Source of the DNA: Chryseolinea lacunae
GTDB taxonomy: Bacteria > Bacteroidota > Bacteroidia > Cytophagales > Cyclobacteriaceae
Length of the DNA: 64,000 bases
Direction of reading: 5' to 3'
Assembly (NCBI RefSeq): GCF_016735595.1
Contig: NZ_JAERRB010000009.1
Coordinates: 1-64,000, forward strand
Part shown: positions 1 through 64,000 of the stretch, in pieces
Numbering within the stretch: position 1 is the stretch's first letter
Layout: each line of letters opens with the position of its first letter
Made by a program: the position numbers and the translations under genes
The notes under the pieces: model-generated
What the model saw: the letters and a program-made list of their open reading frames with translations, nothing else
The model's database searches: none
What the model was told of the DNA's origin: nothing

Positions 1-117
1 CTAATTTCGTTTTGATTAACTTAGATTCTGTTCTCATTTTTCTGACAGTTTAAAGGGTTTGACTTTAGATAGTTTGCACTTCTAAGTTAACCCAACTGTC
101 AGATTAAGTCGGAACTA

Positions 118-411
118 CTACACCTGAACAGGTCGAATGACCAGTAGGAAAATTTGCTTCCCCCCACGCGTTTTGGCTCTTATCTCTGATTTTGTCAGAT
201 ATTCAAGTTGAATATCGCCTATCTGACTTGGAAGACCTTCAGTCTCATTGGTCTTCTCCACATAGCCCACTATCGGGCTTTGAACCGATTTCAAATATGA
301 CAGGTGCTCTGTTAAGCTAATGACATACAAATCAATCGGTTTCTTTTTTTGGGCAAAACCCTGATGCATGCTGCCAACGAAAACCAACAAGAAAAACGCC
401 TTCAAATTCAT
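118..411 (-). CDS. small secreted protein of unknown function
   Basis: I do not recognise a family. The 97-residue product begins with a hydrophobic signal-like segment (MNLKAFFLLVFVGSMHQGFA, then QKKK), so export is likely. The rest is a short basic domain without cysteines or a known motif. A longer reading frame runs upstream to 630, but it would overlap the phosphatase gene; the ATG at 411 puts the signal peptide at the N-terminus and is preferred. It is divergent from the phosphatase gene with only 30 bases between the two starts, which leaves little room for two promoters. That is the main reason for doubt about one of the starts or about this gene. Confidence 0.55.
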   Translation of the reverse strand: MNLKAFFLLVFVGSMHQGFAQKKKPIDLYVISLTEHLSYLKSVQSPIVGYVEKTNETEGLPSQIGDIQLEYLTKSEIRAKTRGGKQIFLLVIRPVQV

Positions 412-441
412 TCCTAAAAGTAACCCATAACTATCATACCA

Positions 442-927
442 ATGCACACAAAAATCTACTGGCTGCACACCTATGCTCATGGTGCAAAGCTTGGCATCAT
501 GGCGCGCCCCCGGGGCAATGATTGGCTCGACACAGAAATTAACAATCTCAAGAAGCAGAATGTAAAGGTCCTGATAACCTTGCTGGAGCTGCACGAGGTT
601 CGCGAACTTGGACTTCAGCAAGAAGAACACCTTTGCTCACAGTATGACATCACCTACTTCAATTTCCCAATACCCGACAGAGGTGTTCCGGCTATCGGAA
701 ACAAGACAGAGGATTTAATAAGAAGCGTCCAGCAGAGATTGGAACTAGGACAATCCATCGTAATTCATTGTCGCATGGGAATCGGACGTTCGTCAATCAT
801 TGCGGGTGCGGTCATGTTAAAAACAATGCAAAATCCCAAAAATATTCTCTTCCACATCAGCAACATTCGTGGACTTAGCGTTCCCGACACAGCCGAGCAA
901 ACAAAGTGGTTAGAGAATAGACATTAG
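442..927 (+). CDS. dual-specificity-like protein phosphatase
   Basis: Cytoplasmic 161-residue phosphatase of the cysteine-dependent PTP/DSP superfamily. The P-loop signature HCRMGIGRS (about residues 109-117) gives the nucleophilic Cys and the phosphate-binding Arg of CX5R. The general-acid loop is in PIPDRGVP about 30 residues upstream. The N-terminal IMARPRGNDWLDTEI segment is typical of small bacterial members resembling cyclin-dependent-kinase-inhibitor-3 phosphatases. No kinase is adjacent, so the substrate is unknown. The length matches single-domain members of the family. Function as a phosphatase is inferred from the motif; phosphoprotein versus other phosphoester substrates cannot be decided. 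Confidence 0.85.
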   Translation: MHTKIYWLHTYAHGAKLGIMARPRGNDWLDTEINNLKKQNVKVLITLLELHEVRELGLQQEEHLCSQYDITYFNFPIPDRGVPAIGNKTEDLIRSVQQRLELGQSIVIHCRMGIGRSSIIAGAVMLKTMQNPKNILFHISNIRGLSVPDTAEQTKWLENRH

Positions 928-1446
928 CTTATAAAAAGTACAGCACTGCGATTCAACGCGCACTTCGAGTGCCAATACAATGTGAAGATCTATGAAGTTT
1001 GTGCTGTGGCACCAAGGAAGGGTGGTGCCCTTTTTGAATCGTCGGGTGGAACCCGACGATTGGACGGGGAAAATAAATCGTGAGCATACCAAAAGGATAT
1101 TGCCCTGTGGTGAACACCACATCGTCTTATCAGCAAGCATCACACACCTGCCCCAACCCGCACTCCCACACCACGCACCCACACCCAACCTCCAGCATGT
1201 TCCCATCTGGGCCTGAGCCGACCTTTGGCCTGGTCATGGCATGCGCGGGTCGGGTCTAGCCCAGATGGGGACATGCGGGGCCTCCGCGGCCCAGGAGCGG
1301 GGCTATGAAATGCGAGAAAACCGAAACAGAAAAAGCGACTATCATGCTCAACTCTCAAGCCAGACCACCACACGCCCCTGCCATCAAAACATCACCAACA
1401 CTTCAAAAAAAACAAACCCAAAATTATCCTTACTTTAACCCCTCAC
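928..1446. other. 519-base gene-free gap rich in hairpins
   Basis: I see no convincing gene on either strand. The stretch holds a perfect 11-bp stem with a 3-nt loop (1037-1047 with 1051-1061), a perfect 7-bp stem with a 2-nt loop (1106-1112 with 1115-1121), and then the palindromic dispersed repeat at 1196-1314. A C/A-rich low-complexity run lies at about 1141-1195. The last 60 bases before mogA are A+T-rich and include TACTTTAA at 1431, a weak match to the Bacteroidota -7 element. The short antisense frame at 910-1206 has no recognisable domain. Confidence 0.6.
1196..1314. repeat. palindromic dispersed repeat, copy A
   Basis: Bases 1196-1212 and 1259-1275 form a 17-bp inverted repeat with one mismatch. 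The left part matches 53706-53731 at about 22 of 26 positions. The right part, ending GCTATGAAATGC at 1302-1313, matches the end of the same second copy (53752-53764). Two such matches 52 kb apart, both in gene-free gaps, point to a REP/MITE-like dispersed element. There is no ORF inside and no obvious target-site duplication. Confidence 0.7.
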
Positions 1447-1992
1447 ATGGAACCCCAAAAAACAACCAAACCCATCCGCATCGGCATCATCAACGTCTCT
1501 GACCGCGCCAGCAAAGGCATTTATGAAGACATCCCCGGCAAAGCCATCGTGGAGACACTGAGCGAATACCTGACCAGCCCCTGGGAAAAGGAGTACGCCG
1601 TCATCCCCGACGAGCAGGATTTAATCGAAAACACCCTGAAAGACATGGCCGACCGGCGCAATTGCTGTCTTATTATTACATCCGGAGGAACTGGCCCGGC
1701 CCTGCGCGACGTGACCCCGGAGGCCACGGAAGCCGTTTGCAACAAGCTTTTGCCTGGTTTTGGGGAGCTGATGCGTGCAAAAAGTCTTACATACGTGCCA
1801 ACAGCTATCCTTTCGCGGCAGACGGCCGGCATCAGGAACCAAACTTTAATCGTAAATTTGCCAGGGAAACCAAAGGCCATCCGGCAATGCCTGGATGCCG
1901 TCTTTCCGGCGATACCATATTGCATCGACCTGCTGGAAGGACCGTTTATCGAGTGTAACGATCAGGTCGTAAAAGTCTTCAGGCCTCAGTAA
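1447..1992 (+). CDS. mog: molybdopterin adenylyltransferase MogA
   Basis: Adenylylates molybdopterin with ATP, the step before molybdate insertion in molybdenum cofactor synthesis; cytoplasmic. The 181-residue protein is a single MoCF_biosynth domain. The N-terminal strand IGIINVSDRAS and the signature SGGTGPALRDVTPEAT (about residues 74-89) are the conserved nucleotide/pterin-binding loops, and LPGKP near residue 140 is also typical. Length fits MogA rather than MoeA, which is much longer. No other cofactor genes are adjacent, so this is an isolated mog. The ATG follows an A+T-rich stretch and the M23 gene starts 15 bases after the stop. Confidence 0.9.
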   Translation: MEPQKTTKPIRIGIINVSDRASKGIYEDIPGKAIVETLSEYLTSPWEKEYAVIPDEQDLIENTLKDMADRRNCCLIITSGGTGPALRDVTPEATEAVCNKLLPGFGELMRAKSLTYVPTAILSRQTAGIRNQTLIVNLPGKPKAIRQCLDAVFPAIPYCIDLLEGPFIECNDQVVKVFRPQ

Positions 1993-2007
1993 CTAAATTG
2001 CGAGTTT

Positions 2008-2988
2008 ATGGCACGTATCAAGTACTACTACGACACGGAAACGTGTAAGTATGAGCGGGTGAAAACCCGGACCAGCGATGTGGTTTTAAACGCCCTGGGA
2101 TTGCTTTCCCTCACTGTGGCCATGGCCGTGGGCTTGCTCATCCTCTACAGCAACTATTTTGAATCTCCCAAAGAGCTCATCCTCCAGAACGAAGTGAAGG
2201 AGCTCGAATTCTACTACGAAAAAATGACGAAGGAAGTGCAATCGCTTAGCGCCATCCTCGACAACGTAGAACACCGCGACGACAACATCTATCGCGTGGT
2301 GCTGGGAGCCGAACCCATCGAAAAATCCATTCGCCATGCCGGCGTGGGCGGTGTTGACCGCTATGCCGACATCAAGGAAAAATCCTTCTCGCGCAAAGAC
2401 ATGGTGGTGAGCCTCAGCGAAAAGGTAGACCTCCTCCGCCGCAAGCTCTACATCGAATCCAAATCGCAGGACGAAGTGGTGACGCTGGCCGAAAAGAAAG
2501 AAAAACTCTATGCGGCCATCCCGGCCATACAGCCCATCTCCAACAAACAGCTGGTGGCCCTCGCCTCCGGTTTCGGATGGCGCACGCACCCCATCTATAA
2601 AGTGAAGAAGATGCACACGGGCATCGATTTCGCCGCCTCCATTGGCACACCCATCTACGCCACTGCCGACGGCACCGTGGCCGAAGTGAAAGTGCAGTTT
2701 AGCGGCTATGGCAAATCGGTGGAAGTGGATCACGGCTTCGGCTACCGCACCCGCTATGCACACATGCACGACTTCGCCGTGCGCGCCGGCCAGAACGTGA
2801 AACGCGGCGACCTTATTGGCTACGTGGGCAACACAGGCTTGTCTACCGCCCCGCACTTGCACTATGAAGTGCTCATCAAAGGATCACAAGTCGATCCCGT
2901 TCACTACTTCTACAACGATCTTTCTGCTGCCGAATACGAGAAGGTGCTGGAGCTGGCCTCCATCGAAAACCAATCGCTGGGCATGTAA
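2008..2988 (+). CDS. membrane-anchored M23 family metallopeptidase
   Basis: Likely peptidoglycan endopeptidase acting in the periplasm. The 326-residue protein has a short basic N-terminus, one membrane segment (about residues 28-48), a coiled-coil-like stretch (about 55-85), and a C-terminal LytM/M23 domain (about 190-300). The zinc ligands are visible as HTGID (H and D) and the final HLHYE motif, with an intermediate RYAHMHD, so the catalytic set looks complete. The N-terminal sequence MARIKYYYDTETCKYE is typical of a Bacteroidota M23 group. It starts 15 bases after mog and is followed by a strong terminator. It may be a divisome or cell-shape hydrolase, but no activator gene is adjacent. 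Confidence 0.88.
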   Translation: MARIKYYYDTETCKYERVKTRTSDVVLNALGLLSLTVAMAVGLLILYSNYFESPKELILQNEVKELEFYYEKMTKEVQSLSAILDNVEHRDDNIYRVVLGAEPIEKSIRHAGVGGVDRYADIKEKSFSRKDMVVSLSEKVDLLRRKLYIESKSQDEVVTLAEKKEKLYAAIPAIQPISNKQLVALASGFGWRTHPIYKVKKMHTGIDFAASIGTPIYATADGTVAEVKVQFSGYGKSVEVDHGFGYRTRYAHMHDFAVRAGQNVKRGDLIGYVGNTGLSTAPHLHYEVLIKGSQVDPVHYFYNDLSAAEYEKVLELASIENQSLGM

Positions 2989-3015
2989 CCAATTTTTTGT
3001 CACACACAGAATGGA

Positions 3016-3052
3016 AACCCGGAGCGCAAATCGCTCCGGGTTTTCTTTTTTT
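3016..3052 (+). terminator. rho-independent terminator after M23 gene
   Basis: An 11-bp perfect stem (3016-3026 with 3032-3042), a 5-nt loop and a T-rich tail (TTTTCTTTTTTT) follow the M23 stop codon by about 28 bases. This is a strong intrinsic terminator for the plus strand and separates mog-M23 from the next pair of genes. Confidence 0.9.
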
Positions 3053-3084
3053 AGCCTACCTTCGTTCATCCTAAACCCTTGTCT

Positions 3085-4029
3085 ATGTTCAGGTTTTTCT
3101 GTCGGAGTTTCCTGTTGCTCATCCTTTTTGCTTTTCATTCTCACACCACGCGCGCACAAGGCTGCAGCGACGCAGGCTTTTGCACCATGGGCGCCATGAA
3201 GCCCGACCAGCCGTTCAATAAAAAAATCGCATTGAAGCTGCGCTCCATGGAGATCAGCTTCTATCGCGGCACCACCACCCTCACGCCGGTGATCTATGTG
3301 GCCACCGCCGACCTCAACTTCGGGTTGAATGCCAAGACCTCTTTCCAGGTGAAGCTCCCCTACCAGATGGCCCGCGGCCAACTGGGCAACACCTCGAGCC
3401 TGGGCGACATTTCGCTTTGCCTCACACGCAACATCCGCTCCACAGAGAAATATGATATCAACTTCTCGTTTGGCGGCAAGCTGCCCTCCAACAATTCGAA
3501 CAAACACGACGCCGAAGGCAACGCGTTGCCCATGTATTACCAGACCAGCCTGGGCACGTACGATCTCATTGCCGGCGTTTCACTGATCAGCCGCAACTGG
3601 ATGTTTGCCACCGGCGTGCAACTTCCCCTGAACCGGAACGGCAACCAGTTTCTGTGGACGGAATGGAAAGATCAGGACGAACTGGACTATGTGCAGAAAT
3701 ATGCAAACTCCAAAGAACTGAAACGCGGCGCCGACGTGATGTTGCGCATTGAACGCAACTTCCGGTTTTCGCGCCTCAACTTCACGGTGGGGCTACTGCC
3801 CATCTTCAGGGTCTATCACGATGAGATCACCGACAAAACCGGCGAGCGCGTGCGGCCCGACGGTGCCATGGGCCTGGCGTTGTCGGGCACCTTCACCACC
3901 GGCTACAGTTTTAACGTGCGCTCGGGTGTGAAACTGTTGCTGGCCCATAAAATTCGCAACCGCGAATTCAATCCCGACGGTCTCACCCGCGAATTTGTTT
4001 CCACCCTCGGCTACTACTACCGCTTCTGA
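3085..4029 (+). CDS. outer-membrane beta-barrel protein, unknown function
   Basis: The 314-residue product has a signal peptide (residues 1-22, ending near TTRAQ) followed by amphipathic beta strands with alternating aromatic residues, and ends in YYYRF, the terminal aromatic usual for outer-membrane barrels. It resembles the general transporter/porin-like barrels of Bacteroidota, but I cannot name the family. An upstream TTG at 3079 is in frame; the ATG at 3085 is the better start. TACCTTCG at 3057-3064 is one base off the Bacteroidota -7 element, just after the terminator. Its stop lies 3 bases before the CHAT-protein gene, so the two are almost certainly co-transcribed and may work together at the envelope. 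Confidence 0.75.
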   Translation: MFRFFCRSFLLLILFAFHSHTTRAQGCSDAGFCTMGAMKPDQPFNKKIALKLRSMEISFYRGTTTLTPVIYVATADLNFGLNAKTSFQVKLPYQMARGQLGNTSSLGDISLCLTRNIRSTEKYDINFSFGGKLPSNNSNKHDAEGNALPMYYQTSLGTYDLIAGVSLISRNWMFATGVQLPLNRNGNQFLWTEWKDQDELDYVQKYANSKELKRGADVMLRIERNFRFSRLNFTVGLLPIFRVYHDEITDKTGERVRPDGAMGLALSGTFTTGYSFNVRSGVKLLLAHKIRNREFNPDGLTREFVSTLGYYYRF

Positions 4030-4032
4030 TTC

Positions 4033-6714
4033 ATGAAAAGTATTCTATTTTTTGCCGTCCTGTTGCTGTCTGCCGGGATCGTGCACAGCCAGGACCTGAG
4101 CACCATCGATGCCCTGTTTTTCGATTCGCAATACGACCAGGTGTTGACGGTGATTGACGCCGCCCTGAAAAAAACGAGCGACGGCAACGCGCGCGCTATA
4201 CTCCAAAACAAAAAGGCAGAAGCCCTGATTCGCGGCGGAAAATTCAACGACGCCGAGCAACAACTGAAAGACATTTCGGCGCAAAGCCAAACGGCCTTTC
4301 AGCAGGCCATTACACAAACGAACTACGGCTTGCTGTACCTTTACCAGGGTCGGAACGATCGCTCGCTGGAGGCCCTTCAAAATGCGTTACAGAACTTCGA
4401 AAAAGATGGCAAGGAAAACAGCCCCGAAGCCGCCCAGGCCATCGCGCACCTTGGCAACCTCTATCGCTCCACGGGAAAGTATGCGCAGGCCGAAGAACAA
4501 CTGACCCGCGCCCTGGCCATCCGCCAGAAGTTTTTCAAAGACAACAACGAATGGATAGCCGCATCCTATAACGACCTCGGACTGGTCTACAGCGCCACCG
4601 ATCCCGACAAGGCCCTCACCTATTACGAGAAAGCCCAGGCCATCTATGAAACCCTGCACGGCAAAGACCACCCTAAGATTGCGTTGGCCAACACCAACAC
4701 CGGGTTCATCTACCGCCAGATGGAATTGTATGGCGACGCCGTGAACAACTTTGAATCGGCGTTGAAGACGTGGGAAAAAATCTATGCCCAGCCCCACCCC
4801 ACCAAAGCGTTTGTGCTGTTCAGCCTGGGAGAAACGTATTTGAAAATGGGCGACAAGAAAGCCGCCCTCGGGTATTATGACCGCGCGCTCGCCATGTATG
4901 AAAGCGCCTACGGCAAAAAACATCCGGAGCGGGCTTCGGTGTGGAATGCCATTGGCAACCTCAAACTGTCGGAAGGAAATTTTAACGAGGCGTTGAAAGA
5001 CTATCAATACGCCCTGCAGGCAAACGTGCGCTCATTCGAAAGCGACGACCTGACGGTGAACCCGGTGCTAAAAGATTTCTATAACGGCAACACGCTGCTC
5101 TATTCCCTGCTGAACAAGGCGCAGGCCCTGGAGTCGCGCTACTTCGGAAAGACCCTGAAGTTGCCCGAACTGGAACTGGCCGTGAAAACGCTTCAGGTGG
5201 CCGACACGCTCATAGACCGGCTGCGGCAACAAATCACCAACGAAACAGACAAGATCGCTCTGGGCGCCATCGCCAACGAAATCTACGCCAACGGTGTTCG
5301 CATGACGCACGAGATTGCCCAGGTGGCGTTGCACAAGAGACCGTGGCGTGCACTGTCGTTCTACTTTGCCGAGAAGAGCAAGTCGGCCGTGTTGCTGGAG
5401 GCCATCTCTGACGTGAACGCCAAATCGTTTGCCGGCATCCCCGCCGCGTTGCTGGAAGAAGAGAAGAGCCTGAAGGCCATGATTGCCCTCACCGCCCAGC
5501 AACTCGCACAAAAGCCCTCGGAGCAGGAAGAGCGCTACCTCCGCGAAACCGCCTTCAACCTGAACCGCAGCTACGAGAACTTCACACGCCAGCTCGAAAC
5601 AAAATTTCCCGAATACTTCAACCTGAAATACAACACCGCCTCGCCGTCCATTCCCGAATTGCAGGCCCGCATGGACGACCACACCGCCGTGCTCAGCTAC
5701 TTCACCGACGACAAGAACAACCACCTCTACATCTTTGTGGTGACCAAGAAACACTTCAGCATCGTTGACCACGCGCTGCCCCCATCGTTCGACAAATACA
5801 TTACCGGCCTGCGCAACAGTTTGTACTTTAACGAAATCAACACCTATCGCCGCGCAGCCGAAAACCTGTCGGCCCTGTTGATACCCGACCACCTGCCCCA
5901 TGCCGTGAAAGACCTTGTGATCCTGCCTACTGGGCGCCTCAGCATTGTGCCGTTCGAAACGTTGCTGTCGGGCAAGGTGAAACGCGAGGCCAGTTTTGCA
6001 ACGCTGCCCTACCTGCTCAGGCAGTACAGCGTGCGCTACGAATTCTCGGCGTCGCTCATCCTTCAGAAATCAAAAACAAAATCGCCGGCAGAGGCTTCCA
6101 TCTTTTTGTGTGCGCCGGTGGTGTTCGATCCCAAAGAGAATCTGAATGAACTGCCGGGCACGGAATCAGAGGTGAACGAAATCTCGCAGCTCTTCACCAC
6201 ACGCCACTTTCGCAACGCCGTGTATACACGCGACAAGGCCGACGAACAGCTGGCAAAATCGGATGCTTTGAAAAACTTCAGCTATCTGCACTTTGCCACG
6301 CACGGCATTGTGGACGAAGCCAATCCTGAATTGTCGCGCATTTTTTTGAATGCCACAACGAACGCCGAAGACGGCAATCTTTTCACGGGCGAGATTTATA
6401 ACCTTCAACTCAACGCCAACCTGGTCACGTTGTCGGCGTGTCAAACCGGGCTTGGAAAAATATCGCAGGGCGAAGGTGTGATCGGCTTGTCGCGCGCATT
6501 GGTGTATGCGGGAGCTAAAAACATAATCGTATCGTTCTGGAGTGTGGCCGACGAATCGACGGCCGAATTGATGAAAGACTTTTATGGCACGATGCTGGAA
6601 AACCCGGGATCAACCTACAGCCAAAACCTGCGCCAGGCGAAGCTCGATTTGCTGAAAAGCGAACGCTTCAAATCGCCGTATTATTGGGCTCCGTTTGTGC
6701 TGATTGGGTTCTGA
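4033..6714 (+). CDS. secreted TPR-CHAT domain protein
   Basis: An 893-residue protein with a signal peptide (about residues 1-19, MKSILFFAVLLLSAGIVHS), many tetratricopeptide repeats (about 25-340), a helical middle part, and a C-terminal CHAT domain (about 600-893). CHAT is a caspase-clan peptidase fold. The His is in FATHG and the Cys in SACQTG, so the catalytic dyad is present; the following GEGVIGLSRALVYAGA and SFWSVAD motifs are typical. Most characterised CHAT proteases are cytoplasmic, but this one carries an export signal, so it should act in the periplasm or at the envelope. The barrel gene directly upstream is a candidate partner. Peptidase activity and substrate are inferred, not shown. 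Confidence 0.88.
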   Translation: MKSILFFAVLLLSAGIVHSQDLSTIDALFFDSQYDQVLTVIDAALKKTSDGNARAILQNKKAEALIRGGKFNDAEQQLKDISAQSQTAFQQAITQTNYGLLYLYQGRNDRSLEALQNALQNFEKDGKENSPEAAQAIAHLGNLYRSTGKYAQAEEQLTRALAIRQKFFKDNNEWIAASYNDLGLVYSATDPDKALTYYEKAQAIYETLHGKDHPKIALANTNTGFIYRQMELYGDAVNNFESALKTWEKIYAQPHPTKAFVLFSLGETYLKMGDKKAALGYYDRALAMYESAYGKKHPERASVWNAIGNLKLSEGNFNEALKDYQYALQANVRSFESDDLTVNPVLKDFYNGNTLLYSLLNKAQALESRYFGKTLKLPELELAVKTLQVADTLIDRLRQQITNETDKIALGAIANEIYANGVRMTHEIAQVALHKRPWRALSFYFAEKSKSAVLLEAISDVNAKSFAGIPAALLEEEKSLKAMIALTAQQLAQKPSEQEERYLRETAFNLNRSYENFTRQLETKFPEYFNLKYNTASPSIPELQARMDDHTAVLSYFTDDKNNHLYIFVVTKKHFSIVDHALPPSFDKYITGLRNSLYFNEINTYRRAAENLSALLIPDHLPHAVKDLVILPTGRLSIVPFETLLSGKVKREASFATLPYLLRQYSVRYEFSASLILQKSKTKSPAEASIFLCAPVVFDPKENLNELPGTESEVNEISQLFTTRHFRNAVYTRDKADEQLAKSDALKNFSYLHFATHGIVDEANPELSRIFLNATTNAEDGNLFTGEIYNLQLNANLVTLSACQTGLGKISQGEGVIGLSRALVYAGAKNIIVSFWSVADESTAELMKDFYGTMLENPGSTYSQNLRQAKLDLLKSERFKSPYYWAPFVLIGF

Positions 6715-7047
6715 AAAAGGGGGACTTTTTTTATTCTGCTCGTACAGTAGTTAGTGCGATTAACACAACTACTGTACGGTGCAGATAAACACATGTGAAC
6801 GCTATGGCAAAAAGCTTTTTCACTGTGTGGAGAGAACTTTAAAGTAAGGGTATAAGTTCGACTTTTCCTAAAGAATTTCTGAAACTTTGTTAACCCTGAA
6901 AAAATGGCTTTTTTGCGAGCGCATATTTTAGAAAGCATGACATTTCTTCATTTCGAAAAAGCCACTTTTTTTACGCAATCAACTGATCTACAGATCTTTG
7001 AATTGTTATCCACATTCCATCCACAATCCAATTTTTTTTTCTGAAGC
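6715..7047. other. 333-base A+T-rich gap with long inverted repeat
   Basis: No gene is seen. A perfect 12-bp inverted repeat (6741-6752 with 6767-6778, 14-nt spacer) lies 27 bases after the CHAT gene. With small bulges the pairing extends outward (CTGC at 6737) and inward. It may act as a terminator, although there is no T-run after it. The rest is A+T-rich and probably holds the pcm promoter; a single perfect DnaA box (TTATCCACA, 7006-7014) is also present. Confidence 0.6.
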
Positions 7048-7695
7048 ATGATCGAAGACAGTTACAAGCACCGTGGATTACGTCAAAAATTGGTCAAAAA
7101 ACTGGCCGAAAAAGGCATCAAAGATGAGGGTGTTTTGGCCGCCATAAACCGGGTTCCAAGACACGTTTTTTTTGAGAATGCACTGCTCGATCATGCCTAC
7201 CAGGACAAGGCTTTTCCGATCGGCGAAGGGCAGACCATTTCGCAACCTTACACCGTCGCGTTTCAAACCGAGAAGCTCGAAATAAAGCCTGGCGACAAGG
7301 TGCTGGAAATCGGAACCGGGTCGGGCTATCAGGCCTGTGTGTTGCTGGAATTGAAGGCCAAAGTTTACACCATCGAATACAACCGGAAGCTCTACGAAAC
7401 CGTGCGCGAAGTGCTGCCGGCCATGGGCTACAAACCTTACTTTTTTCACGGCGACGGTTCAAAAGGGTTGCCGCAAAAAGCACCCTTCAACAAAATCATT
7501 GTGACCGCCGGCGCACCCGTTGTGCCCACTGCGCTCACCGAGCAACTCGCCGAAGATGGCATTCTGGTTATTCCCGTTGGCGATCGCGAAAAGCAATCGA
7601 TGTTGCGCATCCGCAAAAAGAACGGGAAGCTGATAAAAGAAGAGTTTGCAAACTTTGCGTTTGTGCCGCTGTTGGGCGAGCAGGGTTGGAAGTGA
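7048..7695 (+). CDS. pcm: protein-L-isoaspartate O-methyltransferase
   Basis: Repairs damaged proteins by SAM-dependent methylation of L-isoaspartyl residues; cytoplasmic. The 215-residue length fits the family. The SAM motif I is VLEIGTGSGYQACVLLEL (about residues 80-97). The family motifs VPRHVFF, IGEGQTISQPYTVA and IIVTAGAPVVP are present in the right order. It stands alone between the A+T-rich gap and a convergent terminator facing thrC. Confidence 0.95.
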   Translation: MIEDSYKHRGLRQKLVKKLAEKGIKDEGVLAAINRVPRHVFFENALLDHAYQDKAFPIGEGQTISQPYTVAFQTEKLEIKPGDKVLEIGTGSGYQACVLLELKAKVYTIEYNRKLYETVREVLPAMGYKPYFFHGDGSKGLPQKAPFNKIIVTAGAPVVPTALTEQLAEDGILVIPVGDREKQSMLRIRKKNGKLIKEEFANFAFVPLLGEQGWK

Positions 7696-7711
7696 TGCGA
7701 TCATTGCATCA

Positions 7712-7756
7712 TCACGTGTTGATGTTTCATTTCATCAAGTGAACATCAACACGTGA
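7712..7756. terminator. bidirectional hairpin between pcm and thrC
   Basis: A perfect 15-bp inverted repeat (7712-7726 with 7742-7756) with a 15-nt loop sits between convergent genes. A smaller perfect stem (7693-7698 with 7706-7711) precedes it and overlaps the pcm stop. Neither side has a long T-run, so termination is inferred from position and stem strength. Confidence 0.65.
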
Positions 7757-7771
7757 ATCAAAATGCCTTCT

Positions 7772-9076
7772 CTAAAACTTCTCTAACAAAAATTTCTTGA
7801 ACGCACCAAAGTCTGTGGTGGCGGGAATGGTTGTTTTTTTGCCGGCCATAAATTTCTGAAGCGGCTCGGGAATGTCTATGCTGGTGGCCAGTGTTTCGTC
7901 TACCACTTCCTTGAACTTTGCTGGGTGCGCGGTTTCGAGGAACACGCCCGTCACATTGTTGCTGATTTCTTTCTGGTATTTCTTCAACCCCAGGTAGCCA
8001 ATGGCGCCGTGCGGATCCATGACGTAGTGCTTTTGTGAAAACACATCGCGCATCGCAGTGCGCGTTTCGTCGTCGGTGAATGAGTAGCCTGTGATGTCTT
8101 TGGCGAGTGCGTCGAAATCTTTACCGAACAGTTCGAGCATGCGCACGAAGTTGCTGGGGTTGCCCACATCCATGGCGTTGCTGATGGTTTGCTGCGACGG
8201 CCTGGGTTGGAATTGTTTTGTTTTGAGATAGACTGGCACCACATCGTTGCTGTTGGTGGCCGCCACAAAGTGATGTATGGGAAGACCCATGCGCTGCGCA
8301 AACAGACCGCCCGTGATGTTCCCAAAGTTTCCGCTGGGTATGCAATACACCACCGGCTTGCCCAGATGTTGCAGGCGCGCGTAGGAATAGAAGTAGTAGA
8401 ACGACTGGGGTATGAGCCGCGCAATGTTGATGGAGTTGGCCGACGTGAGGAAGAACTTCTTCTTCAGGTCCTGATCCAAAAAGGCTTCCTTCACCAGGCG
8501 CTGGCAATCGTCGAACGTGCCGTCCACTTCCAGCGCGGTGATGTTTTTCTCTAACGTGGTGAATTGTTTCTCCTGAATCTCGCTCACTTTGCCCGACGGA
8601 TACAACACCACCACGCGCGTGCCGGGCACACCCAGAAAGCCGTTGGCTACGGCGCTTCCTGTGTCGCCCGAGGTGGCCGCGAGGATCACGATTTCCTGAT
8701 CCTGCTGCTTTGCAAAATAGCCCAGCAGTTGCGACATGAAGCGTGCGCCAAAATCTTTGAACGCCAGCGTAGGGCCATGAAACAGTTCCAAGGCATACAC
8801 ATCGTCCTCCACCTTCACCACCGGTGTGTCAAACTGCAAGGTGTGCTTCACAATGCGCTTCAGCTCTTCGGCGGGAATGTCGTCGCCAATGATGTTGTGG
8901 GCCACGGCAAAGGCCATGTCTTCGAACGACATCGTTGGTAAGGCTTCGAAGAACGTCTTTGACAGAACCGGAATCTGTTCCGGCATATAGAGCCCGTTGT
9001 CGGGCGCAAGACCTTGCGTAACCGCCTGACGAAGGTCGACTTTCAGACTGGGGTTGTTGGTGCTATAAAATTTCAT
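7772..9076 (-). CDS. thrC: threonine synthase
   Basis: Last step of threonine synthesis: converts O-phosphohomoserine to threonine with PLP; cytoplasmic. The 434-residue protein starts MKFYSTNNPSLKVDL, typical of the family. The PLP lysine is in GPTLAFKDFGARF (about residues 105-117), the phosphate-binding loop in IPSGNFGNITGG, and ATSGDTGSAV is conserved. It is the third gene of thrA-thrB-thrC, 52 bases after thrB, and should be controlled by the leader upstream of thrA. Confidence 0.96.
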   Translation of the reverse strand: MKFYSTNNPSLKVDLRQAVTQGLAPDNGLYMPEQIPVLSKTFFEALPTMSFEDMAFAVAHNIIGDDIPAEELKRIVKHTLQFDTPVVKVEDDVYALELFHGPTLAFKDFGARFMSQLLGYFAKQQDQEIVILAATSGDTGSAVANGFLGVPGTRVVVLYPSGKVSEIQEKQFTTLEKNITALEVDGTFDDCQRLVKEAFLDQDLKKKFFLTSANSINIARLIPQSFYYFYSYARLQHLGKPVVYCIPSGNFGNITGGLFAQRMGLPIHHFVAATNSNDVVPVYLKTKQFQPRPSQQTISNAMDVGNPSNFVRMLELFGKDFDALAKDITGYSFTDDETRTAMRDVFSQKHYVMDPHGAIGYLGLKKYQKEISNNVTGVFLETAHPAKFKEVVDETLATSIDIPEPLQKFMAGKKTTIPATTDFGAFKKFLLEKF

Positions 9077-9128
9077 CTCCCGTGTGGTGTAGTTTTTTTT
9101 GATGGGGCTGGTCCCGATGCTTAAATAC

Positions 9129-10061
9129 TTAGTTGTTCACAATCCTCGCGCCCACGTCGTTGATCTTCGACACGAACACGTCGCTTTCAAGTTTCATCGA
9201 TGTGAACTGAGCCTGTATGGCCTTACCCACCTGCTCGGCAATGGAATATTCCGTGCTGAGCGAAAAGATGGTTGGCCCGGAGCCCGAGATGCCACACCCC
9301 AGCGCGCCGTTCTTTAGCGACTCGGCTTTGATGACTTCGAACCCGGGAATGAGCGTGGAGCGTATAGGCTCAGCCACCACATCGTGCAGCGAGCGCATAA
9401 TCAAACCATAGTCAGGTTTCATCAAGCCCACCACAAGACCCGCAATGTTGCCCCATTGGGTGATGGCATCTTTCATTGGAATAGATGCTTTGAGCACACG
9501 ACGCGAGTCTTCCGTTTTCAATTCGAGGTGTGGATGAACCAAGGTGCAGTAGAGGTTGGGTGGTGTTGGAATGCGGGTCACGTCCAGCGGAGCGTAACCG
9601 CGAATCAACACAAAGCCTCCCAACAATGAAGGCGCCACGTTGTCGGCATGCGCCGAACCACAGGCAATGCGTTCGGCCTCCATGGCAAATGGCAGCAGCT
9701 GTTCGCGCGACAGCGGGTTGTCATAAAGATGGTTGATGGCAACAAGCGCTGCGGCAGAACTCGCGGCGCTGGAGCCCATGCCACTGCCCAGGGGAAGTTT
9801 CTTGTGAAGAACAACCTCCGCTCCTTTCTCGCTTCCAATAGACTGCAGGAATGCTTCCAGACACACGCCTGCCGTGTTCCGGCTTGCTTCCAGGGGAAGA
9901 CGGCCGCCGTCGCCGGTGATTTGTTTAATGACCACGCCGGGCTCGTCGCTGAGGGTGATGATGACTTCGTCGGCCGGGGCCTCCACGGCAAAGCCGAAGA
10001 TGTCGAATCCACAGGATACGTTGGCCACAGTGGCGGGTGCTAGTGCTTTTATGGATTTCAT
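9129..10061 (-). CDS. thrB: homoserine kinase
   Basis: Phosphorylates homoserine using ATP (GHMP kinase family); cytoplasmic. The 310-residue length is usual. The N-terminal APATVANVSCGFDIFGFA and the glycine/serine-rich ATP loop PLGSGMGSSAASSAAAL (about residues 91-107) are diagnostic, and GCGISGSGPTIFSL is the third GHMP motif. It lies 53 bases after thrA in the thr operon. Confidence 0.96.
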   Translation of the reverse strand: MKSIKALAPATVANVSCGFDIFGFAVEAPADEVIITLSDEPGVVIKQITGDGGRLPLEASRNTAGVCLEAFLQSIGSEKGAEVVLHKKLPLGSGMGSSAASSAAALVAINHLYDNPLSREQLLPFAMEAERIACGSAHADNVAPSLLGGFVLIRGYAPLDVTRIPTPPNLYCTLVHPHLELKTEDSRRVLKASIPMKDAITQWGNIAGLVVGLMKPDYGLIMRSLHDVVAEPIRSTLIPGFEVIKAESLKNGALGCGISGSGPTIFSLSTEYSIAEQVGKAIQAQFTSMKLESDVFVSKINDVGARIVNN

Positions 10062-10114
10062 GAATACTTGCTGTCGCTCCGTAAGGGTTATTTTTTTCTG
10101 TTCAATGCGCGTTT

Positions 10115-12562
10115 CTATTTGGCATAGTGACCGATGCGGATCACGTCGGCAAACACACCGGCGGCCGTCACTTCAGCGCCTGCACCAGGGCCACGGATCA
10201 CCATGGGTCTGTCGTGATAACGTTCGGTGGTGAGCAGGATGATGTTGTCGCTTCCCGACAGGGAATAGAACGGGTGCTTGCCCTCCACAGAACCGAGTTG
10301 AATTTTCACCACACCGCCGTCGAGCACGGCCATGTAGCGAAGCTTCTCGTTTTTGTCGGCGGCCTGCTTGCGCAAGGCTTCAAAGTCGGCGTCGTGTTTT
10401 TCGAGGCGTGTCATAAATTCGTCGATGGAGATGTCGCCCTGGCATGTGGCCGGCACGAGGTTCTCTACCACGATGTCGCTAAGCTCCATGTCCAGGCCCG
10501 CTTCGCGCGAGAGGATAAGGATTTTGCGGGCCACGTCCATGCCGTTGAGGTCGTCGCGCGGGTCGGGTTCGGTATAGCCTTTGGCTTTTGCTTCCTTCAC
10601 CACGTCGCTGAATTTCCGTCCCGCTTCAAACGAGCTAAAGATGTAGTTCAACGTTCCGCTCAACACCGCTTCGATGCGCAACACCTTGTCGCCGCTCAGC
10701 AGCAAATCGTTCATGGTGTTGATCACCGGCAGGCCTGCGCCCACGTTGGTTTCATAGAGAAACTTCGCGCCACGTTGAAACGCCGTAGCCTTCAAACGAC
10801 GGTAGTCTTCCATCGACGACGAGTTTGCTTTCTTGTTCGGTGTCACAATCGAGATGTTGGCCGAAAGGATGGCTTCATAAAACGCCGTCACATCGGGGCT
10901 CGAAGTGCAGTCCACAAAAATGCTATTGGGCAAATTCAGCGACAACATCTTGTCGTAGAAAGCCTGCATGCTCATGTCCTCCCCTTCTTTCACCAGCGAA
11001 TCGATCGCCGTAGTCAGCGGAAGGCCATCTTCGTTAAACAACATCTTGCGGCTGTTGGCCACAGCCACAACATTCACCTCCAAACGATTTTCTTTGGCCA
11101 GCTTGGCAAACTGTTCGTTCACCATGGCCACCAGCGCTTTTCCGATGAGCCCTGTGCCCACGAGAAACACGTTCAATACTTTTCTGTCAGACAGGAAGAA
11201 CGCTTCGTGCAAGGCGTTGAGAGCCTTTGCGGCATCCACTTGCGGAATCACGGCCGAGATGTTTCGTTCGGACGATCCTTGTGCGATGGCCACCACGTTC
11301 ACGCCGTTCTTTCCGAGGGCACTGAACATACGACCACTGGTGCCGGGGCTGTGCTTCATGCCGTCGCCCACCACCGCTACAATAGAGAGATCGTTGTCGC
11401 ACGGCATTTCGTCGATCTCCTCGTTGCGTATCTCGTATTGAAATTCTTTTTCGATGGCAGCTTTGGCGCGTGCTGCTGACGCATTTTCTACCGCGAAACA
11501 AATGGAGTGTTCGGACGATGCCTGGCTGATCAGGATCACGTTCACGTTCTCGCGTGCCAGCGTGGCAAACAATCGCATAGACGCACCCACCACGCCCAGC
11601 AGGCCGCTGCCCTGAAGGCTCAGCAGGCTCACACCGTTCATACTCGATATACCTTTGATCATCTTGCCGTTTTTCGATTCGGCATGGATCACCGTTCCTT
11701 CGAACGTGGGGTTGAAAGTGTTTTTTATCCAGATGGGAATCTTGTTCACCATGGCGGGTTGCATGGTGGCCGGGAAGATCACCTTGGCACCAAAGTGCGA
11801 AAGCTCCATCGCTTCTTCGTAGCTCATCTGTGGCACCGTGAAGGCTTTCTTCACTTTGCGCGGATCGGCCGTCATCATGCCGTCCACATCGGTCCATATT
11901 TCAAGATCGGTGGCACGCAGGGCGCCTGCAAAAATAGCGGCGGTGTAGTCAGAGCCGCTGCGTCCCAGTGTGGTGGTTTCCCCTCCCTCTGATGTAGCCA
12001 CAAAGCCCGTAATGATCTGCACTTCGGGATGGTGCTTGAAATATTCGCCGATCAGTTTGTTGGTCACTTCAAAATCCACCTTCGCATAGCCGAAGTGGCT
12101 GTCGGTGCGGATCACTTTACGGGCGTCGAGAAATTCGGCTGCGTGACCGCGGTCTTTGAACGCTTCGGCAATGATGTAGGCCGACAGGCGTTCGCCAAAG
12201 CTCATCACATAGTCTAACGTGCGGGGTGTACGTTCTTTCACGAGATAGACGCCATGAAGCACGTCTTCGAGTTCGTTCACCATGAACTTTACCTGGGCCA
12301 GGATGCCGCTTTGGCGCTGAATGTTGATGAGTTCGCGCACCGCTTCGAGGTGGCGCTTCTCCATTTCGTTCAGCTTGGTCTTGTATTCGAGGTTGCCTTG
12401 GAGGGCCAGTGTGCTCATGGTGATGAGGCTGTCGGTGACGCCGCCAAAGGCAGAGAACACTACGGCCACGTCGGTGGCGAGCAGGGGTTTTACAATGTCG
12501 ATTACAGACTGTATCCGTGCCGGGGTGGCTACCGATGAGCCACCGAATTTCAGGATCTTCAT
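10115..12562 (-). CDS. thrA: bifunctional aspartokinase/homoserine dehydrogenase
   Basis: Catalyses the first step (aspartate to aspartyl phosphate) and third step (aspartate semialdehyde to homoserine) of threonine synthesis. The 815-residue protein has an aspartokinase domain starting MKILKFGGSSVATPARI, two central ACT-type regulatory regions (about 310-460, with GVSLLSLQGSGLLGVVG and LSIVAVVGDGM), and a C-terminal homoserine dehydrogenase with the NAD(P) loop VFLVGTGLIGKAL (about 467-479). The ACT region suggests feedback inhibition by threonine (known for E. coli ThrA; inferred here). It is the first gene of the operon, preceded by the 35-codon Thr/Ile-rich leader. Confidence 0.97.
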   Translation of the reverse strand: MKILKFGGSSVATPARIQSVIDIVKPLLATDVAVVFSAFGGVTDSLITMSTLALQGNLEYKTKLNEMEKRHLEAVRELINIQRQSGILAQVKFMVNELEDVLHGVYLVKERTPRTLDYVMSFGERLSAYIIAEAFKDRGHAAEFLDARKVIRTDSHFGYAKVDFEVTNKLIGEYFKHHPEVQIITGFVATSEGGETTTLGRSGSDYTAAIFAGALRATDLEIWTDVDGMMTADPRKVKKAFTVPQMSYEEAMELSHFGAKVIFPATMQPAMVNKIPIWIKNTFNPTFEGTVIHAESKNGKMIKGISSMNGVSLLSLQGSGLLGVVGASMRLFATLARENVNVILISQASSEHSICFAVENASAARAKAAIEKEFQYEIRNEEIDEMPCDNDLSIVAVVGDGMKHSPGTSGRMFSALGKNGVNVVAIAQGSSERNISAVIPQVDAAKALNALHEAFFLSDRKVLNVFLVGTGLIGKALVAMVNEQFAKLAKENRLEVNVVAVANSRKMLFNEDGLPLTTAIDSLVKEGEDMSMQAFYDKMLSLNLPNSIFVDCTSSPDVTAFYEAILSANISIVTPNKKANSSSMEDYRRLKATAFQRGAKFLYETNVGAGLPVINTMNDLLLSGDKVLRIEAVLSGTLNYIFSSFEAGRKFSDVVKEAKAKGYTEPDPRDDLNGMDVARKILILSREAGLDMELSDIVVENLVPATCQGDISIDEFMTRLEKHDADFEALRKQAADKNEKLRYMAVLDGGVVKIQLGSVEGKHPFYSLSGSDNIILLTTERYHDRPMVIRGPGAGAEVTAAGVFADVIRIGHYAK

Positions 12563-12603
12563 GAGAAGAGGTATGTTAAGGATTGAATGGTTTTGAATGT
12601 GAC

Positions 12604-12834
12604 TGGGGTGATCAGTTTGTCCAACTCCTGGAGGCGGACACTAATCGGGCATGGCTGGGGTATGGAATCACGCACGGGTCACCCCGTAATGATGGTAATA
12701 ATAGAAATGGTGATAATGAAGGGGCAAGCCACAGCAGCCTTTGTGATAAAGGATCCGCAGAAAGGTATGGTGAATGTTGCTTGCATGTATTTGACGCACC
12801 GAAATAATGAAATGATAAACTTGATTGCAAAGTA
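12604..12834 (-). promoter_or_regulatory. putative thr operon attenuator region
   Basis: Reading the minus strand: TACTTTG (12834-12828) is one base short of the TAnnTTTG -7 element. About 40 bases later comes the leader peptide start (12786). The leader stop region GGGGTGA (12685-12679) can pair within a small hairpin with the CCCGT that follows, or with TCACCCC at 12611-12605, perfectly over 7 bp. These are mutually exclusive. GTCC/GGAC and CTCC/GGAG pairs occur between them. There is no clear T-run, so the terminating form is uncertain. The region ends about 40 bases before thrA. Confidence 0.55.
12679..12786 (-). CDS. thr operon leader peptide (Thr/Ile-rich, 35 residues)
   Basis: A short reading frame of 35 codons plus TGA starts at the ATG at 12786 and ends 116 bases before thrA. 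Its C-terminal third reads FIITISIITIITG; overall it has 6 Thr and 9 Ile codons, concentrated just before the stop. That is the composition expected of a threonine/isoleucine attenuation leader (known for E. coli thrL), and it lies directly in front of thrABC. It is too short for usual gene finders. It is a control peptide, not an enzyme. The alternative, chance composition, seems unlikely given position and codon clustering. Confidence 0.75.
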   Translation of the reverse strand: MQATFTIPFCGSFITKAAVACPFIITISIITIITG

Positions 12835-12985
12835 TTTTTTATGATTTTTGCACGAACTAACGGTTAGTAGTGCGTTGGCAACGTTTGAAACGACAGATTT
12901 GAAAGTTGTTGGTGCGTTTTGACAACCACGATTTTGGAACGCTTCCAGAACTTGCTGCTGGCCTCATCCTTGGTTTACCCAGAAA

Positions 12986-13513
12986 ATGTCGCGTAAGAAA
13001 AAATTTCCCAGAGAATCTTTTGTCAGCATGACCGAGCTCGTGCTTCCCAACGACACCAACACCCTCAACAACCTAATGGGTGGACGCCTCATGCATTGGA
13101 TGGACATCGTCTCGGCCATCTCGGCACAAAAACATTCCAACAACATCGTAGTCACGGCATCGGTCGACAACATTTCGTTCAAGCATCCCATCCGCCTGGG
13201 CAACGTGGTGACCCTGAAAGCCAAAGTTACCCGTGCCTTCAACTCGTCTATGGAGGTGCGCATCGATGTGGAAGCGGAAGATGTTCCCAACGCCAACAAG
13301 TTCGAAAGCAACTCGGCCTACTTCACCTTTGTGGCTCTGGACGCCGCCGGCAAAACGGTGGACGTGCCCGAAGTGGAACCCGAAAACGAAGAAGAGCAGG
13401 CCTTGTATGAAGGCGCCCTGCGTCGTCGCCAGCTGCGCCTGATACTTTCCGGAAGAATGAAGCCTTCGGAAGCAAAAGAACTGAGATCCATTTTCGATAT
13501 TCGCGAATCATGA
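12986..13513 (+). CDS. acyl-CoA thioesterase (hotdog fold)
   Basis: Hydrolyses acyl-CoA to free acid and CoA; cytoplasmic. The 175-residue protein is a single hotdog domain of the YciA/BFIT type. The conserved NDTNTLNNLMGGRLMHWMD (about residues 18-36) contains the Asn and the terminal Asp used in catalysis by this family, and the N-terminal PRESFVSMTELVLP is typical. A charged tail (about 125-175) follows the fold. Its stop overlaps the next start (ATGA), so the two genes are translationally coupled. Acyl-chain preference cannot be read from the sequence. Confidence 0.92.
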   Translation: MSRKKKFPRESFVSMTELVLPNDTNTLNNLMGGRLMHWMDIVSAISAQKHSNNIVVTASVDNISFKHPIRLGNVVTLKAKVTRAFNSSMEVRIDVEAEDVPNANKFESNSAYFTFVALDAAGKTVDVPEVEPENEEEQALYEGALRRRQLRLILSGRMKPSEAKELRSIFDIRES

Positions 13514-13902
13514 GTGTACCCGCGTCGTCATCGCCCCTCGAAAGCCTGTATCAGGAAGAGCTCTACAGCCTTCCCTCACCGGTATTGTTCATCCTGAACC
13601 AACCCTGGGAAACCATTGCCGATGCCGACAAGACCACGCTCACCAAAATGATTGTGGCGCTGCGACTCAGTCTTGCTTCGGTGCGCATCATCACCCGCAA
13701 TCAGTTCAGCCTTACCGACATAGCGGCCTATGCCCCCACCAAAGTGGTGGCGTTGGGTGCCACTTTTGCCGGCTCGCCGGAGCTCTATAAAAACGTGACC
13801 GTTGAAGGCGTGTCGGTCGTGGCAGGCGAAAGCCTGAGCAGCCTTGACGACGCCAAGAAGAAGATCCTGTGGCTGGCCTTGCGTCAGATGTTTGGTGTGT
13901 GA
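13510..13902 (+). CDS. small protein of unknown function, possibly HolD (psi)-like
   Basis: A 130-residue soluble protein whose ATG overlaps the stop of the thioesterase gene by 4 bases. No motif is decisive. It has an alternation of alpha/beta segments: PVLFILNQPW, then a helix IVALRLSLASVRII, TKVVALGATF, and a C-terminal helix KKILWLALRQMFGV. The pattern (predicted strand, helix, leucine-rich strand, C-terminal helix) is reminiscent of the DNA polymerase III psi subunit HolD, which is very divergent and is often overlooked; this is a guess. It is surely a real gene by overlap and codon use. Confidence 0.7.
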   Translation: MSVPASSSPLESLYQEELYSLPSPVLFILNQPWETIADADKTTLTKMIVALRLSLASVRIITRNQFSLTDIAAYAPTKVVALGATFAGSPELYKNVTVEGVSVVAGESLSSLDDAKKKILWLALRQMFGV

Positions 13903-13988
13903 CCCGGTGTGTTTCGCGATTTTTGGTTGTGCGCGATGTTTTGTGGATAAGTTTGCGCTATAAAGCAGCCGGCATGCCACTCCCGCCT

Positions 13989-14019
13989 TTTGCGTGTTTA
14001 GATCCTTCTCCTATATTTG
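13989..14019 (+). promoter_or_regulatory. promoter of the membrane pyrophosphatase gene
   Basis: TTTG at 13989-13992 and TATATTTG at 14012-14019 with a 19-nt spacer match the Bacteroidota housekeeping promoter (TTTG, N19, TAnnTTTG) exactly. Transcription would start near 14026, giving a leader of about 65 bases before the ATG at 14092. Confidence 0.8.
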
Positions 14020-14091
14020 CGGTTCTTTTGGAATGACATAGCCGCTAAAAGCTTGATCTTTAAGAAGTAAACTACATCCTAAATTATAAAC

Positions 14092-16266
14092 ATGAACAGT
14101 ATTCTATATCTCATCCCGGCCTTTGGCGTTGTTGGGCTCATCGTTATGGCCATAAAATCTGCCTGGGTCACCAAGCAAGATGCAGGAAGTCCTAAAATGC
14201 AAGAACTGGCCGGCTACATCGCCGACGGTGCCATGGCTTTTCTGAGAGCCGAATGGAAAATCCTGGGCTACTTTGCTGTGATCACTGCCATTCTCTTGGG
14301 ATGGTCGGGCACACTGGTGGCAGACTCTTCTCCGTTGATTGCCGTGTCGTTTCTGTTTGGCGCCGTGCTTTCCGCTTTCGCGGGATATGTGGGCATGAAG
14401 ATCGCCACCAAAGCCAACGTGCGCACCACACAAGCGGCCCGCACAAGCCTGGCACAAGCGCTTAAAGTATCGTTCACCGGCGGCTCTGTGATGGGCATCG
14501 GTGTGGCGGGTCTGGCCGTGCTTGGATTAGGAGGACTGTTTATTGTGCTCTATCAAATTTTCGTTCCCGAAGGCGCCGCCATCAACGGCCTGGAAATGAA
14601 GCGTGCCATTGAAGTGCTGGCGGGTTTCTCGCTGGGTGCTGAATCCATTGCCCTGTTCGCCCGCGTAGGCGGCGGTATCTATACCAAAGCAGCCGACGTT
14701 GGTGCCGACCTCGTAGGTAAAGTAGAAGCCGGCATTCCCGAAGACGATGTTCGCAACCCTGCCACCATTGCCGACAACGTAGGCGATAACGTAGGTGACG
14801 TTGCCGGTATGGGCGCCGATCTTTTTGGATCTTACGTGGCCACTATTCTTGCCACCATGGTGTTGGGTCAGGAAATCGATGCCTCGGCCGACAAGTTCGG
14901 TGGCCTCTCGCCTATCCTGTTGCCCATGATGATTGCCGGTCTCGGCCTCATCTTCTCGATTGTGGCAACCTGGTTTGTGCGCATCAAGAATGAAACCGAC
15001 AGCGTTCAAAACGCCTTGAACATCGGCAACTGGTCGTCTATCGTTATGACGGCAATCGCTTCTTACTTCGCCGTTAAATTTTTGCTTCCCGAAACACTTG
15101 TCCACCGCGGCATCACCTTCACCTCGAACGATGTGTTCTGGGCCATCGTAGTGGGCTTGGTTGTGGGAACGTTGATGAGCATCATCACTGAATATTATAC
15201 CGCCATGGGCAAGCGCCCTGTGCTCTCTATCATTCGCCAATCCGGAACCGGTCACGCCACCAACATCATCGGTGGTCTTTCGGTAGGTATGGAATCGACG
15301 GTGTTGCCCACCTTTGTGTTGGCTGCCGGTATCATTTGCTCGCACTATTTTGCTGGATTGTATGGTGTGGCCATTGCCGCTGCCGGCATGATGGCTACCA
15401 CAGCCATGCAGTTGGCCATCGACGCATTCGGCCCTATTGCCGACAACGCGGGTGGTATTGCTGAAATGAGCCAGCTTCCCGAAGAAGTTCGTCATCGCAC
15501 CGACAACCTGGACGCTGTTGGAAACACTACAGCAGCAACTGGTAAAGGTTTTGCCATTGCTTCTGCTGCCCTGACTTCCCTGGCCTTGTTCGCCGCCTTT
15601 GTGGGTGTGTCGGGCATCACGGCCATCGACATCTACAAAGCGCCGGTATTGGCCGGTCTGTTTGTGGGGGGTATGATTCCATTCATCTTCTCGTCGCTGG
15701 CGATCGCTGCCGTGGGTCGTGCAGCCATGGACATGGTGAATGAAGTGCGTCGTCAGTTCCGCGAAATTCCGGGCATCATGGAATACAAAGCCAAGCCTGA
15801 GTACGAAAAGTGCGTTGCCATCTCCACAGAGGCATCGATCCGCGAAATGATCGCCCCCGGCGCCATCGCGCTGGTGGTGCCTGTTCTTGTTGGCTTCACC
15901 TTCGGACCTGAGGTTTTGGGTGGTGTGCTTGCCGGTGTTACCGTGTCGGGCGTGCTCATGGGCATGTTCCAATCCAACGCCGGTGGTGCATGGGACAACG
16001 CCAAGAAGTCGTTCGAGAAAGGTGTTGAAATCAACGGCCAGATCTACTACAAAAAATCAGAGCCACACAAAGCGTCTGTAACGGGCGACACCGTGGGCGA
16101 TCCATTCAAAGACACGTCGGGTCCTTCGATGAACATCCTCATCAAACTGACTTCGATCGTGGCCTTGATCATTGCTCCCCACATCTCTACACACGACCAC
16201 GCTGCCGCTAAGGCTGTAGACGTTAAGCCAGTGGTAGAGCAAGTGACAACTACTGTAGCGCCGTAA
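14092..16266 (+). CDS. hppA: membrane-bound ion-pumping pyrophosphatase
   Basis: Integral membrane pump that couples pyrophosphate hydrolysis to export of H+ and/or Na+. The 724-residue protein is almost entirely transmembrane helices, with the PPi/Mg-binding signature [19 protein letters not shown] (about residues 202-220) followed by [22 protein letters not shown] (about 480) has Ala and Gly at the two positions that separate K+-dependent from K+-independent members, so the K+-dependent type is indicated (established for the family). Which ion is pumped cannot be decided by eye; Bacteroidota members include Na+ and Na+/H+ pumps. It has its own promoter and terminator. Confidence 0.96.
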
Positions 16267-16286
16267 GCTGAAAGAACTTTATACAG

Positions 16287-16320
16287 GAGGCCGTCTTTAC
16301 ATAAAGACGGCCTCTTTGTT
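16287..16320 (+). terminator. rho-independent terminator after hppA
   Basis: A 13-bp perfect stem (16287-16299 with 16302-16314; the innermost pairs probably open to form the loop) is followed by TTTGTTTT. It starts 20 bases after the stop of the pyrophosphatase gene. Confidence 0.9.
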
Positions 16321-16430
16321 TTCCACCGCTACAAACCCCTAGACGCCACATGATTCATTGTCCCTCCCCACTCCTGGGGTTCCCGCTCCGGTGGCTTTTC
16401 TTTCTGCGTCGTAATTCATTATTTTCAAGC

Positions 16431-16847
16431 ATGAAATTACTGCTGCCGCTATTCTTCATCGCCTTTGCCGGCCACGCACAAACCACCATTGTCGGAAAAT
16501 GGAAGACGATTGACGACGGCACCGGCGAAACGCGCTCGGTGGTGGAGATCTATGAGCGCGAGGGAGCGTTTTATGGAAAAGTGGTGAAGATCTTTAACGA
16601 GCAGGACCCTGACCCCATCTGCGAGAAATGTGATGAAGGAGACCCGCGCTATCGCAAGAAGATCATTGGCATGGAAATCATCCAGAATCTCAAGGAAAAG
16701 GATGGGGAATTTTCAGAAGGCACCATTCTGGATCCCGAAGACGGAAAAGTGTATCGGTGCAAACTTTGGGTGGACGGTAAAGACTTGAAAGTCAGAGGAT
16801 ATTGGGGCTTCCTGTACCGCACCCAAACCTGGGTCAAAGGCTCCTGA
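16431..16847 (+). CDS. DUF2147 secreted protein
   Basis: A 138-residue exported protein of the DUF2147 family, of unknown biochemical function. The signal peptide is MKLLLPLFFIAFAGHAQ. The mature domain begins IVGKWKTIDDGTGETRSVVEIYE and contains a CEKCDEGDPRYR segment with two cysteines, then GTILDPEDGKVYRCKLWV, all typical of the family; the fold is a lipocalin-like or beta-barrel one by analogy. An in-frame ATG at 16350 would add 27 residues in front of the signal peptide; the start at 16431 is preferred. It stands alone between the hppA terminator and the sigma factor gene. Confidence 0.88.
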   Translation: MKLLLPLFFIAFAGHAQTTIVGKWKTIDDGTGETRSVVEIYEREGAFYGKVVKIFNEQDPDPICEKCDEGDPRYRKKIIGMEIIQNLKEKDGEFSEGTILDPEDGKVYRCKLWVDGKDLKVRGYWGFLYRTQTWVKGS

Positions 16848-16912
16848 GGCCGTCCCGGCACGGGGCAAATTCTAAAAAAACAGCATACGTAGGGTTACTA
16901 AGCCATTAAATT

Positions 16913-17476
16913 ATGGTATTCAGGTCGAACTCAAGCATGAACGAAAAGGAGATCTTCGAACGCATTTGCAAAGGCGATGAAAAGGCTCTTGAGTTCTTGT
17001 ATCAGAAATATTACCGGATGATGACCAAGCTGGTCATTTCCAACAGTGGCACAGAGGAAGAGGCGCGCGACGTGTATCAGGACGCCCTGATTGTGTTCTG
17101 GCAAAAAGCTACTTCGGGCAACCTGGTGTTGACCTCGAAGATGAGCACATACATCTACAGCATCTGTCAGAATTTGTGGCGGAAGGAGCTCGATCGAAAA
17201 AAACGCCTCTCCAATGAAGAAAAAGATGCTGCCGTAACGTTAGATACAGACACGGCCGAACGCGAAAAGATTATGGCGCGTTGCATCGACCAACTTGGAG
17301 ACACCTGTAAAAAGGTTTTGATGTATTACTACTTCGAGGAGATGTCGATGCAGGACATAGCAGACAAACTCGGGTTCGCCAACACCGACACGGCGAAAAC
17401 GAAAAAATATAAGTGTAAAAAGAAATTAGATGAACTTGTCAAAGCCCAGTATTCGGAGCAAGACTTTTTAGATTAG
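16913..17476 (+). CDS. ECF-type RNA polymerase sigma factor
   Basis: Alternative sigma factor of the extracytoplasmic-function class, 187 residues (179 if the ATG at 16937, MNEKEIF, is used, which fits the family better). Region 2 spans about residues 20-90 (ALEFLYQKYYRMM, then EEARDVYQDALIVFWQKA). Region 4 spans about 120-175 and has the helix-turn-helix MSMQDIADKLGF. The C-terminal FANTDTAKTKKYKCKKKL is the usual recognition helix of Bacteroidota ECF factors. The next gene, 5 bases on, is the probable cognate anti-sigma factor. It is not next to the fecR gene of this window. Confidence 0.92.
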   Translation: MVFRSNSSMNEKEIFERICKGDEKALEFLYQKYYRMMTKLVISNSGTEEEARDVYQDALIVFWQKATSGNLVLTSKMSTYIYSICQNLWRKELDRKKRLSNEEKDAAVTLDTDTAEREKIMARCIDQLGDTCKKVLMYYYFEEMSMQDIADKLGFANTDTAKTKKYKCKKKLDELVKAQYSEQDFLD

Positions 17477-17481
17477 GGAAT

Positions 17482-18345
17482 ATGGTATCAGAGAAAGATT
17501 TTGAAGCATTGGACCACTATGTGGGCAACCGCCTGAACGCCGCAGACAAAGCCGCTTTTGAACAAAAGCTTGCCGATGATGCAGCGCTCCGGAAGGAGTT
17601 GAACGTGCAGCAGCAGATCGCCGAAGGCCTTCGCACGGCGCGTGCGGCCGAACTGAAACAGCTGTTGAAAAACGTTCCCCTGTCGTCGCTGCCCTCAGCA
17701 GGACCTTCATTGCTGGTGCGCGTGGGTCTTTGGACCGTTGCCGCAGGCGTTGTGGCAACCGGACTTTACTTCTACCTCCGCCCTAGCGAGAACACCGTGG
17801 CCTCTGCAGAGACCGCCACCGTGACGGCCCCCATAGAGATGAAGCAGGATGCCGTGGCCCCCGAAGCACAACCCAAGCCCGAAGAAGTGACCGTGCCGGC
17901 AGAAGTACCCGCCGCCACCCTTCGCAAGGCCGATGAGAAGCCCGCTGCAAAGACACAACAAGCCGACGTTAAACCCGAAGAGCGCAAGGCCCTCGAACCA
18001 TTCGATCCTTCGGAGACCGCCGAAAACACCTCGCCCGCTAAAACCGACGACGCAGCCCCTGCTGTGGTATCGAGCAAATCGCGCATCGTGGTGGAAACCG
18101 ACACCAACAACAAGAAGTATACCTTCCACTATCAGTTGAAAGAAAACAAACTGATGCTCTACGGGCCGTTCGAACAGAACCTCTACGAGATCCTGGAGTT
18201 CTTTACTGATAACAAACGCACCACATTCCTCTTCTACAACAGCAACTACTACCAGCTGAACGACGAGGGCGACAAGATCCGGTCGCTGACCCCCATCAAA
18301 GACCCCGAGTTGCTGAAGAAGCTGAAGGAATACCGCAAGCATTAA
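17482..18345 (+). CDS. probable anti-sigma factor, single-pass membrane protein
   Basis: A 287-residue protein with a cytoplasmic N-terminal helical part (about residues 1-70, with DHYVGNRLNAADKAAFEQKL, a zinc-finger-free anti-sigma-like segment), one transmembrane helix (about 78-98, LLVRVGLWTVAAGVVATGLY), a long Pro/Ala/Glu-rich linker (about 100-200), and a periplasmic C-terminal domain ending in a basic tail. The order cytoplasmic sigma-binding part, membrane helix, sensor is the usual anti-sigma layout, and the gene follows the ECF sigma by 5 bases. No conserved His/Cys zinc motif is seen. Anti-sigma function is inferred from context. Confidence 0.75.
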   Translation: MVSEKDFEALDHYVGNRLNAADKAAFEQKLADDAALRKELNVQQQIAEGLRTARAAELKQLLKNVPLSSLPSAGPSLLVRVGLWTVAAGVVATGLYFYLRPSENTVASAETATVTAPIEMKQDAVAPEAQPKPEEVTVPAEVPAATLRKADEKPAAKTQQADVKPEERKALEPFDPSETAENTSPAKTDDAAPAVVSSKSRIVVETDTNNKKYTFHYQLKENKLMLYGPFEQNLYEILEFFTDNKRTTFLFYNSNYYQLNDEGDKIRSLTPIKDPELLKKLKEYRKH

Positions 18346-18360
18346 ACAACCCAAACCCGG

Positions 18361-18396
18361 AAGCCCCGCCCCGACATGTCGGGGCGGGGCTTTTGC
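18361..18396 (+). terminator. rho-independent terminator after sigma/anti-sigma pair
   Basis: Bases 18361-18392 are a perfect 32-bp G+C-rich palindrome (two 16-base halves centred on ACATGT), followed by TTGC and more T. It ends the sigma/anti-sigma transcript and precedes the ftsX promoter. Confidence 0.9.
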
Positions 18397-18482
18397 TTTC
18401 AGTTCACATTGCAAAGCCGCCGTTTGTCGCTTTCCAGGCCGTCAGGCCCTGTCAACGCTTCGCACGATTCAAGATTTTCTTC

Positions 18483-18490
18483 TACCTTTA
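18483..18490 (+). promoter_or_regulatory. -7 element in front of ftsX
   Basis: TACCTTTA at 18483-18490 matches the Bacteroidota TAnnTTTG element in 7 of 8 positions. The predicted start of transcription would be only a few bases from the ATG at 18500, giving a nearly leaderless message. No good upstream TTTG is seen. Confidence 0.45.
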
Positions 18491-18499
18491 CGCCTTCGC

Positions 18500-19384
18500 A
18501 TGGAGAAACCAAGGCATAAAAAGAAATTGGGTGGCTACCCGGCCACCGGTGTGGTGATCAGCATCACATTGGCCCTGCTGGTGATCGGGGTGTTTGGCGT
18601 GCTCATTCTGTACTCGAAAGAGCTCGAAGAGCAGGTGCGCCTTAACATCCGCATGCAGGTCTATCTCAAATCCAATCTCACGGAAACACAACGGCTTCAG
18701 ATTGAAAACAAACTGCTGTCGCAGGAATATGTGAACAAGGAAGGCGGACGTGGCGTGGAGTATGTTTCGAAAGACGAGGCCGCCAAAAAATTCATTGCCG
18801 AAACCGGCGAAGACTTCATCAAATTCATTGGCGACAACCCGCTGCACGATGCCTACATGGTGAGCATTGACCGCAACTTTCATTCGCTGCCGGAAATGGA
18901 AAAGATTAAAGGCGACATTCAGAAAATGAACGGCGTCTTTCAGGTGTTCTATGTGGAAGCGCTGATCGATTCGGTGAACAGCAACGTCACTAAAATCGGA
19001 TTGATTCTGTTGGGGCTCATTTCGGTGTTATTGCTCACAGTGGTGCTGCTCATCAACAACACCCTGCGCATCGCGTTGTTCTCGCAGCGTTTCCTCATTC
19101 GCAGCATGCAACTGGTGGGGGCACGCAAGTGGTTCATTCTCCGCCCGTTTTTGTTGCGCGCGGCGGGCTATGGCTTGCTGGCGGGATTGATGTCGGCAGC
19201 CATGCTTTGGAGCCTGTCGAACTATGCACAGTCGAAAATCGCAGACCTTTCCATTCTTCACAATGGAACGCAGTTTATGGCGCTGCTGGGTGCGCTGCTG
19301 GTGATCGGCATGATTGTGGCCGTGCTGAGCACCTTCTTCTCCATTCGCCGCTACTTGAGAATGTCTTTAGACGAACTTTACTGA
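18500..19384 (+). CDS. ftsX: cell division protein FtsX
   Basis: Permease-like partner of the FtsE ATPase; the pair activates periplasmic peptidoglycan hydrolases at the septum. The 294-residue protein has a short cytoplasmic N-terminus, a first membrane helix (about residues 20-42), an extracytoplasmic domain (about 45-155, beginning ELEEQVRLNIRMQVYL), and three further helices in the C-terminal FtsX domain (about 165-285) with the conserved RSMQLVGARKWFILRPFL. The C-terminus ends in RRYLRMSLDELY, typical of the Bacteroidota form. ftsE is not in the window. It heads ftsX-DUF3098-uppP-truB. Confidence 0.92.
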   Translation: MEKPRHKKKLGGYPATGVVISITLALLVIGVFGVLILYSKELEEQVRLNIRMQVYLKSNLTETQRLQIENKLLSQEYVNKEGGRGVEYVSKDEAAKKFIAETGEDFIKFIGDNPLHDAYMVSIDRNFHSLPEMEKIKGDIQKMNGVFQVFYVEALIDSVNSNVTKIGLILLGLISVLLLTVVLLINNTLRIALFSQRFLIRSMQLVGARKWFILRPFLLRAAGYGLLAGLMSAAMLWSLSNYAQSKIADLSILHNGTQFMALLGALLVIGMIVAVLSTFFSIRRYLRMSLDELY

Positions 19385-19399
19385 TAACCGATACCGCAC

Positions 19400-19603
19400 A
19401 TGCAAAGCAAACTTCCCTTCGGAAAGAAAAATTACCAACTGATGATCATCGGGGTGCTGACCCTGGTGTTTGGCTTCATTGTGATGAGCCTCGACAAGGA
19501 GCAACACGGCTTCGGACTTCTTGGATTGACGCTTGGCCCCATCATTGTGATGGCCGGCTTTGTGATCGAGATCGTGGCCATTCTGCACAAGCCTTCGAAA
19601 TAA
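19400..19603 (+). CDS. DUF3098 small membrane protein
   Basis: A 67-residue protein with two transmembrane helices (about residues 14-31 and 40-60) separated by a short loop, beginning with the basic PFGKKNYQLMIIG. Length, helices and position between ftsX and uppP are those of the DUF3098 family, found in Bacteroidota at this place. Function unknown; it may belong to the divisome or the lipid-carrier recycling machinery. It starts 15 bases after ftsX. Confidence 0.9.
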   Translation: MQSKLPFGKKNYQLMIIGVLTLVFGFIVMSLDKEQHGFGLLGLTLGPIIVMAGFVIEIVAILHKPSK

Positions 19604-19673
19604 TATCGCGCGGGTTGCTCATCGCGCGCCGCTCCTTCTGCTGACTTTCAACGCACCAACCTTTTAACGTGCC

Positions 19674-20489
19674 ATGTCTATTTTTCAAGCCATTGTGCTG
19701 GCCATCATTGAAGGCATCACCGAATTTCTGCCTGTGTCTTCTACCGGGCACATGATCATTGGTTCATCGCTGATGGGCATTGCCTCCGATCCGTTCACCA
19801 AAATGTTTACCGTGGCCATTCAATTCGGCGCCATTCTATCGGTGATCGTGCTCTACTGGAAACGTTTTTTGCCTGACGCCAAGTCGTTCAAAGACACCTT
19901 GTTCTTTTATCTCAAACTGCTGGTCGCCTTTCTTCCTGCAGCCGTCGCCGGACTGTTGCTCAACGACTACATCGATGCCCTTCTTGAACGTGTCGATGTT
20001 GTGGGGTATATGCTTGTGGCCGGAGGTATTTTCTTTTTATTCCTCGATCAGATTTTCCATGCCAATGAAACCAACGGCACAGAAACCGTCACCTTTCCGA
20101 CGGCGCTGAAGATCGGCGTGTTTCAAACCATTGCCATGATTCCCGGCGTGTCGCGTTCGGCCGCTACCATCATTGGCGGGCTCACGCAAAAACTCACCAA
20201 GAAGACTGCGGCAGAATTCTCGTTCTTCCTCGCTGTGCCTACCATGTTTGCTGCTACGCTCTATAAAATGTATAAGTTCTATGGCGAAGGAGGATCGTTC
20301 GGGTCGCACGAAATCACGTTACTGGCCGTGGGCAATATCGTGGCGTTTATCGTCGCCATATTGGCCATCAAATCTTTCATCAGCTTTCTCACGCGCAACG
20401 GTTTCAAGGTGTTTGGCTATTATCGCATTATCGTAGGCGTAGCCATTCTGGTGTTGTACTACCTGGGCGTGGGGCTTACCATCGTGTGA
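19674..20489 (+). CDS. uppP: undecaprenyl-diphosphatase
   Basis: Recycles the lipid carrier for peptidoglycan and other envelope polymers by removing one phosphate from undecaprenyl diphosphate; also called BacA. The 271-residue integral membrane protein has the two catalytic signatures [15 protein letters not shown] (about residues 14-28) and [13 protein letters not shown] (about 158-170). Length and helix count are usual. It lies 70 bases after the DUF3098 gene and 7 bases before truB. Confidence 0.95.
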
Positions 20490-20496
20490 TATTTTT

Positions 20497-21186
20497 ATGA
20501 GCACTCAACCTACCGATCCGGGCCGTGTGCTGCTGGTGAACAAGCCCCTTCGCTGGACGTCGTTCGATGTGGTGAACAAGCTGCGCTATAAACTCAAAAC
20601 AAAAAAAGTAGGTCATGCCGGAACGCTGGACCCGCTGGCCACCGGGCTACTCATTGTGTGCGTAGGCAGAATGACCAAGCGCATCGAAGAGTTCATGGCG
20701 CAAGAGAAAGAATATACGGGCACGTTTGTTATCGGCCAAACCACACCATCGTTCGACCTGGAAACCGAAGTCTCCGAAAAAAAAGACATTAGCGCCATCA
20801 CAACGGATCGCATACACGACACCGCGCGCAGCTTCCTGGGAAAGATTCAACAACTGCCTCCACAACATTCTGCAATACGCATCGGCGGAAAGCGGGCCTA
20901 TGAATTTGCCCGGGCCGGCAAGTCTATTGAACTGACACCCCGCGAAATTGAAATCAAGGCGTTCGACATCACGCATGTGCAACTGCCGGCAGTAGGATTC
21001 AGAATTGTGTGTTCCAAGGGCACGTACATCCGCAGCATTGCCCGCGATTTTGGCGAAGCCCTGCAAACCGGTGCTTACCTGGCCGAACTGTGCCGCACAC
21101 GCATTGGCGAATTCAGATTAACGGATGCGCTGACGGTAGAAGAAATTGGCCCCCTTCCCCAGCCCGTGGCCGATCCGGAGGCCTAA
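20497..21186 (+). CDS. truB: tRNA pseudouridine(55) synthase
   Basis: Forms pseudouridine at position 55 of the tRNA T-loop. The 229-residue protein has the catalytic Asp in GHAGTLDPLATGLL (about residues 39-52), the N-terminal KPLRWTSFDVVNKLR, and CSKGTYIRSIARDFG in the C-terminal half. It is shorter than E. coli TruB because the C-terminal PUA-like region is largely absent, as is normal in Bacteroidota. It is the last gene of the ftsX cluster and converges on the aminotransferase gene, with only 13 bases between stops and no hairpin there. Confidence 0.96.
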   Translation: MSTQPTDPGRVLLVNKPLRWTSFDVVNKLRYKLKTKKVGHAGTLDPLATGLLIVCVGRMTKRIEEFMAQEKEYTGTFVIGQTTPSFDLETEVSEKKDISAITTDRIHDTARSFLGKIQQLPPQHSAIRIGGKRAYEFARAGKSIELTPREIEIKAFDITHVQLPAVGFRIVCSKGTYIRSIARDFGEALQTGAYLAELCRTRIGEFRLTDALTVEEIGPLPQPVADPEA

Positions 21187-21199
21187 AAAAAATTGCAGC

Positions 21200-22339
21200 T
21201 TACTTCTTTAACACCTTCTTGATGATCTCCACCACCTGGCTTCGGTCGGCTGTTGGCAAGTTGGAGCCCGAAGGCAGACACAAGCCCTGATCAAAAAGTT
21301 TTTCAGACACACCGTTCACATACGAGGGCGCATCTTTGAACACCGGTTGTGTATGCATCGGCTTCCACAACGGGCGGCTCTCGATGTTGGCGGCCTCCAA
21401 TGCCAGACGGATATCTTCGCGGGTCACACCTCCTGTTTGTGCTGGATCGATCAGCAATGTGGTGAGCCAACGGTTGCTGAAGCTGTGTTCGGGTTCCGGC
21501 AGGAAATAGACACCCGGCAACGTTCCGAGTTCGCGGGTGTAGAATTCAAAATTATCGCGGCGCTGACGCACGCGTTCATCCAGCACCATCATCTGCCCAC
21601 GGCCAATGCCTGCGCAAATGTTGCTGAGTCTATAGTTGTAGCCAATCTCGCTGTGGAGGTAGTGGGGCGCTGCGTCGCGAGCTTGCGTTGCCAGAAACCG
21701 GGCCTTCTTTATCCACGCTTCATTTTCCGACACCAGTGCACCGCCACCCGACGTGGTGATGATCTTGTTGCCGTTGAACGAATAGACGCCCAGGTCGCCA
21801 AACGTTCCTAGTTTTTTTCCTTTATACGTCGCGCCAAGTGCCTCGGCGGCGTCTTCAATAACGGGAATGTTGTGCCGCTTCGCGATGTCCATAATAGCTT
21901 CTATGCGCGCAGGCGTGCCGTAGAGGTGAACGATGATGATGGCCTTGGGCTTTTTGCCTGTTTTCTTCAGGCGATCCTGGATGGCTTGTTCCAGCAGGTC
22001 CGGGTCCATGTTCCAGGTGCTGGTGTCAGAGTCGACAAAAACGGGGGTAGCAAGCTGGTAGGCAATCGGGTTGCACGATCCGGAAAAAGTGAACGAAGAG
22101 CAAATCACTTCGTCGCCCTGTTTCACGCCCAAAATAATCAGCGCCAAGTGAATGGCCGCTGTGCCTGAGCTGAGCGCCGCGCAATGACCAATGCTGTTGT
22201 AAGTGGATAATACTTCTTCGAACGCAACGATGTGCGGACCGACCGGCGAAACCCAATTGGTATCAAACGCTTCGGTCACAAACTTGGCTTCTTCCCCGCC
22301 CATGTGAGGGGAGGAAAGCCACACTTTTTCTTTTGTCAT
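21200..22339 (-). CDS. DegT/DnrJ/EryC1/StrS family aminotransferase
   Basis: PLP-dependent aminotransferase that most often aminates nucleotide-linked keto sugars for surface polysaccharides or protein glycans. The 379-residue length fits. The N-terminus KVWLSSPHMGGEEAKFV and SSGTAAIHLAL (about residues 58-68) are typical. VIEDAAEALGATYKGKKLGT carries the Asp that binds the PLP pyridine nitrogen, and YSFNGNKIITTSGGGALV (about 186-203) carries the PLP lysine. PglE-like enzymes share these motifs. The gene stands alone, with no sugar dehydratase or glycosyltransferase beside it, so the substrate sugar is unknown. It lies 66 bases downstream of the PorP/SprF gene. Confidence 0.9.
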   Translation of the reverse strand: MTKEKVWLSSPHMGGEEAKFVTEAFDTNWVSPVGPHIVAFEEVLSTYNSIGHCAALSSGTAAIHLALIILGVKQGDEVICSSFTFSGSCNPIAYQLATPVFVDSDTSTWNMDPDLLEQAIQDRLKKTGKKPKAIIIVHLYGTPARIEAIMDIAKRHNIPVIEDAAEALGATYKGKKLGTFGDLGVYSFNGNKIITTSGGGALVSENEAWIKKARFLATQARDAAPHYLHSEIGYNYRLSNICAGIGRGQMMVLDERVRQRRDNFEFYTRELGTLPGVYFLPEPEHSFSNRWLTTLLIDPAQTGGVTREDIRLALEAANIESRPLWKPMHTQPVFKDAPSYVNGVSEKLFDQGLCLPSGSNLPTADRSQVVEIIKKVLKK

Positions 22340-22405
22340 ACGGGACGCAAATATAGATGTTCCACCCTGAATCCACCTTACACAGCCAAGGTAATCGTCG
22401 GCAAA

Positions 22406-23416
22406 TTACCAGATCTGTGGACTGAGTCGCTTCAGGTTGTTCAGGCGAAGGGCCAGCACCAGGTCGTGGCTTCCACTGCTGAATTGCTGCATGCCTCCCG
22501 ACGAGAATTCGTAGGAATAGGAAGCTGCCAAACGCTCGCTCAGGTTAAAGCCCACCATGCCCACCGCGCTCTTCACATCGCGATAGGTCACCCCAAACCA
22601 GAGCTTTTGTTCGAGGTAGATTTTCACACTGTAGTCGATAACGAGTTTGTTGTTCTCTTGCAGCAGCGCAAGCACGCTGGGCTTCACGTCCACCACGGCG
22701 CTGGCGGGAAACGAAACACCCGCCTGCAACGAACCCGTGTAGAACGTGTCGCTGAACGCCGCTTCTGACGTTTTAAGATCTTTGTTCACCAGCGGCAGGT
22801 ACGACACACCCACGTAGTAGCGGGGCGAATAAAGTAAAACGCCTGCGCGCACGTTGAGGTTGGTGTGGCTCACGCCGCTCGCCACCATGCTTTCATAGAA
22901 TGGATCGGGTTGGGCGTTTATGCCGAGGTAAAGTTTGTTCACATCGATGCGGGTGTTGTCGAGCAAAACGCTGAGGCCCGTGGAGAGTCTTGCTTTTTTT
23001 CCTACCGGGTAATGAAACGCATAGGTCAGTCCGCCGCCGAGGCGCTTCAGCACACCAAAGCTTTCGTTGAACACGTTGATGCTGAAGCCGTGAATGGTTT
23101 TTTTGATGTTGGGAACCTCTTCGTTTTTCTTTTCCTGATCGTCGGTTCCCGTGCGGGCCGAATTCATGTTCAGGTCAAACGGTTCCTTCAGGCGAATGGT
23201 ATACGACAGGTTGATGAACTTGGGCGCGTTCTTTCCAAACGCTGTCCACTGATAACGGTAGGCAAACTTCAAATCTTTGTACCCCTCCACACCGGCAAAC
23301 GCAGGATTGTAGATGGGTGCAAACTGAAACGGCTGACCACTGGTGGGCACGTATTGCGCCAGCGTTGCCGTAGACGCCGTGATGCACAAAAATAATATCC
23401 GTAGAAATTTTCCCAT
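22406..23416 (-). CDS. PorP/SprF family type IX secretion membrane protein
   Basis: Outer-membrane protein of 336 residues with a signal peptide (about 1-20) and the family pattern YNPAFAGVEGYKDLKFAYRYQW (read in two parts) near residues 35-58. PorP/SprF proteins are barrel-like and are needed to display or attach particular T9SS clients carrying type B C-terminal domains (established for SprF and the adhesin SprB in Flavobacterium). The gene starts 6 bases after the giant T9SS protein gene, so this one is most likely its dedicated partner. The C-terminal half is a run of amphipathic strands. Confidence 0.9.
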   Translation of the reverse strand: MGKFLRILFLCITASTATLAQYVPTSGQPFQFAPIYNPAFAGVEGYKDLKFAYRYQWTAFGKNAPKFINLSYTIRLKEPFDLNMNSARTGTDDQEKKNEEVPNIKKTIHGFSINVFNESFGVLKRLGGGLTYAFHYPVGKKARLSTGLSVLLDNTRIDVNKLYLGINAQPDPFYESMVASGVSHTNLNVRAGVLLYSPRYYVGVSYLPLVNKDLKTSEAAFSDTFYTGSLQAGVSFPASAVVDVKPSVLALLQENNKLVIDYSVKIYLEQKLWFGVTYRDVKSAVGMVGFNLSERLAASYSYEFSSGGMQQFSSGSHDLVLALRLNNLKRLSPQIW

Positions 23417-23422
23417 GGGCCC

Positions 23423-26400
23423 TTATCGTAAAATGGTAACAGTTCCTCTGTAACGAACCTTGTTGTATTTCAAATCGATGGTGTAGAAGTAGGTGTCCAC
23501 CGGCAGCACTTCGCCGTTGTACATGCCGTTCCACGGGGTGTCGAGTCCTTTTGTTTCGAACAAGAGGGTTCCCTTCTTGTTGTAGATGCGAATGAGCGCC
23601 TCCTGATATTGCCCCGTGCCATTGGGCGAATAGATGTTCCAGGTCTCGTTTGCCAGATCGCCGTTGGGGGTGAACGTGGTGGGGATGTCGAGGTCGCGGA
23701 AGGTGTAGATGAGGGTGATGACCCGGTCTTTCGTTTCACTAAAGCTCTTGCCATCACTCAACGTAAAGTATACGCTACGCGAATCGAGTGTGAGGTCGGT
23801 GGCTTCGGTATAGTTGTATCGTATCGAGCGTATAGCCTCCACGTACTCCTTTGCCGTGGCGTTGCCCGTGAGGTTCAACACACCCGAGTTAGGATTGAAG
23901 GTTCCCTTGATGTTGGCGGTGTTGTTGAAAATAAGTTTCTCATTCGCCAGCCGGTAGTTCTCCTGGCGGAAGCCGATCTCTGCACTGGTAATGTCGTCCT
24001 TGTCTGGATCGTAAGCATCAAAGGTTGGCGTGAGGAACACGGGAATTTCACTGCCCAGTTCATACTTCAAGCTATCCGATTCCAGGCGTGTGATGATGGG
24101 GGCATCGTTTACGCCGATCACTTTAATGGCGACATAAGCATCCGCAAGACTGTACAAAAATCCATCGCTTGCCGCCCAACGCAACGTGTCCGCACCGGTG
24201 GAGTCCTGCTCGGGCACATATTTCAATGTCGACAGGTCTGCCGCTGTGATTCGATCGCCTTCCGAAACAATGGCATTTTTCACCGTAAGGTTTCCTCTCG
24301 ATGGAACTTTTGTGATCTGCACCTCGCTGAGAATGTTACCGTCTGCATCGGCAAACACCGCGGCAAACTGACCCGTGGTGAACGCATAGGGCGTATCTTC
24401 CTGTGTGCTGATGGCGAACGATTGTATTACAGGGCGCGAGTTCACGACCAGGGTATACGCCTGATCCACCAGCGTACTGGAAGCATCCTTAGCCTGCAGT
24501 TTCACCGCCACCGGACCCGACGCCGTTAGCGGGGGAGTGCCCGACAGTCTGGCTTTTCCATTGCCCAGCGCCGTGAAGACCATCCACGCGGGTTTAATGG
24601 GAGCTGTGATGGTGATCGCATCACCTTCCACATCGCTCACTTCGACAATGTATTCATACGGCTTGCCGGCTTCTGTGAGGATGACCGGTTGGGAGTTGAA
24701 CACCGGTGGATCGTTTACAGGCTGGATCACGAGGTTGAATACCCGTGTGATAAAGTTGACGTTGGGCGCCGGCGTGGATACGCCATTGTCTTCTACACGC
24801 ACCGTGATCTGGGCCGTGCCGTTGGCGTCGGCTTTTGGCTTCACGCGCAGCGAGCCTGTGGATTGCGGGCTGGCATACACCACTTCAAACACATCAAACA
24901 ACTCTGGCTTATTGGTAACGACTGTCACCACCAGAGTCTGATCCTCTCCTGCTCCTGCCGATATTCCTTCCAGCGGAATCACCTGCAAGTCGGTGTCTTC
25001 CTGTATGGGGCCGTAGGCAATCGCATTGAGCGTTGGCGCGTCGTTTACCGGCGACACCGTGATGGTAAACGTTCTGGTGAGTTCGGCAAAGTCCGTGTCC
25101 AGCACTTTCACCGTGATGGTGGCGGTGCCAAATGCGTTGGGCTGGGGCGTGAACGACACCGTGATGGTTGGTGCAGATCCCGAAATAGTAGGCTGAGGTA
25201 TTAATGCTGTGTTGTCAGACACCACGGTGACCGAAACCTGCTGTCCTGTTTCCAGTGGGCCCGGCGAAATGTTTTTGATCGTGAACGTCTGCGGCGGCGC
25301 GTCTTCGGCCAGTGCGATGTCGGCCAGCGGATCGAAGGTTGGTGCGTCGTTCACAGACACCACCGTCACCTTCAAGGGGAAAGTGTTGCTGTTCGCTGTG
25401 CCGTCGTTGACACGAACATTCACGGTGATGATTCCAAAGAAGTTGGCCGTGGGCGTGATCACGTTTCCGGTAACTGCATAGTTGGTGCCTTGCAAGACGG
25501 TGAGCGTGAAATCGCCCGGACCGCTGTCGGCATCACTAATGACAAGGTCCGCTACTTCGATGGCGCGGGTTGCATCTTCATTCACCGACACTGCGTTTTG
25601 GCCCGTGATGGTTGGTGCATCGGCATCGTTCGTCACCGTGATCTTCACCTGAAACACCGGGCTGGCTACTGTTCCATCGTGCACCACCACATTCACGTTG
25701 ATGACGCCGTTGAAATCGACCGCCGGTGTGACTGTTCGGCCACTGAACGTGTAGTTTGTTCCGGGTTGCACCGTAAGTGAGAAGCCTGTGGGATATGCAT
25801 TGTCTACGTCCGTCACCGTGAGGTCGGTGAACTGCAACGTGATGGGGGTATCTTCTATCGTGAACAAGGCCAGCTGACCTGTGATGGTTGGCCCGTCATT
25901 TACCGGCTTCACGGTTACTGTTGCGTTAAACACGGCGCTGCTGGCCGAACCATCGTTCACCGTGACCGGCACGGTGAGTGTGCCTGAAAAATTCTGCGCC
26001 GGTGTGATGATGTTTCCCGAAACGGCATAGTTCGTTCCATTGCCCACGCTCAACGTAAAGCCCGATGTGTTGTCGGGATCGACGATGGTGAAGTTTGAAA
26101 CGGCAAGCGTCAACGGGGTGTCTTCGTTAGTCGACAACGCCACCTGGTTGGTTATGGATGGCGGATCGTTCACGGGGTTCACGGTCACCAGCAGGTTAAA
26201 GGGCGCGCTGTCTACCGTGCCATCGTTCACTTTCACTTTCACGGTAAGCTGACCGTTGAAGTTGAGCGCCGGCGTCACGACGTTTGCGGTGGTGAAGGTA
26301 TAGCCCGTGCCTGCCAGTACGGAGAGTGTAAAATCTCCTGGCGAATTGTCGGGGTCCACAATGGTGACGTTCGACAGCTGAATGGTGATGGGCGAATCTT

Positions 26401-29263
26401 CGTTCACCGATAAAGTTTGCTGGCCGGTGATCTGCGGCGGGTCGTTTGTGGAATTCACCGAGATCTGCAGGTTGTAGATGGGGCTGTTCAAGGCACCGTC
26501 GTTCACAAACACTTTCACCAGCAAGGTGCCGCTGAAGTTTGCCACCGGCGTCACCACATTGTTCGTAACGGAATAGTTTGCGCCCGCCAGCACAAAGAGC
26601 GTGAAGCCCGATGGAAAAGTATTGTCCGGATCAAACACCGTCAGTTGCGAAAGGGTTAATGAAATAGGTTGCACTTCGGCAATGGTGAGTGTAGACTGCC
26701 CGGTGATCTCTGGCGCATCGTTCACGGGCGTGACAGTGATGGTGGCCATGAACGGCGCGCTGGATGCGTTGCCGTCGCTTATGGTGACGGGCACGGTCAA
26801 GGTGCCTGTGAAGTTTGCTGCCGGCGTCACCGTGGTGCCCGACACCTGGTAGTTCGCCCCCGATCCAACGCTGAGAGAAAATCCGGTCGGGAACGTGTTG
26901 TCCGGATCGGTCACGGAGAAGTGAGAGAGCTGGAGTTGTATGGAGTTGTCTTCGGCCACCGTCAGTGTCGACTGGCTGTTGATGACGGGCGGATCGTTCA
27001 CCGCATTGACCGTGATCTTCACGGCAAAGACGTTGCTGTTGGCCGAACCGTCATTCACCGTCGTGTTCACGGTGAGCACACCGGTGAAGTTGGCAGCAGG
27101 CGTAACGGTTTTTCCGGAAAGCGAATAGTTCGATCCGGCAGTGGGTGTCAGTGTAAAACCCGTTGGGTAGGTGTTGTCCACATCGGTCACGTTCAGATCG
27201 GAAAAGTCGAGCGTGATGGCTTGTTCTTCCGGTGTCGACAAGGCCACCTGGCTGGCAATGATCGGCGCGTCGTTCACGGCAACCACGGTCACTTGCAGGG
27301 GAAACGAGGGGCTGTTCAATGCGCCGTCGTTCACGTGCACGTTCACCGATAATATTCCATTAAAATTTGATGCGGGCGTAATGGTGTTTCCGGAAAATGC
27401 ATAGCCTGTGCCCGCCTCCACAACGAGTGTGAAGGTGGTGTTGTCAGGATCAGAAACAACCACGTTCCCGATCACAATCGCCTTGGCCACATCTTCGTTT
27501 GTACTCACGGCCACCTGGCCTGTGATGGACGGCGGGTCGTTCACGGGTGTCACGGTTACGGATATTCCCACGGGTGGGCTATCGACCTGGCCATCGTTTA
27601 CTCTCACGTTCACGGTGAGCGCGCCCGTGAAATTCAATACCGGGGTGATGGCGTTGCCCGCATGAGTATAGTTGGTGCCGTCAAGCACCGTTAGTGTGAA
27701 ATCGCCGGGATAGGTATCGTCCGGATCGGTGATCAACACGTCCGTGACGGCGATCGTGCGGGTTTGATCTTCGGCCATCGACACAACGTTCTGTCCTGAA
27801 ATGACGGGGGGATCGTTCACCGGCACCACCGTTACCTGGAGCGGAAACACGTTGCTGGACAGTCCGCCATCGTTCACCTGCACATTCACAGTTAGGGTAC
27901 CGCTGAAAGCGCCGATGGGTGTGATGGTGGTGCCCGACACGGTATAGTTCGCTCCGCCCTGCACTGTCAACGAGAATCCGGTGGGATAGGAATTGTCTAT
28001 GTCAGACACTAGAAGGTCGCTGAACTGAATCGCGCGGGCTTGCCCCTCATTCGTACTTACGGGGTTCTGACCATTGATGGCGGGAGGATCGTTGACGGGA
28101 TTCACCGTGACGCCCACACCAAAGGTGTTGCTGTCGTTGTCGCCATCGTTCACCTTCACATTCACCGTGAGGGGTCCGCTGTAATTCGAGGTGGGTGTCA
28201 CCGTGTTGTTCACAAAATTGTAGTTTGTACCCGGAAGCACGGTCAGTGTAAATCCACCCGGGTATGTGTCGTCCAGATCGAGGATGAGCACGTCGGTGAC
28301 CACAAACGTCCGGGGCTGATCTTCGGTCATCGTCACCGTGTTTTGCCCGATGATGACCGGTGGATCGTTCAGGCCGGTCACGTCCATGGTGAGGTTATAA
28401 ATATTGCTAAGAGCATCGCCATCGTTCACCTGCACACGCACGGTGAGCGGTCCGGAAAATCCCAGCGCGGGTGTCACAATGTTGCCCAGAAAACTGTAGT
28501 TCGGATTGGATAATATTACTACGGAAAATCCGGCAGGATAAGAATCGTCGGGATCGGATATAATAAGATCGGTGGGCTGGATGGCGCGTGGCAAATTTTC
28601 CAGCGTCGTCACCGTGTTTTGTCCTGTAATGGCCGGCACATCGTTCACCGGGGTCACGCTGATTTTCAACGGATAGGTAGCGCTAAGGCTTGTTCCATCC
28701 GAAACCTGCACGTTCACACTCAGCAGTCCGGTAAAATCCTGATTGGGTGTTACGATGGTACCCGAAAAAGTATAGTCGTCGCCCTGCGAAATAACGACGG
28801 TGAAATTGATGTCGGCATCGGGATCGGTAATGACCAGGTCGGAAACGTTGATGTTGATGGCCGTTTCTTCGGGCGTGGTGAGGCTGCTTTGCCCGACAAT
28901 CTCCGGGGGATCATCTACGGCGTTCACCACCACATTAAGGTTGAAGGGACTGCTTTCGGAGGTGCCGTCGTTCACTTCCACGGTCACGGGCAGGGCGCCG
29001 TTGAAGTTTGTGGTGGGCATAATGGTGGTGCCTTCCACTGTGTAGTTCGGTCCTTCGGTCACCGACAACGAAAAATCTTCCGGGAAGGCGCTGTCGGCAT
29101 CATCCACCACGATGTTGGTGATGTCGAGGGCCAGGGGCTGATCTTCGTCCACCGTTATGGGATCGGGGGTTTGGCCAGTAATAACCGGCACGATCTGTCC
29201 GTAGTTGAAACCCGACAGAACGCAAAGCAAGAAAGAAAGTAAGATTTGGCGTCGAAAACGCAT
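23423..29263 (-). CDS. giant tandem-repeat T9SS adhesin-like protein with type B sorting domain
   Basis: A 1946-residue secreted protein. Residues 1-23 are a signal peptide (MRFRRQILLSFLLCVLSGFNYG). Residues 24-1308 are 14 tandem cadherin/Ig-like units of about 90 residues; each begins near I(T/N)GQ, has a DPDN-type acidic turn, a TPxxNF(S/T)G core and ends VTPVNDPP. Four or five more diverged units follow. The last 90 residues (PTTFTPNGDLANETWNI to TVTILR) are the gliding-motility/CHU_C type B sorting domain. The Asp-rich turns suggest calcium binding. It should be exported by T9SS and held at the cell surface, probably with the PorP/SprF partner encoded 6 bases downstream. Adhesion or motility is inferred. 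Confidence 0.92.
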   Translation of the reverse strand: MRFRRQILLSFLLCVLSGFNYGQIVPVITGQTPDPITVDEDQPLALDITNIVVDDADSAFPEDFSLSVTEGPNYTVEGTTIMPTTNFNGALPVTVEVNDGTSESSPFNLNVVVNAVDDPPEIVGQSSLTTPEETAININVSDLVITDPDADINFTVVISQGDDYTFSGTIVTPNQDFTGLLSVNVQVSDGTSLSATYPLKISVTPVNDVPAITGQNTVTTLENLPRAIQPTDLIISDPDDSYPAGFSVVILSNPNYSFLGNIVTPALGFSGPLTVRVQVNDGDALSNIYNLTMDVTGLNDPPVIIGQNTVTMTEDQPRTFVVTDVLILDLDDTYPGGFTLTVLPGTNYNFVNNTVTPTSNYSGPLTVNVKVNDGDNDSNTFGVGVTVNPVNDPPAINGQNPVSTNEGQARAIQFSDLLVSDIDNSYPTGFSLTVQGGANYTVSGTTITPIGAFSGTLTVNVQVNDGGLSSNVFPLQVTVVPVNDPPVISGQNVVSMAEDQTRTIAVTDVLITDPDDTYPGDFTLTVLDGTNYTHAGNAITPVLNFTGALTVNVRVNDGQVDSPPVGISVTVTPVNDPPSITGQVAVSTNEDVAKAIVIGNVVVSDPDNTTFTLVVEAGTGYAFSGNTITPASNFNGILSVNVHVNDGALNSPSFPLQVTVVAVNDAPIIASQVALSTPEEQAITLDFSDLNVTDVDNTYPTGFTLTPTAGSNYSLSGKTVTPAANFTGVLTVNTTVNDGSANSNVFAVKITVNAVNDPPVINSQSTLTVAEDNSIQLQLSHFSVTDPDNTFPTGFSLSVGSGANYQVSGTTVTPAANFTGTLTVPVTISDGNASSAPFMATITVTPVNDAPEITGQSTLTIAEVQPISLTLSQLTVFDPDNTFPSGFTLFVLAGANYSVTNNVVTPVANFSGTLLVKVFVNDGALNSPIYNLQISVNSTNDPPQITGQQTLSVNEDSPITIQLSNVTIVDPDNSPGDFTLSVLAGTGYTFTTANVVTPALNFNGQLTVKVKVNDGTVDSAPFNLLVTVNPVNDPPSITNQVALSTNEDTPLTLAVSNFTIVDPDNTSGFTLSVGNGTNYAVSGNIITPAQNFSGTLTVPVTVNDGSASSAVFNATVTVKPVNDGPTITGQLALFTIEDTPITLQFTDLTVTDVDNAYPTGFSLTVQPGTNYTFSGRTVTPAVDFNGVINVNVVVHDGTVASPVFQVKITVTNDADAPTITGQNAVSVNEDATRAIEVADLVISDADSGPGDFTLTVLQGTNYAVTGNVITPTANFFGIITVNVRVNDGTANSNTFPLKVTVVSVNDAPTFDPLADIALAEDAPPQTFTIKNISPGPLETGQQVSVTVVSDNTALIPQPTISGSAPTITVSFTPQPNAFGTATITVKVLDTDFAELTRTFTITVSPVNDAPTLNAIAYGPIQEDTDLQVIPLEGISAGAGEDQTLVVTVVTNKPELFDVFEVVYASPQSTGSLRVKPKADANGTAQITVRVEDNGVSTPAPNVNFITRVFNLVIQPVNDPPVFNSQPVILTEAGKPYEYIVEVSDVEGDAITITAPIKPAWMVFTALGNGKARLSGTPPLTASGPVAVKLQAKDASSTLVDQAYTLVVNSRPVIQSFAISTQEDTPYAFTTGQFAAVFADADGNILSEVQITKVPSRGNLTVKNAIVSEGDRITAADLSTLKYVPEQDSTGADTLRWAASDGFLYSLADAYVAIKVIGVNDAPIITRLESDSLKYELGSEIPVFLTPTFDAYDPDKDDITSAEIGFRQENYRLANEKLIFNNTANIKGTFNPNSGVLNLTGNATAKEYVEAIRSIRYNYTEATDLTLDSRSVYFTLSDGKSFSETKDRVITLIYTFRDLDIPTTFTPNGDLANETWNIYSPNGTGQYQEALIRIYNKKGTLLFETKGLDTPWNGMYNGEVLPVDTYFYTIDLKYNKVRYRGTVTILR
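25340..29194 (-). repeat. 14 tandem coding repeats of about 275 bases
   Basis: The repeat units of the T9SS adhesin, each about 88-94 codons. Protein identity between units is moderate, with the ends (NDPP, GQ) and the TPxxNF core best kept, and the DNA is well diverged, so the array is old rather than a recent expansion. Units 7, 12 and 14 lack the (Y/F)P(T/A/S/G)GF segment seen in most others. Confidence 0.85.
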
Positions 29264-29283
29264 ATTAGCAAACTATAGACCGA

Positions 29284-29291
29284 CAAAAGTA
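29284..29291 (-). promoter_or_regulatory. -7 element of the T9SS adhesin operon
   Basis: On the minus strand TACTTTTG (29291 down to 29284) matches TAnnTTTG fully and lies 20 bases before the ATG of the giant protein gene. No clear upstream TTG is present at the expected distance, so the promoter may need an activator. Confidence 0.55.
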
Positions 29292-29591
29292 AAGAAATTT
29301 CTGAACTGTATGCGATCCGTTCTTTAAAGGTAACTTCCTGTTTTCAGGCATTATAGGCTCAAAAACAATATTTTAGGCATCCCTTGGATTCTTTTGAACC
29401 AAACAACCCAACTACCGGCCTTTAATGTAGGATTGCGCCGGAAAAATGATTTTTTCATTTTTCTCAAGAAACTCGGAAAGTGAGGGGTGCTGGTATCGCG
29501 AAAGCCGCAAATTCTTCTGACCTATGGGGCTACCGACCGGGTTGATGCTGACTTTAGCGGCGCCTTATTTCCCAATAACTTGACGCAATCC

Positions 29592-29621
29592 TTGACTAAT
29601 TGCCGTTCTCCTATAATTTTG
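29592..29621 (+). promoter_or_regulatory. promoter of yebC
   Basis: TTG at 29592-29594 and TAATTTTG at 29614-29621 with a 19-nt spacer match the Bacteroidota consensus. Transcription would start near 29628, about 20 bases before the yebC ATG at 29648. The rest of the 384-base gap from 29264 holds nothing else I recognise. Confidence 0.75.
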
Positions 29622-29647
29622 CCTGTCCTTTAAAAAACACGTTTCGC

Positions 29648-30355
29648 ATGGGTCGAGTATTTGAAAAACGAAAGCACAAGATGTTTGCCCGCTTTGACCG
29701 GATGGCCAAAGCTTTTTCCCGCATCGGCAAAGACATTGCCATTGCCGTGAAGCAAAGCGGACCGCTGCCTGAAAACAATCCAAAGCTCAGAATGTGCATC
29801 CAGAATGCGCGGGGTGTGAACATGCCCAAAGATCGTGTGGAAGCCGCCATCCGCCGGGCGTCGTCCAAAGAAGAGAAAGACTTTCAGGAAGTTGTTTACG
29901 AAGGCTATGGCCCTCACGGTGTGCCCATCGTGGTGGAATGTGCCACCGACAACCCTACGCGCACTGTGGCCAACATCAGGCTTCATTTCTCCAAGAACGA
30001 CGGGGCCATGGGCAACTCTGGCTCTGTGGCGTTTTTGTTCGAGCGCAAAGGCGTGTTCAAATTCGACCCTTCCAAACTGAACCTCGACGAATACGAACTC
30101 GACCTCATTGACGCGGGCGCCGAAGACATCGAAAAAGGTGAAGAGGAATTGATTATCTACACCAAGTTCACGGAGTTTGGCCACATGCTCAAATTCCTGG
30201 AATCGAAAGGACTGGAAGCCAAAAGCTCCGAGCTCCAATACATCCCCAACACCACAAAAGAACTTCCCGAAGAACAACAGGACGAAGTGCTGAAATGTGT
30301 GGAAGCGCTGGAGGCCGACGACGACGTGCAAAACGTCTATCACAACCTCGCCTGA
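29648..30355 (+). CDS. yebC: YebC/PmpR family protein
   Basis: A 235-residue member of the YebC/TACO1 family, described as DNA-binding regulators and, more recently, as translation factors that help at proline-rich stretches. The N-terminal half has KMFARFDRMAKAFSRIGKDI and PENNPKLRMCIQNARGVNMPKD (read in two parts), then FERKGVF and acidic C-terminal segments, all conserved. The N-terminus normally reads MAGHSK; here it is MGRVFEKRKHK, a variant common in Bacteroidota. An upstream in-frame ATG at 29600 overlaps the promoter and is rejected. Confidence 0.92.
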   Translation: MGRVFEKRKHKMFARFDRMAKAFSRIGKDIAIAVKQSGPLPENNPKLRMCIQNARGVNMPKDRVEAAIRRASSKEEKDFQEVVYEGYGPHGVPIVVECATDNPTRTVANIRLHFSKNDGAMGNSGSVAFLFERKGVFKFDPSKLNLDEYELDLIDAGAEDIEKGEEELIIYTKFTEFGHMLKFLESKGLEAKSSELQYIPNTTKELPEEQQDEVLKCVEALEADDDVQNVYHNLA

Positions 30356-30367
30356 TTCGCCACTGCC

Positions 30368-32350
30368 CTACTGCGGGATCAATTTCATTTTTGCATTCAC
30401 CGTGAGGCTGTCGCCGATCATGCGGTTGTTGTATTGCTGCAATATGGCCTTCATCTTTCGCTCCAGCGAATCCTGCACCGGAAGATGCTGCGCCACCAGG
30501 TTCTCTTTCAACAACTCGTCGGTCTTGAACCTGAACAAGCCAATGGCCGTGTTGCCATCGTATTGAAACAAGTAGTCGCCTTCCACCAGCTGGTATGCAT
30601 TGTCTTTGTAGTTGAAAGCAAAAGGTTCGCCGACATGGGCAAACGCATCTCTTCCAAAAGCCACATACGGTTTGTCGTAGTGGAGATAGCCCAGCACGGT
30701 GGGCATGATGTCGATCTGCTCCACAATAGTCTCTTTGTCGTATTGTGCCAGGCTGTTGTCGGGTTTGAAGAAGATGATGGGTATTTTATAGAACCCCAGG
30801 TCGGTGCGACCGTCGTCAAATTCGATTTCGGATGAGGTATGATCGGCGGTTATCACAAACAGCGTGTTCTTATAGAACGGCATGGCCGACACTTTCTTAA
30901 AAAACTCGCGCAACGCAAAGTCGGTATACTCCACACACTTGTGAATCACCAGGGGACCACCCTTGAAACGTCCCTCATATTCTTCCGGAATTTTGAACGG
31001 ATGGTGCGACGACACCGTGAACAGCGACGACATGAACGGTTGCCGAAACGTGTTCAGCTTGTCGGCATAGAACTGCAAAAACTTGGCGTCCCAGATTCCC
31101 CAGATGCCGTCGTAGTCGTCGTCGTTGTTGTATTCTGTTTTGCCATAATATTCATCTACCCCGGCCAGGTTCATAAACGCCTGAAACCCCATGGAGCCGT
31201 TGGGCGCGCCGTGGAAGAAAGAGGTGTGATACTGTTTTTCCTTCAGCAACGACGCCAGGCTGTTGATCCGGTTTCCCGAATAGGGCGACAGGAAGTAGGG
31301 AACGCCCAACGACGGGATGCTGGCCACCACCGACGGCAGACCATCGATGGACTTGCGGCCATTGGCAAACGAATATTCATAGGAGCGGCTGTGCAGAATG
31401 AGCGAGTCGAGAAACGGTGTGTAGCCTTTGTAGCGTCCGCCTTCCTTGTCGGCATTGAACACGCCAAAAAATTCTTTCGAAAAACTTTCGATGATGATCA
31501 CCACCACGTTGTCGGGGCGGAAGGCTGCCGTGTCGGTGGGTGTGCGCAGCGGGGTGTAGATGTCTTTCAGTTCCGCGTCGCCGTAATAGCGGATGGGAAC
31601 CAGTTTGGTGTGCCCCATGGTGCGCATCAGCGCGAAAGGTGTGTTGAGCACGATGCTGATGTCGCGTGGGTTCTTCACATACTCGCCGGCGTTGCTCAGG
31701 GTTATGGGCCGTGTGCTTTCGCCAAACCCGCCGCGAATGCCTCCCACCACCAGCAAGGCGATGAGCGGAACGGCCAGGCCTCCCAGCACATAGTTGGCAA
31801 CCCGGTTCTTCAACTGAGGGCCAGCAATGCTGACGCGGTTATATAAAAAAACCATAAGCGCCAAAAGGGCAATGAGAAAAACGGTGGCATACCAGTAGTC
31901 CACCACAAAGCGGATCCACAGGCCGGTCATGTTTGTTTCATTGTCAAATTGCCGGAACACGTCGGCAGTAGTGCGGCGCAGGGTGAAGCGGTAGTAGATG
32001 AAATCGGCCACGTTCATGGCCAGGGCAATGCCATTGGTGATGAAGAAAACATATTTCAACGTGGATTGATAATAGCGGTTGAACCGCAGGTTCAGCGGCA
32101 GAATCATCAGCAGGATGAACAGGAGGTTGCTGTAGAGCATGGTCACCAGATCGAACCGCACGCCCCCCATCATCAGGGGCACGAGTTTTCCGATGGTCAT
32201 GTCGGGAAAGAAATTTATATTGAAGATATAAAAGGCCACCCGGCACAACGACAGCAGGAACATGACAAGCAAAAGGCGAAGGGCGAGCGCGGTGTAGATG
32301 TTGGTTCGCCAGGCATAGCCGGCTAAAAAATTCCGATCGGGTATTGTCAT
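30368..32350 (-). CDS. LTA-synthase-like alkaline-phosphatase-superfamily membrane protein
   Basis: A 660-residue enzyme with about five N-terminal transmembrane helices (residues 18-210) and a periplasmic sulfatase-fold domain (about 275-620). The metal/catalytic set is visible: Glu288 in VVIIIESFSKEF, Ser334 in NGRKSIDGLPSV at the place where Gram-positive LtaS has its nucleophilic Thr, and DH in FVITADHTS. The family transfers phosphoglycerol or phosphoethanolamine from phospholipids to glycans. In a Gram-negative organism a lipoteichoic acid is not expected, so the substrate is open; a glycan or lipid A decorating role is inferred. It converges on yebC with 12 bases between stops. Confidence 0.88.
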   Translation of the reverse strand: MTIPDRNFLAGYAWRTNIYTALALRLLLVMFLLSLCRVAFYIFNINFFPDMTIGKLVPLMMGGVRFDLVTMLYSNLLFILLMILPLNLRFNRYYQSTLKYVFFITNGIALAMNVADFIYYRFTLRRTTADVFRQFDNETNMTGLWIRFVVDYWYATVFLIALLALMVFLYNRVSIAGPQLKNRVANYVLGGLAVPLIALLVVGGIRGGFGESTRPITLSNAGEYVKNPRDISIVLNTPFALMRTMGHTKLVPIRYYGDAELKDIYTPLRTPTDTAAFRPDNVVVIIIESFSKEFFGVFNADKEGGRYKGYTPFLDSLILHSRSYEYSFANGRKSIDGLPSVVASIPSLGVPYFLSPYSGNRINSLASLLKEKQYHTSFFHGAPNGSMGFQAFMNLAGVDEYYGKTEYNNDDDYDGIWGIWDAKFLQFYADKLNTFRQPFMSSLFTVSSHHPFKIPEEYEGRFKGGPLVIHKCVEYTDFALREFFKKVSAMPFYKNTLFVITADHTSSEIEFDDGRTDLGFYKIPIIFFKPDNSLAQYDKETIVEQIDIMPTVLGYLHYDKPYVAFGRDAFAHVGEPFAFNYKDNAYQLVEGDYLFQYDGNTAIGLFRFKTDELLKENLVAQHLPVQDSLERKMKAILQQYNNRMIGDSLTVNAKMKLIPQ

Positions 32351-32506
32351 GCGTGGACTCTTGAAATTGCTGTGCGAAATAATGCAAAATTTAAAGAATT
32401 TTAACTGTCAATTAACAGCGTTAAAAACCAACGGACGGAAGTGCATTACCTTACAATGGGATTAAATGAGTATTTTCAGCACATTTTTTAATGACAACTG
32501 TTCATA

Positions 32507-33394
32507 ATGAGCAAGTTTTGTATCGCTATTGTATTTGTACTCAGCAGCACGTCGCTGTGGGCCCAGCAATACTCCATGTCACTCGGAGTTTTTACGGGAA
32601 TGACCACAGCCTTCACCAACGACGAAGGCATTAACCGCGACCCCCGCTACAAGGGCCGCTATGAATTGAAGTTTGCACCCATCGGGGTCAATTTCGGTAT
32701 GGACTATGAGCGTTTTGGCTTCATGGTGAGCCCGGGGCTTATCAATGTGGGGCAAAATTTCTACGTTATTAACACATCGGGCGGGCAGGATGGCCTGCGC
32801 GAAATCAATCTTCAGTATCTCAATGTGCCGGTAGCTTTCAAAGTGCACATTTTCAACCTCTCATTTTTCAAGATCAGCGCCCTGGCGTCGCTGAGCGGAG
32901 CGTTTTTGATGGACGGGAAGGACATAGTGAGCCACAAAGACACAAAGCTCTACTTTCCAACAGAGAAGTATTCCATCCTTCCACCCGGATACACGGTGCA
33001 GTATGATGGTGTGATGGTGCCCGAAGTGAAAGACTATCCGATCAGCGCCAAATCCGATTTCCGTTCGTTGCAGGTTTTTGCCGCGGCGGGCTTCCGGTCC
33101 GACTGGGACATATCGAACCACTGGCGCGTGTCGTTCGATTGCCGTGTGAACTATGGTCTGTTCGACCCGCGCACCGACGCCTACATCACCAAACTGAACA
33201 GCAACTCCACCCTCTATGACATGCCCGGAGGCCGGAGAGACATGTTTGTTCAATTGAACATCGGCATCTCACGCTACATCGACTTCGAAAAAAGCGACCA
33301 GGAACGCAAGCGCAACCTGAAGGGCAATCACAAACGCTTCACGCCCAAGAGCTATCCCGGCCAGAAGACGCGCACGTCAAAACCCAGAGGATAA
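32507..33394 (+). CDS. outer-membrane beta-barrel protein (PorT-like)
   Basis: A 295-residue exported barrel protein. Signal peptide about residues 1-19 (ends LWAQQ). The body has the alternating strands of the OMP_b-brl_2 family (FAPIGVNFGMDYERFGFMVS; INLQYLNVPVAFKVHIFN, about 110-127). The region LNVPVAFK is typical of the family. The last 45 residues are basic and hydrophilic (KSDQERKRNLKGNHKRF), which is unusual for a barrel end and may be a periplasmic or surface tail. Function unknown. It is convergent with the histidine kinase gene. Confidence 0.8.
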   Translation: MSKFCIAIVFVLSSTSLWAQQYSMSLGVFTGMTTAFTNDEGINRDPRYKGRYELKFAPIGVNFGMDYERFGFMVSPGLINVGQNFYVINTSGGQDGLREINLQYLNVPVAFKVHIFNLSFFKISALASLSGAFLMDGKDIVSHKDTKLYFPTEKYSILPPGYTVQYDGVMVPEVKDYPISAKSDFRSLQVFAAAGFRSDWDISNHWRVSFDCRVNYGLFDPRTDAYITKLNSNSTLYDMPGGRRDMFVQLNIGISRYIDFEKSDQERKRNLKGNHKRFTPKSYPGQKTRTSKPRG

Positions 33395-33418
33395 TTCCCC
33401 TGAATGTTTTTGTTGTGA

Positions 33419-34948
33419 CTATTGTTCCGGTGCAACGGATGTGCTGGCGGTCATTTTCACGTTGGGCACTTCAATGGTGAACGACGTGCCTTCGCCCAGC
33501 TTTGACTGAACCTGAATGGTGCCCTCCAGTTTTTCGATCGCTCCCTTCACAATGTACAAGCCAAGGCCCGAGCCTTTGCTGTCGGCGTTGGCGCGAAAGA
33601 ACATCTTGAAGATCTTGTCGACATACTCATCGGAGATGCCCACGCCATTGTCGGTGAAACGGATCAGCGCCGTTTCTTCGTTGGCAAAAATGTCGATTTT
33701 CAAAAAGGAGTCCGCCCCGGTGCGCGTGTTTCTGTAGCGCACGGCGTTGGCGATGATGTTGTTGAAGATCATCAGCAGGCGGCTGTAGTCCGAATAGAAC
33801 GGGGCCATCACCTGGATGTTTTTGATGCTCCTCACCTGCTCGGCGCCTTCCATGAATTTGAGCGACTCGATCGATTCTTCGAGCAGCTCGTGGAAGTCGA
33901 TGCGTTTGGGCATGATCTCCATACGCGAATTGCGTGAGTAGTGAATGATGTCGGAAATGAAATGATCCAGCTTGTTCACACTGCGCTCGATGAGTTCGAG
34001 ATATTGCTCGGTGTTCTCTTTGTCCGGATCGCGTTTGATCATGTTCAGCAGGCCCTTTACCGACATGAGCGGTGCGCGCAGGTCGTGCGACGCGCTGTAG
34101 ACAAAGCGGTCGAGCTCTGAGTTGATTTTGATTAATTCTTCGTTCTGCTTTTTCAGCAGATCTTCGGCGCGTGTTTGATTCGTAATGTCACGGGCAAACA
34201 CGGTCAGCCCTGTTACCTCTCCATTCTCCACAATCGGGTACGTTTTAATTTCATACTTTCTCAACTCGTTCTCTACCGGAATAGAATCATAATATTTTCC
34301 CGGTCTTCCTTTCAATCCACTTTCATAGCGTTGCCGCCAGGTTTCTTTCAGCTCGGGCGCGTCGTCGGGCAGCAAGGAGAGGATGCTGGTGCCCTTCACC
34401 AACTTAACGCCAAAGGCGAGCTTATATTTCTTATAGAACTCTTTATTGAAATCGATCAGCTCATAATCGGCATTAATCAGCCAGATGCTGTCTTCGATGG
34501 TGTTGAGAATGGAGCGAAGGTTGGCTTCGTTCTCGATGATTTTTCGCTGGTAGGCCTTGCGCACGGTGATGTCGCGGCTGAACACGGAGATGACTTGTGA
34601 ACCGTCGGGCAGGGCGCTAGACTTGAAATGTATTTCCCAGTAATAGTTGCGTCCATCGATTTCGAAAACGTCCTCTACTTTGATGGGTGTTCCGCTGAGG
34701 GCAATCATGCAGCGCTCCTTCCACTCGTGTGTGAGCCTGGGGTTCTTGGGTTCCATGGCGTTGAGCAGCGAGCTGCCCTTCTTCAGTTCAATGCCATAGG
34801 TTTCGTAGAAGATCCAATAGAAACCAGAGTTGAGGCCGATCACTTTAAACTCTTCGTCGATCAAAAGTATATTCGAATCGGCATCCTCAATAATCGACGT
34901 GAACATGTCTTGCCATACGCTCACATCACTCTGCTCCAACATCGTCAT
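33419..34948 (-). CDS. soluble PAS-PAS sensor histidine kinase
   Basis: A 509-residue kinase with no transmembrane segment, so a cytoplasmic sensor. Two PAS domains (about residues 10-120 and 135-250) precede a HisKA dimerisation domain with the phospho-acceptor His in SASHDLRAPLMSVKG (about 285-299) and an HATPase domain with N box NNIIANAVRY, G1 DNGVGI and G2 GSGLGLYIVKG. No response regulator is adjacent, so it is an orphan kinase. A TTG at 34978 is in frame; the ATG at 34948 (MTMLEQSD) is chosen. No heme or flavin motif was recognised in the PAS domains. Confidence 0.92.
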   Translation of the reverse strand: MTMLEQSDVSVWQDMFTSIIEDADSNILLIDEEFKVIGLNSGFYWIFYETYGIELKKGSSLLNAMEPKNPRLTHEWKERCMIALSGTPIKVEDVFEIDGRNYYWEIHFKSSALPDGSQVISVFSRDITVRKAYQRKIIENEANLRSILNTIEDSIWLINADYELIDFNKEFYKKYKLAFGVKLVKGTSILSLLPDDAPELKETWRQRYESGLKGRPGKYYDSIPVENELRKYEIKTYPIVENGEVTGLTVFARDITNQTRAEDLLKKQNEELIKINSELDRFVYSASHDLRAPLMSVKGLLNMIKRDPDKENTEQYLELIERSVNKLDHFISDIIHYSRNSRMEIMPKRIDFHELLEESIESLKFMEGAEQVRSIKNIQVMAPFYSDYSRLLMIFNNIIANAVRYRNTRTGADSFLKIDIFANEETALIRFTDNGVGISDEYVDKIFKMFFRANADSKGSGLGLYIVKGAIEKLEGTIQVQSKLGEGTSFTIEVPNVKMTASTSVAPEQ

Positions 34949-35000
34949 TCGGCTTGTCGTTTTGGTAATAGTTTTCAACCGTCTCTAAATTGGTGTCGCG

Positions 35001-35108
35001 TCAGGCCCTCACCCGCACGGGCTGGAGCGCTGCTGGTTTGTGGTTGAAGAAAAGACGATAAAGGGCGCTATGCAGCGCATACAGCAGGGTTTCGACTTTT
35101 GAGGACAT
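35001..35108 (-). CDS. possible 35-residue peptide upstream of the histidine kinase
   Basis: An ATG-started frame of 35 codons plus TGA ends 52 bases before the kinase start. The product (MSSKVETLLYALHSALYRLF, then NHKPAALQPVRVRA) has an amphipathic helix and a basic tail. No family is recognised. It may be a small protein or an upstream regulatory peptide, or chance. Confidence 0.3.
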   Translation of the reverse strand: MSSKVETLLYALHSALYRLFFNHKPAALQPVRVRA

Positions 35109-35568
35109 TATGATCGGACGTTTTATTTGCAGAACATTGGGCTTTCAACGGAAAACCGCTGGCTTAGGATGCTTCGATTCGAAAATACTTGGTGAACCGG
35201 CCTGGGCGCCTGGAAGCGGGGATGAATCCTGACGTCAAAAGCGAAACAGTCGTTAGGGTGCTGTTTCAATTCCTGAACACTACTTCAACTGAAACCCGGT
35301 GCGACAAGTTCCGCTTTCGTGTTTTTTTGTTTTGCTCTTATGACCGGCAGCATTCGTTGTGTTGATGTGCGCATGAGATTAGCGCAACATGGTATAGAGA
35401 ATTGAGAAATTAGAATTGGATAGGATTAAACTAATTGGTGACGCATCAACCATTACACGTTCAGGCTATCGATAAACTGAAGCTCTTCCCCCACTTTGTC
35501 AAATACCCAACAACAACCCACCCCAGTCGACGCCGGGCCAGTTTTTTTCTAACAAATCTCACACGGCT
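35109..35568. other. 460-base gap without a recognised gene
   Basis: The stretch between the small frame and prs holds no convincing ORF, tRNA or strong terminator. A T-run (GTTTTTTTGTTTTG) at about 35320-35335 and another at 35540-35548 follow weak stems; the second lies downstream of prs on the minus strand's 5-prime to 3-prime order and is not clearly a terminator. Confidence 0.5.
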
Positions 35569-36504
35569 TTACACCACTTTGTCAAGCGTGCTCAGGCTCT
35601 TGTTGCTGATTAAGTGTTCGATGGCACGCGCCAGAAGATCGGCACAACTCACGATTTCTATCTTGGGATGCTCAATTTTCTCAATAACGGTGTCGGAAAT
35701 ACAGAGTTTCTTTAGCGAAGAGTTCTGAATGTTCTGCAACGCGGGGCCGCTCAACACGCCGTGTGTGCAATAGGCACTCACCGACGAAGCGCCGTGTTCC
35801 ATCAGAATGTCGGCGGCTTTGCAGAGTGTTCCGGCGGTATCCACCAGGTCGTCGACGATGATGATGTTGCGGCCTTTCACCTCTCCTATGATTTCCATGT
35901 GGGCAATCTGGTTGGCTTTGAGGCGCTCTTTGTGAATCACCACCATTTCGGCATCGAGGTGTTTCTTGTATTCGCGGATTCGTTTGATGCCGCCGAAGTC
36001 GGGGCTACACAAACACAGATGTTCGAAGTTTGAGTTTTTTATGTGGTCCACAAACAGGCGAAGCGACGACAGCGGGTCGAGGGGTATCTTATAAAATCCT
36101 TCGATGGCGTTTGTGTGCAGATCGAGGGTGATGATTCGGTCGGCGCCCATCAGCTGGATGATGTCGGCCACCATGCGCGACGAGATGGATGTACGTTGGC
36201 CGTCGCGACGCTCCTGGCGACTGTGGGGCAAGTATGGAAGGATGAGCACCACTTCTTTTGCCGATGACCTGCGGGCCGCGTCAACCGTCATGAGCATTTC
36301 GAAAAAGTGCTCGTAGGGCATGTTCACTTTGGCAATGAGAAACACCATCTGGCCGCGTATGCTTTCGTTGAAGCGCACCGACATTTCGCCGTCCGAGAAC
36401 TTTTCGGATTGCACACAGTGCAGGGGAAGGCCCAGAACGGCGGCGATTTTTTCGCCTAAAGCAACAGCGGTGGAGGTGGTGTAGAGCTTTACAGAATTTT
36501 CCAT
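35569..36504 (-). CDS. prs: ribose-phosphate pyrophosphokinase
   Basis: Makes PRPP from ribose 5-phosphate and ATP for purine, pyrimidine, histidine and NAD synthesis; cytoplasmic. The 311-residue length is usual. VKLYTTSTAVALGEKIA opens the domain; the ATP/flexible-loop region has SRQERRDGQRTSISSRMVAD (about residues 83-102), DLHTNAIEGFY follows, and the PRPP-binding loop is IIVDDLVDTAGTLCKAA (about 211-227). An upstream TTG at 36549 is in frame, but the ATG at 36504 is the better start. The sequence around LPYLPHSRQE shows the usual residues with small lineage-specific changes; it is diverged from E. coli Prs but complete. A second prs copy elsewhere in the genome cannot be excluded. Confidence 0.9.
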   Translation of the reverse strand: MENSVKLYTTSTAVALGEKIAAVLGLPLHCVQSEKFSDGEMSVRFNESIRGQMVFLIAKVNMPYEHFFEMLMTVDAARRSSAKEVVLILPYLPHSRQERRDGQRTSISSRMVADIIQLMGADRIITLDLHTNAIEGFYKIPLDPLSSLRLFVDHIKNSNFEHLCLCSPDFGGIKRIREYKKHLDAEMVVIHKERLKANQIAHMEIIGEVKGRNIIIVDDLVDTAGTLCKAADILMEHGASSVSAYCTHGVLSGPALQNIQNSSLKKLCISDTVIEKIEHPKIEIVSCADLLARAIEHLISNKSLSTLDKVV

Positions 36505-36591
36505 GCGGCTATTTACCAACTTTCCCGACGTCTGTGAAGCGCGATCCAAAAAAAATCATGCGCTCTTCACTCGACGTCGGGAAAATGGTAC

Positions 36592-37704
36592 CTAGGCGTG
36601 ATGGTGTGCGTCGGTTTCCTGGTCTTCGGGCGGCGTTCGTCCACGCCACCACAGGGCCAGCGACGAGCCGGTGATGTTCATCATGGGGCCAAACACGGCG
36701 GCGGCTAAGCCTACCGTGGAAAGCTTGCCCATGGTGAGCGCTATGCCCGATGCCAGACCTCCGTTTTGCAAGCCCACTTCCAGGGCCAGCGTTCGACAGT
36801 CTTTTTCCGACATGCGCAGGCCGCGGCTAATCCAATAGCCCAGCAGGTAGCCCGAGATGTTGTGCATCAGCACCGCCACGATCAACAGCGGGCCAACCAC
36901 CAGCAAGGAATCTCTTCCCGCCGAGGTGATCACCACAATGATGAGCGCGATGCTGATCATAGACACCAACGGCATCACGGCATCTAGCCATGCAAATTTT
37001 CCATGCAGGAAATGGTTAAACAACAACCCGCCGCCAATGGGCAGGATAATGATCTTGGTGATGTCCCACACCATAACCCAGAAGTCGATTTCAACATACT
37101 GGCCTGCCAGCAGGTTCATGAACATGGGGGTGATGAGAGGCGCAAGCAGTGTGGAGATGGCCGTGAGGGTTACGGACAGCGCGAGGTTGGCCCGCGCCAG
37201 ATACGACATCACATTCGACGCCAACCCGTTGGGGCAACTGCCGATGAGGATGATGCCGGCGGCGATCTCGGGCGGGAACGAAAAGATTTGAGTCACCGTC
37301 CAACCTACCAGCGGCATGATGGTGTAGTGACAGAGCACGCCCACGATAACGCCCTTCGGCATTTGCATGACGCGTGCAAAGTCTTTCCAGCTCAACGCCG
37401 TGCCCATGCCAAACATGATGAGCTGCAACAGGGGCACGATGAGTTTCGAAAGTTTGAATCCGCCCACGGTCACAAAGTACTGCGGGTAATACATGGCCAC
37501 GCTCACCGCAGCAAAAATCATGATGGTATACGAATAGCCCTTCAGCAGTGCATAGCCGCGGAAGCCCAGGGCAATCATCACAAAAAATCCCATGAGCAGC
37601 AAGCCTGCATACTGGTGAAGGTCCATCAGCGTGGTGGCGACATAGCCGATGATGAAAAGAATGGCGAGAAAGAAAAACGTCTTCGACGAAAAGAGATTGT
37701 TCAT
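36592..37704 (-). CDS. bile acid:sodium symporter (BASS) family transporter
   Basis: Inner-membrane secondary transporter of 370 residues with about ten transmembrane helices. GIILIGSCPNGLASNVMSYL (about residues 149-168) and ALEVGLQNGGLASGIA (about 315-330) are the two crossover motifs of the BASS fold and include the Na+-site Asn/Glu/Gln residues. Known BASS substrates are bile acids, pantothenate, and pyruvate or other keto acids. Here the gene follows two exported dehydratase/aldolase pairs, so import of a small carboxylic acid, possibly pyruvate, is the attractive inference. The C-terminus is His-rich (DAHHHA). Confidence 0.85.
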   Translation of the reverse strand: MNNLFSSKTFFFLAILFIIGYVATTLMDLHQYAGLLLMGFFVMIALGFRGYALLKGYSYTIMIFAAVSVAMYYPQYFVTVGGFKLSKLIVPLLQLIMFGMGTALSWKDFARVMQMPKGVIVGVLCHYTIMPLVGWTVTQIFSFPPEIAAGIILIGSCPNGLASNVMSYLARANLALSVTLTAISTLLAPLITPMFMNLLAGQYVEIDFWVMVWDITKIIILPIGGGLLFNHFLHGKFAWLDAVMPLVSMISIALIIVVITSAGRDSLLVVGPLLIVAVLMHNISGYLLGYWISRGLRMSEKDCRTLALEVGLQNGGLASGIALTMGKLSTVGLAAAVFGPMMNITGSSLALWWRGRTPPEDQETDAHHHA

Positions 37705-37724
37705 GTGTACTGGCTGTTTAAAGA

Positions 37725-37785
37725 CTTTGCGTCTTCCCTCCTTTTTCGGTGATCACTCATCCGGTTGAAGAGGAAAGACGCAAAG
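37725..37785 (-). other. intercistronic hairpin between dehydratase and transporter genes
   Basis: Bases 37725-37740 and 37770-37785 are 16-base arms complementary at 15 positions, with a 29-base loop. It lies in the 105-base gap between the first enolase-family gene and the BASS gene. It has no T-run on the minus strand, so processing, stabilisation or partial termination are all possible. Confidence 0.55.
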
Positions 37786-37809
37786 ATGTAATGTAAGAAA
37801 TTTAATAAA

Positions 37810-39270
37810 TCAACTCCACAGCCTGTCCCATGAACGGTCTTTGTCCCACTCGGCCGACGACGCGAAATAGCCCGGCATTTCGGGGTCAAGGTGTTTCTTC
37901 ACCACGTCATCATTCAGTTCGATGCCCAGGCCGGGCGAATCCGGAACGTTGGCGTATCCTTTTTCGATCATCGGCTTTTTGGTTTTCACCAGGCTGGTCC
38001 AGTAGTCCACGTCCACCGAGTGGTGTTCGAGGGCCACAAAGTTCTGGGTGGCGGCAGCGCAGTGCACGTTGGCCATAAACGAAATGGGTGTGCCTGCAAA
38101 GTGCATGGCCATGGCCACGCCGCGCTCTTCCGCATAGTCGCCGATCTTCTTGGTTTCCAACAGGCCGCCCGATGTGGCCAGGTCGGGATGCACGAGGTCT
38201 ACGGCGCGTGCGTCGATCAGCTTTATGAATTCTTCTTTCAGATAAATGTCTTCACCCGTCAGCGTTGGTGTTTCGATGGCTTCGGTGATCTGGCGCCATT
38301 GGTCGGTGAACTTCCAGGGGATAAGATCTTCCAGCCAAGCAAGTCTGTATTTTTCTACGGCGCGGCCAAGGCGGATGGCGTTGTTGTGATCGAAGTGACC
38401 GTAGTGGTCGGATGCCAACGGAATTTCGTAGCCAATTTTTTCGCGCACAAACGCGATGCGCTGTGTCATGAGATCAAGGCCTTTGTCGGTGATCTGTACT
38501 TGTGTGAACGGGTGCTCCGTGCCGCCATAGGTCATGGGTTCGTTGGTCCACTGGCGGCCAATATCCCAGTAGTTGCTATTCACCGTTGTGCCTGGTGTGC
38601 CTTTCAGGAGCTCAATGCCAAAGTCCATTTTCATGAAGGTAAATCCTTGTTCCACCATGCGCACGTTCACCTTGTTGGCGAAGTCGGCTTCGTTCTCCCC
38701 TTCGGGGGTGTCGGCATAGAGGCGCACTTTGTCTCTGTATCGTCCGCCCAGCAGCTGGTAGGCCGGCACGTTATAGGCTTTGCCTGCCAGATCCCACAGG
38801 GCCATTTCCACCCCGCACACACCGCCACCCTGGCGTCCGTGAAAGCCAAATTGTTTGATGCGTTTAAAGATCTGCTCCACGCTGCACGGGTTCATGCCCA
38901 TGATGCGGCTTTTCAGAAACATGGCATAGCGCCAGCTGGCACCGTCGCGCACTTCACCCAGGCCCGATATGCCCTGGTTGGTATCGATCCGGATGATGGG
39001 GCAGCGCGCGTGGCCGTTCATGACCACGGCAAAACGCATGTCGGTTATCTTCAGATCGGAAGGCGACGACGCTTTGTTCACCTTGGAGGTGGCTTGCGCG
39101 ATGGTGTCTTCGATGGGACTGAACATGAAACCACCCAGCATAAGGCCACCGGCACCGACTTTCTTCAGGAAGTCGCGGCGGTCGTTGCCCGGGTTTTGTG
39201 CAGCATTCACTTCGGTCACGGGATCTTTTAATCCGAGCCGTTCCAGAAAAGTTTGTGACGGTGTCTTCAT
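37810..39270 (-). CDS. exported enolase-superfamily acid-sugar dehydratase (1)
   Basis: A 486-residue mandelate racemase/muconate lactonizing enzyme family protein. The N-terminus carries a Tat-like signal, DRRDFLKKVGAGGLMLGG (about residues 31-48), so it should be exported folded. Catalytic elements are visible: KMD after TFM (K-x-D), SDHYGHFD (first metal Asp), WLEDLIPW (Glu), TGEDIY (Glu), HPDLATSGGL (Asp of the His/Asp dyad) and MHFAGTPISF (His). Such enzymes dehydrate aldonic acids to 2-keto-3-deoxy acids. The exact substrate is unknown; it is only distantly similar to the second copy at 40596-41879. RraA gene 56 bases upstream; transporter downstream. Confidence 0.88.
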   Translation of the reverse strand: MKTPSQTFLERLGLKDPVTEVNAAQNPGNDRRDFLKKVGAGGLMLGGFMFSPIEDTIAQATSKVNKASSPSDLKITDMRFAVVMNGHARCPIIRIDTNQGISGLGEVRDGASWRYAMFLKSRIMGMNPCSVEQIFKRIKQFGFHGRQGGGVCGVEMALWDLAGKAYNVPAYQLLGGRYRDKVRLYADTPEGENEADFANKVNVRMVEQGFTFMKMDFGIELLKGTPGTTVNSNYWDIGRQWTNEPMTYGGTEHPFTQVQITDKGLDLMTQRIAFVREKIGYEIPLASDHYGHFDHNNAIRLGRAVEKYRLAWLEDLIPWKFTDQWRQITEAIETPTLTGEDIYLKEEFIKLIDARAVDLVHPDLATSGGLLETKKIGDYAEERGVAMAMHFAGTPISFMANVHCAAATQNFVALEHHSVDVDYWTSLVKTKKPMIEKGYANVPDSPGLGIELNDDVVKKHLDPEMPGYFASSAEWDKDRSWDRLWS

Positions 39271-39326
39271 AGTTAGGGGTAGTGAAGGTTTAGTTTGACA
39301 ATTTTTTTAAGGGCGATGCCAGAGCA

Positions 39327-40256
39327 TCACCACGATCTCTTCTTCATGAACTCGTCAAGTTCCTGACGGGTCATGGGCAGTTTGCCGGGGTTTTGATCCA
39401 GCCATTTCAGAAAGTCTTTCTTGATGTCGTCGGTCCACTGCTGGTCGATCTGACCAGGGGTGTATTTTCCTTCGCGCAGGCGCTGATGACCGAACTGATC
39501 GCGCAGTGCGATGAACTCGGCGTTGATCACCACTTCTTCGAGCATGTGGGCCGGTATGAACACAATGCCGCCCTTCTTGGCCAGCACGGCATCGCCGGGC
39601 AACACGGTGACACGGCCAATGCGGATGGGGGTGTTAATGCCGCCCAACATCATCTCCTGGATGTAGGAAGGATCGTAGCCTTTTATCCAGGCGTTGAAGC
39701 CTTCAATTTTCTCCAGCCCCTCCGTGTCGCGCACGGAGCCGTAGAAGATGACGCCGTTTTTGGATTTGGCATAGATGGAATTGCCGAGGTTGTCGCCAAT
39801 AAGTGTGCCGTCCACAATTTTACCATAGCTGTCGGCCACATACACGTCGCCGGGTTTCAGCATATCGATGGGCCACGAGTTGAAGCCACCGATGCGGCCT
39901 TCGGCTTTGCCTTTGTCTTTGATGATCTTGTCGTAGTCGGGGCGGCGCGGCCAGTATTGCACGGTGAGCGCGCGGCCTGTCAGCACCTGTTCGGAGCGCA
40001 GCAGCATCCAGTCGCCTTCAAACTGGTTGTTGTAGCCCGCGTTGCGCAAAATGCCCCACGCTTCTTCCAGCGAAATACCCTTGAGGCGTTCCAGCATTTT
40101 GTCCGACACATTGGGGCGACCATCGGGCAAACGGTCGCCTTTCCATTCGGGCGTGAGCGCGATGATTTGTTCTTTCGACAGGGTGACCACTTGTGCCCAT
40201 GCGGGAAGCGACAGCAGTGAAATTAAAACGACGAGGATGAGTTGGTTAGCTTTCAT
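39327..40256 (-). CDS. exported RraA-family aldolase-like protein (1)
   Basis: A 309-residue protein with a signal peptide (about residues 1-21, MKANQLILVVLISLLSLPAWA) and an RraA/HMG-aldolase fold. The active-site segment GDNLGNS (about 159-165) and GSVRD (Arg and Asp that bind substrate and metal in 4-hydroxy-4-methyl-2-oxoglutarate aldolases) are conserved, so it is probably an enzyme that cleaves a hydroxy-keto acid or decarboxylates a keto acid, and not an RNase E regulator. An N-terminal TPEWKGDRLPDGRP and a C-terminal YTPGQIDQQW are shared with the paralogue at 41921-42874. Export of an RraA protein is unusual. A TTG 24 bases upstream is in frame; the ATG at 40256 is chosen. Confidence 0.85.
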   Translation of the reverse strand: MKANQLILVVLISLLSLPAWAQVVTLSKEQIIALTPEWKGDRLPDGRPNVSDKMLERLKGISLEEAWGILRNAGYNNQFEGDWMLLRSEQVLTGRALTVQYWPRRPDYDKIIKDKGKAEGRIGGFNSWPIDMLKPGDVYVADSYGKIVDGTLIGDNLGNSIYAKSKNGVIFYGSVRDTEGLEKIEGFNAWIKGYDPSYIQEMMLGGINTPIRIGRVTVLPGDAVLAKKGGIVFIPAHMLEEVVINAEFIALRDQFGHQRLREGKYTPGQIDQQWTDDIKKDFLKWLDQNPGKLPMTRQELDEFMKKRSW

Positions 40257-40595
40257 TTTTTTGATGGATCTAGATTTCAAAAAATTTAGGAAGAATAATC
40301 AACGTATGCGGTGCATTGTTACGAGAGGGGTTATAAGGCTACAGTTACGGTCATTATGAAATATGTTTGTCTTCGCACACACCACCGCAAGCTGTATGCG
40401 TCCCTGATGGTTGTTGAAACATCCGCGTATCCATTTTTCCCAGGCAATAACAATTGTCACAACGTGTGTGCGATGTGTCGGTCTACGTTCTTGGTTCTTC
40501 ATAAAAATCTGTTCTTTAGTTTCCTGCAAACACTCAATGTGCTTTCGCACAGCGGAAGAAAACTTGACGTGTTTCTTTCCTGTACGAACGAGGTG
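40257..40595. other. 339-base gap between the two enzyme pairs
   Basis: No gene is seen. The gap is less G+C-rich than the flanking genes and probably carries the promoter for the second half of the cluster (RraA, dehydratase, transporter), but I see no full match to the -33/-7 consensus. The minus-strand TAAATTTTTTG at about 40284 is the nearest -7-like sequence. Confidence 0.5.
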
Positions 40596-41879
40596 TTATT
40601 CAAAAAACGGAACGCCCTTCGTGGCATACTTGCGCATACCTTCTTCGTTGATCTCCACCCCTACGCCGGGTTTCTCAGACAGCGTGATGAATCCGTCCTT
40701 CACCATGGGGCCGTCGAACGTCACGATTTCTTTGAACATGGGATCGGTGTGAAAATAAATCTGCCACTCCAGAATCAGGAAGTTGGGCACGGAGGCACAC
40801 ACATGACACGACGCCATGGCACCGAGATAGGAAGCCACCATATGCGGCGCAAACGGCACGTAATAAAGATTGGCCATGTTGGCAATGCGTTGCCCCTCTC
40901 CCAGCCCACCGGCTTTTTGCAAGTCGGGCATCACAATGTCTACTGCGCCCAGCTCCAGCATGCGGCGGAAGCCGTAGGCGAGGTAGTGATTTTCGCCGGC
41001 GCAAATGGGTGTGCTGGTCGATTCGGTGATGTTGCGATAGGCCTCCACGTTTTCGGCGGGGATGGGTTCTTCCAGCCACATGAGGTTGAGCGGCTCGAAA
41101 CGTTTGGCTATTTGTTGTCCTGTCACGGCGTCGTAGCGGCCGTGCATGTCAACACAGATGTCGATCTTGGGACCAACAGCTTTGCGCACGGCGGCGATCT
41201 GATCGTACATGCGTTGCAATTCTGCAGGGCCGGCCGTCCAGTTGTAGGCGTCGTATTTGTTGGGGTCTTTGGCTTCGTCGATGTCGAACTTCACGGCGGT
41301 GAATCCCATCTTCACGGCTTCCGCGGCGGCTTCGGCAAATTTCTCAGGGGGTGGTGAGTCGGCGCGATACAAGGCGGTGTCGCAATAGACGCGGATGCGG
41401 TCTCTGAATTTTCCGCCGAGCAATTGATATACCGGCACGCCCAGGGCTTTTCCGGCAAGGTCCCACAGCGCACTTTCCACGGCCGACAACACGGCCACAA
41501 ACATGCCCGACTGTGCGCCTTCAAAGAAGCCCGACTTGCGTATGTCTTCGAACAACCGGTTCACGTTGAGCGGACTCTTGCCTTTGATGCGTTCGCCAAA
41601 CATTTTCACCAGGTGATAGGTGCCCGGTGTTGCGTCCACACCTTCGCCACACCCCCAGATACCCTGGTTGGTGTGTATCTTCACAAACAGACTGTGGCCA
41701 TTGCGAATGTAGCCACACTTGATGTCGGTGATTTTCAGATCGGCCGGTGCCGACAACTTCGGTGCGCGATCGACTGCCGTTTCAAGGCCTTTGCCAAAAC
41801 CAGCCAGCGAGGTGAATCCTAACGCACCAGCCAGCGCGCTCTTGGTAATAAAATTTCTACGGGATGATTGATATGCCAT
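40596..41879 (-). CDS. exported enolase-superfamily acid-sugar dehydratase (2)
   Basis: A 427-residue mandelate-racemase subgroup protein with a Tat-like N-terminus (SSRRNFITKSALAGALGFTS, about residues 5-24). Catalytic residues: KFD in TAVKFDID (K-x-D), VDMHGR (metal Asp plus a His two residues on, as in galactonate dehydratase), WLEEPIP (Glu), AGENHY (Glu), MPDLQKAGGL (Asp) and PFAPHM (His). The D-x-H pair suggests an aldonate dehydratase such as a galactonate-type enzyme; substrate not proven. It lies 41 bases downstream of the second RraA gene. Confidence 0.88.
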   Translation of the reverse strand: MAYQSSRRNFITKSALAGALGFTSLAGFGKGLETAVDRAPKLSAPADLKITDIKCGYIRNGHSLFVKIHTNQGIWGCGEGVDATPGTYHLVKMFGERIKGKSPLNVNRLFEDIRKSGFFEGAQSGMFVAVLSAVESALWDLAGKALGVPVYQLLGGKFRDRIRVYCDTALYRADSPPPEKFAEAAAEAVKMGFTAVKFDIDEAKDPNKYDAYNWTAGPAELQRMYDQIAAVRKAVGPKIDICVDMHGRYDAVTGQQIAKRFEPLNLMWLEEPIPAENVEAYRNITESTSTPICAGENHYLAYGFRRMLELGAVDIVMPDLQKAGGLGEGQRIANMANLYYVPFAPHMVASYLGAMASCHVCASVPNFLILEWQIYFHTDPMFKEIVTFDGPMVKDGFITLSEKPGVGVEINEEGMRKYATKGVPFFE

Positions 41880-41920
41880 GTGTGTTCGGAAGGTTAAGCG
41901 TTTTTATTTTTTTATTGATA

Positions 41921-42874
41921 CTACCACGTGCGTGTCTTCAGATACTCCTGCACCTGTTCTTTGGGCACGGGCAATTTGTTGATGTGTTGATTGAGCCATT
42001 GCGAAAAGTCTTTTTCAATTTCATCTGACCACCGGTTATCGATCTGCCCCGGTGTGTATTTCTGCTGACGCAGGCGCTCGTGGCCAAACATGTCGCGCAA
42101 GCGCACGATCTCGGATGTCTTCACCACTTTCTCGGCGAGGTGTGGTGGAATGAAGATCACACCGCCGTCGCGGCCCAGCACCACGTCGCCGGGAAGCACC
42201 ATGGCTTTGCCGATGCGCGTGGGGCGGTTGATACCCACCAATGTGGTGTTGAGGTCGCCGTCGGGATTGTTGAGGTGATGCGACGGATGATAAGTTCTGA
42301 AGAAAGATGTGAACGATTTAATTTCTTTTAGCCCCACGATGTCGCGGATGGCGCCGTCGTAGACAATGCCGTTGCCGCTCTTGGCGAAGATGGAGTTGCC
42401 GAGGTTGTCGCCAATGGTGGGGCCGTCTTCATGGGCACCAAACTGATCCACCACATACACATCGCCCTTCACCAGCATGTCGATGGGCCAGGCGTTTTGC
42501 GATTTGATGCGGCCATCCTGTTCATGTCCCTTTTTGTCGATGACGCGTTGCACGTCGGGGCGGCCGGGCATGAAGGTGGCGGTCAACGCCCGCCCTACCA
42601 GCACGCTGTCGGGATTGATGCACATCCAGCCGTCGTCGTAGTTGTGTTTGTAGTTCTCGCCTTTCAGCACGGCCCACGCTTCTTCGAGCGTGACCAGCTT
42701 CATGCGTTTCAAAATGGCGTCGGGCACTTTGGGTCTTCCGTCGGCAAAGCGTTCGCCTTTCCATTCGGGTGTCAGGAAAAGCAGTTCTTCTTTCGAAATC
42801 TGTTGCGCAAGGCCACTCAGCGATGTGCAACACAAGAGCAGGAGCAGCAGAAAAACGTTTTGCTTGGTTCGCAT
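41921..42874 (-). CDS. exported RraA-family aldolase-like protein (2)
   Basis: A 317-residue paralogue of the protein at 39327-40256, roughly half identical by eye. It has a signal peptide (about residues 1-25, MRTKQNVFLLLLLLCC then TSLSGLAQ) and the same TPEWKGERFADGRP, GDNLGNS, GAIRD and YTPGQIDNRW motifs, including the catalytic Arg-Asp pair. A longer frame from 42997 would place the signal peptide 41 residues inside; the ATG at 42874 is chosen. The duplication of an RraA-dehydratase pair is discussed in the findings. Confidence 0.85.
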   Translation of the reverse strand: MRTKQNVFLLLLLLCCTSLSGLAQQISKEELLFLTPEWKGERFADGRPKVPDAILKRMKLVTLEEAWAVLKGENYKHNYDDGWMCINPDSVLVGRALTATFMPGRPDVQRVIDKKGHEQDGRIKSQNAWPIDMLVKGDVYVVDQFGAHEDGPTIGDNLGNSIFAKSGNGIVYDGAIRDIVGLKEIKSFTSFFRTYHPSHHLNNPDGDLNTTLVGINRPTRIGKAMVLPGDVVLGRDGGVIFIPPHLAEKVVKTSEIVRLRDMFGHERLRQQKYTPGQIDNRWSDEIEKDFSQWLNQHINKLPVPKEQVQEYLKTRTW

Positions 42875-42939
42875 AGGGAAAAGTTTTAGCAGCCGAGGTT
42901 GTCCCCGGTGTTTAGATGAATGAAATACAATCCTTTTTG

Positions 42940-42991
42940 AAAGAAAAAAGTCAGACACCGGCGTCCGTGCTTTCGGCGCACGGTGTCTGAC
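42940..42991 (-). terminator. terminator after susD
   Basis: Eleven-bp perfect arms (42950-42960 with 42981-42991) enclose a 20-base loop. On the minus strand they are followed by CTTTTTTCTTTC. It starts 13 bases after the susD stop (43004) and cuts the SusC/D transcript from the following RraA gene, so that cluster needs its own promoter or read-through. Confidence 0.85.
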
Positions 42992-43003
42992 GTTCAAATT
43001 TTA

Positions 43004-44527
43004 TTATTTATCCCACCACACTTTCGTGTCGAGGTTGTCGGGGCCCTGGTCGGTGATGGCCGCTTGCACCTTCGCGTTGTTCACCAGCAATTCGGAGGGA
43101 GGATAGGTGAGTCGCGTAATGAAGTCCACCGTTCTTCCGGGGAAAGGATTTACGGCGAGCACCGGGAAGCCTGTGCGGCGGAAGTTAGACCATGCTTCGG
43201 GTCCATTCAGGAAAGAAGCCACCCAATATTCATAGCCAATTTGCGACAGCTCGTTGCCGTCGAACGTGTCGAGCATGTCGCCCACATAGGTGTCGCGATC
43301 TGCGCCGGCCACCGTTGAGTTCACGTCATACAACGCCATCTGGTCCATGTGTGCCTTGATGCCTGCCGAATAGAAGTCGGCGGCTGTGCCATCGGTTACC
43401 CAACCTTTAAGGCGGGCTTCTGCCAGCAACAGGTTAGACTGTCCGGCCGTGACCAGAAACACGGGCGATGTGCGTTTCACCAGGCGCGTGCGATCCACCT
43501 GGCTGTAGGCATAGCGTGCGCCACCGCCGGGCAAAGTACCGGCCGACACATCGGCCGTGCCATCGGTGCTGCCCATAGGCATGCCGTATTGGTTGGCGAT
43601 GGCCGTAGTGGCCACACCTGCTACCTGTCCGGGGCCGGAAGTTGCACCCACATAGCGAACGGCAATGGCCGACAGTCGCGGGTCGTTGTTGTTCTTCAGG
43701 GCGTCTACAAAGGGAGCGGCCAGGTAATAGTTTGCTGCTTCTGTGCTGTTCAGCAGGTTGCCTACCGGGCTCACAAAGTTAGCATCGTGTTTCACCACAG
43801 CGTTGTCTGCATTCACCAGAATCACACCCCCTGCATAGGCGTGGGTCACGGCGGCTTGTGCTGCTGTGGCATTTGCCGCACTCAGGCGCATCCCGGCACG
43901 CAGCAACAGCGAGTAGCCAAACTTTTTCCACTTGGCAATGTTGCCGGCATAGAGCACGTCGGTTGTTTCCACTTTTCCGGCAGCATCGAGGGCATCTGTG
44001 GCTTCGGTCAGCTCCTTAATGATATCGGTGTAGATGACATCCTGTTTTTGATAGTCCGGAAAAAACACCTGGTCGGAATAGCCTTTGCCTGCGTTGGTGT
44101 AGGGCACACTGCCATAGGTATCGGTGAGCACGATGAACGCATTGGCCCGCACGATGCGCGCCATGTTGGTGAGGTTGCTCCGCGTGGTGTTGGTGCTGTT
44201 GCGCACAATCACATCGGCGGTATACTTCACCACGTTTTGGTAGTAGTTGATCCAGACGGCCGGGGTGTTGTTGATGTTCACCTGGTTGAAGTTGGCGCCC
44301 ACCAGCAAGCCGGTGTTGGAAGAAATTACCTGCTGCACAATGCCGGCTTCATAGTTCATGGAGCCTGCGGGAAACGACGAAAAGATGACAGCGTCGTTGA
44401 GCACCAGCGCAGGGTCGAGATTGGTGATGCCCGTTTTGCTGGTGTTGAGTTCATCAAAATTGTTTTCACATGACGTGATGACGCTGAACACGCATATCAG
44501 AAAACTGAGGTTTATTATCTTTTTCAT
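43004..44527 (-). CDS. SusD/RagB-like nutrient-binding lipoprotein
   Basis: Surface lipoprotein of 507 residues that binds the nutrient and acts as a lid on the SusC transporter. The lipobox is in the N-terminus MKKIINLSFLICVFSVITSC, with Cys20 as the lipidated residue. The sequence is of the SusD-like type 2 group: FDELNTSKTGITNLDPALVL, WINYYQNVVKYTADV and the TPR-like RIVRANAFIVLTDTYGSVPY are all typical, and the C-terminus ends PDNLDTKVWWDK. It starts 11 bases after susC. The ligand cannot be read; the neighbours suggest an acid sugar or oligomer thereof. Confidence 0.93.
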   Translation of the reverse strand: MKKIINLSFLICVFSVITSCENNFDELNTSKTGITNLDPALVLNDAVIFSSFPAGSMNYEAGIVQQVISSNTGLLVGANFNQVNINNTPAVWINYYQNVVKYTADVIVRNSTNTTRSNLTNMARIVRANAFIVLTDTYGSVPYTNAGKGYSDQVFFPDYQKQDVIYTDIIKELTEATDALDAAGKVETTDVLYAGNIAKWKKFGYSLLLRAGMRLSAANATAAQAAVTHAYAGGVILVNADNAVVKHDANFVSPVGNLLNSTEAANYYLAAPFVDALKNNNDPRLSAIAVRYVGATSGPGQVAGVATTAIANQYGMPMGSTDGTADVSAGTLPGGGARYAYSQVDRTRLVKRTSPVFLVTAGQSNLLLAEARLKGWVTDGTAADFYSAGIKAHMDQMALYDVNSTVAGADRDTYVGDMLDTFDGNELSQIGYEYWVASFLNGPEAWSNFRRTGFPVLAVNPFPGRTVDFITRLTYPPSELLVNNAKVQAAITDQGPDNLDTKVWWDK

Positions 44528-44538
44528 GCGATGTGCGA

Positions 44539-47500
44539 TTAAAATTTAACATTCAAGTTGAAGCCGATGCTGCGGGTTGTGGGCACGCTGGGCGATTCCA
44601 GTCCCACCACGTTGTCGGAACCGTAGCTGAAGCTTTCGGGGTCGATGTTGGGCACCCATTTTTTCAGCATCAGCACATTGTTGGCCACGAAGCTGAGGCG
44701 AAGCCCCTTGATCGGGAACGACGCGCTGAGAAACTTCGTGAAGTCATAGCCCACGGTTATCTGGCGCAACTTCCAATAGCCTGCGTCGTAGATGACCGGC
44801 TCAATGAGTCCTGAACCCCGCACCACCGAATAGAAGTCTTCGGCAACGGCAGCCACGTTGTTGATTTCGCTGGCGGCATTCACGCCCACGCCAACCACCG
44901 CGCCTTTTTGCGCGCCCGTTACAGGGTCAACGCCACCTTCTCTGCCCACCAGGGTTTCTTTCGACAAACCGTGGCGATAGGCATTGAAGTTTGTTCCGGA
45001 CAACACTTTGCCACCCAGCTTGAAGTCGATGAGGACGGAAGCCGTTATGCCTTTGTAGTTGAAAGCGTTTGTGAACCCGCCTACCCACTTGGGCAACGCG
45101 CTTCCAAAGGGTATGAGTTTGGTAGTGGGCAGGGCCACACCGTTGGCGCCATACACAATCATGCCCTTGTGATCGGGATTGACAGAACCGTCGTCTCTGC
45201 GATAGCCAAAGCCAACGATCTGACCCAGCTCTTCGCCCACAATTTGCTGCACAAAGCCGTTGAACACGTGTGTGCCCGTGGTGATGTTTTCACCCGGTGT
45301 GTCGGTGATGATGCTCAGCACTTTGGTGATGTTGTAGGCCCCGTTGAACGTGAAGTCCCACTGGAAGTTGTCGGTGCGCACGGGCACCAGGTTCACCATC
45401 AATTCGATGCCTTTGTTCTGGCTCTTACCGCTGTTGATAAGCGTGTTGATGTAGCCCGAAGCGTCAGACACCTGTGCACGCACGATCTGATCGGTGGTGA
45501 TTTTCTTATACACAGCCAGGTCGACGTTGACGCGGTTGTCGAACATTTTTAATTCCAAACCCAATTCGGTTTCGTCCACTTTCATGGGGCGAAGGTTGGC
45601 GTTGGGCACAAGCGTTGCAGAGGTTCCCACCGGTTGACCGCCAAACTGGTTGGCGTTTACCGAATAGAAAAGCTGGTTGGCATAGGGCGGCACATCCGAG
45701 TCGCTACCCACGCTGGCAAACGCTGCCCTCACCTTTCCAAAGTTGAGCCAGCTCAAATTGTCGCCAAGGGTTTGCGTGAACACATAGCTGGCCGACACCG
45801 ATGGATACAGGATGCTGCGGTTGCCGGGCGACAGTGTGCTGAACCAGTCGTTGCGGACGGTGGCATTGAGGTAGAGAAACTGTTTGTAGTTTACTTCGGC
45901 TGTTCCATAAAGTGAATTCACACCACGTTCAACCAGATCGTAGGTAGGATCTTTTGCACGACCGTTTTGCACGGTATACAAATCTTTTACCACAAAGTCT
46001 GTTACCTGCACAACGTTGGAGTCGAAGCGCCGGCGCATCTGGTTTCCGCCGCCGGTCACATTCAATCCGAAGTTACCAAACTCTTTGTTGAAGGTGAGCA
46101 GGAAGTCTATGTTGGTTTCGCGGAAGCGGCGTGCCTCCTGCGTGTAGAGGCCGTTGAAGAATCCCGGAACGGCTGCCAGCACTGAACCCGAGCTGATGGA
46201 TGCTTTGCCGGTAGGCAGGTTGATGTAGTCAGAATCGCGTGTCCAGAAATCCTGACCGCCGCGCACTTGCAACGACAGCCATTTTGTGAAATCATATTTC
46301 ACCGAGAGATTTCCCATGATGCGATCGCGGCGAATGTTGCCCTTCACCTGGTCGAGCACCCAATAGGGATTGGTGCGGTTGGTGAAACGCGAATACAAAT
46401 ATTCGCCACCGCCGGGATTGTAGGCGTTTGCACGCAGCAACTCCAACGGCATGGTGTTGGCCATGGCATAGAGCGATGTGGGAATGGAGTTGTCCTGGTC
46501 CGACACTACGGGAGGATTTTTCGTGACCTCGTTGGCATAGTTCACGTTGCCCTTGAAGCTGAATTTCGACGACAGGTCGTAGCTAAAGCCCAGGTTAAGC
46601 GTGTTGCGTTTGTAGGAGTTGTTGGGCGTAACACCCTTGCTGTCCATGTTGGACACCGACAGGTTCATGCCACCCTTGTCGCTGTTGGCCGAAAGCGACA
46701 CGCTATTGGTGAAGTTCTGACCGTGGCGATAAAATTTATTGAGGATGCCTTTCTGCGCCACATAGGGCACTTGCACATTGTTGTATAACAACTGTGTCAT
46801 GCCAGGCTCGATTTTGGGACCAAACGACCATTGGCCTGTGGTGGGATTGGGAAGTGCACCTGCCGACGCGGGGCCAAGTCCGTTTTCGCCCTGACCATAT
46901 TCGTATTGATAGTCGGTGAAGTCCAAAATCTTTTCGTCGGTGTAGTTCATGTTGTAGGTCACGCCGATGCCACGTGCGCCGATGGTGCGCGACTTGGTGG
47001 TGATCATGATCACGCCGTCTTTTGCACGCGATCCGTAGAGGGCTGCGGCTGTGGCGCCTTTCAGCACCGTCATGTTTTCGATGTCGTCGGGGTTGATGCT
47101 GTTCAAGCCGTCGCCACCGTCGGTCGACGCTCCACCGCCTTTGTTGGCCACCGAGTTGTCGCCGGCGGTGTTGCCTTGGTTGGTACCGAAGCTGGTGTTG
47201 TCAATGGGCACACCGTTCACCACGATGAGCGGCGTGTTCTGACCACCAAACGATGATTGGCCACGGATACGAATCTTTGAAGATCCACCGGGGCCAGTGC
47301 CCAGCGACGTCACGTTCACACCGGCCACTTTGCCTTGCAACGTGCTCATCACGTTCGAACCACGGTTCACCGAGATCTGGTCGCCGGTTACTTTCGATGT
47401 GGCATAGCCCAAGCTCTTGGCCGACTTCTCGATGCCCAAAGCCGTCACTACTACTTCATCCAACGATTGCAGGTCGGGGTTTAAAGAAATGTCTATTACG

Positions 47501-48165
47501 GTGCGTCCGCCCACAGGAGTTTCCTGTGACGCATAGCCTACGAACGAGAACACCAGCACGGCATTGTCGTCGGCCACGGTGAGGGAGAACTTTCCATCGG
47601 AGTCGGTAGTAGTTCCGTTAGTCGTTCCTTTTTCCACCACGTTCACACCGGGGAAGCCCACGCCCGATTCGTCTTTCACCACACCGGTGATGGTCTTGGC
47701 GGCAATGGCGGCGCGCACATCAACCCGTTGAATGGGTTCGGCGGTTGCAAACGTGCTGAAGTCTTCCGCTTTATCGAGTGCCAGCGAAGGCACCATGAGC
47801 GTGGAGCTCTGGGGCTGGTTGGCGCTGCGCATTTGTTTTTTGTAAATCACATAAAAATTGTCGCCGGCTTTTTCATAGTACAGGCCGGTGTCTTTCAACA
47901 CACTGTCGAGGGCTTGTTCCACACCTTTGAAGGTGGCGGCCGAAAAGTGAACCTGCTTGTTCTCAATCCATTCGTCTTTGTAGGCAATAGAGATGGAATA
48001 CGATCGCTCGAGTTCACTCAACGCTTGCTTCAGAGAGCTCACGTCTCCGGAACGTTGCTGTGCGTGCAGGGGTCGGCTCACCGCCGCATACACTTGGTCG
48101 TGTTGCGACATTGCCTGAACGTGCACCATCAGCAACAAGCCGAGTAGTAGGTAGCAATTTTTCAT
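44539..48165 (-). CDS. SusC/RagA-type TonB-dependent transporter with STN domain
   Basis: Outer-membrane importer of 1208 residues. Signal peptide (about 1-20), an STN domain (about 35-110, with SLKQALSELERSYSISIAYK), a carboxypeptidase-regulatory-like repeat (about 155-230, TGVVKDESGVGFPGVNV), the plug with the SusC signature (IRGQSSFGGQNTPLIVVNG and IENMTVLKGATAAALYGSRA), and a large barrel ending in SIGFNLNVKF. The STN domain is the signalling part that contacts a FecR-type anti-sigma protein, and fecR is the gene directly upstream, so expression should be substrate-induced. It is co-transcribed with susD. Confidence 0.95.
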   Translation of the reverse strand: MKNCYLLLGLLLMVHVQAMSQHDQVYAAVSRPLHAQQRSGDVSSLKQALSELERSYSISIAYKDEWIENKQVHFSAATFKGVEQALDSVLKDTGLYYEKAGDNFYVIYKKQMRSANQPQSSTLMVPSLALDKAEDFSTFATAEPIQRVDVRAAIAAKTITGVVKDESGVGFPGVNVVEKGTTNGTTTDSDGKFSLTVADDNAVLVFSFVGYASQETPVGGRTVIDISLNPDLQSLDEVVVTALGIEKSAKSLGYATSKVTGDQISVNRGSNVMSTLQGKVAGVNVTSLGTGPGGSSKIRIRGQSSFGGQNTPLIVVNGVPIDNTSFGTNQGNTAGDNSVANKGGGASTDGGDGLNSINPDDIENMTVLKGATAAALYGSRAKDGVIMITTKSRTIGARGIGVTYNMNYTDEKILDFTDYQYEYGQGENGLGPASAGALPNPTTGQWSFGPKIEPGMTQLLYNNVQVPYVAQKGILNKFYRHGQNFTNSVSLSANSDKGGMNLSVSNMDSKGVTPNNSYKRNTLNLGFSYDLSSKFSFKGNVNYANEVTKNPPVVSDQDNSIPTSLYAMANTMPLELLRANAYNPGGGEYLYSRFTNRTNPYWVLDQVKGNIRRDRIMGNLSVKYDFTKWLSLQVRGGQDFWTRDSDYINLPTGKASISSGSVLAAVPGFFNGLYTQEARRFRETNIDFLLTFNKEFGNFGLNVTGGGNQMRRRFDSNVVQVTDFVVKDLYTVQNGRAKDPTYDLVERGVNSLYGTAEVNYKQFLYLNATVRNDWFSTLSPGNRSILYPSVSASYVFTQTLGDNLSWLNFGKVRAAFASVGSDSDVPPYANQLFYSVNANQFGGQPVGTSATLVPNANLRPMKVDETELGLELKMFDNRVNVDLAVYKKITTDQIVRAQVSDASGYINTLINSGKSQNKGIELMVNLVPVRTDNFQWDFTFNGAYNITKVLSIITDTPGENITTGTHVFNGFVQQIVGEELGQIVGFGYRRDDGSVNPDHKGMIVYGANGVALPTTKLIPFGSALPKWVGGFTNAFNYKGITASVLIDFKLGGKVLSGTNFNAYRHGLSKETLVGREGGVDPVTGAQKGAVVGVGVNAASEINNVAAVAEDFYSVVRGSGLIEPVIYDAGYWKLRQITVGYDFTKFLSASFPIKGLRLSFVANNVLMLKKWVPNIDPESFSYGSDNVVGLESPSVPTTRSIGFNLNVKF

Positions 48166-48246
48166 AGGTTATGGTTTTAAGTTGTGTAGTTCGTTTCCGG
48201 GTTAATAAACAAATCACATCGGCAGTCTCACGTCTTCATGTTTTCT

Positions 48247-48264
48247 GATGCAGGCCCCTGCATC
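48247..48264. other. small hairpin between fecR and susC
   Basis: A perfect 8-bp inverted repeat (48247-48254 with 48257-48264) with a 2-nt centre sits in the 119-base gap between fecR and susC. It may lower read-through or mark an operator; position is the only evidence. Confidence 0.45.
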
Positions 48265-48284
48265 CGGGTTTGGCTATACGTTGT

Positions 48285-49286
48285 TTATTCTTCAATTGAA
48301 ATTGTCTGTCCGTTGCGGGTGATCTTCAGCTGAAAGGCTTTTGCCATCTGCTGCAGCAACACGTCGTCGTCGCCCAGGGGCATGGACCCCGACACGGTTT
48401 GTTCGAGCAAGGTGGTGTCGGTCACCTTCACATCGAGTCCATAGTTGTCGGTGAGCATGCGCACCATTTCGCCGAGGCTGGTGTGGTTGAGCATGATCTT
48501 GTTTTGCGTCCACGCGGTGTAGAGCCTGGGGTCCACTTCTTCTTTCTTATACTTGCTGCCTTTGAACTCGACCATGTCGCCGGGTTTCATCAGAATTTTT
48601 TCGCGTGTTTTTTCCAGCGGGAGGTTGAGGCGAATCTGGCCCGAGTTGAGGATGACGGTGGTTTTGAGGGTGCGCTTATAGACGTTGAACGTGGTGCCCA
48701 ACACTTCCACGCTCACGCCATCGCTGGTCATGACTTTGAAAGGTTTGTGATCTTTGGTGTGCACCACCGAGAAGAACGCTTCGCCTTCGAGCCAGATTTC
48801 GCGTTCGGGCTTTTCGGTCCAGTTGTTCAGAATGCGGAGGGAGGAGTTGGCGTTGAGGATGACTTTGGAATTGTCGGGCAGCACCACGGTTTTGGTTTCG
48901 CCATAGGCGGTGGTGTATTCCTTCCAGGGTTTTGTGCCGGTCATGAAGTAGACGGCCGTTACCATCAGCAGGGTGATGACGGCTGCGGCCACGCCATACC
49001 ACCGGTAGGCCGGGGCCATGAGCGAACGGCCTTGCTCGCGGGCCGTGTCGATGTGCCGCACCCGGTCCCAGAGCTGGGCCAGGTCTTCGGTTGACAACGT
49101 GTGGTTCGAGAACCGGATGCTTTCCAGGATGGCACGGGCTTCTTCTACGTCTTCGCGTTTTTCGGGATGCTGCTTGAGCCAGGCCTCCCAAAACACGTGC
49201 GCGCTGTGGTCGCCCGGGTGCGCCACCCAATAGTGGAAATAGTCGTCGGTCACAAAGTCGTTTACCGAGAAATTAGTATACTTCAT
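48285..49286 (-). CDS. FecR-family anti-sigma/signal transducer
   Basis: A 333-residue single-pass inner-membrane protein. Cytoplasmic part about residues 1-85 with FWEAWLKQHPEKREDVEEA, which resembles the sigma-binding segment; membrane helix about 95-115 (VAAAVITLLMVTAVYFM); periplasmic FecR domain (about 125-225, AYGETKTVVLPDNSKVILNA) and a C-terminal DUF4974 domain (about 260-333) that mirrors STN. It receives the signal from the STN domain of the SusC protein and controls an ECF sigma factor. No ECF gene is adjacent; the only one in the window is at 16913, 31 kb away. Start at the ATG at 49286, not the upstream frame. Confidence 0.92.
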   Translation of the reverse strand: MKYTNFSVNDFVTDDYFHYWVAHPGDHSAHVFWEAWLKQHPEKREDVEEARAILESIRFSNHTLSTEDLAQLWDRVRHIDTAREQGRSLMAPAYRWYGVAAAVITLLMVTAVYFMTGTKPWKEYTTAYGETKTVVLPDNSKVILNANSSLRILNNWTEKPEREIWLEGEAFFSVVHTKDHKPFKVMTSDGVSVEVLGTTFNVYKRTLKTTVILNSGQIRLNLPLEKTREKILMKPGDMVEFKGSKYKKEEVDPRLYTAWTQNKIMLNHTSLGEMVRMLTDNYGLDVKVTDTTLLEQTVSGSMPLGDDDVLLQQMAKAFQLKITRNGQTISIEE

Positions 49287-49440
49287 CACAGGTCGTAAAG
49301 GTCGGTTTGGGTGTGAATAAGCCTTAAGAGGGGGCACTTTGGGAGATCTCACCGTTTTTTTTGAAAATATTTTTTCAGCGAAGCCGAAGCCGGTTTGAAA
49401 AGGCTGTCATTACTATATGGATTGAGTTAGTCTTTGTTGT

Positions 49441-49645
49441 AGGGTGTGCATCGATGTGGGGCCTGAAGGAATTGGGTTGCGGATGGCATGTGCGTGGCCG
49501 GGCAGCGATCGCAACGGAAAGCCCACAGCCGCGGGGATTGCGGGTGGGGCGAGGACTTGCAGTGGAGAGCGCGGTGCCCCGACGCGTCGGGCAGCCCGCA
49601 TGGATGGTTCCCGACATGCCGATTGTTAGACCCTTGCGGCAAGCG
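49441..49645. repeat. G+C-rich structured intergenic element
   Basis: This part of the 415-base fecR-ribF gap is clearly richer in G+C than its surroundings. It contains two similar segments, GATCGCAACGGAAAGCCC (49507-49524) and GACTTGCAGTGGAGAGCGC (49553-49571), and a perfect 14-bp palindrome CCCGACGCGTCGGG (49578-49591). I recall similar short G+C-rich intergenic segments with such GGAAAGC boxes in other Bacteroidota, which would make this a dispersed repeat or structured RNA; that is memory, not a search. No ORF is supported. Confidence 0.45.
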
Positions 49646-49701
49646 CAGACCCTCCTCCCATTTCCTAATTTTTATACCTTTAGGGCCGAAACCAGAATGG
49701 G

Positions 49702-50628
49702 ATGAAGATTTATCACGGGATTGAAGATTTTGCGCGGCTGGATTGCGCCGTTGTGACAAGCGGAACATTCGACGGGGTGCACGTGGGGCATCAGAAAATC
49801 CTGTCGCGCCTGCGCGAAACGGCAACCAAGAGCAATGGCGAAACGGTGGTGATCACCTTTTGGCCTCACCCCCGCCTGGTGCTGCATCCCGAAGACACCA
49901 GCCTGAAGCTGCTCAACACCTTCGAAGAAAAAGCCGAGTTGCTCAAGGCACAGGGCATAGACCACCTGGTGCGCATTCCGTTTACCAAAGAGTTTTCGCA
50001 GCTCACCTCCGAGGAATTCATCACTGAAATTATCGTGAAGACCATTGGCACCAAGAAGCTGGTGATTGGCCACGACCACCACTTTGGCAAGAACCGCGAA
50101 GGCAGCTTTGAGCAACTGATGCTGAACGGACCCAAGTATGGCTTTGAAGTGGAAGAGATTCCGCGCCAGGACATAGACCACGTGGGCGTGAGCTCCACCA
50201 AAATACGCAAGGCCCTCGAAGAAGGCGACATCGACACGGCCACCCACTTTCTGGGCGGCTACTATGGCCTGACCGGCCGCGTGGTGATGGGCGACAAACT
50301 GGGCCGCCTGCTGGGCTACCCCACGGCCAACATCGAAGTGGACACGGCCTACAAACTCATTCCCGCCGACGGCATTTATGCGGCCACCGTGAGCCACGAA
50401 CACCAACGCTACGACGGCATGCTCTACATTGGCAACCGCCCCACCGTGAACGGCCTGATGCGAAGAATTGAAGTGAACCTCTTCGATTTTCAAAAAGACA
50501 TCTATGGCGAAGCCCTCACCGTGCACTTTCACAAACTCATCCGCGGCGACATCCGGTTCAACGATCTGGAAGAATTAAAACAGCAGCTGCACCTTGATAA
50601 GGTAGCAGCTTTGAACATATTGCGATAG
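49702..50628 (+). CDS. ribF: bifunctional riboflavin kinase/FAD synthetase
   Basis: Makes FMN and then FAD from riboflavin; cytoplasmic. The 308-residue protein has the N-terminal nucleotidyltransferase (FAD synthetase) domain with TSGTFDGVHVGHQKIL (about residues 19-34), VIGHDHHFGKNREGS and SSTKIRKALEEGD, followed by the C-terminal riboflavin kinase domain (about 180-300) with LGYPTANI. TACCTTTA at 49675-49682 is a near match to the -7 element. Acetoacetyl-CoA synthetase follows 24 bases later. Confidence 0.96.
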   Translation: MKIYHGIEDFARLDCAVVTSGTFDGVHVGHQKILSRLRETATKSNGETVVITFWPHPRLVLHPEDTSLKLLNTFEEKAELLKAQGIDHLVRIPFTKEFSQLTSEEFITEIIVKTIGTKKLVIGHDHHFGKNREGSFEQLMLNGPKYGFEVEEIPRQDIDHVGVSSTKIRKALEEGDIDTATHFLGGYYGLTGRVVMGDKLGRLLGYPTANIEVDTAYKLIPADGIYAATVSHEHQRYDGMLYIGNRPTVNGLMRRIEVNLFDFQKDIYGEALTVHFHKLIRGDIRFNDLEELKQQLHLDKVAALNILR

Positions 50629-50652
50629 CAAGTTCCCTGAACCGTCTGCCCT

Positions 50653-52611
50653 ATGAAGCCCACACCCCTTTGGACCCCTTCTGCTGCGGCGAACCGCCAC
50701 ACCAACCTGACCGCCTTCATGCAATGGCTTCGCGAAAAGAAGCACATGCACTTTGAATACTATGGCCAACTGTGGGAATGGTCGGTGACCGAACCCGACG
50801 AATTCTGGGAACACCTCTGGCACTATTTCGACATTGTGCACGACGGCACCTTCGCCACCGTGACCAACGGTGAGCCTATGCCCCACACACGCTGGTTTGA
50901 AGGCACACACCTGAACTATGCCGAACACATTTTTCGCAAGGCCAGCGCCGTCTATCCGGCCATCGTGTTCAAAGACGAGACCGGCCTGGGGCGCGAGGTG
51001 AGCTGGAAAGAACTGAAGAACCAAACCGCCGCCCTGCAAAACTTTTTGCTCGAACGCGGCCTGAACGTGGGCGACCGCGTGGCGGCCTACCTGCCCTGCG
51101 TGCCCGAAGCCACGGTGGCCCTGCTGGCCGCCAGCGGACTGGGCGCCACGTGGTCGAGCTGCTCGCCCGACTTTGGCACCCCCGCCGTGATTGACCGCTT
51201 TGCCCAGATTGAACCCAAGGTGCTGATTGCCGTGGACCACTATCGCTATGGCGGCAAAGTGTTTGACAAAACCACCACCGTGCAAGAGCTGATACGCGCG
51301 CTGCCCACCGTAGAAACCGTGATTGTGATTTCGGAAAAGAACACGGCCTTTATCCACCCCACCGTGAACATTGTGTCGTGGCAGGAGGTGATGCAACGGC
51401 AGGGGCATGCGCCGGTGTTCAGGCGGGTGCCGTTCAATCATCCGTTGTGGGTGTTGTATTCGTCTGGAACAACGGGGTTGCCCAAAGCCATTGTGCATTC
51501 GCAGGGCGGCATCTTGTTGGAGCAATTGAAATACGGCACCTTTCACAACGACTTCCACGCGGGCGAGCGCTGCTTCTGGTACACCACCACGGGTTGGATG
51601 ATGTGGAACTACATACACGGCGCGCTGCTGGCCGGTGCCACCATGGTGCTCTATGACGGCAGCCCCGCCTACCCCGATTTGAAAACACTGTGGCAGTTTG
51701 CGCAAGACGCGGGCATACACCACTTCGGCACGAGTGCGGGATTTATACTGGCCAACCTGAAAGAAGGCATCGCGCCCGGCAAAGATTTTTCGTTGTCTAC
51801 GCTGCGCTCCATAAGCTCCACCGGTAGCACATTGCCACCTGAGGGATTTGCGTGGGTGTATGGTAAACTTAAAAAAGACATCTGGCTGGTGTCGATGAGT
51901 GGCGGCACAGATGTATGCAGCGCCTTTGTGGGTGGCAACCCCACGTGGCCCGTATACGCCGGCGAGATTCAATGTCGCGCGCTGGGCTGCAACCTGCAGG
52001 CCTTCGACGAAGACGGGCAGCCTGTGCACGATGATGTGGGCGAAATGGTGATCACCACCCCCATGCCCTCCATGCCCATCTTTTTCTGGAACGACAAGAC
52101 CTTTAAACGCTACACCGAAAGCTATTTCGACACCTACCCCGGTGTGTGGCGCCACGGCGACTGGGTGCGCATCACCCCGCGGCAGGGCGTGGTGATCTAC
52201 GGCCGCAGCGACGCCACCCTGAACCGTGGCGGCGTGCGCATAGGCACCAGCGAAATTTATCGCGCCGTAGACAAAGTGGCCGAAGTGAAAGACAGCCTCA
52301 TCATTTGCCTGGAGAAAGACGGCGGCCAATTCTGGATGCCTTTGTTTGTGGTGATGCAACCGGGTGTGCCGCTCACAGACGAGATCAAAAAGAAAATCAA
52401 CACGACGCTTCGCACGGACTACAGTCCACGGCATGTGCCGGATGAAATTGTTGCTGTGCCGGACATACCTTATACGATGAGTGGTAAGAAAACGGAGACG
52501 CCGGTGAAGAAGGTGCTGATGGGAAAGAAGGTGAAGGATGTGGTGAACGCAGGAGCGTTGAGGAACCCGGAGGCGATGGAGTTTTTTGTGGGATTTGGTG
52601 GAAAGAAATGA
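50653..52611 (+). CDS. acetoacetate-CoA ligase
   Basis: Activates acetoacetate to acetoacetyl-CoA with ATP (ANL superfamily); cytoplasmic. The 652-residue length and N-terminus (LWTPSAAANRHTNLTAFMQW) match the acetoacetyl-CoA synthetase family and not acetyl-CoA synthetase. Motifs: YSSGTTGLPKAIVHSQGG (AMP-binding, about residues 272-289), WYTTTGWMMWN, GDWVRITPRQGVVIYGRSD, and the C-terminal catalytic Lys in GKKTETPVKKVLMG. The role would be in ketone-body or leucine use, or polyester turnover; no partner genes are adjacent. Close behind ribF, so probably on the same transcript. Confidence 0.93.
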   Translation: MKPTPLWTPSAAANRHTNLTAFMQWLREKKHMHFEYYGQLWEWSVTEPDEFWEHLWHYFDIVHDGTFATVTNGEPMPHTRWFEGTHLNYAEHIFRKASAVYPAIVFKDETGLGREVSWKELKNQTAALQNFLLERGLNVGDRVAAYLPCVPEATVALLAASGLGATWSSCSPDFGTPAVIDRFAQIEPKVLIAVDHYRYGGKVFDKTTTVQELIRALPTVETVIVISEKNTAFIHPTVNIVSWQEVMQRQGHAPVFRRVPFNHPLWVLYSSGTTGLPKAIVHSQGGILLEQLKYGTFHNDFHAGERCFWYTTTGWMMWNYIHGALLAGATMVLYDGSPAYPDLKTLWQFAQDAGIHHFGTSAGFILANLKEGIAPGKDFSLSTLRSISSTGSTLPPEGFAWVYGKLKKDIWLVSMSGGTDVCSAFVGGNPTWPVYAGEIQCRALGCNLQAFDEDGQPVHDDVGEMVITTPMPSMPIFFWNDKTFKRYTESYFDTYPGVWRHGDWVRITPRQGVVIYGRSDATLNRGGVRIGTSEIYRAVDKVAEVKDSLIICLEKDGGQFWMPLFVVMQPGVPLTDEIKKKINTTLRTDYSPRHVPDEIVAVPDIPYTMSGKKTETPVKKVLMGKKVKDVVNAGALRNPEAMEFFVGFGGKK

Positions 52612-52693
52612 TTTTGATTTTTGGATGCCGCGACAAACTGGTGCGGGTGTCGCATAGATCGCAACTGCATTTATTGGCCGACTGATTTATTTT

Positions 52694-53353
52694 ATGAACC
52701 TTGAACAAATAAATGAATTAACAAGAATTGCCTACAACAAAACGGCCGATAAGTATCATGAGCATTTCAAAAATGAAATAGCCCAAAAGGAATACGACAG
52801 ACTGTTGCTTGACAAGTTCTCTGCCCTGCTCCCACCCGCCTCCCGCATCTGCGACGCCGGCTGCGGCCCCAGCGGACACATCGGAAAATATTTAGCAGAT
52901 AAGGGACACAACGTTGTGGGCATTGACATTTCAGAACGATGTGTTGGCATCGCCACGTCCTATAATCCACAGATGGAGTTTCGGGTGATGGATATGATGA
53001 AGACAGAATTTGAAGCCGAATCGTTTGACGCCATTCTTTCTTTCTACTCGATCATCTACACGCCCAAACACTATGTCGACAAGATCTTCGCGGAATTTAA
53101 CCGGTTGGTAAAACCCGGTGGCAAAGTGTTGGTTGTTGTGAAAAAGGGAACGAATGAGGGCATTGTTGATAACGCGTGGTATGAAGGGAATCCGGTTCAG
53201 TTTACGCATTTTATGGAGCATGAGATCAAGGACTACTTTTCGAATAATGATTTTGATGTTGATTTGTTTGATGTTCGTGAGCCCTATGATTTTGAATTTA
53301 ACGTTGACAGAATATATGCGATTGGAACAAAGAAATCAATCGCCTCTGAATAA
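52694..53353 (+). CDS. class I SAM-dependent methyltransferase
   Basis: A 219-residue cytoplasmic methyltransferase with motif I ICDAGCGPSGHIGKYLADKG (about residues 50-69), GIDIS, and the post-motif FDAILSFYSIIYTPK. The LVKPGGKVLVVVKKG strand is typical. The sequence resembles the large Methyltransf_11/25 group; substrate unknown. The gene and the next 630 bases are visibly less G+C-rich than the neighbouring genes, so it may be a recent arrival. Confidence 0.88.
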   Translation: MNLEQINELTRIAYNKTADKYHEHFKNEIAQKEYDRLLLDKFSALLPPASRICDAGCGPSGHIGKYLADKGHNVVGIDISERCVGIATSYNPQMEFRVMDMMKTEFEAESFDAILSFYSIIYTPKHYVDKIFAEFNRLVKPGGKVLVVVKKGTNEGIVDNAWYEGNPVQFTHFMEHEIKDYFSNNDFDVDLFDVREPYDFEFNVDRIYAIGTKKSIASE

Positions 53354-53987
53354 CGCCATGCCAAACTCACTTGCTAATCCAGCTTTTTAATATCGCAGCC
53401 TGCAAGGCATCCGGGTTCGGCAGGAAACTCAAGGCAAACGATGCTTGCATCTGCTTGCATAGAAACAACATCAATCTCTTTCGTTACGCCATTGTCGGAC
53501 AGCTGAAGGCTTATTTTTTTGTCCTTCGCGTGCCGTGGCAAGATAGTATTGGTGGATGTTGATTGATGGTGGTGTTTGTTGGAGAAGTGAGCATGTTGGG
53601 CAATATAGAGAGAAAAATAAATTCTGGGTGTTGTGTGTTTTCATACTGAACGTGTATTGAAATGTTGCTCACATTTCATACCGCCGCTCATGGCCGCTGG
53701 CCTCGCATGTTCCCATCAGGGCTAGATCCGAGGCCGCGAGGCCATGAGCGGAGCTATGAAATGCACAAAAAAAACACTCACAATAAACATTCTATCTCAC
53801 TCAGCGCACAGCCTTAACGTTGTAAACACCCATCTCCCAATCACCTACAACACCTCTTGCAAAAAACAAAAAAACATCCTACACCCCCCAACCGCCCAGG
53901 TTCACCCCTCTCAACGATTCCCCAAATTCCTTCTCACAAATCCCAAATATTTCGCAACTTGGCATTCCTATAAACTTTGGTGCCCTC
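53354..53987. other. 634-base gap without a gene, containing a dispersed repeat
   Basis: No ORF is convincing (the 63-codon frame at 53371-53562 has no family and overlaps nothing useful). The first half is A+T-rich; the palindromic repeat copy B is at 53672-53763. A mixed A/C-rich stretch follows up to the next gene. TAAACTTTG at 53971-53979 is a near -7 element for the regulator gene. Confidence 0.55.
53672..53763. repeat. palindromic dispersed repeat, copy B
   Basis: The ends are near-perfect inverted arms of about 34 bases (CATTTCATA at 53672-53680 and TATGAAATG at 53755-53763 mark the outer boundaries; CGCTCATGGCC and GGCCATGAGCG follow inward). The central loop (53706-53731) matches copy A at 1196-1221. 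See copy A. The transcript would form one long hairpin. Confidence 0.75.
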
Positions 53988-55637
53988 ATGGTTCGGCTGG
54001 TTTGTGCTTTGTTATTGTTGTTGTTGTTGTTGTCGTTGCAGGTGAAGGCCGCGTCGCAGGCGGATAGTCTGCGTGTGGCGTTGCAGCATGCCAAAAGTGA
54101 CGAGGAGCGCATGCGGGTGTCGTTGGCGCTGGCAGATAAGATCTATAACAGCGATCCGTTTCAGGCGTTGGAATATGCGGCGGAGGCGGTGCGGCTGGCC
54201 AGGAAGTTCAATGCCGATTCGTCGCTTATTGCCGCCTACTCTTCGCAGGCTAAAACCTATTTGCATTTGGGTAACTACTCGCGGGCGCTGGAAATCTACC
54301 AGGTGGTGATTCACGATGCGGGGGAGCGTAAAGATCTTTATTGGCTGGCGGTGGGCTATGGCAACATGGGGAGTGTCTATTATTTCCAGCGCGATCATGA
54401 GAATGCTTTGAAATATTATTTGTTGTCGCTCGATCAATACATTGCCATGACGTCGGCGGGCAACGACAAACGGACCTTGCACAAGGGCAACCTGCTCAAC
54501 AACATCGGCATCATCTATTCCGAGACCGGCGAATACGAGAAGGCTACCCGCTACTACAGCGAGGCCTATACCCTCAGCAAAGAAACGAACGACTTCGAAA
54601 TGATGGCCAACGTGCTCAACAACCAGGGCACCCTGGCCGGCGACCAGGGCGACAACGCGCTGGCCTATAAGCGCTACAACGAAGCCCTTGAGCTACGCAA
54701 GAAAAACCACGACATGCTGGGCCTGGCCCGCTCCAACAACAACCTCGGAAATTTTTATATCGAACACTATCAGGACGATGTCCACGCCGAACCCCATTTG
54801 AAAGAAGCCATCGCCATCGGGCAGAGCATTGCAGCGTGGCAGGTAGTGAGCTCTTCGTCTAACCTTTTATATGGTGTGTATAAACGCCACGGCAAATACA
54901 AGGAAGCATTGGAAACGTTGGAGCTGCACCGCCAGGTGCGCGACAGCCTTTTTAATGAAGAAAGCACGCGCAAGATTGCCCAGCTGGAAATGCAGTTTGA
55001 GTTCGACAAGCAACAACGCGAGCTGGAGGCCAGTCAAAAAGAGAAGGAGCTCTACTTTTGGTCGGGCGTGATCGGGTTGGTGTTGTTGCTGGTGATTGTG
55101 TCGCTGCTCTTCATATTGCAGCGCAACAAAACGCGGCGGTCGGAGCTGGAGCAGGCCCACCTGAAGCTGGAAAAGGTGAACCTGCAAAACGACCTGGTGC
55201 TCAAAGACAAGGAGCTCACCACCAACATCATGAACCTGCTCAACAAAAACGAACTCATCAACGCCATTTCCGAAAAGCTTTTGGACTTGAAACAGCATGT
55301 GGCGGCCGACCTGCAAGGGCCGTTGCAAAAGGTGGTGCTCGACCTGCAATCCAACCTCCAGCCTGAACTGTGGCAGGAATTTGAGGTGCGCTTCCAGCAG
55401 GTGCACGAACAGTTCTATAAAACATTGCACGAAAAATTCCCCGACCTCTCGCCGCACGAAGTCCGGCTCTGCGCCTTCCTGAAGCTGAACATGACCACCA
55501 AAGAAATTTCGGCCATCACCCACCAGAACGCCAAGTCGATTGACGTGGCCCGCACGCGGCTCCGCAAAAAGTTGAACCTGACGGGCACGGAACACAACCT
55601 GGTCACCTTCCTTTCGCAAATAGACAAGTCCGTTTAA
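53988..55637 (+). CDS. membrane-anchored TPR-HTH regulator
   Basis: A 549-residue protein: signal peptide with a run of leucines (MVRLVCALLLLLLLLSLQVKA), tetratricopeptide repeats (about residues 40-320), a transmembrane helix (about 352-372, LYFWSGVIGLVLLLVIVSLLF), a coiled coil (about 380-430) and a C-terminal LuxR-type helix-turn-helix (about 490-540, with FPDLSPHEVRLCAFLKLNM and KEISAITHQNAKSIDVARTR). The TPR part faces the periplasm and the HTH the cytoplasm, so it looks like a one-piece membrane regulator sensing an exported or envelope protein. It lies just before a small gene and the T9SS subtilisin, which may be its targets. Confidence 0.88.
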   Translation: MVRLVCALLLLLLLLSLQVKAASQADSLRVALQHAKSDEERMRVSLALADKIYNSDPFQALEYAAEAVRLARKFNADSSLIAAYSSQAKTYLHLGNYSRALEIYQVVIHDAGERKDLYWLAVGYGNMGSVYYFQRDHENALKYYLLSLDQYIAMTSAGNDKRTLHKGNLLNNIGIIYSETGEYEKATRYYSEAYTLSKETNDFEMMANVLNNQGTLAGDQGDNALAYKRYNEALELRKKNHDMLGLARSNNNLGNFYIEHYQDDVHAEPHLKEAIAIGQSIAAWQVVSSSSNLLYGVYKRHGKYKEALETLELHRQVRDSLFNEESTRKIAQLEMQFEFDKQQRELEASQKEKELYFWSGVIGLVLLLVIVSLLFILQRNKTRRSELEQAHLKLEKVNLQNDLVLKDKELTTNIMNLLNKNELINAISEKLLDLKQHVAADLQGPLQKVVLDLQSNLQPELWQEFEVRFQQVHEQFYKTLHEKFPDLSPHEVRLCAFLKLNMTTKEISAITHQNAKSIDVARTRLRKKLNLTGTEHNLVTFLSQIDKSV

Positions 55638-55695
55638 AGTAAACGTGCAAACGCACACCCTTCCGAAAACCGTTTCAGAACGGCCATTTTCGCCT

Positions 55696-55743
55696 TGTAG
55701 TGATTTTGTTAGGATGAAAAATCGCCCCCTGTAGTGATTTTGT
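55696..55743. promoter_or_regulatory. 14-bp direct repeats downstream of the TPR-HTH gene
   Basis: TGTAGTGATTTTGT occurs perfectly at 55696-55709 and 55730-55743, 34 bases apart start to start, in the gap before the small gene at 55814. Spacing near three helical turns puts both copies on one face of the DNA, as for a regulator that binds as a multimer. The adjacent regulator is an obvious candidate. Confidence 0.5.
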
Positions 55744-55813
55744 AGCGATTGCCTCGCATTTCATTTCCACCATTGTATTCGTAATTGCTCCAACCTAAAC
55801 CAACGCCTTCGCC

Positions 55814-56005
55814 ATGAAGAAACGGAGCAAGAACAAAATTCCGGAAGAACCCCACGCCGCGCCCGCGGCCCCGGAGCCACAGTCTTCGCACGACGACGAG
55901 GCCATTCTTGACCTCATCAACAAACGCAAGCTGCAACAGGACGCCCTTCATAAAATTATGAGCGCCATGGACCGCCTCACCGGCGGCGACAAAAACAAAC
56001 GCTAA
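55814..56005 (+). CDS. small charged hypothetical protein
   Basis: A 63-residue protein: basic N-terminus (MKKRSKNKIPEE), an Ala/Pro-rich stretch, an acidic patch (SSHDDEA) and an amphipathic helix (ILDLINKRKLQQDALHKIMS). No family is recognised. Codon use resembles its neighbours and it lies in a 393-base gap between the regulator and the protease, so it is probably real. Confidence 0.6.
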   Translation: MKKRSKNKIPEEPHAAPAAPEPQSSHDDEAILDLINKRKLQQDALHKIMSAMDRLTGGDKNKR

Positions 56006-56030
56006 CCTGAACATCACTAACCTAAACTCT

Positions 56031-59000
56031 ATGATTGATTATTTACGAACACTGAAAAGAAGGATTCTCCTGCTGGGGATGCTCCTCTGCTGTGCCGCCA
56101 CTGGCTGGGCGCAGGAGTATCAGCAGAGCGTCCGGAAGGGTATGGTAAAGGTCAAAGTCTCTGCGGAGATGGCCTCCACCCTAAGCCAGGCGCGTGTGCG
56201 CCCCGGCAAAGAACTGAGCACGGGCATTCAGCCCCTCGACGCCGTGGCCAAGCGCACGGGTGCCAAAAACATGTATCGCCTGTTTCCCTTCAACCCCAAG
56301 ATCGAAGCCAAGCTGCACAAGCATGGGCTGGACCTTTGGTATGTGGTGGAGCTTGACGAAAACACCGACCCCAACGACGCGGTGGCAGCCTACAAAAAAG
56401 TGAGCGGCGTGACGCTGGCGGAAACCGACCATCTCAAAATTGTGAGCCCTTTCAAAGTGCAGGAGTTCAAGGGCAACCCCGTGTCGCCTATGGGTGGCAC
56501 AATGCCCTTCAACGACCCCATGCTGCCCTCGCAGTGGCACTACAACAACACCGGGCAGTCGGGCTACACGCCCGGCTCGGACATCAACCTGTTTGAAGCC
56601 TGGAAGATCACGGCCGGCAAACGCGGTGTGATTGTGTCTATTCACGACGAAGGTGTGGACGTGGCCCACAACGACCTTGCGGCCAACATCTGGACCAACG
56701 AGGCAGAGCTGAACGGCAAGCCCAAAGTGGACGACGACAACAACGGCTATGTGGACGACATTCACGGCTGGAACTTTGACAACAACAACGGCCAGATCGA
56801 TCCGCAATTTCACGGCACACACGTGGCGGGAACCATCGCGGCGGTGAACAACAACGGCATTGCCGTGTCGGGCGTGGCCGGTGGCACAGGCAAGAACGAC
56901 GGCGTGCAGGTGATGTCGATGCAGACCCTGGGCGGCGGAAGCTTCGAAAACTCCTATGTGTATGCGGCCAGTAACGGTGCCGTGATTTCGCAAAACAGCT
57001 GGGGCTATACCAACCCCGGTTCCTTCGATCAGTCGGTGCTCGATGCCATCGACTACTTCATTGCCGAAGCCGGAAACTATAGCGGCAGTCCCATGCGGGG
57101 TGGCCTTGTGATTTTTGCCTCGGGCAACAGCAACACCGACGAGCCTTTCTATCCGGCCTTCCACCCCAGCGTGGTGGCCGTGAACTCGATTGGTCCCGAC
57201 TATAAGCGAGCATACTATTCCAACTATGGTGTGTGGACAGACATTACCTCCACGGGTGGCAACACCGACCTGGGTGGCACCAGCGGTGTGTTGAGCACGC
57301 TGCCCAACAACAAGGTGGGCTACATGCAAGGCACATCCATGGCCTGCCCGCACGTGTCGGGTATTGCCGCACTGGCCTTGTCTAACCGCACGCACCAGAT
57401 GACGGCCGACGAGCTGCGCAATCAGATCGTTACCGGCGTGCGCGACATTGAAGAATACAATCCTGACTTTGTAGGCTTGCTGGGCTCGGGCCTCACCGAC
57501 GCTAAACTCGCCATTCAGAACGACGGCAAAATTGCTCCCGCCACCATTGGCGATCTGAAGATCACTGCGCTGGCGCAAGAGCTTGCCACACTAACGTGGA
57601 CGGTACCCGCCGACGGCGACGATGGCCGCGCCATTCGTTTTGAACTTTACTACTCCACCACTCCCCTCACTGCCGCCAACCTGAGCCAGGCCGAAAAGAT
57701 AGCCGTCGGCACAAAGCTTGGAGCCGGCGAAACGGTGAGCCTGGAAGTGAATGAACTCAGCAGCCTCACCACCTACTATTTTGGTGTGGTGGCCTTCGAC
57801 CGCTGGGGCAACGGCTCCGTGCTTTCGAACATCGCGCAAGGCACCACCAACGATGGTCCAACCATTGCTGTTGACGACGCCAGTAAAAACATCAGCCTTT
57901 CCATTGATGCGTCGAACACAAACACCGCAGAGCACACCATCAACCTGCTGAACCAGGGCGAAGGGTTGCTTCGCTGGACAGGTTTTTCGCGCAGCAAAGA
58001 ACACAACACTACCTTCCTGGCAACGGGCTTGAACTATCCTGTGGCCAGCAAGGTAAAAACTGCTTCTGTGGCCACGCTTACCAAGCGCGAGGCCAACACC
58101 GCTGCATCGAACAAGAACAAGATCTCCACGCTGTCGTTTGGTGGCGAGCAGATTGGTTATGGTTGGGACTGGCCCATCACGCTCATTGGCGAGATGGACA
58201 CCACCATCGCCAACTCGTCGGCCACACGTTTTGAGGTGACCGAAGATGCGGGCTTCAACCTCACGCACGTGCAGATGTGGCTCCGTCAGAATCCGAAGAA
58301 AGGTCCCATCATTGTGGAAGTCTACAAGGAAACCCTTCAGAAGAAAAACCTGATCGGCGCGCAGGAATACAACGTGCCGCCTTCGCCCTGGGACGAGAAC
58401 CAGTCTATCCAACTGGATGAACAACTCTTCTTCGAAAAAGGTGAAGTGTTCTGGATCGTGTTCCATGTTCCCGCCGGCAACCTCTATCCGCTCGGCGTGG
58501 CTGAAGCGATGGACGAAGCGTATTCCGAAAACTGTATGATTTCGTTTGACCTTGGTGCTACCTGGGCGCTGTTGCCCGAAGTGATTCACGACAGCCGCTA
58601 TGTGTGGTCTACCATCGCCACATCCTATAGCCAGGACCTGGGCAAGTATTTAACACTCACGCCTTCGGAAGGCGAATTGAGTGGTCAAAGCGATGCAGAC
58701 GTGTTGCTGACGGCCGATGCTGCGCAGTTGCTGAACGGAAACTATTCTGCCAACATCATTTTGAAATCGAACGACAGCAAAACACGTGAGCTGCGCTTGC
58801 CTGTGGAGCTGACCGTGACGGGCCAGCGGCCGGTGTTGCAATCGGCCGACGTAGTTGATTTCGGCAGTGTGTTTAATGGCAAATCGAAAGAGATGACGGT
58901 GACCGTGACCAACAACGGCTACGGCCATTTTGAAAGTCCGGTGACCACACTTTCGAATGCACAGTTTGAAATTATCGGGGGCGAGCCGTGGCAGATTGGC

Positions 59001-62000
59001 GCGCGCGACAAAGTGGACATGGTGGTTCGCTTCACGCCTTCGGGCATGGGCAATGTGAACGCCACGCTCACGCTGCAGTCGGGCGACCTCACGCACACCA
59101 TCGCGTTGTTTGGCGTGGGCACCGAAGCCAGCAAGATCAAAATCACACCGGCCACACAAACGATCGACAACCTGGCCATTGGCGATGTGGCCAAAGCCAC
59201 GGTGAAGGTCGAGAACGCCGGTGCATTTCCGCTAAAGTATTTTGTTCCGGGGCACGACGCCAAGGGCATCAGCGAAGGCTGGCCCGACAAATTTCACACC
59301 TATGGCTACACCGCACACAACAGTGTGAACGATGCCAATCCGGTGGCCTATGTCTGGAGCGACATTGCAAAAACGGGAACAGACATTTCCGACTATTTCA
59401 AAAACACCGAACATCATTATTATGAAGTGGGACTTGATTTTGATTTCCCCTTCTATGCCGAAAAAGCAAATAAGATCTACGTCACCCAAATTGGTATGAT
59501 CACGCTCGACAACACCGTGCGCGTGGTGAACACGCCGCGTTTGCGCGACAGCTATGGGCCCATTGCCCAGATTGCTGCAGCCGGCTTGCATTTCAAATAC
59601 CTGAACAGTGGCAAAGTGTTTATTCTAAAAGAAGCGGATCGTTTCATTGTGCAGTACGATCACGTGCAGGAGGGCGAAGCGTGGCAACCGCTGACGTTCC
59701 AAATCGTGTTGTACGACAACGGGGACATCCGCTTCTATTACAAAAACGTGAGCGACGACGCCGACTACATGCGTCCCACCACGGCCCTCATTGAAGACCG
59801 CGCAAAAGAAGACGGCATTCTGCTGGCCGACTACGAAACAAATTTCCCCTGGCAGAACGAGATGGCCTTTGGCTTTGACTATCCCGGTCCCGACATCATT
59901 ACCAGCTTCACCAACGGCTCGGGCCTGGTGATGCCCGGCGAATCGGCCGATGTGGAATTGACCCTGAACACCGAAACGCTGAACGAAGGGGCGACCAACA
60001 AGTACGTTACCTTCATCAGCAACGATCCGTTCACCCCTGCGGCTTCAGCCAACATCAAGTTGAATGTGACTTCGGGCGGCGAAGCCAATGCGGTGGTGTC
60101 GACCGATGCCATTGCGTTTGGTGAAGTGTTTAAAGGCGCCATCAAGTCACAACTGTTTGTGATCAAGAACGAAGGCTCGGCCAGCATCGACGTGGTGAGC
60201 GTGACGCTGCAGAAGGGCAAGTTTGCTCTAAGCGGCGAACCCGCCGTGACGTTGACGGCCAAACACGCAGCAACCTATCGCGTGACCATCCCCACCGAAG
60301 ACCTCGGTGCGTTGACCGACAAAGTGCTCATCGTGTATGGCGACGGCACCAAAGCCGAGATCGCGCTTAGCGGTGACGTGGTGCCTGCACCGGCCATTGC
60401 CGTGGACCTCTCGCCAGTGGAAGAAACCCTGGAGCATGGCGCTCAGAAAACCATTCCGTTTGTGATCAAGAACACCGGTGCAGCAACGCTTGAGCTTGCC
60501 GTGTCGGGTTCGGAGTGGGCCACCACCGATGTGGCTACGAAAGAAGTGTCGACCAATGGTGTGCCCGACATCGCCTACACCTGGCGCTCGTCGAAAGGTG
60601 CAGACGGACCTTCCTATCAGTGGGTAGATGCCTTCAAGACCGGCACACGCGTGGCCATTGAAGAGATGGACCCGTTTGAAGATGACAAGTTCTGGAAGAA
60701 GATCGACCTCGAGTGGCCATTCACGTTCTACGGAAAAGAATACTCCGCGCTCTATGTAGGCTACAACGGCATCATCACCTTCGATGAAGGCGCGCCTGCA
60801 TCGCTCTTCACACAGAACATTCCTACCACCGACGCCCCGAACAACTTCATTGCCTCCATGTGGGTGCCGGGTGGATTCGATTCGTATTTCAACCCCGACA
60901 TCTCGGGCATCTTCTATAAAATTGAAGAAGACAGAATCATCATTTCGTTTGAGCGACAAGTCAACCTGTTCAGCATGGGCGATCCGGTGAGCACACAGAT
61001 CATCCTGTTCAGGAATGGAAACATCAAGTTCCAATATCGCAACGACGGCATGGGCGAACTGGTGACCCAGTTTGGCGTGGCCGGTATTGAAAACGCGAGC
61101 GGCACCGACGGCGTAGAGCTCTCGGCCTACCAAAACCTGGAAGTGGGAACTGGCCTTGCCTATGTGCTGTCGCCTGCGGTGAAGCGCACGCTGGCCGCCG
61201 GCGAATCGCTGAATGCCACACTCACGCTCGATGCTAAAAATCTGTTTGCCGGCAACTACAAAACGTTTGTGCACCTCAACACCAACGTGCCCAACAAAGA
61301 GAGCCTCGACAAACCCGTGACGCTGACCGTGACCGGCGAAGAGAAGCTGGTTTCGGATGATGCGATCGCCTTTGGCGAAGTGATGGCCTACACCGCCACC
61401 TATGAAGACGGCAGCACCGGCCCGAAAGGTTATCAGAAACAATTCACCCTCACCAACGGCGGCACCGCCACGTTGACCATGACGGCGCTGAAGATGGAGA
61501 GCGAAGACGGCACCGCCGCGCTTGAAGTGTTGATAAACGGATTCTGGGGACCTGAATGGACTCCCGTTGAATGGCTTGAGAAACTGCCCACGATCCTGCC
61601 CGGCGAAAGCCTGCAGGCCCGCGTAGACATCGCACCCGATGGTGAGACTGCTGCGCTTGCCGACAACGTGGTGATCGAAACAGAAGTAACTACCTACAAG
61701 ATTCCCGTAACGGCCACCATCATTCTTCCGCCTGTGTTGAATGTTGACAGAACGCCCGTGAAGGTATCGTTCAACCTGCCTTCCGAAGCGGCACAACGCG
61801 ATGTGAAGCTTGGCAACCCTGCAGGCAAGTCGGATCTGAAATATGACCTGAGCATTCGCTACAAACGCGCGGCTGCAGTGGCTTCGGCTACCAACACCGA
61901 AAGCATGGCGTTGGCAAAAACGGCTGTACTGGGCACGGCGGCAAAAACAACGTCTACCCTGGATGTTAAACCACTGGGCGACGAAACTTTTAACCGCGTG

Positions 62001-63512
62001 TTGCAATACGAAGATTCCGAGAAAGCCGAAAGCTTCCTGGGCTATAGCGGCGCCGAAGAGTTTGTGTCGGGCACGCAGTTTAACGGTGGCGACAAAGGTT
62101 TTAACCTCACGCACGTACAAACCAATTTCCGTTCGGAAACCCTGGCCACGGGAAGCATCGAGGTGGAGATCAGAGCTGGTGGAACAAACATCGTGAACGC
62201 CATTTCGTTGGGCAAAACCATCGCCAACTACACCACGACTGTTCCCGACAACGGGCATTGGCTCACCATCGCCCTCGACAAGCCTGCGAAGATTCTTCCG
62301 CACGAAGACTTTTATGTGATCCTCACCTACCCCATGGTGATTGAGTTTGTGCAAGGCTTTATGAAGAATTCGGAAGTGGTAGAAAACCGCTACATGTTCT
62401 ACAGCGGCGGTATGTGGTCCGATCTGCAAACCTATCCGTATGCCGACTTCCATGACTTCGGATGGATGGTGCGTGCAGCCGAAGAAACGTTCGAAGAATC
62501 GGCGTGGGTCTATATTGAAAATGAAACAAGCGGCACCGTGACAACCGATGCGGAACACGCCGTGAACCTGAAGTTTGTGGGTTCGCTCTCGGGCGAAGGC
62601 GACCAGAAAGCCGACCTTGTGGTGAAATCAAACGATCCCTACAAAGAGAGTGTGGTGGTGCCGTTGCACATGCACGTGAACCAGGCGCCGTTGTTCAGCG
62701 GTGTGCCCGTGGCCCCGCGCGTAGTGGCCGAAGCCGAAACGCTCGACCTGAACGTGACGGTGACCGATCCGGAAACCAACGTGTTTACCGTGACCGCCAC
62801 AGCAACCTATCCGCGCCTGACGTTTGCCCTGAACGGCAACACGCTCACGCTGCACTATGCACCCGACTATACAGATGCCGGTCTGCATGCCTTTGTGTTC
62901 GAAGCCAAAGACGAATTTGGTGCAACGCGCCAGGTGACGGTGAACATTGAGGTTGACAACACCAACCGCGCACCGAAATTTAAAGGCACCACCCGCACGC
63001 TTACCTACACCGGCAAGGGCGCCTTCGACGAGCAAAAGCTGGCCACGTTCTTTGCCGATCCCGACAACGATGCGCTGACTTTCACGGCCACCTCGAGCGA
63101 AGAGACCGTTGCGGAAGTGTTTACCTCAGGCGAAAGCTTTGTGGTGAAACCTCTAACGCCCGGCCAGACCAAAGTTGCCTTTGTGGTGACCGACAGCTAT
63201 GGCGCCGTGTTGAAAGACACGTTGACGGTGCGCGTCGACAACATCCTGGGCCTGGAAGAAGCGGCCAACCAAGGTCTGAAAGTATATCCCAACCCTGCCT
63301 CGCACACCACCCGTGTGCTGGCCACCGGCGACTGGAGAGGAACGCTGACGCTTGAACTGACGGACGTGTCGGGCAAACGTTGCATCCTGCAACAGGCCGA
63401 GGCAACATCGGAAGGTGTGCTGCTGGATGTTGCTTCCCTGCAACGTGGATTCTACCTGCTGCGTGTCACGTCTAAAGACAAACGCGCCACGGTTAAACTG
63501 ATAAAAGATTAA
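56031..63512 (+). CDS. giant T9SS subtilisin-like serine protease
   Basis: A 2493-residue secreted S8 peptidase. Signal peptide about residues 1-28 (ends GWAQ). The catalytic triad is intact: Asp206 in SIHDEGVDVAHND, His261 in FHGTHVAGTIA, the oxyanion Asn in SQNSWGY, and Ser about 436 in GTSMACPHVSG. A fibronectin type III-like domain (about 505-605) follows, then many beta-sandwich modules of the ASPM/SPD-2/hydin and nidogen-like kinds (for example FPFTFYG-type blocks near 1560 and a related one near 1130), and two cadherin-like repeats (about 2230-2400). The last 80 residues (LKVYPNPASHTTRVLA to VKLIKD) are a type A T9SS sorting domain. It should be cell-surface or released, degrading protein outside the cell. 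Confidence 0.94.
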   Translation: MIDYLRTLKRRILLLGMLLCCAATGWAQEYQQSVRKGMVKVKVSAEMASTLSQARVRPGKELSTGIQPLDAVAKRTGAKNMYRLFPFNPKIEAKLHKHGLDLWYVVELDENTDPNDAVAAYKKVSGVTLAETDHLKIVSPFKVQEFKGNPVSPMGGTMPFNDPMLPSQWHYNNTGQSGYTPGSDINLFEAWKITAGKRGVIVSIHDEGVDVAHNDLAANIWTNEAELNGKPKVDDDNNGYVDDIHGWNFDNNNGQIDPQFHGTHVAGTIAAVNNNGIAVSGVAGGTGKNDGVQVMSMQTLGGGSFENSYVYAASNGAVISQNSWGYTNPGSFDQSVLDAIDYFIAEAGNYSGSPMRGGLVIFASGNSNTDEPFYPAFHPSVVAVNSIGPDYKRAYYSNYGVWTDITSTGGNTDLGGTSGVLSTLPNNKVGYMQGTSMACPHVSGIAALALSNRTHQMTADELRNQIVTGVRDIEEYNPDFVGLLGSGLTDAKLAIQNDGKIAPATIGDLKITALAQELATLTWTVPADGDDGRAIRFELYYSTTPLTAANLSQAEKIAVGTKLGAGETVSLEVNELSSLTTYYFGVVAFDRWGNGSVLSNIAQGTTNDGPTIAVDDASKNISLSIDASNTNTAEHTINLLNQGEGLLRWTGFSRSKEHNTTFLATGLNYPVASKVKTASVATLTKREANTAASNKNKISTLSFGGEQIGYGWDWPITLIGEMDTTIANSSATRFEVTEDAGFNLTHVQMWLRQNPKKGPIIVEVYKETLQKKNLIGAQEYNVPPSPWDENQSIQLDEQLFFEKGEVFWIVFHVPAGNLYPLGVAEAMDEAYSENCMISFDLGATWALLPEVIHDSRYVWSTIATSYSQDLGKYLTLTPSEGELSGQSDADVLLTADAAQLLNGNYSANIILKSNDSKTRELRLPVELTVTGQRPVLQSADVVDFGSVFNGKSKEMTVTVTNNGYGHFESPVTTLSNAQFEIIGGEPWQIGARDKVDMVVRFTPSGMGNVNATLTLQSGDLTHTIALFGVGTEASKIKITPATQTIDNLAIGDVAKATVKVENAGAFPLKYFVPGHDAKGISEGWPDKFHTYGYTAHNSVNDANPVAYVWSDIAKTGTDISDYFKNTEHHYYEVGLDFDFPFYAEKANKIYVTQIGMITLDNTVRVVNTPRLRDSYGPIAQIAAAGLHFKYLNSGKVFILKEADRFIVQYDHVQEGEAWQPLTFQIVLYDNGDIRFYYKNVSDDADYMRPTTALIEDRAKEDGILLADYETNFPWQNEMAFGFDYPGPDIITSFTNGSGLVMPGESADVELTLNTETLNEGATNKYVTFISNDPFTPAASANIKLNVTSGGEANAVVSTDAIAFGEVFKGAIKSQLFVIKNEGSASIDVVSVTLQKGKFALSGEPAVTLTAKHAATYRVTIPTEDLGALTDKVLIVYGDGTKAEIALSGDVVPAPAIAVDLSPVEETLEHGAQKTIPFVIKNTGAATLELAVSGSEWATTDVATKEVSTNGVPDIAYTWRSSKGADGPSYQWVDAFKTGTRVAIEEMDPFEDDKFWKKIDLEWPFTFYGKEYSALYVGYNGIITFDEGAPASLFTQNIPTTDAPNNFIASMWVPGGFDSYFNPDISGIFYKIEEDRIIISFERQVNLFSMGDPVSTQIILFRNGNIKFQYRNDGMGELVTQFGVAGIENASGTDGVELSAYQNLEVGTGLAYVLSPAVKRTLAAGESLNATLTLDAKNLFAGNYKTFVHLNTNVPNKESLDKPVTLTVTGEEKLVSDDAIAFGEVMAYTATYEDGSTGPKGYQKQFTLTNGGTATLTMTALKMESEDGTAALEVLINGFWGPEWTPVEWLEKLPTILPGESLQARVDIAPDGETAALADNVVIETEVTTYKIPVTATIILPPVLNVDRTPVKVSFNLPSEAAQRDVKLGNPAGKSDLKYDLSIRYKRAAAVASATNTESMALAKTAVLGTAAKTTSTLDVKPLGDETFNRVLQYEDSEKAESFLGYSGAEEFVSGTQFNGGDKGFNLTHVQTNFRSETLATGSIEVEIRAGGTNIVNAISLGKTIANYTTTVPDNGHWLTIALDKPAKILPHEDFYVILTYPMVIEFVQGFMKNSEVVENRYMFYSGGMWSDLQTYPYADFHDFGWMVRAAEETFEESAWVYIENETSGTVTTDAEHAVNLKFVGSLSGEGDQKADLVVKSNDPYKESVVVPLHMHVNQAPLFSGVPVAPRVVAEAETLDLNVTVTDPETNVFTVTATATYPRLTFALNGNTLTLHYAPDYTDAGLHAFVFEAKDEFGATRQVTVNIEVDNTNRAPKFKGTTRTLTYTGKGAFDEQKLATFFADPDNDALTFTATSSEETVAEVFTSGESFVVKPLTPGQTKVAFVVTDSYGAVLKDTLTVRVDNILGLEEAANQGLKVYPNPASHTTRVLATGDWRGTLTLELTDVSGKRCILQQAEATSEGVLLDVASLQRGFYLLRVTSKDKRATVKLIKD

Positions 63513-63530
63513 GATTTTAATTCCCCACCC

Positions 63531-63560
63531 TATGCCGGCACAGAACATCGTGTCGGCATA
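63531..63560 (+). other. hairpin between the protease and lipoprotein genes
   Basis: Arms of 11 bases (63531-63541 with 63550-63560) pair with one G-T, and CCCC/GGGG pairs can extend it. No long T-run follows, so it may reduce expression of the lipoprotein gene rather than terminate fully. Confidence 0.5.
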
Positions 63561-63594
63561 TTTTGACGGGGAGGTTTCACTAACCTATCAAACC

Positions 63595-64000
63595 ATGAAA
63601 ACAATTCTAAGACTAATGCTGCCCGCCCTGTTTCTGCTGGCCGTGGCGTGCAAAAGCGACAACGAGGAAAGCGCGCTGGAGAAAAACACGAATGCCCTCA
63701 CGGCCACCGCGTGGACCAACCCCACGGTGACCAACACACCCGACGGCGACCTGTCGGATAGCTACAACGATTTTGTTGTACTCTTCACCCAACAGGCGTC
63801 GGGTTCGTATCACGGCACGTTTGTGATTTCGAACGGCGGCTATGCGTTTGAAGAGAACACGGGCAAATGGAAATTCAGCGACGACCTGAAGCAGATCGTG
63901 TTCGACTCGGGCAAGACCATGAATGTAACCGTTGACGAAAAACACCTTCACCTCGATTTCACCGTGGCCCCACCAACCGGGGGACGCACAGATGGATTGA
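63595..64000 (+). CDS. lipoprotein, partial (cut by window end)
   Basis: An open frame from the ATG at 63595 with no stop before the window ends, at least 135 residues. The signal peptide is of the lipoprotein type (MKTILRLMLPALFLLAVAC, lipobox LAVAC with Cys19). The mature part has blocks typical of small lipocalin-like beta proteins (GTFVISNGGYAFEENTGKWKF, read in two parts). It is 82 bases after the protease gene, probably in the same transcription unit. Family not recognised; the C-terminal part is missing. Confidence 0.8.
   Translation, partial: MKTILRLMLPALFLLAVACKSDNEESALEKNTNALTATAWTNPTVTNTPDGDLSDSYNDFVVLFTQQASGSYHGTFVISNGGYAFEENTGKWKFSDDLKQIVFDSGKTMNVTVDEKHLHLDFTVAPPTGGRTDGL

Follow-up and report, generated by a model that had tools for sequence, protein, structure and literature searches.

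Paired signal-bearing dehydratases and RraA-fold proteins in a Bacteroidota gene cluster for candidate extracytoplasmic sugar-acid breakdown

Introduction

In non-phosphorylating Entner-Doudoroff and Dahms-type pathways, a dehydratase forms a 2-keto-3-deoxy acid that an aldolase then cleaves to pyruvate and an aldehyde; both steps take place in the cytoplasm, with an aldolase of a fold other than RraA. Among BASS-family transporters, PanS has been named as a ketopantoate carrier. The RraA fold is also that of the HMG/CHA aldolase, which acts on HMG and CHA, can also decarboxylate oxaloacetate, and suffers a 181-fold loss of kcat upon an R123K substitution (PMC5065237). The nearest of the literature matches listed for the locus described here is a study that reconstructs how Halomonas uses arabinonate, with an acid transporter and a lactonase (PMC5507952).

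The locus lies in a 64,000-nucleotide stretch of contig NZ_JAERRB010000009.1 from Chryseolinea lacunae, referred to below as the window. None of the literature matches listed, which lie mostly outside subscription journals, describes it; the original prediction likewise knew of no described pathway with such a layout. We propose, with a probability of roughly 0.55 and on the strength of sequence comparison, that it encodes uptake and extracytoplasmic, non-phosphorylating breakdown of aldonates to pyruvate and an aldehyde by two cognate dehydratase-RraA pairs.

Organization of the Locus

Eight genes on the minus strand read from 49286 down to 36592 in the order fecR, susC, susD, RraA1, DHT1, RraA2, DHT2, and BASS; the gene content, strand, order, and coordinates given in the original prediction were borne out for all eight. 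The first encodes a FecR-type anti-sigma regulator (48285..49286; Pfam FecR, 54.7 bits), the start of which is most likely the ATG at 49286, as had been predicted, rather than the upstream GTG of the ORF list. No ECF sigma gene adjoins fecR at the window's locus; in some relatives a sigma-type gene is located directly upstream of it. The next two genes encode a SusC/RagA TonB-dependent outer-membrane transporter (44539..48165; TIGR04056, 644.6 bits, cut-off 368), which also matches the Pfam TonB plug and CarboxypepD_reg domains, and a SusD-like lipoprotein of the SusD-like_2 type (43004..44527; PF12771, 250 bits). RraA1 (41921..42874; PF03737, 56.4 bits) and RraA2 (39327..40256; PF03737, 68.2 bits), which are about 47% identical, alternate with the enolase-superfamily dehydratases DHT1 (40596..41879; MR_MLE_C, 215 bits) and DHT2 (37810..39270; MR_MLE_C, 170 bits), and the last gene (36592..37704) encodes an inner-membrane organic-anion:Na+ symporter of the BASS (SBF) family, to which it is assigned by PF01758 (137.6 bits). 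A PRPP synthetase gene, recognised by eye, comes 42 bases after the eight genes.

In the source genome (7.9 Mb, 29 contigs), RraA1 and RraA2 are the only RraA-family matches, and DHT1 and DHT2 are among five enolase-superfamily matches, one of which is below cut-off. No carbohydrate-active hydrolase or lyase was detected with Pfam among the eight genes; carbohydrate-active enzymes adjoin the loci of four relatives (L037, L043, L082, and L112).

Export Signals

RraA1 and RraA2 each possess an N-terminal, hydrophobic Sec-type signal, with AWAQ or GLAQ as its last residues. The two proteins probably start at an inner ATG, at 42874 for RraA1 (317 aa; listed ORF 41921-42997) and at 40256 for RraA2 (309 aa; listed ORF 39327-40280), since each of these ATGs directly precedes the signal peptide. 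DHT1 and DHT2 have a twin-arginine motif followed by a hydrophobic stretch, namely SRRNF at residues 6-10 in DHT1 and RRDFLKK from residue 31 in DHT2, where it comes after a leader of ~30 residues and is accompanied by an NCBIfam TAT_signal_seq match (21.7 bits, cut-off 16.7). TatC is encoded in the source genome, so that the features by which a Tat substrate is judged, a motif ahead of a hydrophobic stretch together with a Tat system encoded by the same genome, are present for both dehydratases.

Signals in relatives were scored on full-length proteins only, from predicted starts and by a single simple rule that was the same for all groups. The Tat motif was found in 41 of 41 DHT1 and 74 of 81 DHT2 relatives and the hydrophobic signal in 32/39 relatives of RraA1 and 79/93 of RraA2, alongside 41/47 and 45/47 for the positive controls SusC and SusD; cytoplasmic partners gave 0/61 (GntK 0/24, AraC 0/20, IlvD 0/17). 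Some of the misses can be ascribed to starts placed too far upstream by the simple gene caller. A strict pattern for the DHT2 leader occurs in 43 of 79 cases, and its first residues have high confidence in the structural model, a property not required of a signal that is cleaved off.

That the starts are predicted and the signals judged by a simple rule, and that a leader precedes the Tat motif of DHT2, would be compatible with misread N-termini and cytoplasmic enzymes of an ordinary non-phosphorylating pathway. Such a reading is very improbable, however, in view of the recurrence of the signals in most relatives, their absence from all 61 cytoplasmic partners and the presence of TatC, and we infer instead that the four enzymes are exported.

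Dehydratases

Pfam MR_MLE_N and MR_MLE_C are both matched in each dehydratase. The best curated model for the two is galactonate dehydratase (NCBIfam; DHT1 265.6 bits, DHT2 191.3 bits, cut-off 311), and because neither reaches an NCBIfam equivalog cut-off, neither can be named as one particular dehydratase. A muconate-lactonizing, aromatic role was rejected, the corresponding scores being 103.4 and 70.3 bits versus those just given for acid-sugar dehydratase models. The best solved relative of both proteins is 2QQ6, an entry without assigned function, and this is also the top fold match of the predicted DHT2 structure (pLDDT 84.8), with D-gluconate-bound 3t6c at rank 15; the first 20 matches also include gluconate dehydratase 3TW9.

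Catalytic positions are conserved in relatives of DHT1 (D244 in 41/42; E270, E296, D319, and H346 each in 42/42) and of DHT2 (D288, E314, E340, and H390 each in 82/82; D363 in 81/82), and we take the three acidic residues to be metal ligands and the His and Asp to form the dyad. At the position that presumably corresponds to the third-strand His of galactonate dehydratase, His is found in 42 of 42 DHT1 proteins and mostly Tyr in DHT2 (63/82), flanked there by two conserved His residues (81/82 each); this replacement suggests that the chemistry of DHT2 may differ. By their domains and conserved catalytic residues, DHT1 and DHT2 are supported as candidate enolase-superfamily acid-sugar dehydratases.

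Talarate/galactarate and glucarate dehydratase models also match both proteins, and the fold matches of DHT2 include 4jn7, a putative galactarate dehydratase, as could be expected if the exported enzymes acted on aldaric acids (galactarate or glucarate, derived from oxidised uronic acids) to yield pyruvate and tartronate semialdehyde. These models score lower than the aldonate dehydratase models, however, and the scanned partner proteins described below suggest gluconate, galactonate, arabinonate, and xylose, with no uronate enzyme among them, so that an aldarate substrate is considered improbable. For the acid on which the enzymes act directly, an aldonic acid seems more probable than a uronic acid.

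RraA-Type Proteins

Membership of the RraA fold is indicated by PF03737 matches above cut-off for both proteins and by a structural model of RraA2 (pLDDT 91), the best fold matches of which are RraAS2 5x15, 5ir2, 3k4i, and the HMG/CHA aldolase 3noj. The entry 5ir2 bears the title cellulase. Asp102, Arg123, and Asp124 of 3NOJ (numbers counted on the alignment), which we take as the site residues, are matched in RraA1, and this Asp-Arg-Asp site is kept in 40 of 40 relatives. The RraA2 equivalents are D163, R184, and D185; R184 and D185 are present in 94/94 copies and D163 in 86/94, this first metal-site Asp being changed in the other eight. RraA1 and RraA2 are hence candidate class II pyruvate aldolases of the HMG/CHA type. 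A role as RNase E regulators was rejected in view of the export signals and the pyruvate-aldolase motif on both proteins.

No RraA-fold aldolase with proven cleavage of a 2-keto-3-deoxy sugar acid was found in the literature consulted, and we know of no RraA-family protein that is exported and also has an acid-sugar dehydratase as its partner. The export signals and catalytic residues that had been claimed for all four enzymes are visible in the window and conserved in relatives.

Conservation and Cognate Pairing

A scan of named genomes with RraA2 yielded 73 loci, nearly all from Bacteroidota as judged by name, in 69 of which RraA2 was called by the gene caller. DHT2 is the next gene in 61 of these 69 loci; the order RraA2-DHT2-BASS occurs in 35 and RraA2-DHT2-MFS in six, such that a BASS or MFS gene directly follows the pair in 41. 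In the wider set of stretches, RraA2 is followed by DHT2 in 72/98 cases and RraA1 by DHT1 in 35/42, and RraA and dehydratase types are crossed in only one of 108 adjacent pairs, the members of which are distant. Among the 101 stretches with a called RraA, no two RraA proteins are identical beyond residue 60.

As RraA2 had served to choose most of these loci, DHT2 was used to draw a second sample; it matches 12 of 296 genomes of the phylum at 1e-100, the source genome being one of the 12. An RraA gene adjoins a DHT2 copy in all 11 other genomes (same strand in nine, divergent in two), four of which have a second DHT2 copy, and BASS lies within the cluster in five of the 10 examined for it. This sample agrees with the RraA2-based search for the same gene order in other genomes, a comparison suggested with the original prediction. 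RraA2 relatives (1e-20) occur in 62 of 291 genomes of the order, the source genome counted, and the closest named relative found, Chryseolinea serpens (L033), carries all eight genes in identical order, with an RraA2 that is 90% identical. A usual order in Chitinophagaceae is IlvD-SusD-SusC divergent from AraC-kinase-RraA-DHT-BASS-RraA-DHT. The arrangement is not due to chance and, judged by gene order, each RraA is matched with its own cognate dehydratase. The cluster is common to many Bacteroidota and apparently provides, outside the cytoplasm, for two steps of sugar-acid breakdown that usually occur within the cell.

Alternatively, the dehydratases could form 2-keto-3-deoxy acids extracytoplasmically and RraA could decarboxylate the keto acid or aid the dehydratase, with import of the whole acid by the transporter. 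The activity of the HMG/CHA aldolase on oxaloacetate (PMC5065237), the alteration of the first metal-site Asp in some RraA2-type copies, and the transporter gene directly behind RraA2-DHT2 in 41/69 loci would agree with such a role, and the cytoplasmic kinase and IlvD partners of some relatives would suit imported acids. The strict RraA-dehydratase pairing and the invariant Arg-Asp motif (94/94 and 40/40), on the other hand, suit catalysis on the dehydratase product, and we regard a non-aldolase RraA as rather unlikely, in favor of cleavage by the cognate RraA.

BASS Transporter

The BASS protein scores 244 bits with the PanS model, which has a cut-off of 400. When aligned with ASBT_NM, it retains Ser114 and Asn115 of the Na+ site and Asn265, with Thr112 replaced by Leu and His294 by Met. 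In the ASBT_NM study, Ser114 and Asn115 are included in the sodium-site residues, Asn265 is required for pantoate, disruption of ketopantoate binding is attributed to Asn265, and plant keto-acid BASS proteins are stated to have Ser at position 265 and Gln at 112 (PMC10645422). This plant signature is absent from the 58 locus BASS proteins, which have Asn at 265 in 58/58 and Leu (49), Met (8), or Thr (1) at 112, and the binding site appears to resemble the pantoate-binding type. Asn265 is also found, however, in nine of nine canonical non-locus BASS paralogues from genomes of the order and is thus weak evidence against pyruvate; since these control paralogues share the Asn, the residue test was dropped as proof of hydroxy-acid transport. 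The control comprised 19 proteins recovered by profile from 30 loci (one from the window, four locus-type, nine canonical, and five distant paralogues with another binding site), 11 loci being unrecovered. Import of pyruvate by BASS, originally raised as a possibility, is unsupported. The place of BASS beside the pair is taken in the six loci mentioned above by a galactonate-type MFS transporter and in L099 by a tripartite tricarboxylate transporter, in keeping with uptake of an organic acid of some kind.

Neighboring Genes and Likely Substrate

Partners were counted in the 101 stretches with a called RraA (BLAST, 1e-15, at least half of the query covered), their family names being taken from one or few members each. 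They include a gluconokinase-type FGGY kinase (23 stretches), an arabinonate-dehydratase-like IlvD (18), a Gfo/Idh/MocA protein (9; nearest model xylose 1-dehydrogenase), a galactonate-type MFS transporter (7), a GntP gluconate permease (6), a SASA esterase (4), a feruloyl-esterase-like protein (3), and an arabinofuranosidase (1). With the coverage rule dropped, since the end of a stretch truncates some genes, an SMP-30 lactonase is found in five stretches and each of two GH43 enzymes in three. Curated cut-offs are passed only by GntP and the IlvD subfamily models, the kinase, Gfo, and MFS scores lying below. Seven of eight Gfo/Idh/MocA partners are Tat-type; the SMP-30 gene lies beyond IlvD in four loci, and four of its N-termini resemble lipoprotein signals by eye. 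The kinase and IlvD links come mainly from a single group of relatives and are in part a matter of common descent, and no partner gene of either type adjoins the window's own locus.

One genome of the same family as Chryseolinea (L112, L132, and L133) has an RraA1-DHT1-BASS module with a GH3 gene beside it and, within ~20 kb, SusCD, kinase, GH97, GH43, arabinofuranosidase, esterase, and SMP-30 genes. At other sites the source genome encodes an IlvD homologue that shares 66% identity with a partner and is accompanied by an SDR gene (L170). It also encodes a lactonase (L172) and a pair of GH43 enzymes with 70-74% identity to partners (L175). Other neighbors were sampled as 118 proteins from 319 candidates, drawn after dereplication and removal of the kinase, AraC, IlvD, and MFS clusters; the 117 left upon exclusion of one spurious ORF over RraA in L099 show no clear carbohydrate-family enrichment over 115 of 209 random-stretch proteins. 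Gfo (4) and SMP-30 (2) proteins occur in the near set and are absent from the control listing of 25 families, numbers too small to support a claim.

Taken together, the lactonase, dehydrogenase, kinase, IlvD-like protein, gluconate- and galactonate-type transporters, and arabinoxylan hydrolases point to aldonic acids as the substrate, perhaps pentonates from arabinoxylan, with C5 and C6 acids both in play.

Proposed Pathway and Comparison with Known Systems

In the proposed pathway, SusC/SusD would carry an aldonic acid across the outer membrane, either free, as the lactone, or in the form of an acid-capped oligosaccharide, the substrates being sugar acids such as pentonates, gluconate, and galactonate. 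Tat-exported DHT1 and DHT2 would dehydrate the aldonate to 2-keto-3-deoxy acids, the cognate Sec-exported RraA aldolase would split each of these into pyruvate plus a short aldehyde, and BASS would take up one of the organic acids involved, be it the uncleaved aldonate or something formed from it. These steps are plausible from family chemistry and conserved residues. The two-step breakdown outside the cytoplasm that was first proposed for the locus is upheld as to its signal-bearing dehydratase and aldolase-type pairs, acid-sugar context in some relatives, and organic-anion transporter, and unsupported as to pyruvate import.

More tentatively, and with the odds somewhat against it, the locus may form part of a fuller branch widespread in free-living Bacteroidota, in which whole sugar oxidation takes place outside the cytoplasm and only small acids are imported. 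An aldose from arabinoxylan would be converted to its lactone by the Tat-exported Gfo/Idh/MocA protein and to the aldonate by the lipoprotein SMP-30 lactonase, and the exported dehydratases and RraA proteins would take it via the 2-keto-3-deoxy acid to pyruvate and an aldehyde. If the proposed pathway holds, sugar-acid cleavage would be a new reaction for the RraA fold, giving a common fold that mostly lacks an assigned role that of a sugar-acid aldolase; a large group of bacteria that degrade plant polymers would break the carbon-carbon bonds of sugar acids outside the cytoplasm, and pentose and aldonate use would be read differently from Bacteroidota genomes.

The locus resembles Bacteroidota polysaccharide utilization loci in having tandem SusC/SusD genes with FecR, but has acid-sugar enzymes in place of glycoside hydrolases. 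The layout does not appear in the available text on the Halomonas arabinonate system (PMC5507952). The BASS protein shares its family with ASBT_NM and PanS, likeness in the Na+-site residues and Asn265 being judged on ASBT_NM alone, but departs from ASBT_NM at positions 112 and 294 and scores under the PanS cut-off. With the enolase-superfamily galactonate, gluconate, and mannonate dehydratases, DHT1 and DHT2 have in common the fold, metal ligands, and His-Asp dyad, whereas their Tat-type signals and scores under every NCBIfam equivalog cut-off set them apart. The RraA proteins have the fold and Asp-Arg-Asp site of the HMG/CHA aldolase (3NOJ) and the RraA family, whose roles, as described in the source, are aromatic-ring cleavage or RNA degradosome binding (PMC5065237), unlike those proposed for the signal-bearing proteins of the locus. 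The two steps proposed are those of the Entner-Doudoroff and Dahms-type pathways, from which the locus differs in the export signals on all four enzymes and in its RraA-fold aldolase candidate.

Substitutions at the RraA2 metal site

The first metal-site aspartate of RraA2, one of the two RraA-fold class II pyruvate aldolase candidates of the locus, is D163, which aligns with Asp102 of the HMG/CHA aldolase 3NOJ. This residue is replaced by alanine or serine in eight RraA2-like copies distributed over five loci (L121, L126, L127, L129, and L133), and all but one of the eight reside in loci that carry two consecutive RraA genes. The copies that have lost the aspartate may represent non-catalytic partners, or may be catalysts of other chemistry.

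Gene organization and related modules

A segment of approximately 315 bases without a called gene (40281–40595) separates RraA2 from DHT1, the first of the two enolase-superfamily dehydratases, and is large relative to the otherwise tight gene row. The N-terminus of the second dehydratase, DHT2 (39181–39270), places a partially conserved leader of ∼30 residues ahead of the Tat motif; the first ten residues of DHT2 have a pLDDT of 88 in the structure model. One of the two DHT2 copies in a further genome, G395 (C3:718116–719561), is reported to contain one internal TGA stop. In another stretch (L099:8538–15108), DHT2 and RraA genes stand in a row with those for a tripartite tricarboxylate transporter and a further enolase-superfamily protein. 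Elsewhere in the window genome, outside the locus, an arabinonate-dehydratase-like IlvD gene is followed by an SDR dehydrogenase gene (L170:9692–12214). The window also encodes a TPR-CHAT protein (4033–6714) and, at 56031–63512, a subtilase of 2493 residues that bears a type IX secretion tail.

No ECF sigma gene adjoining fecR was detected in the window (48285–49700), as is likewise the case in Chryseolinea serpens (L033); in relatives L034–L036, L095, L097, and L098, an ECF sigma gene is located directly upstream of fecR.
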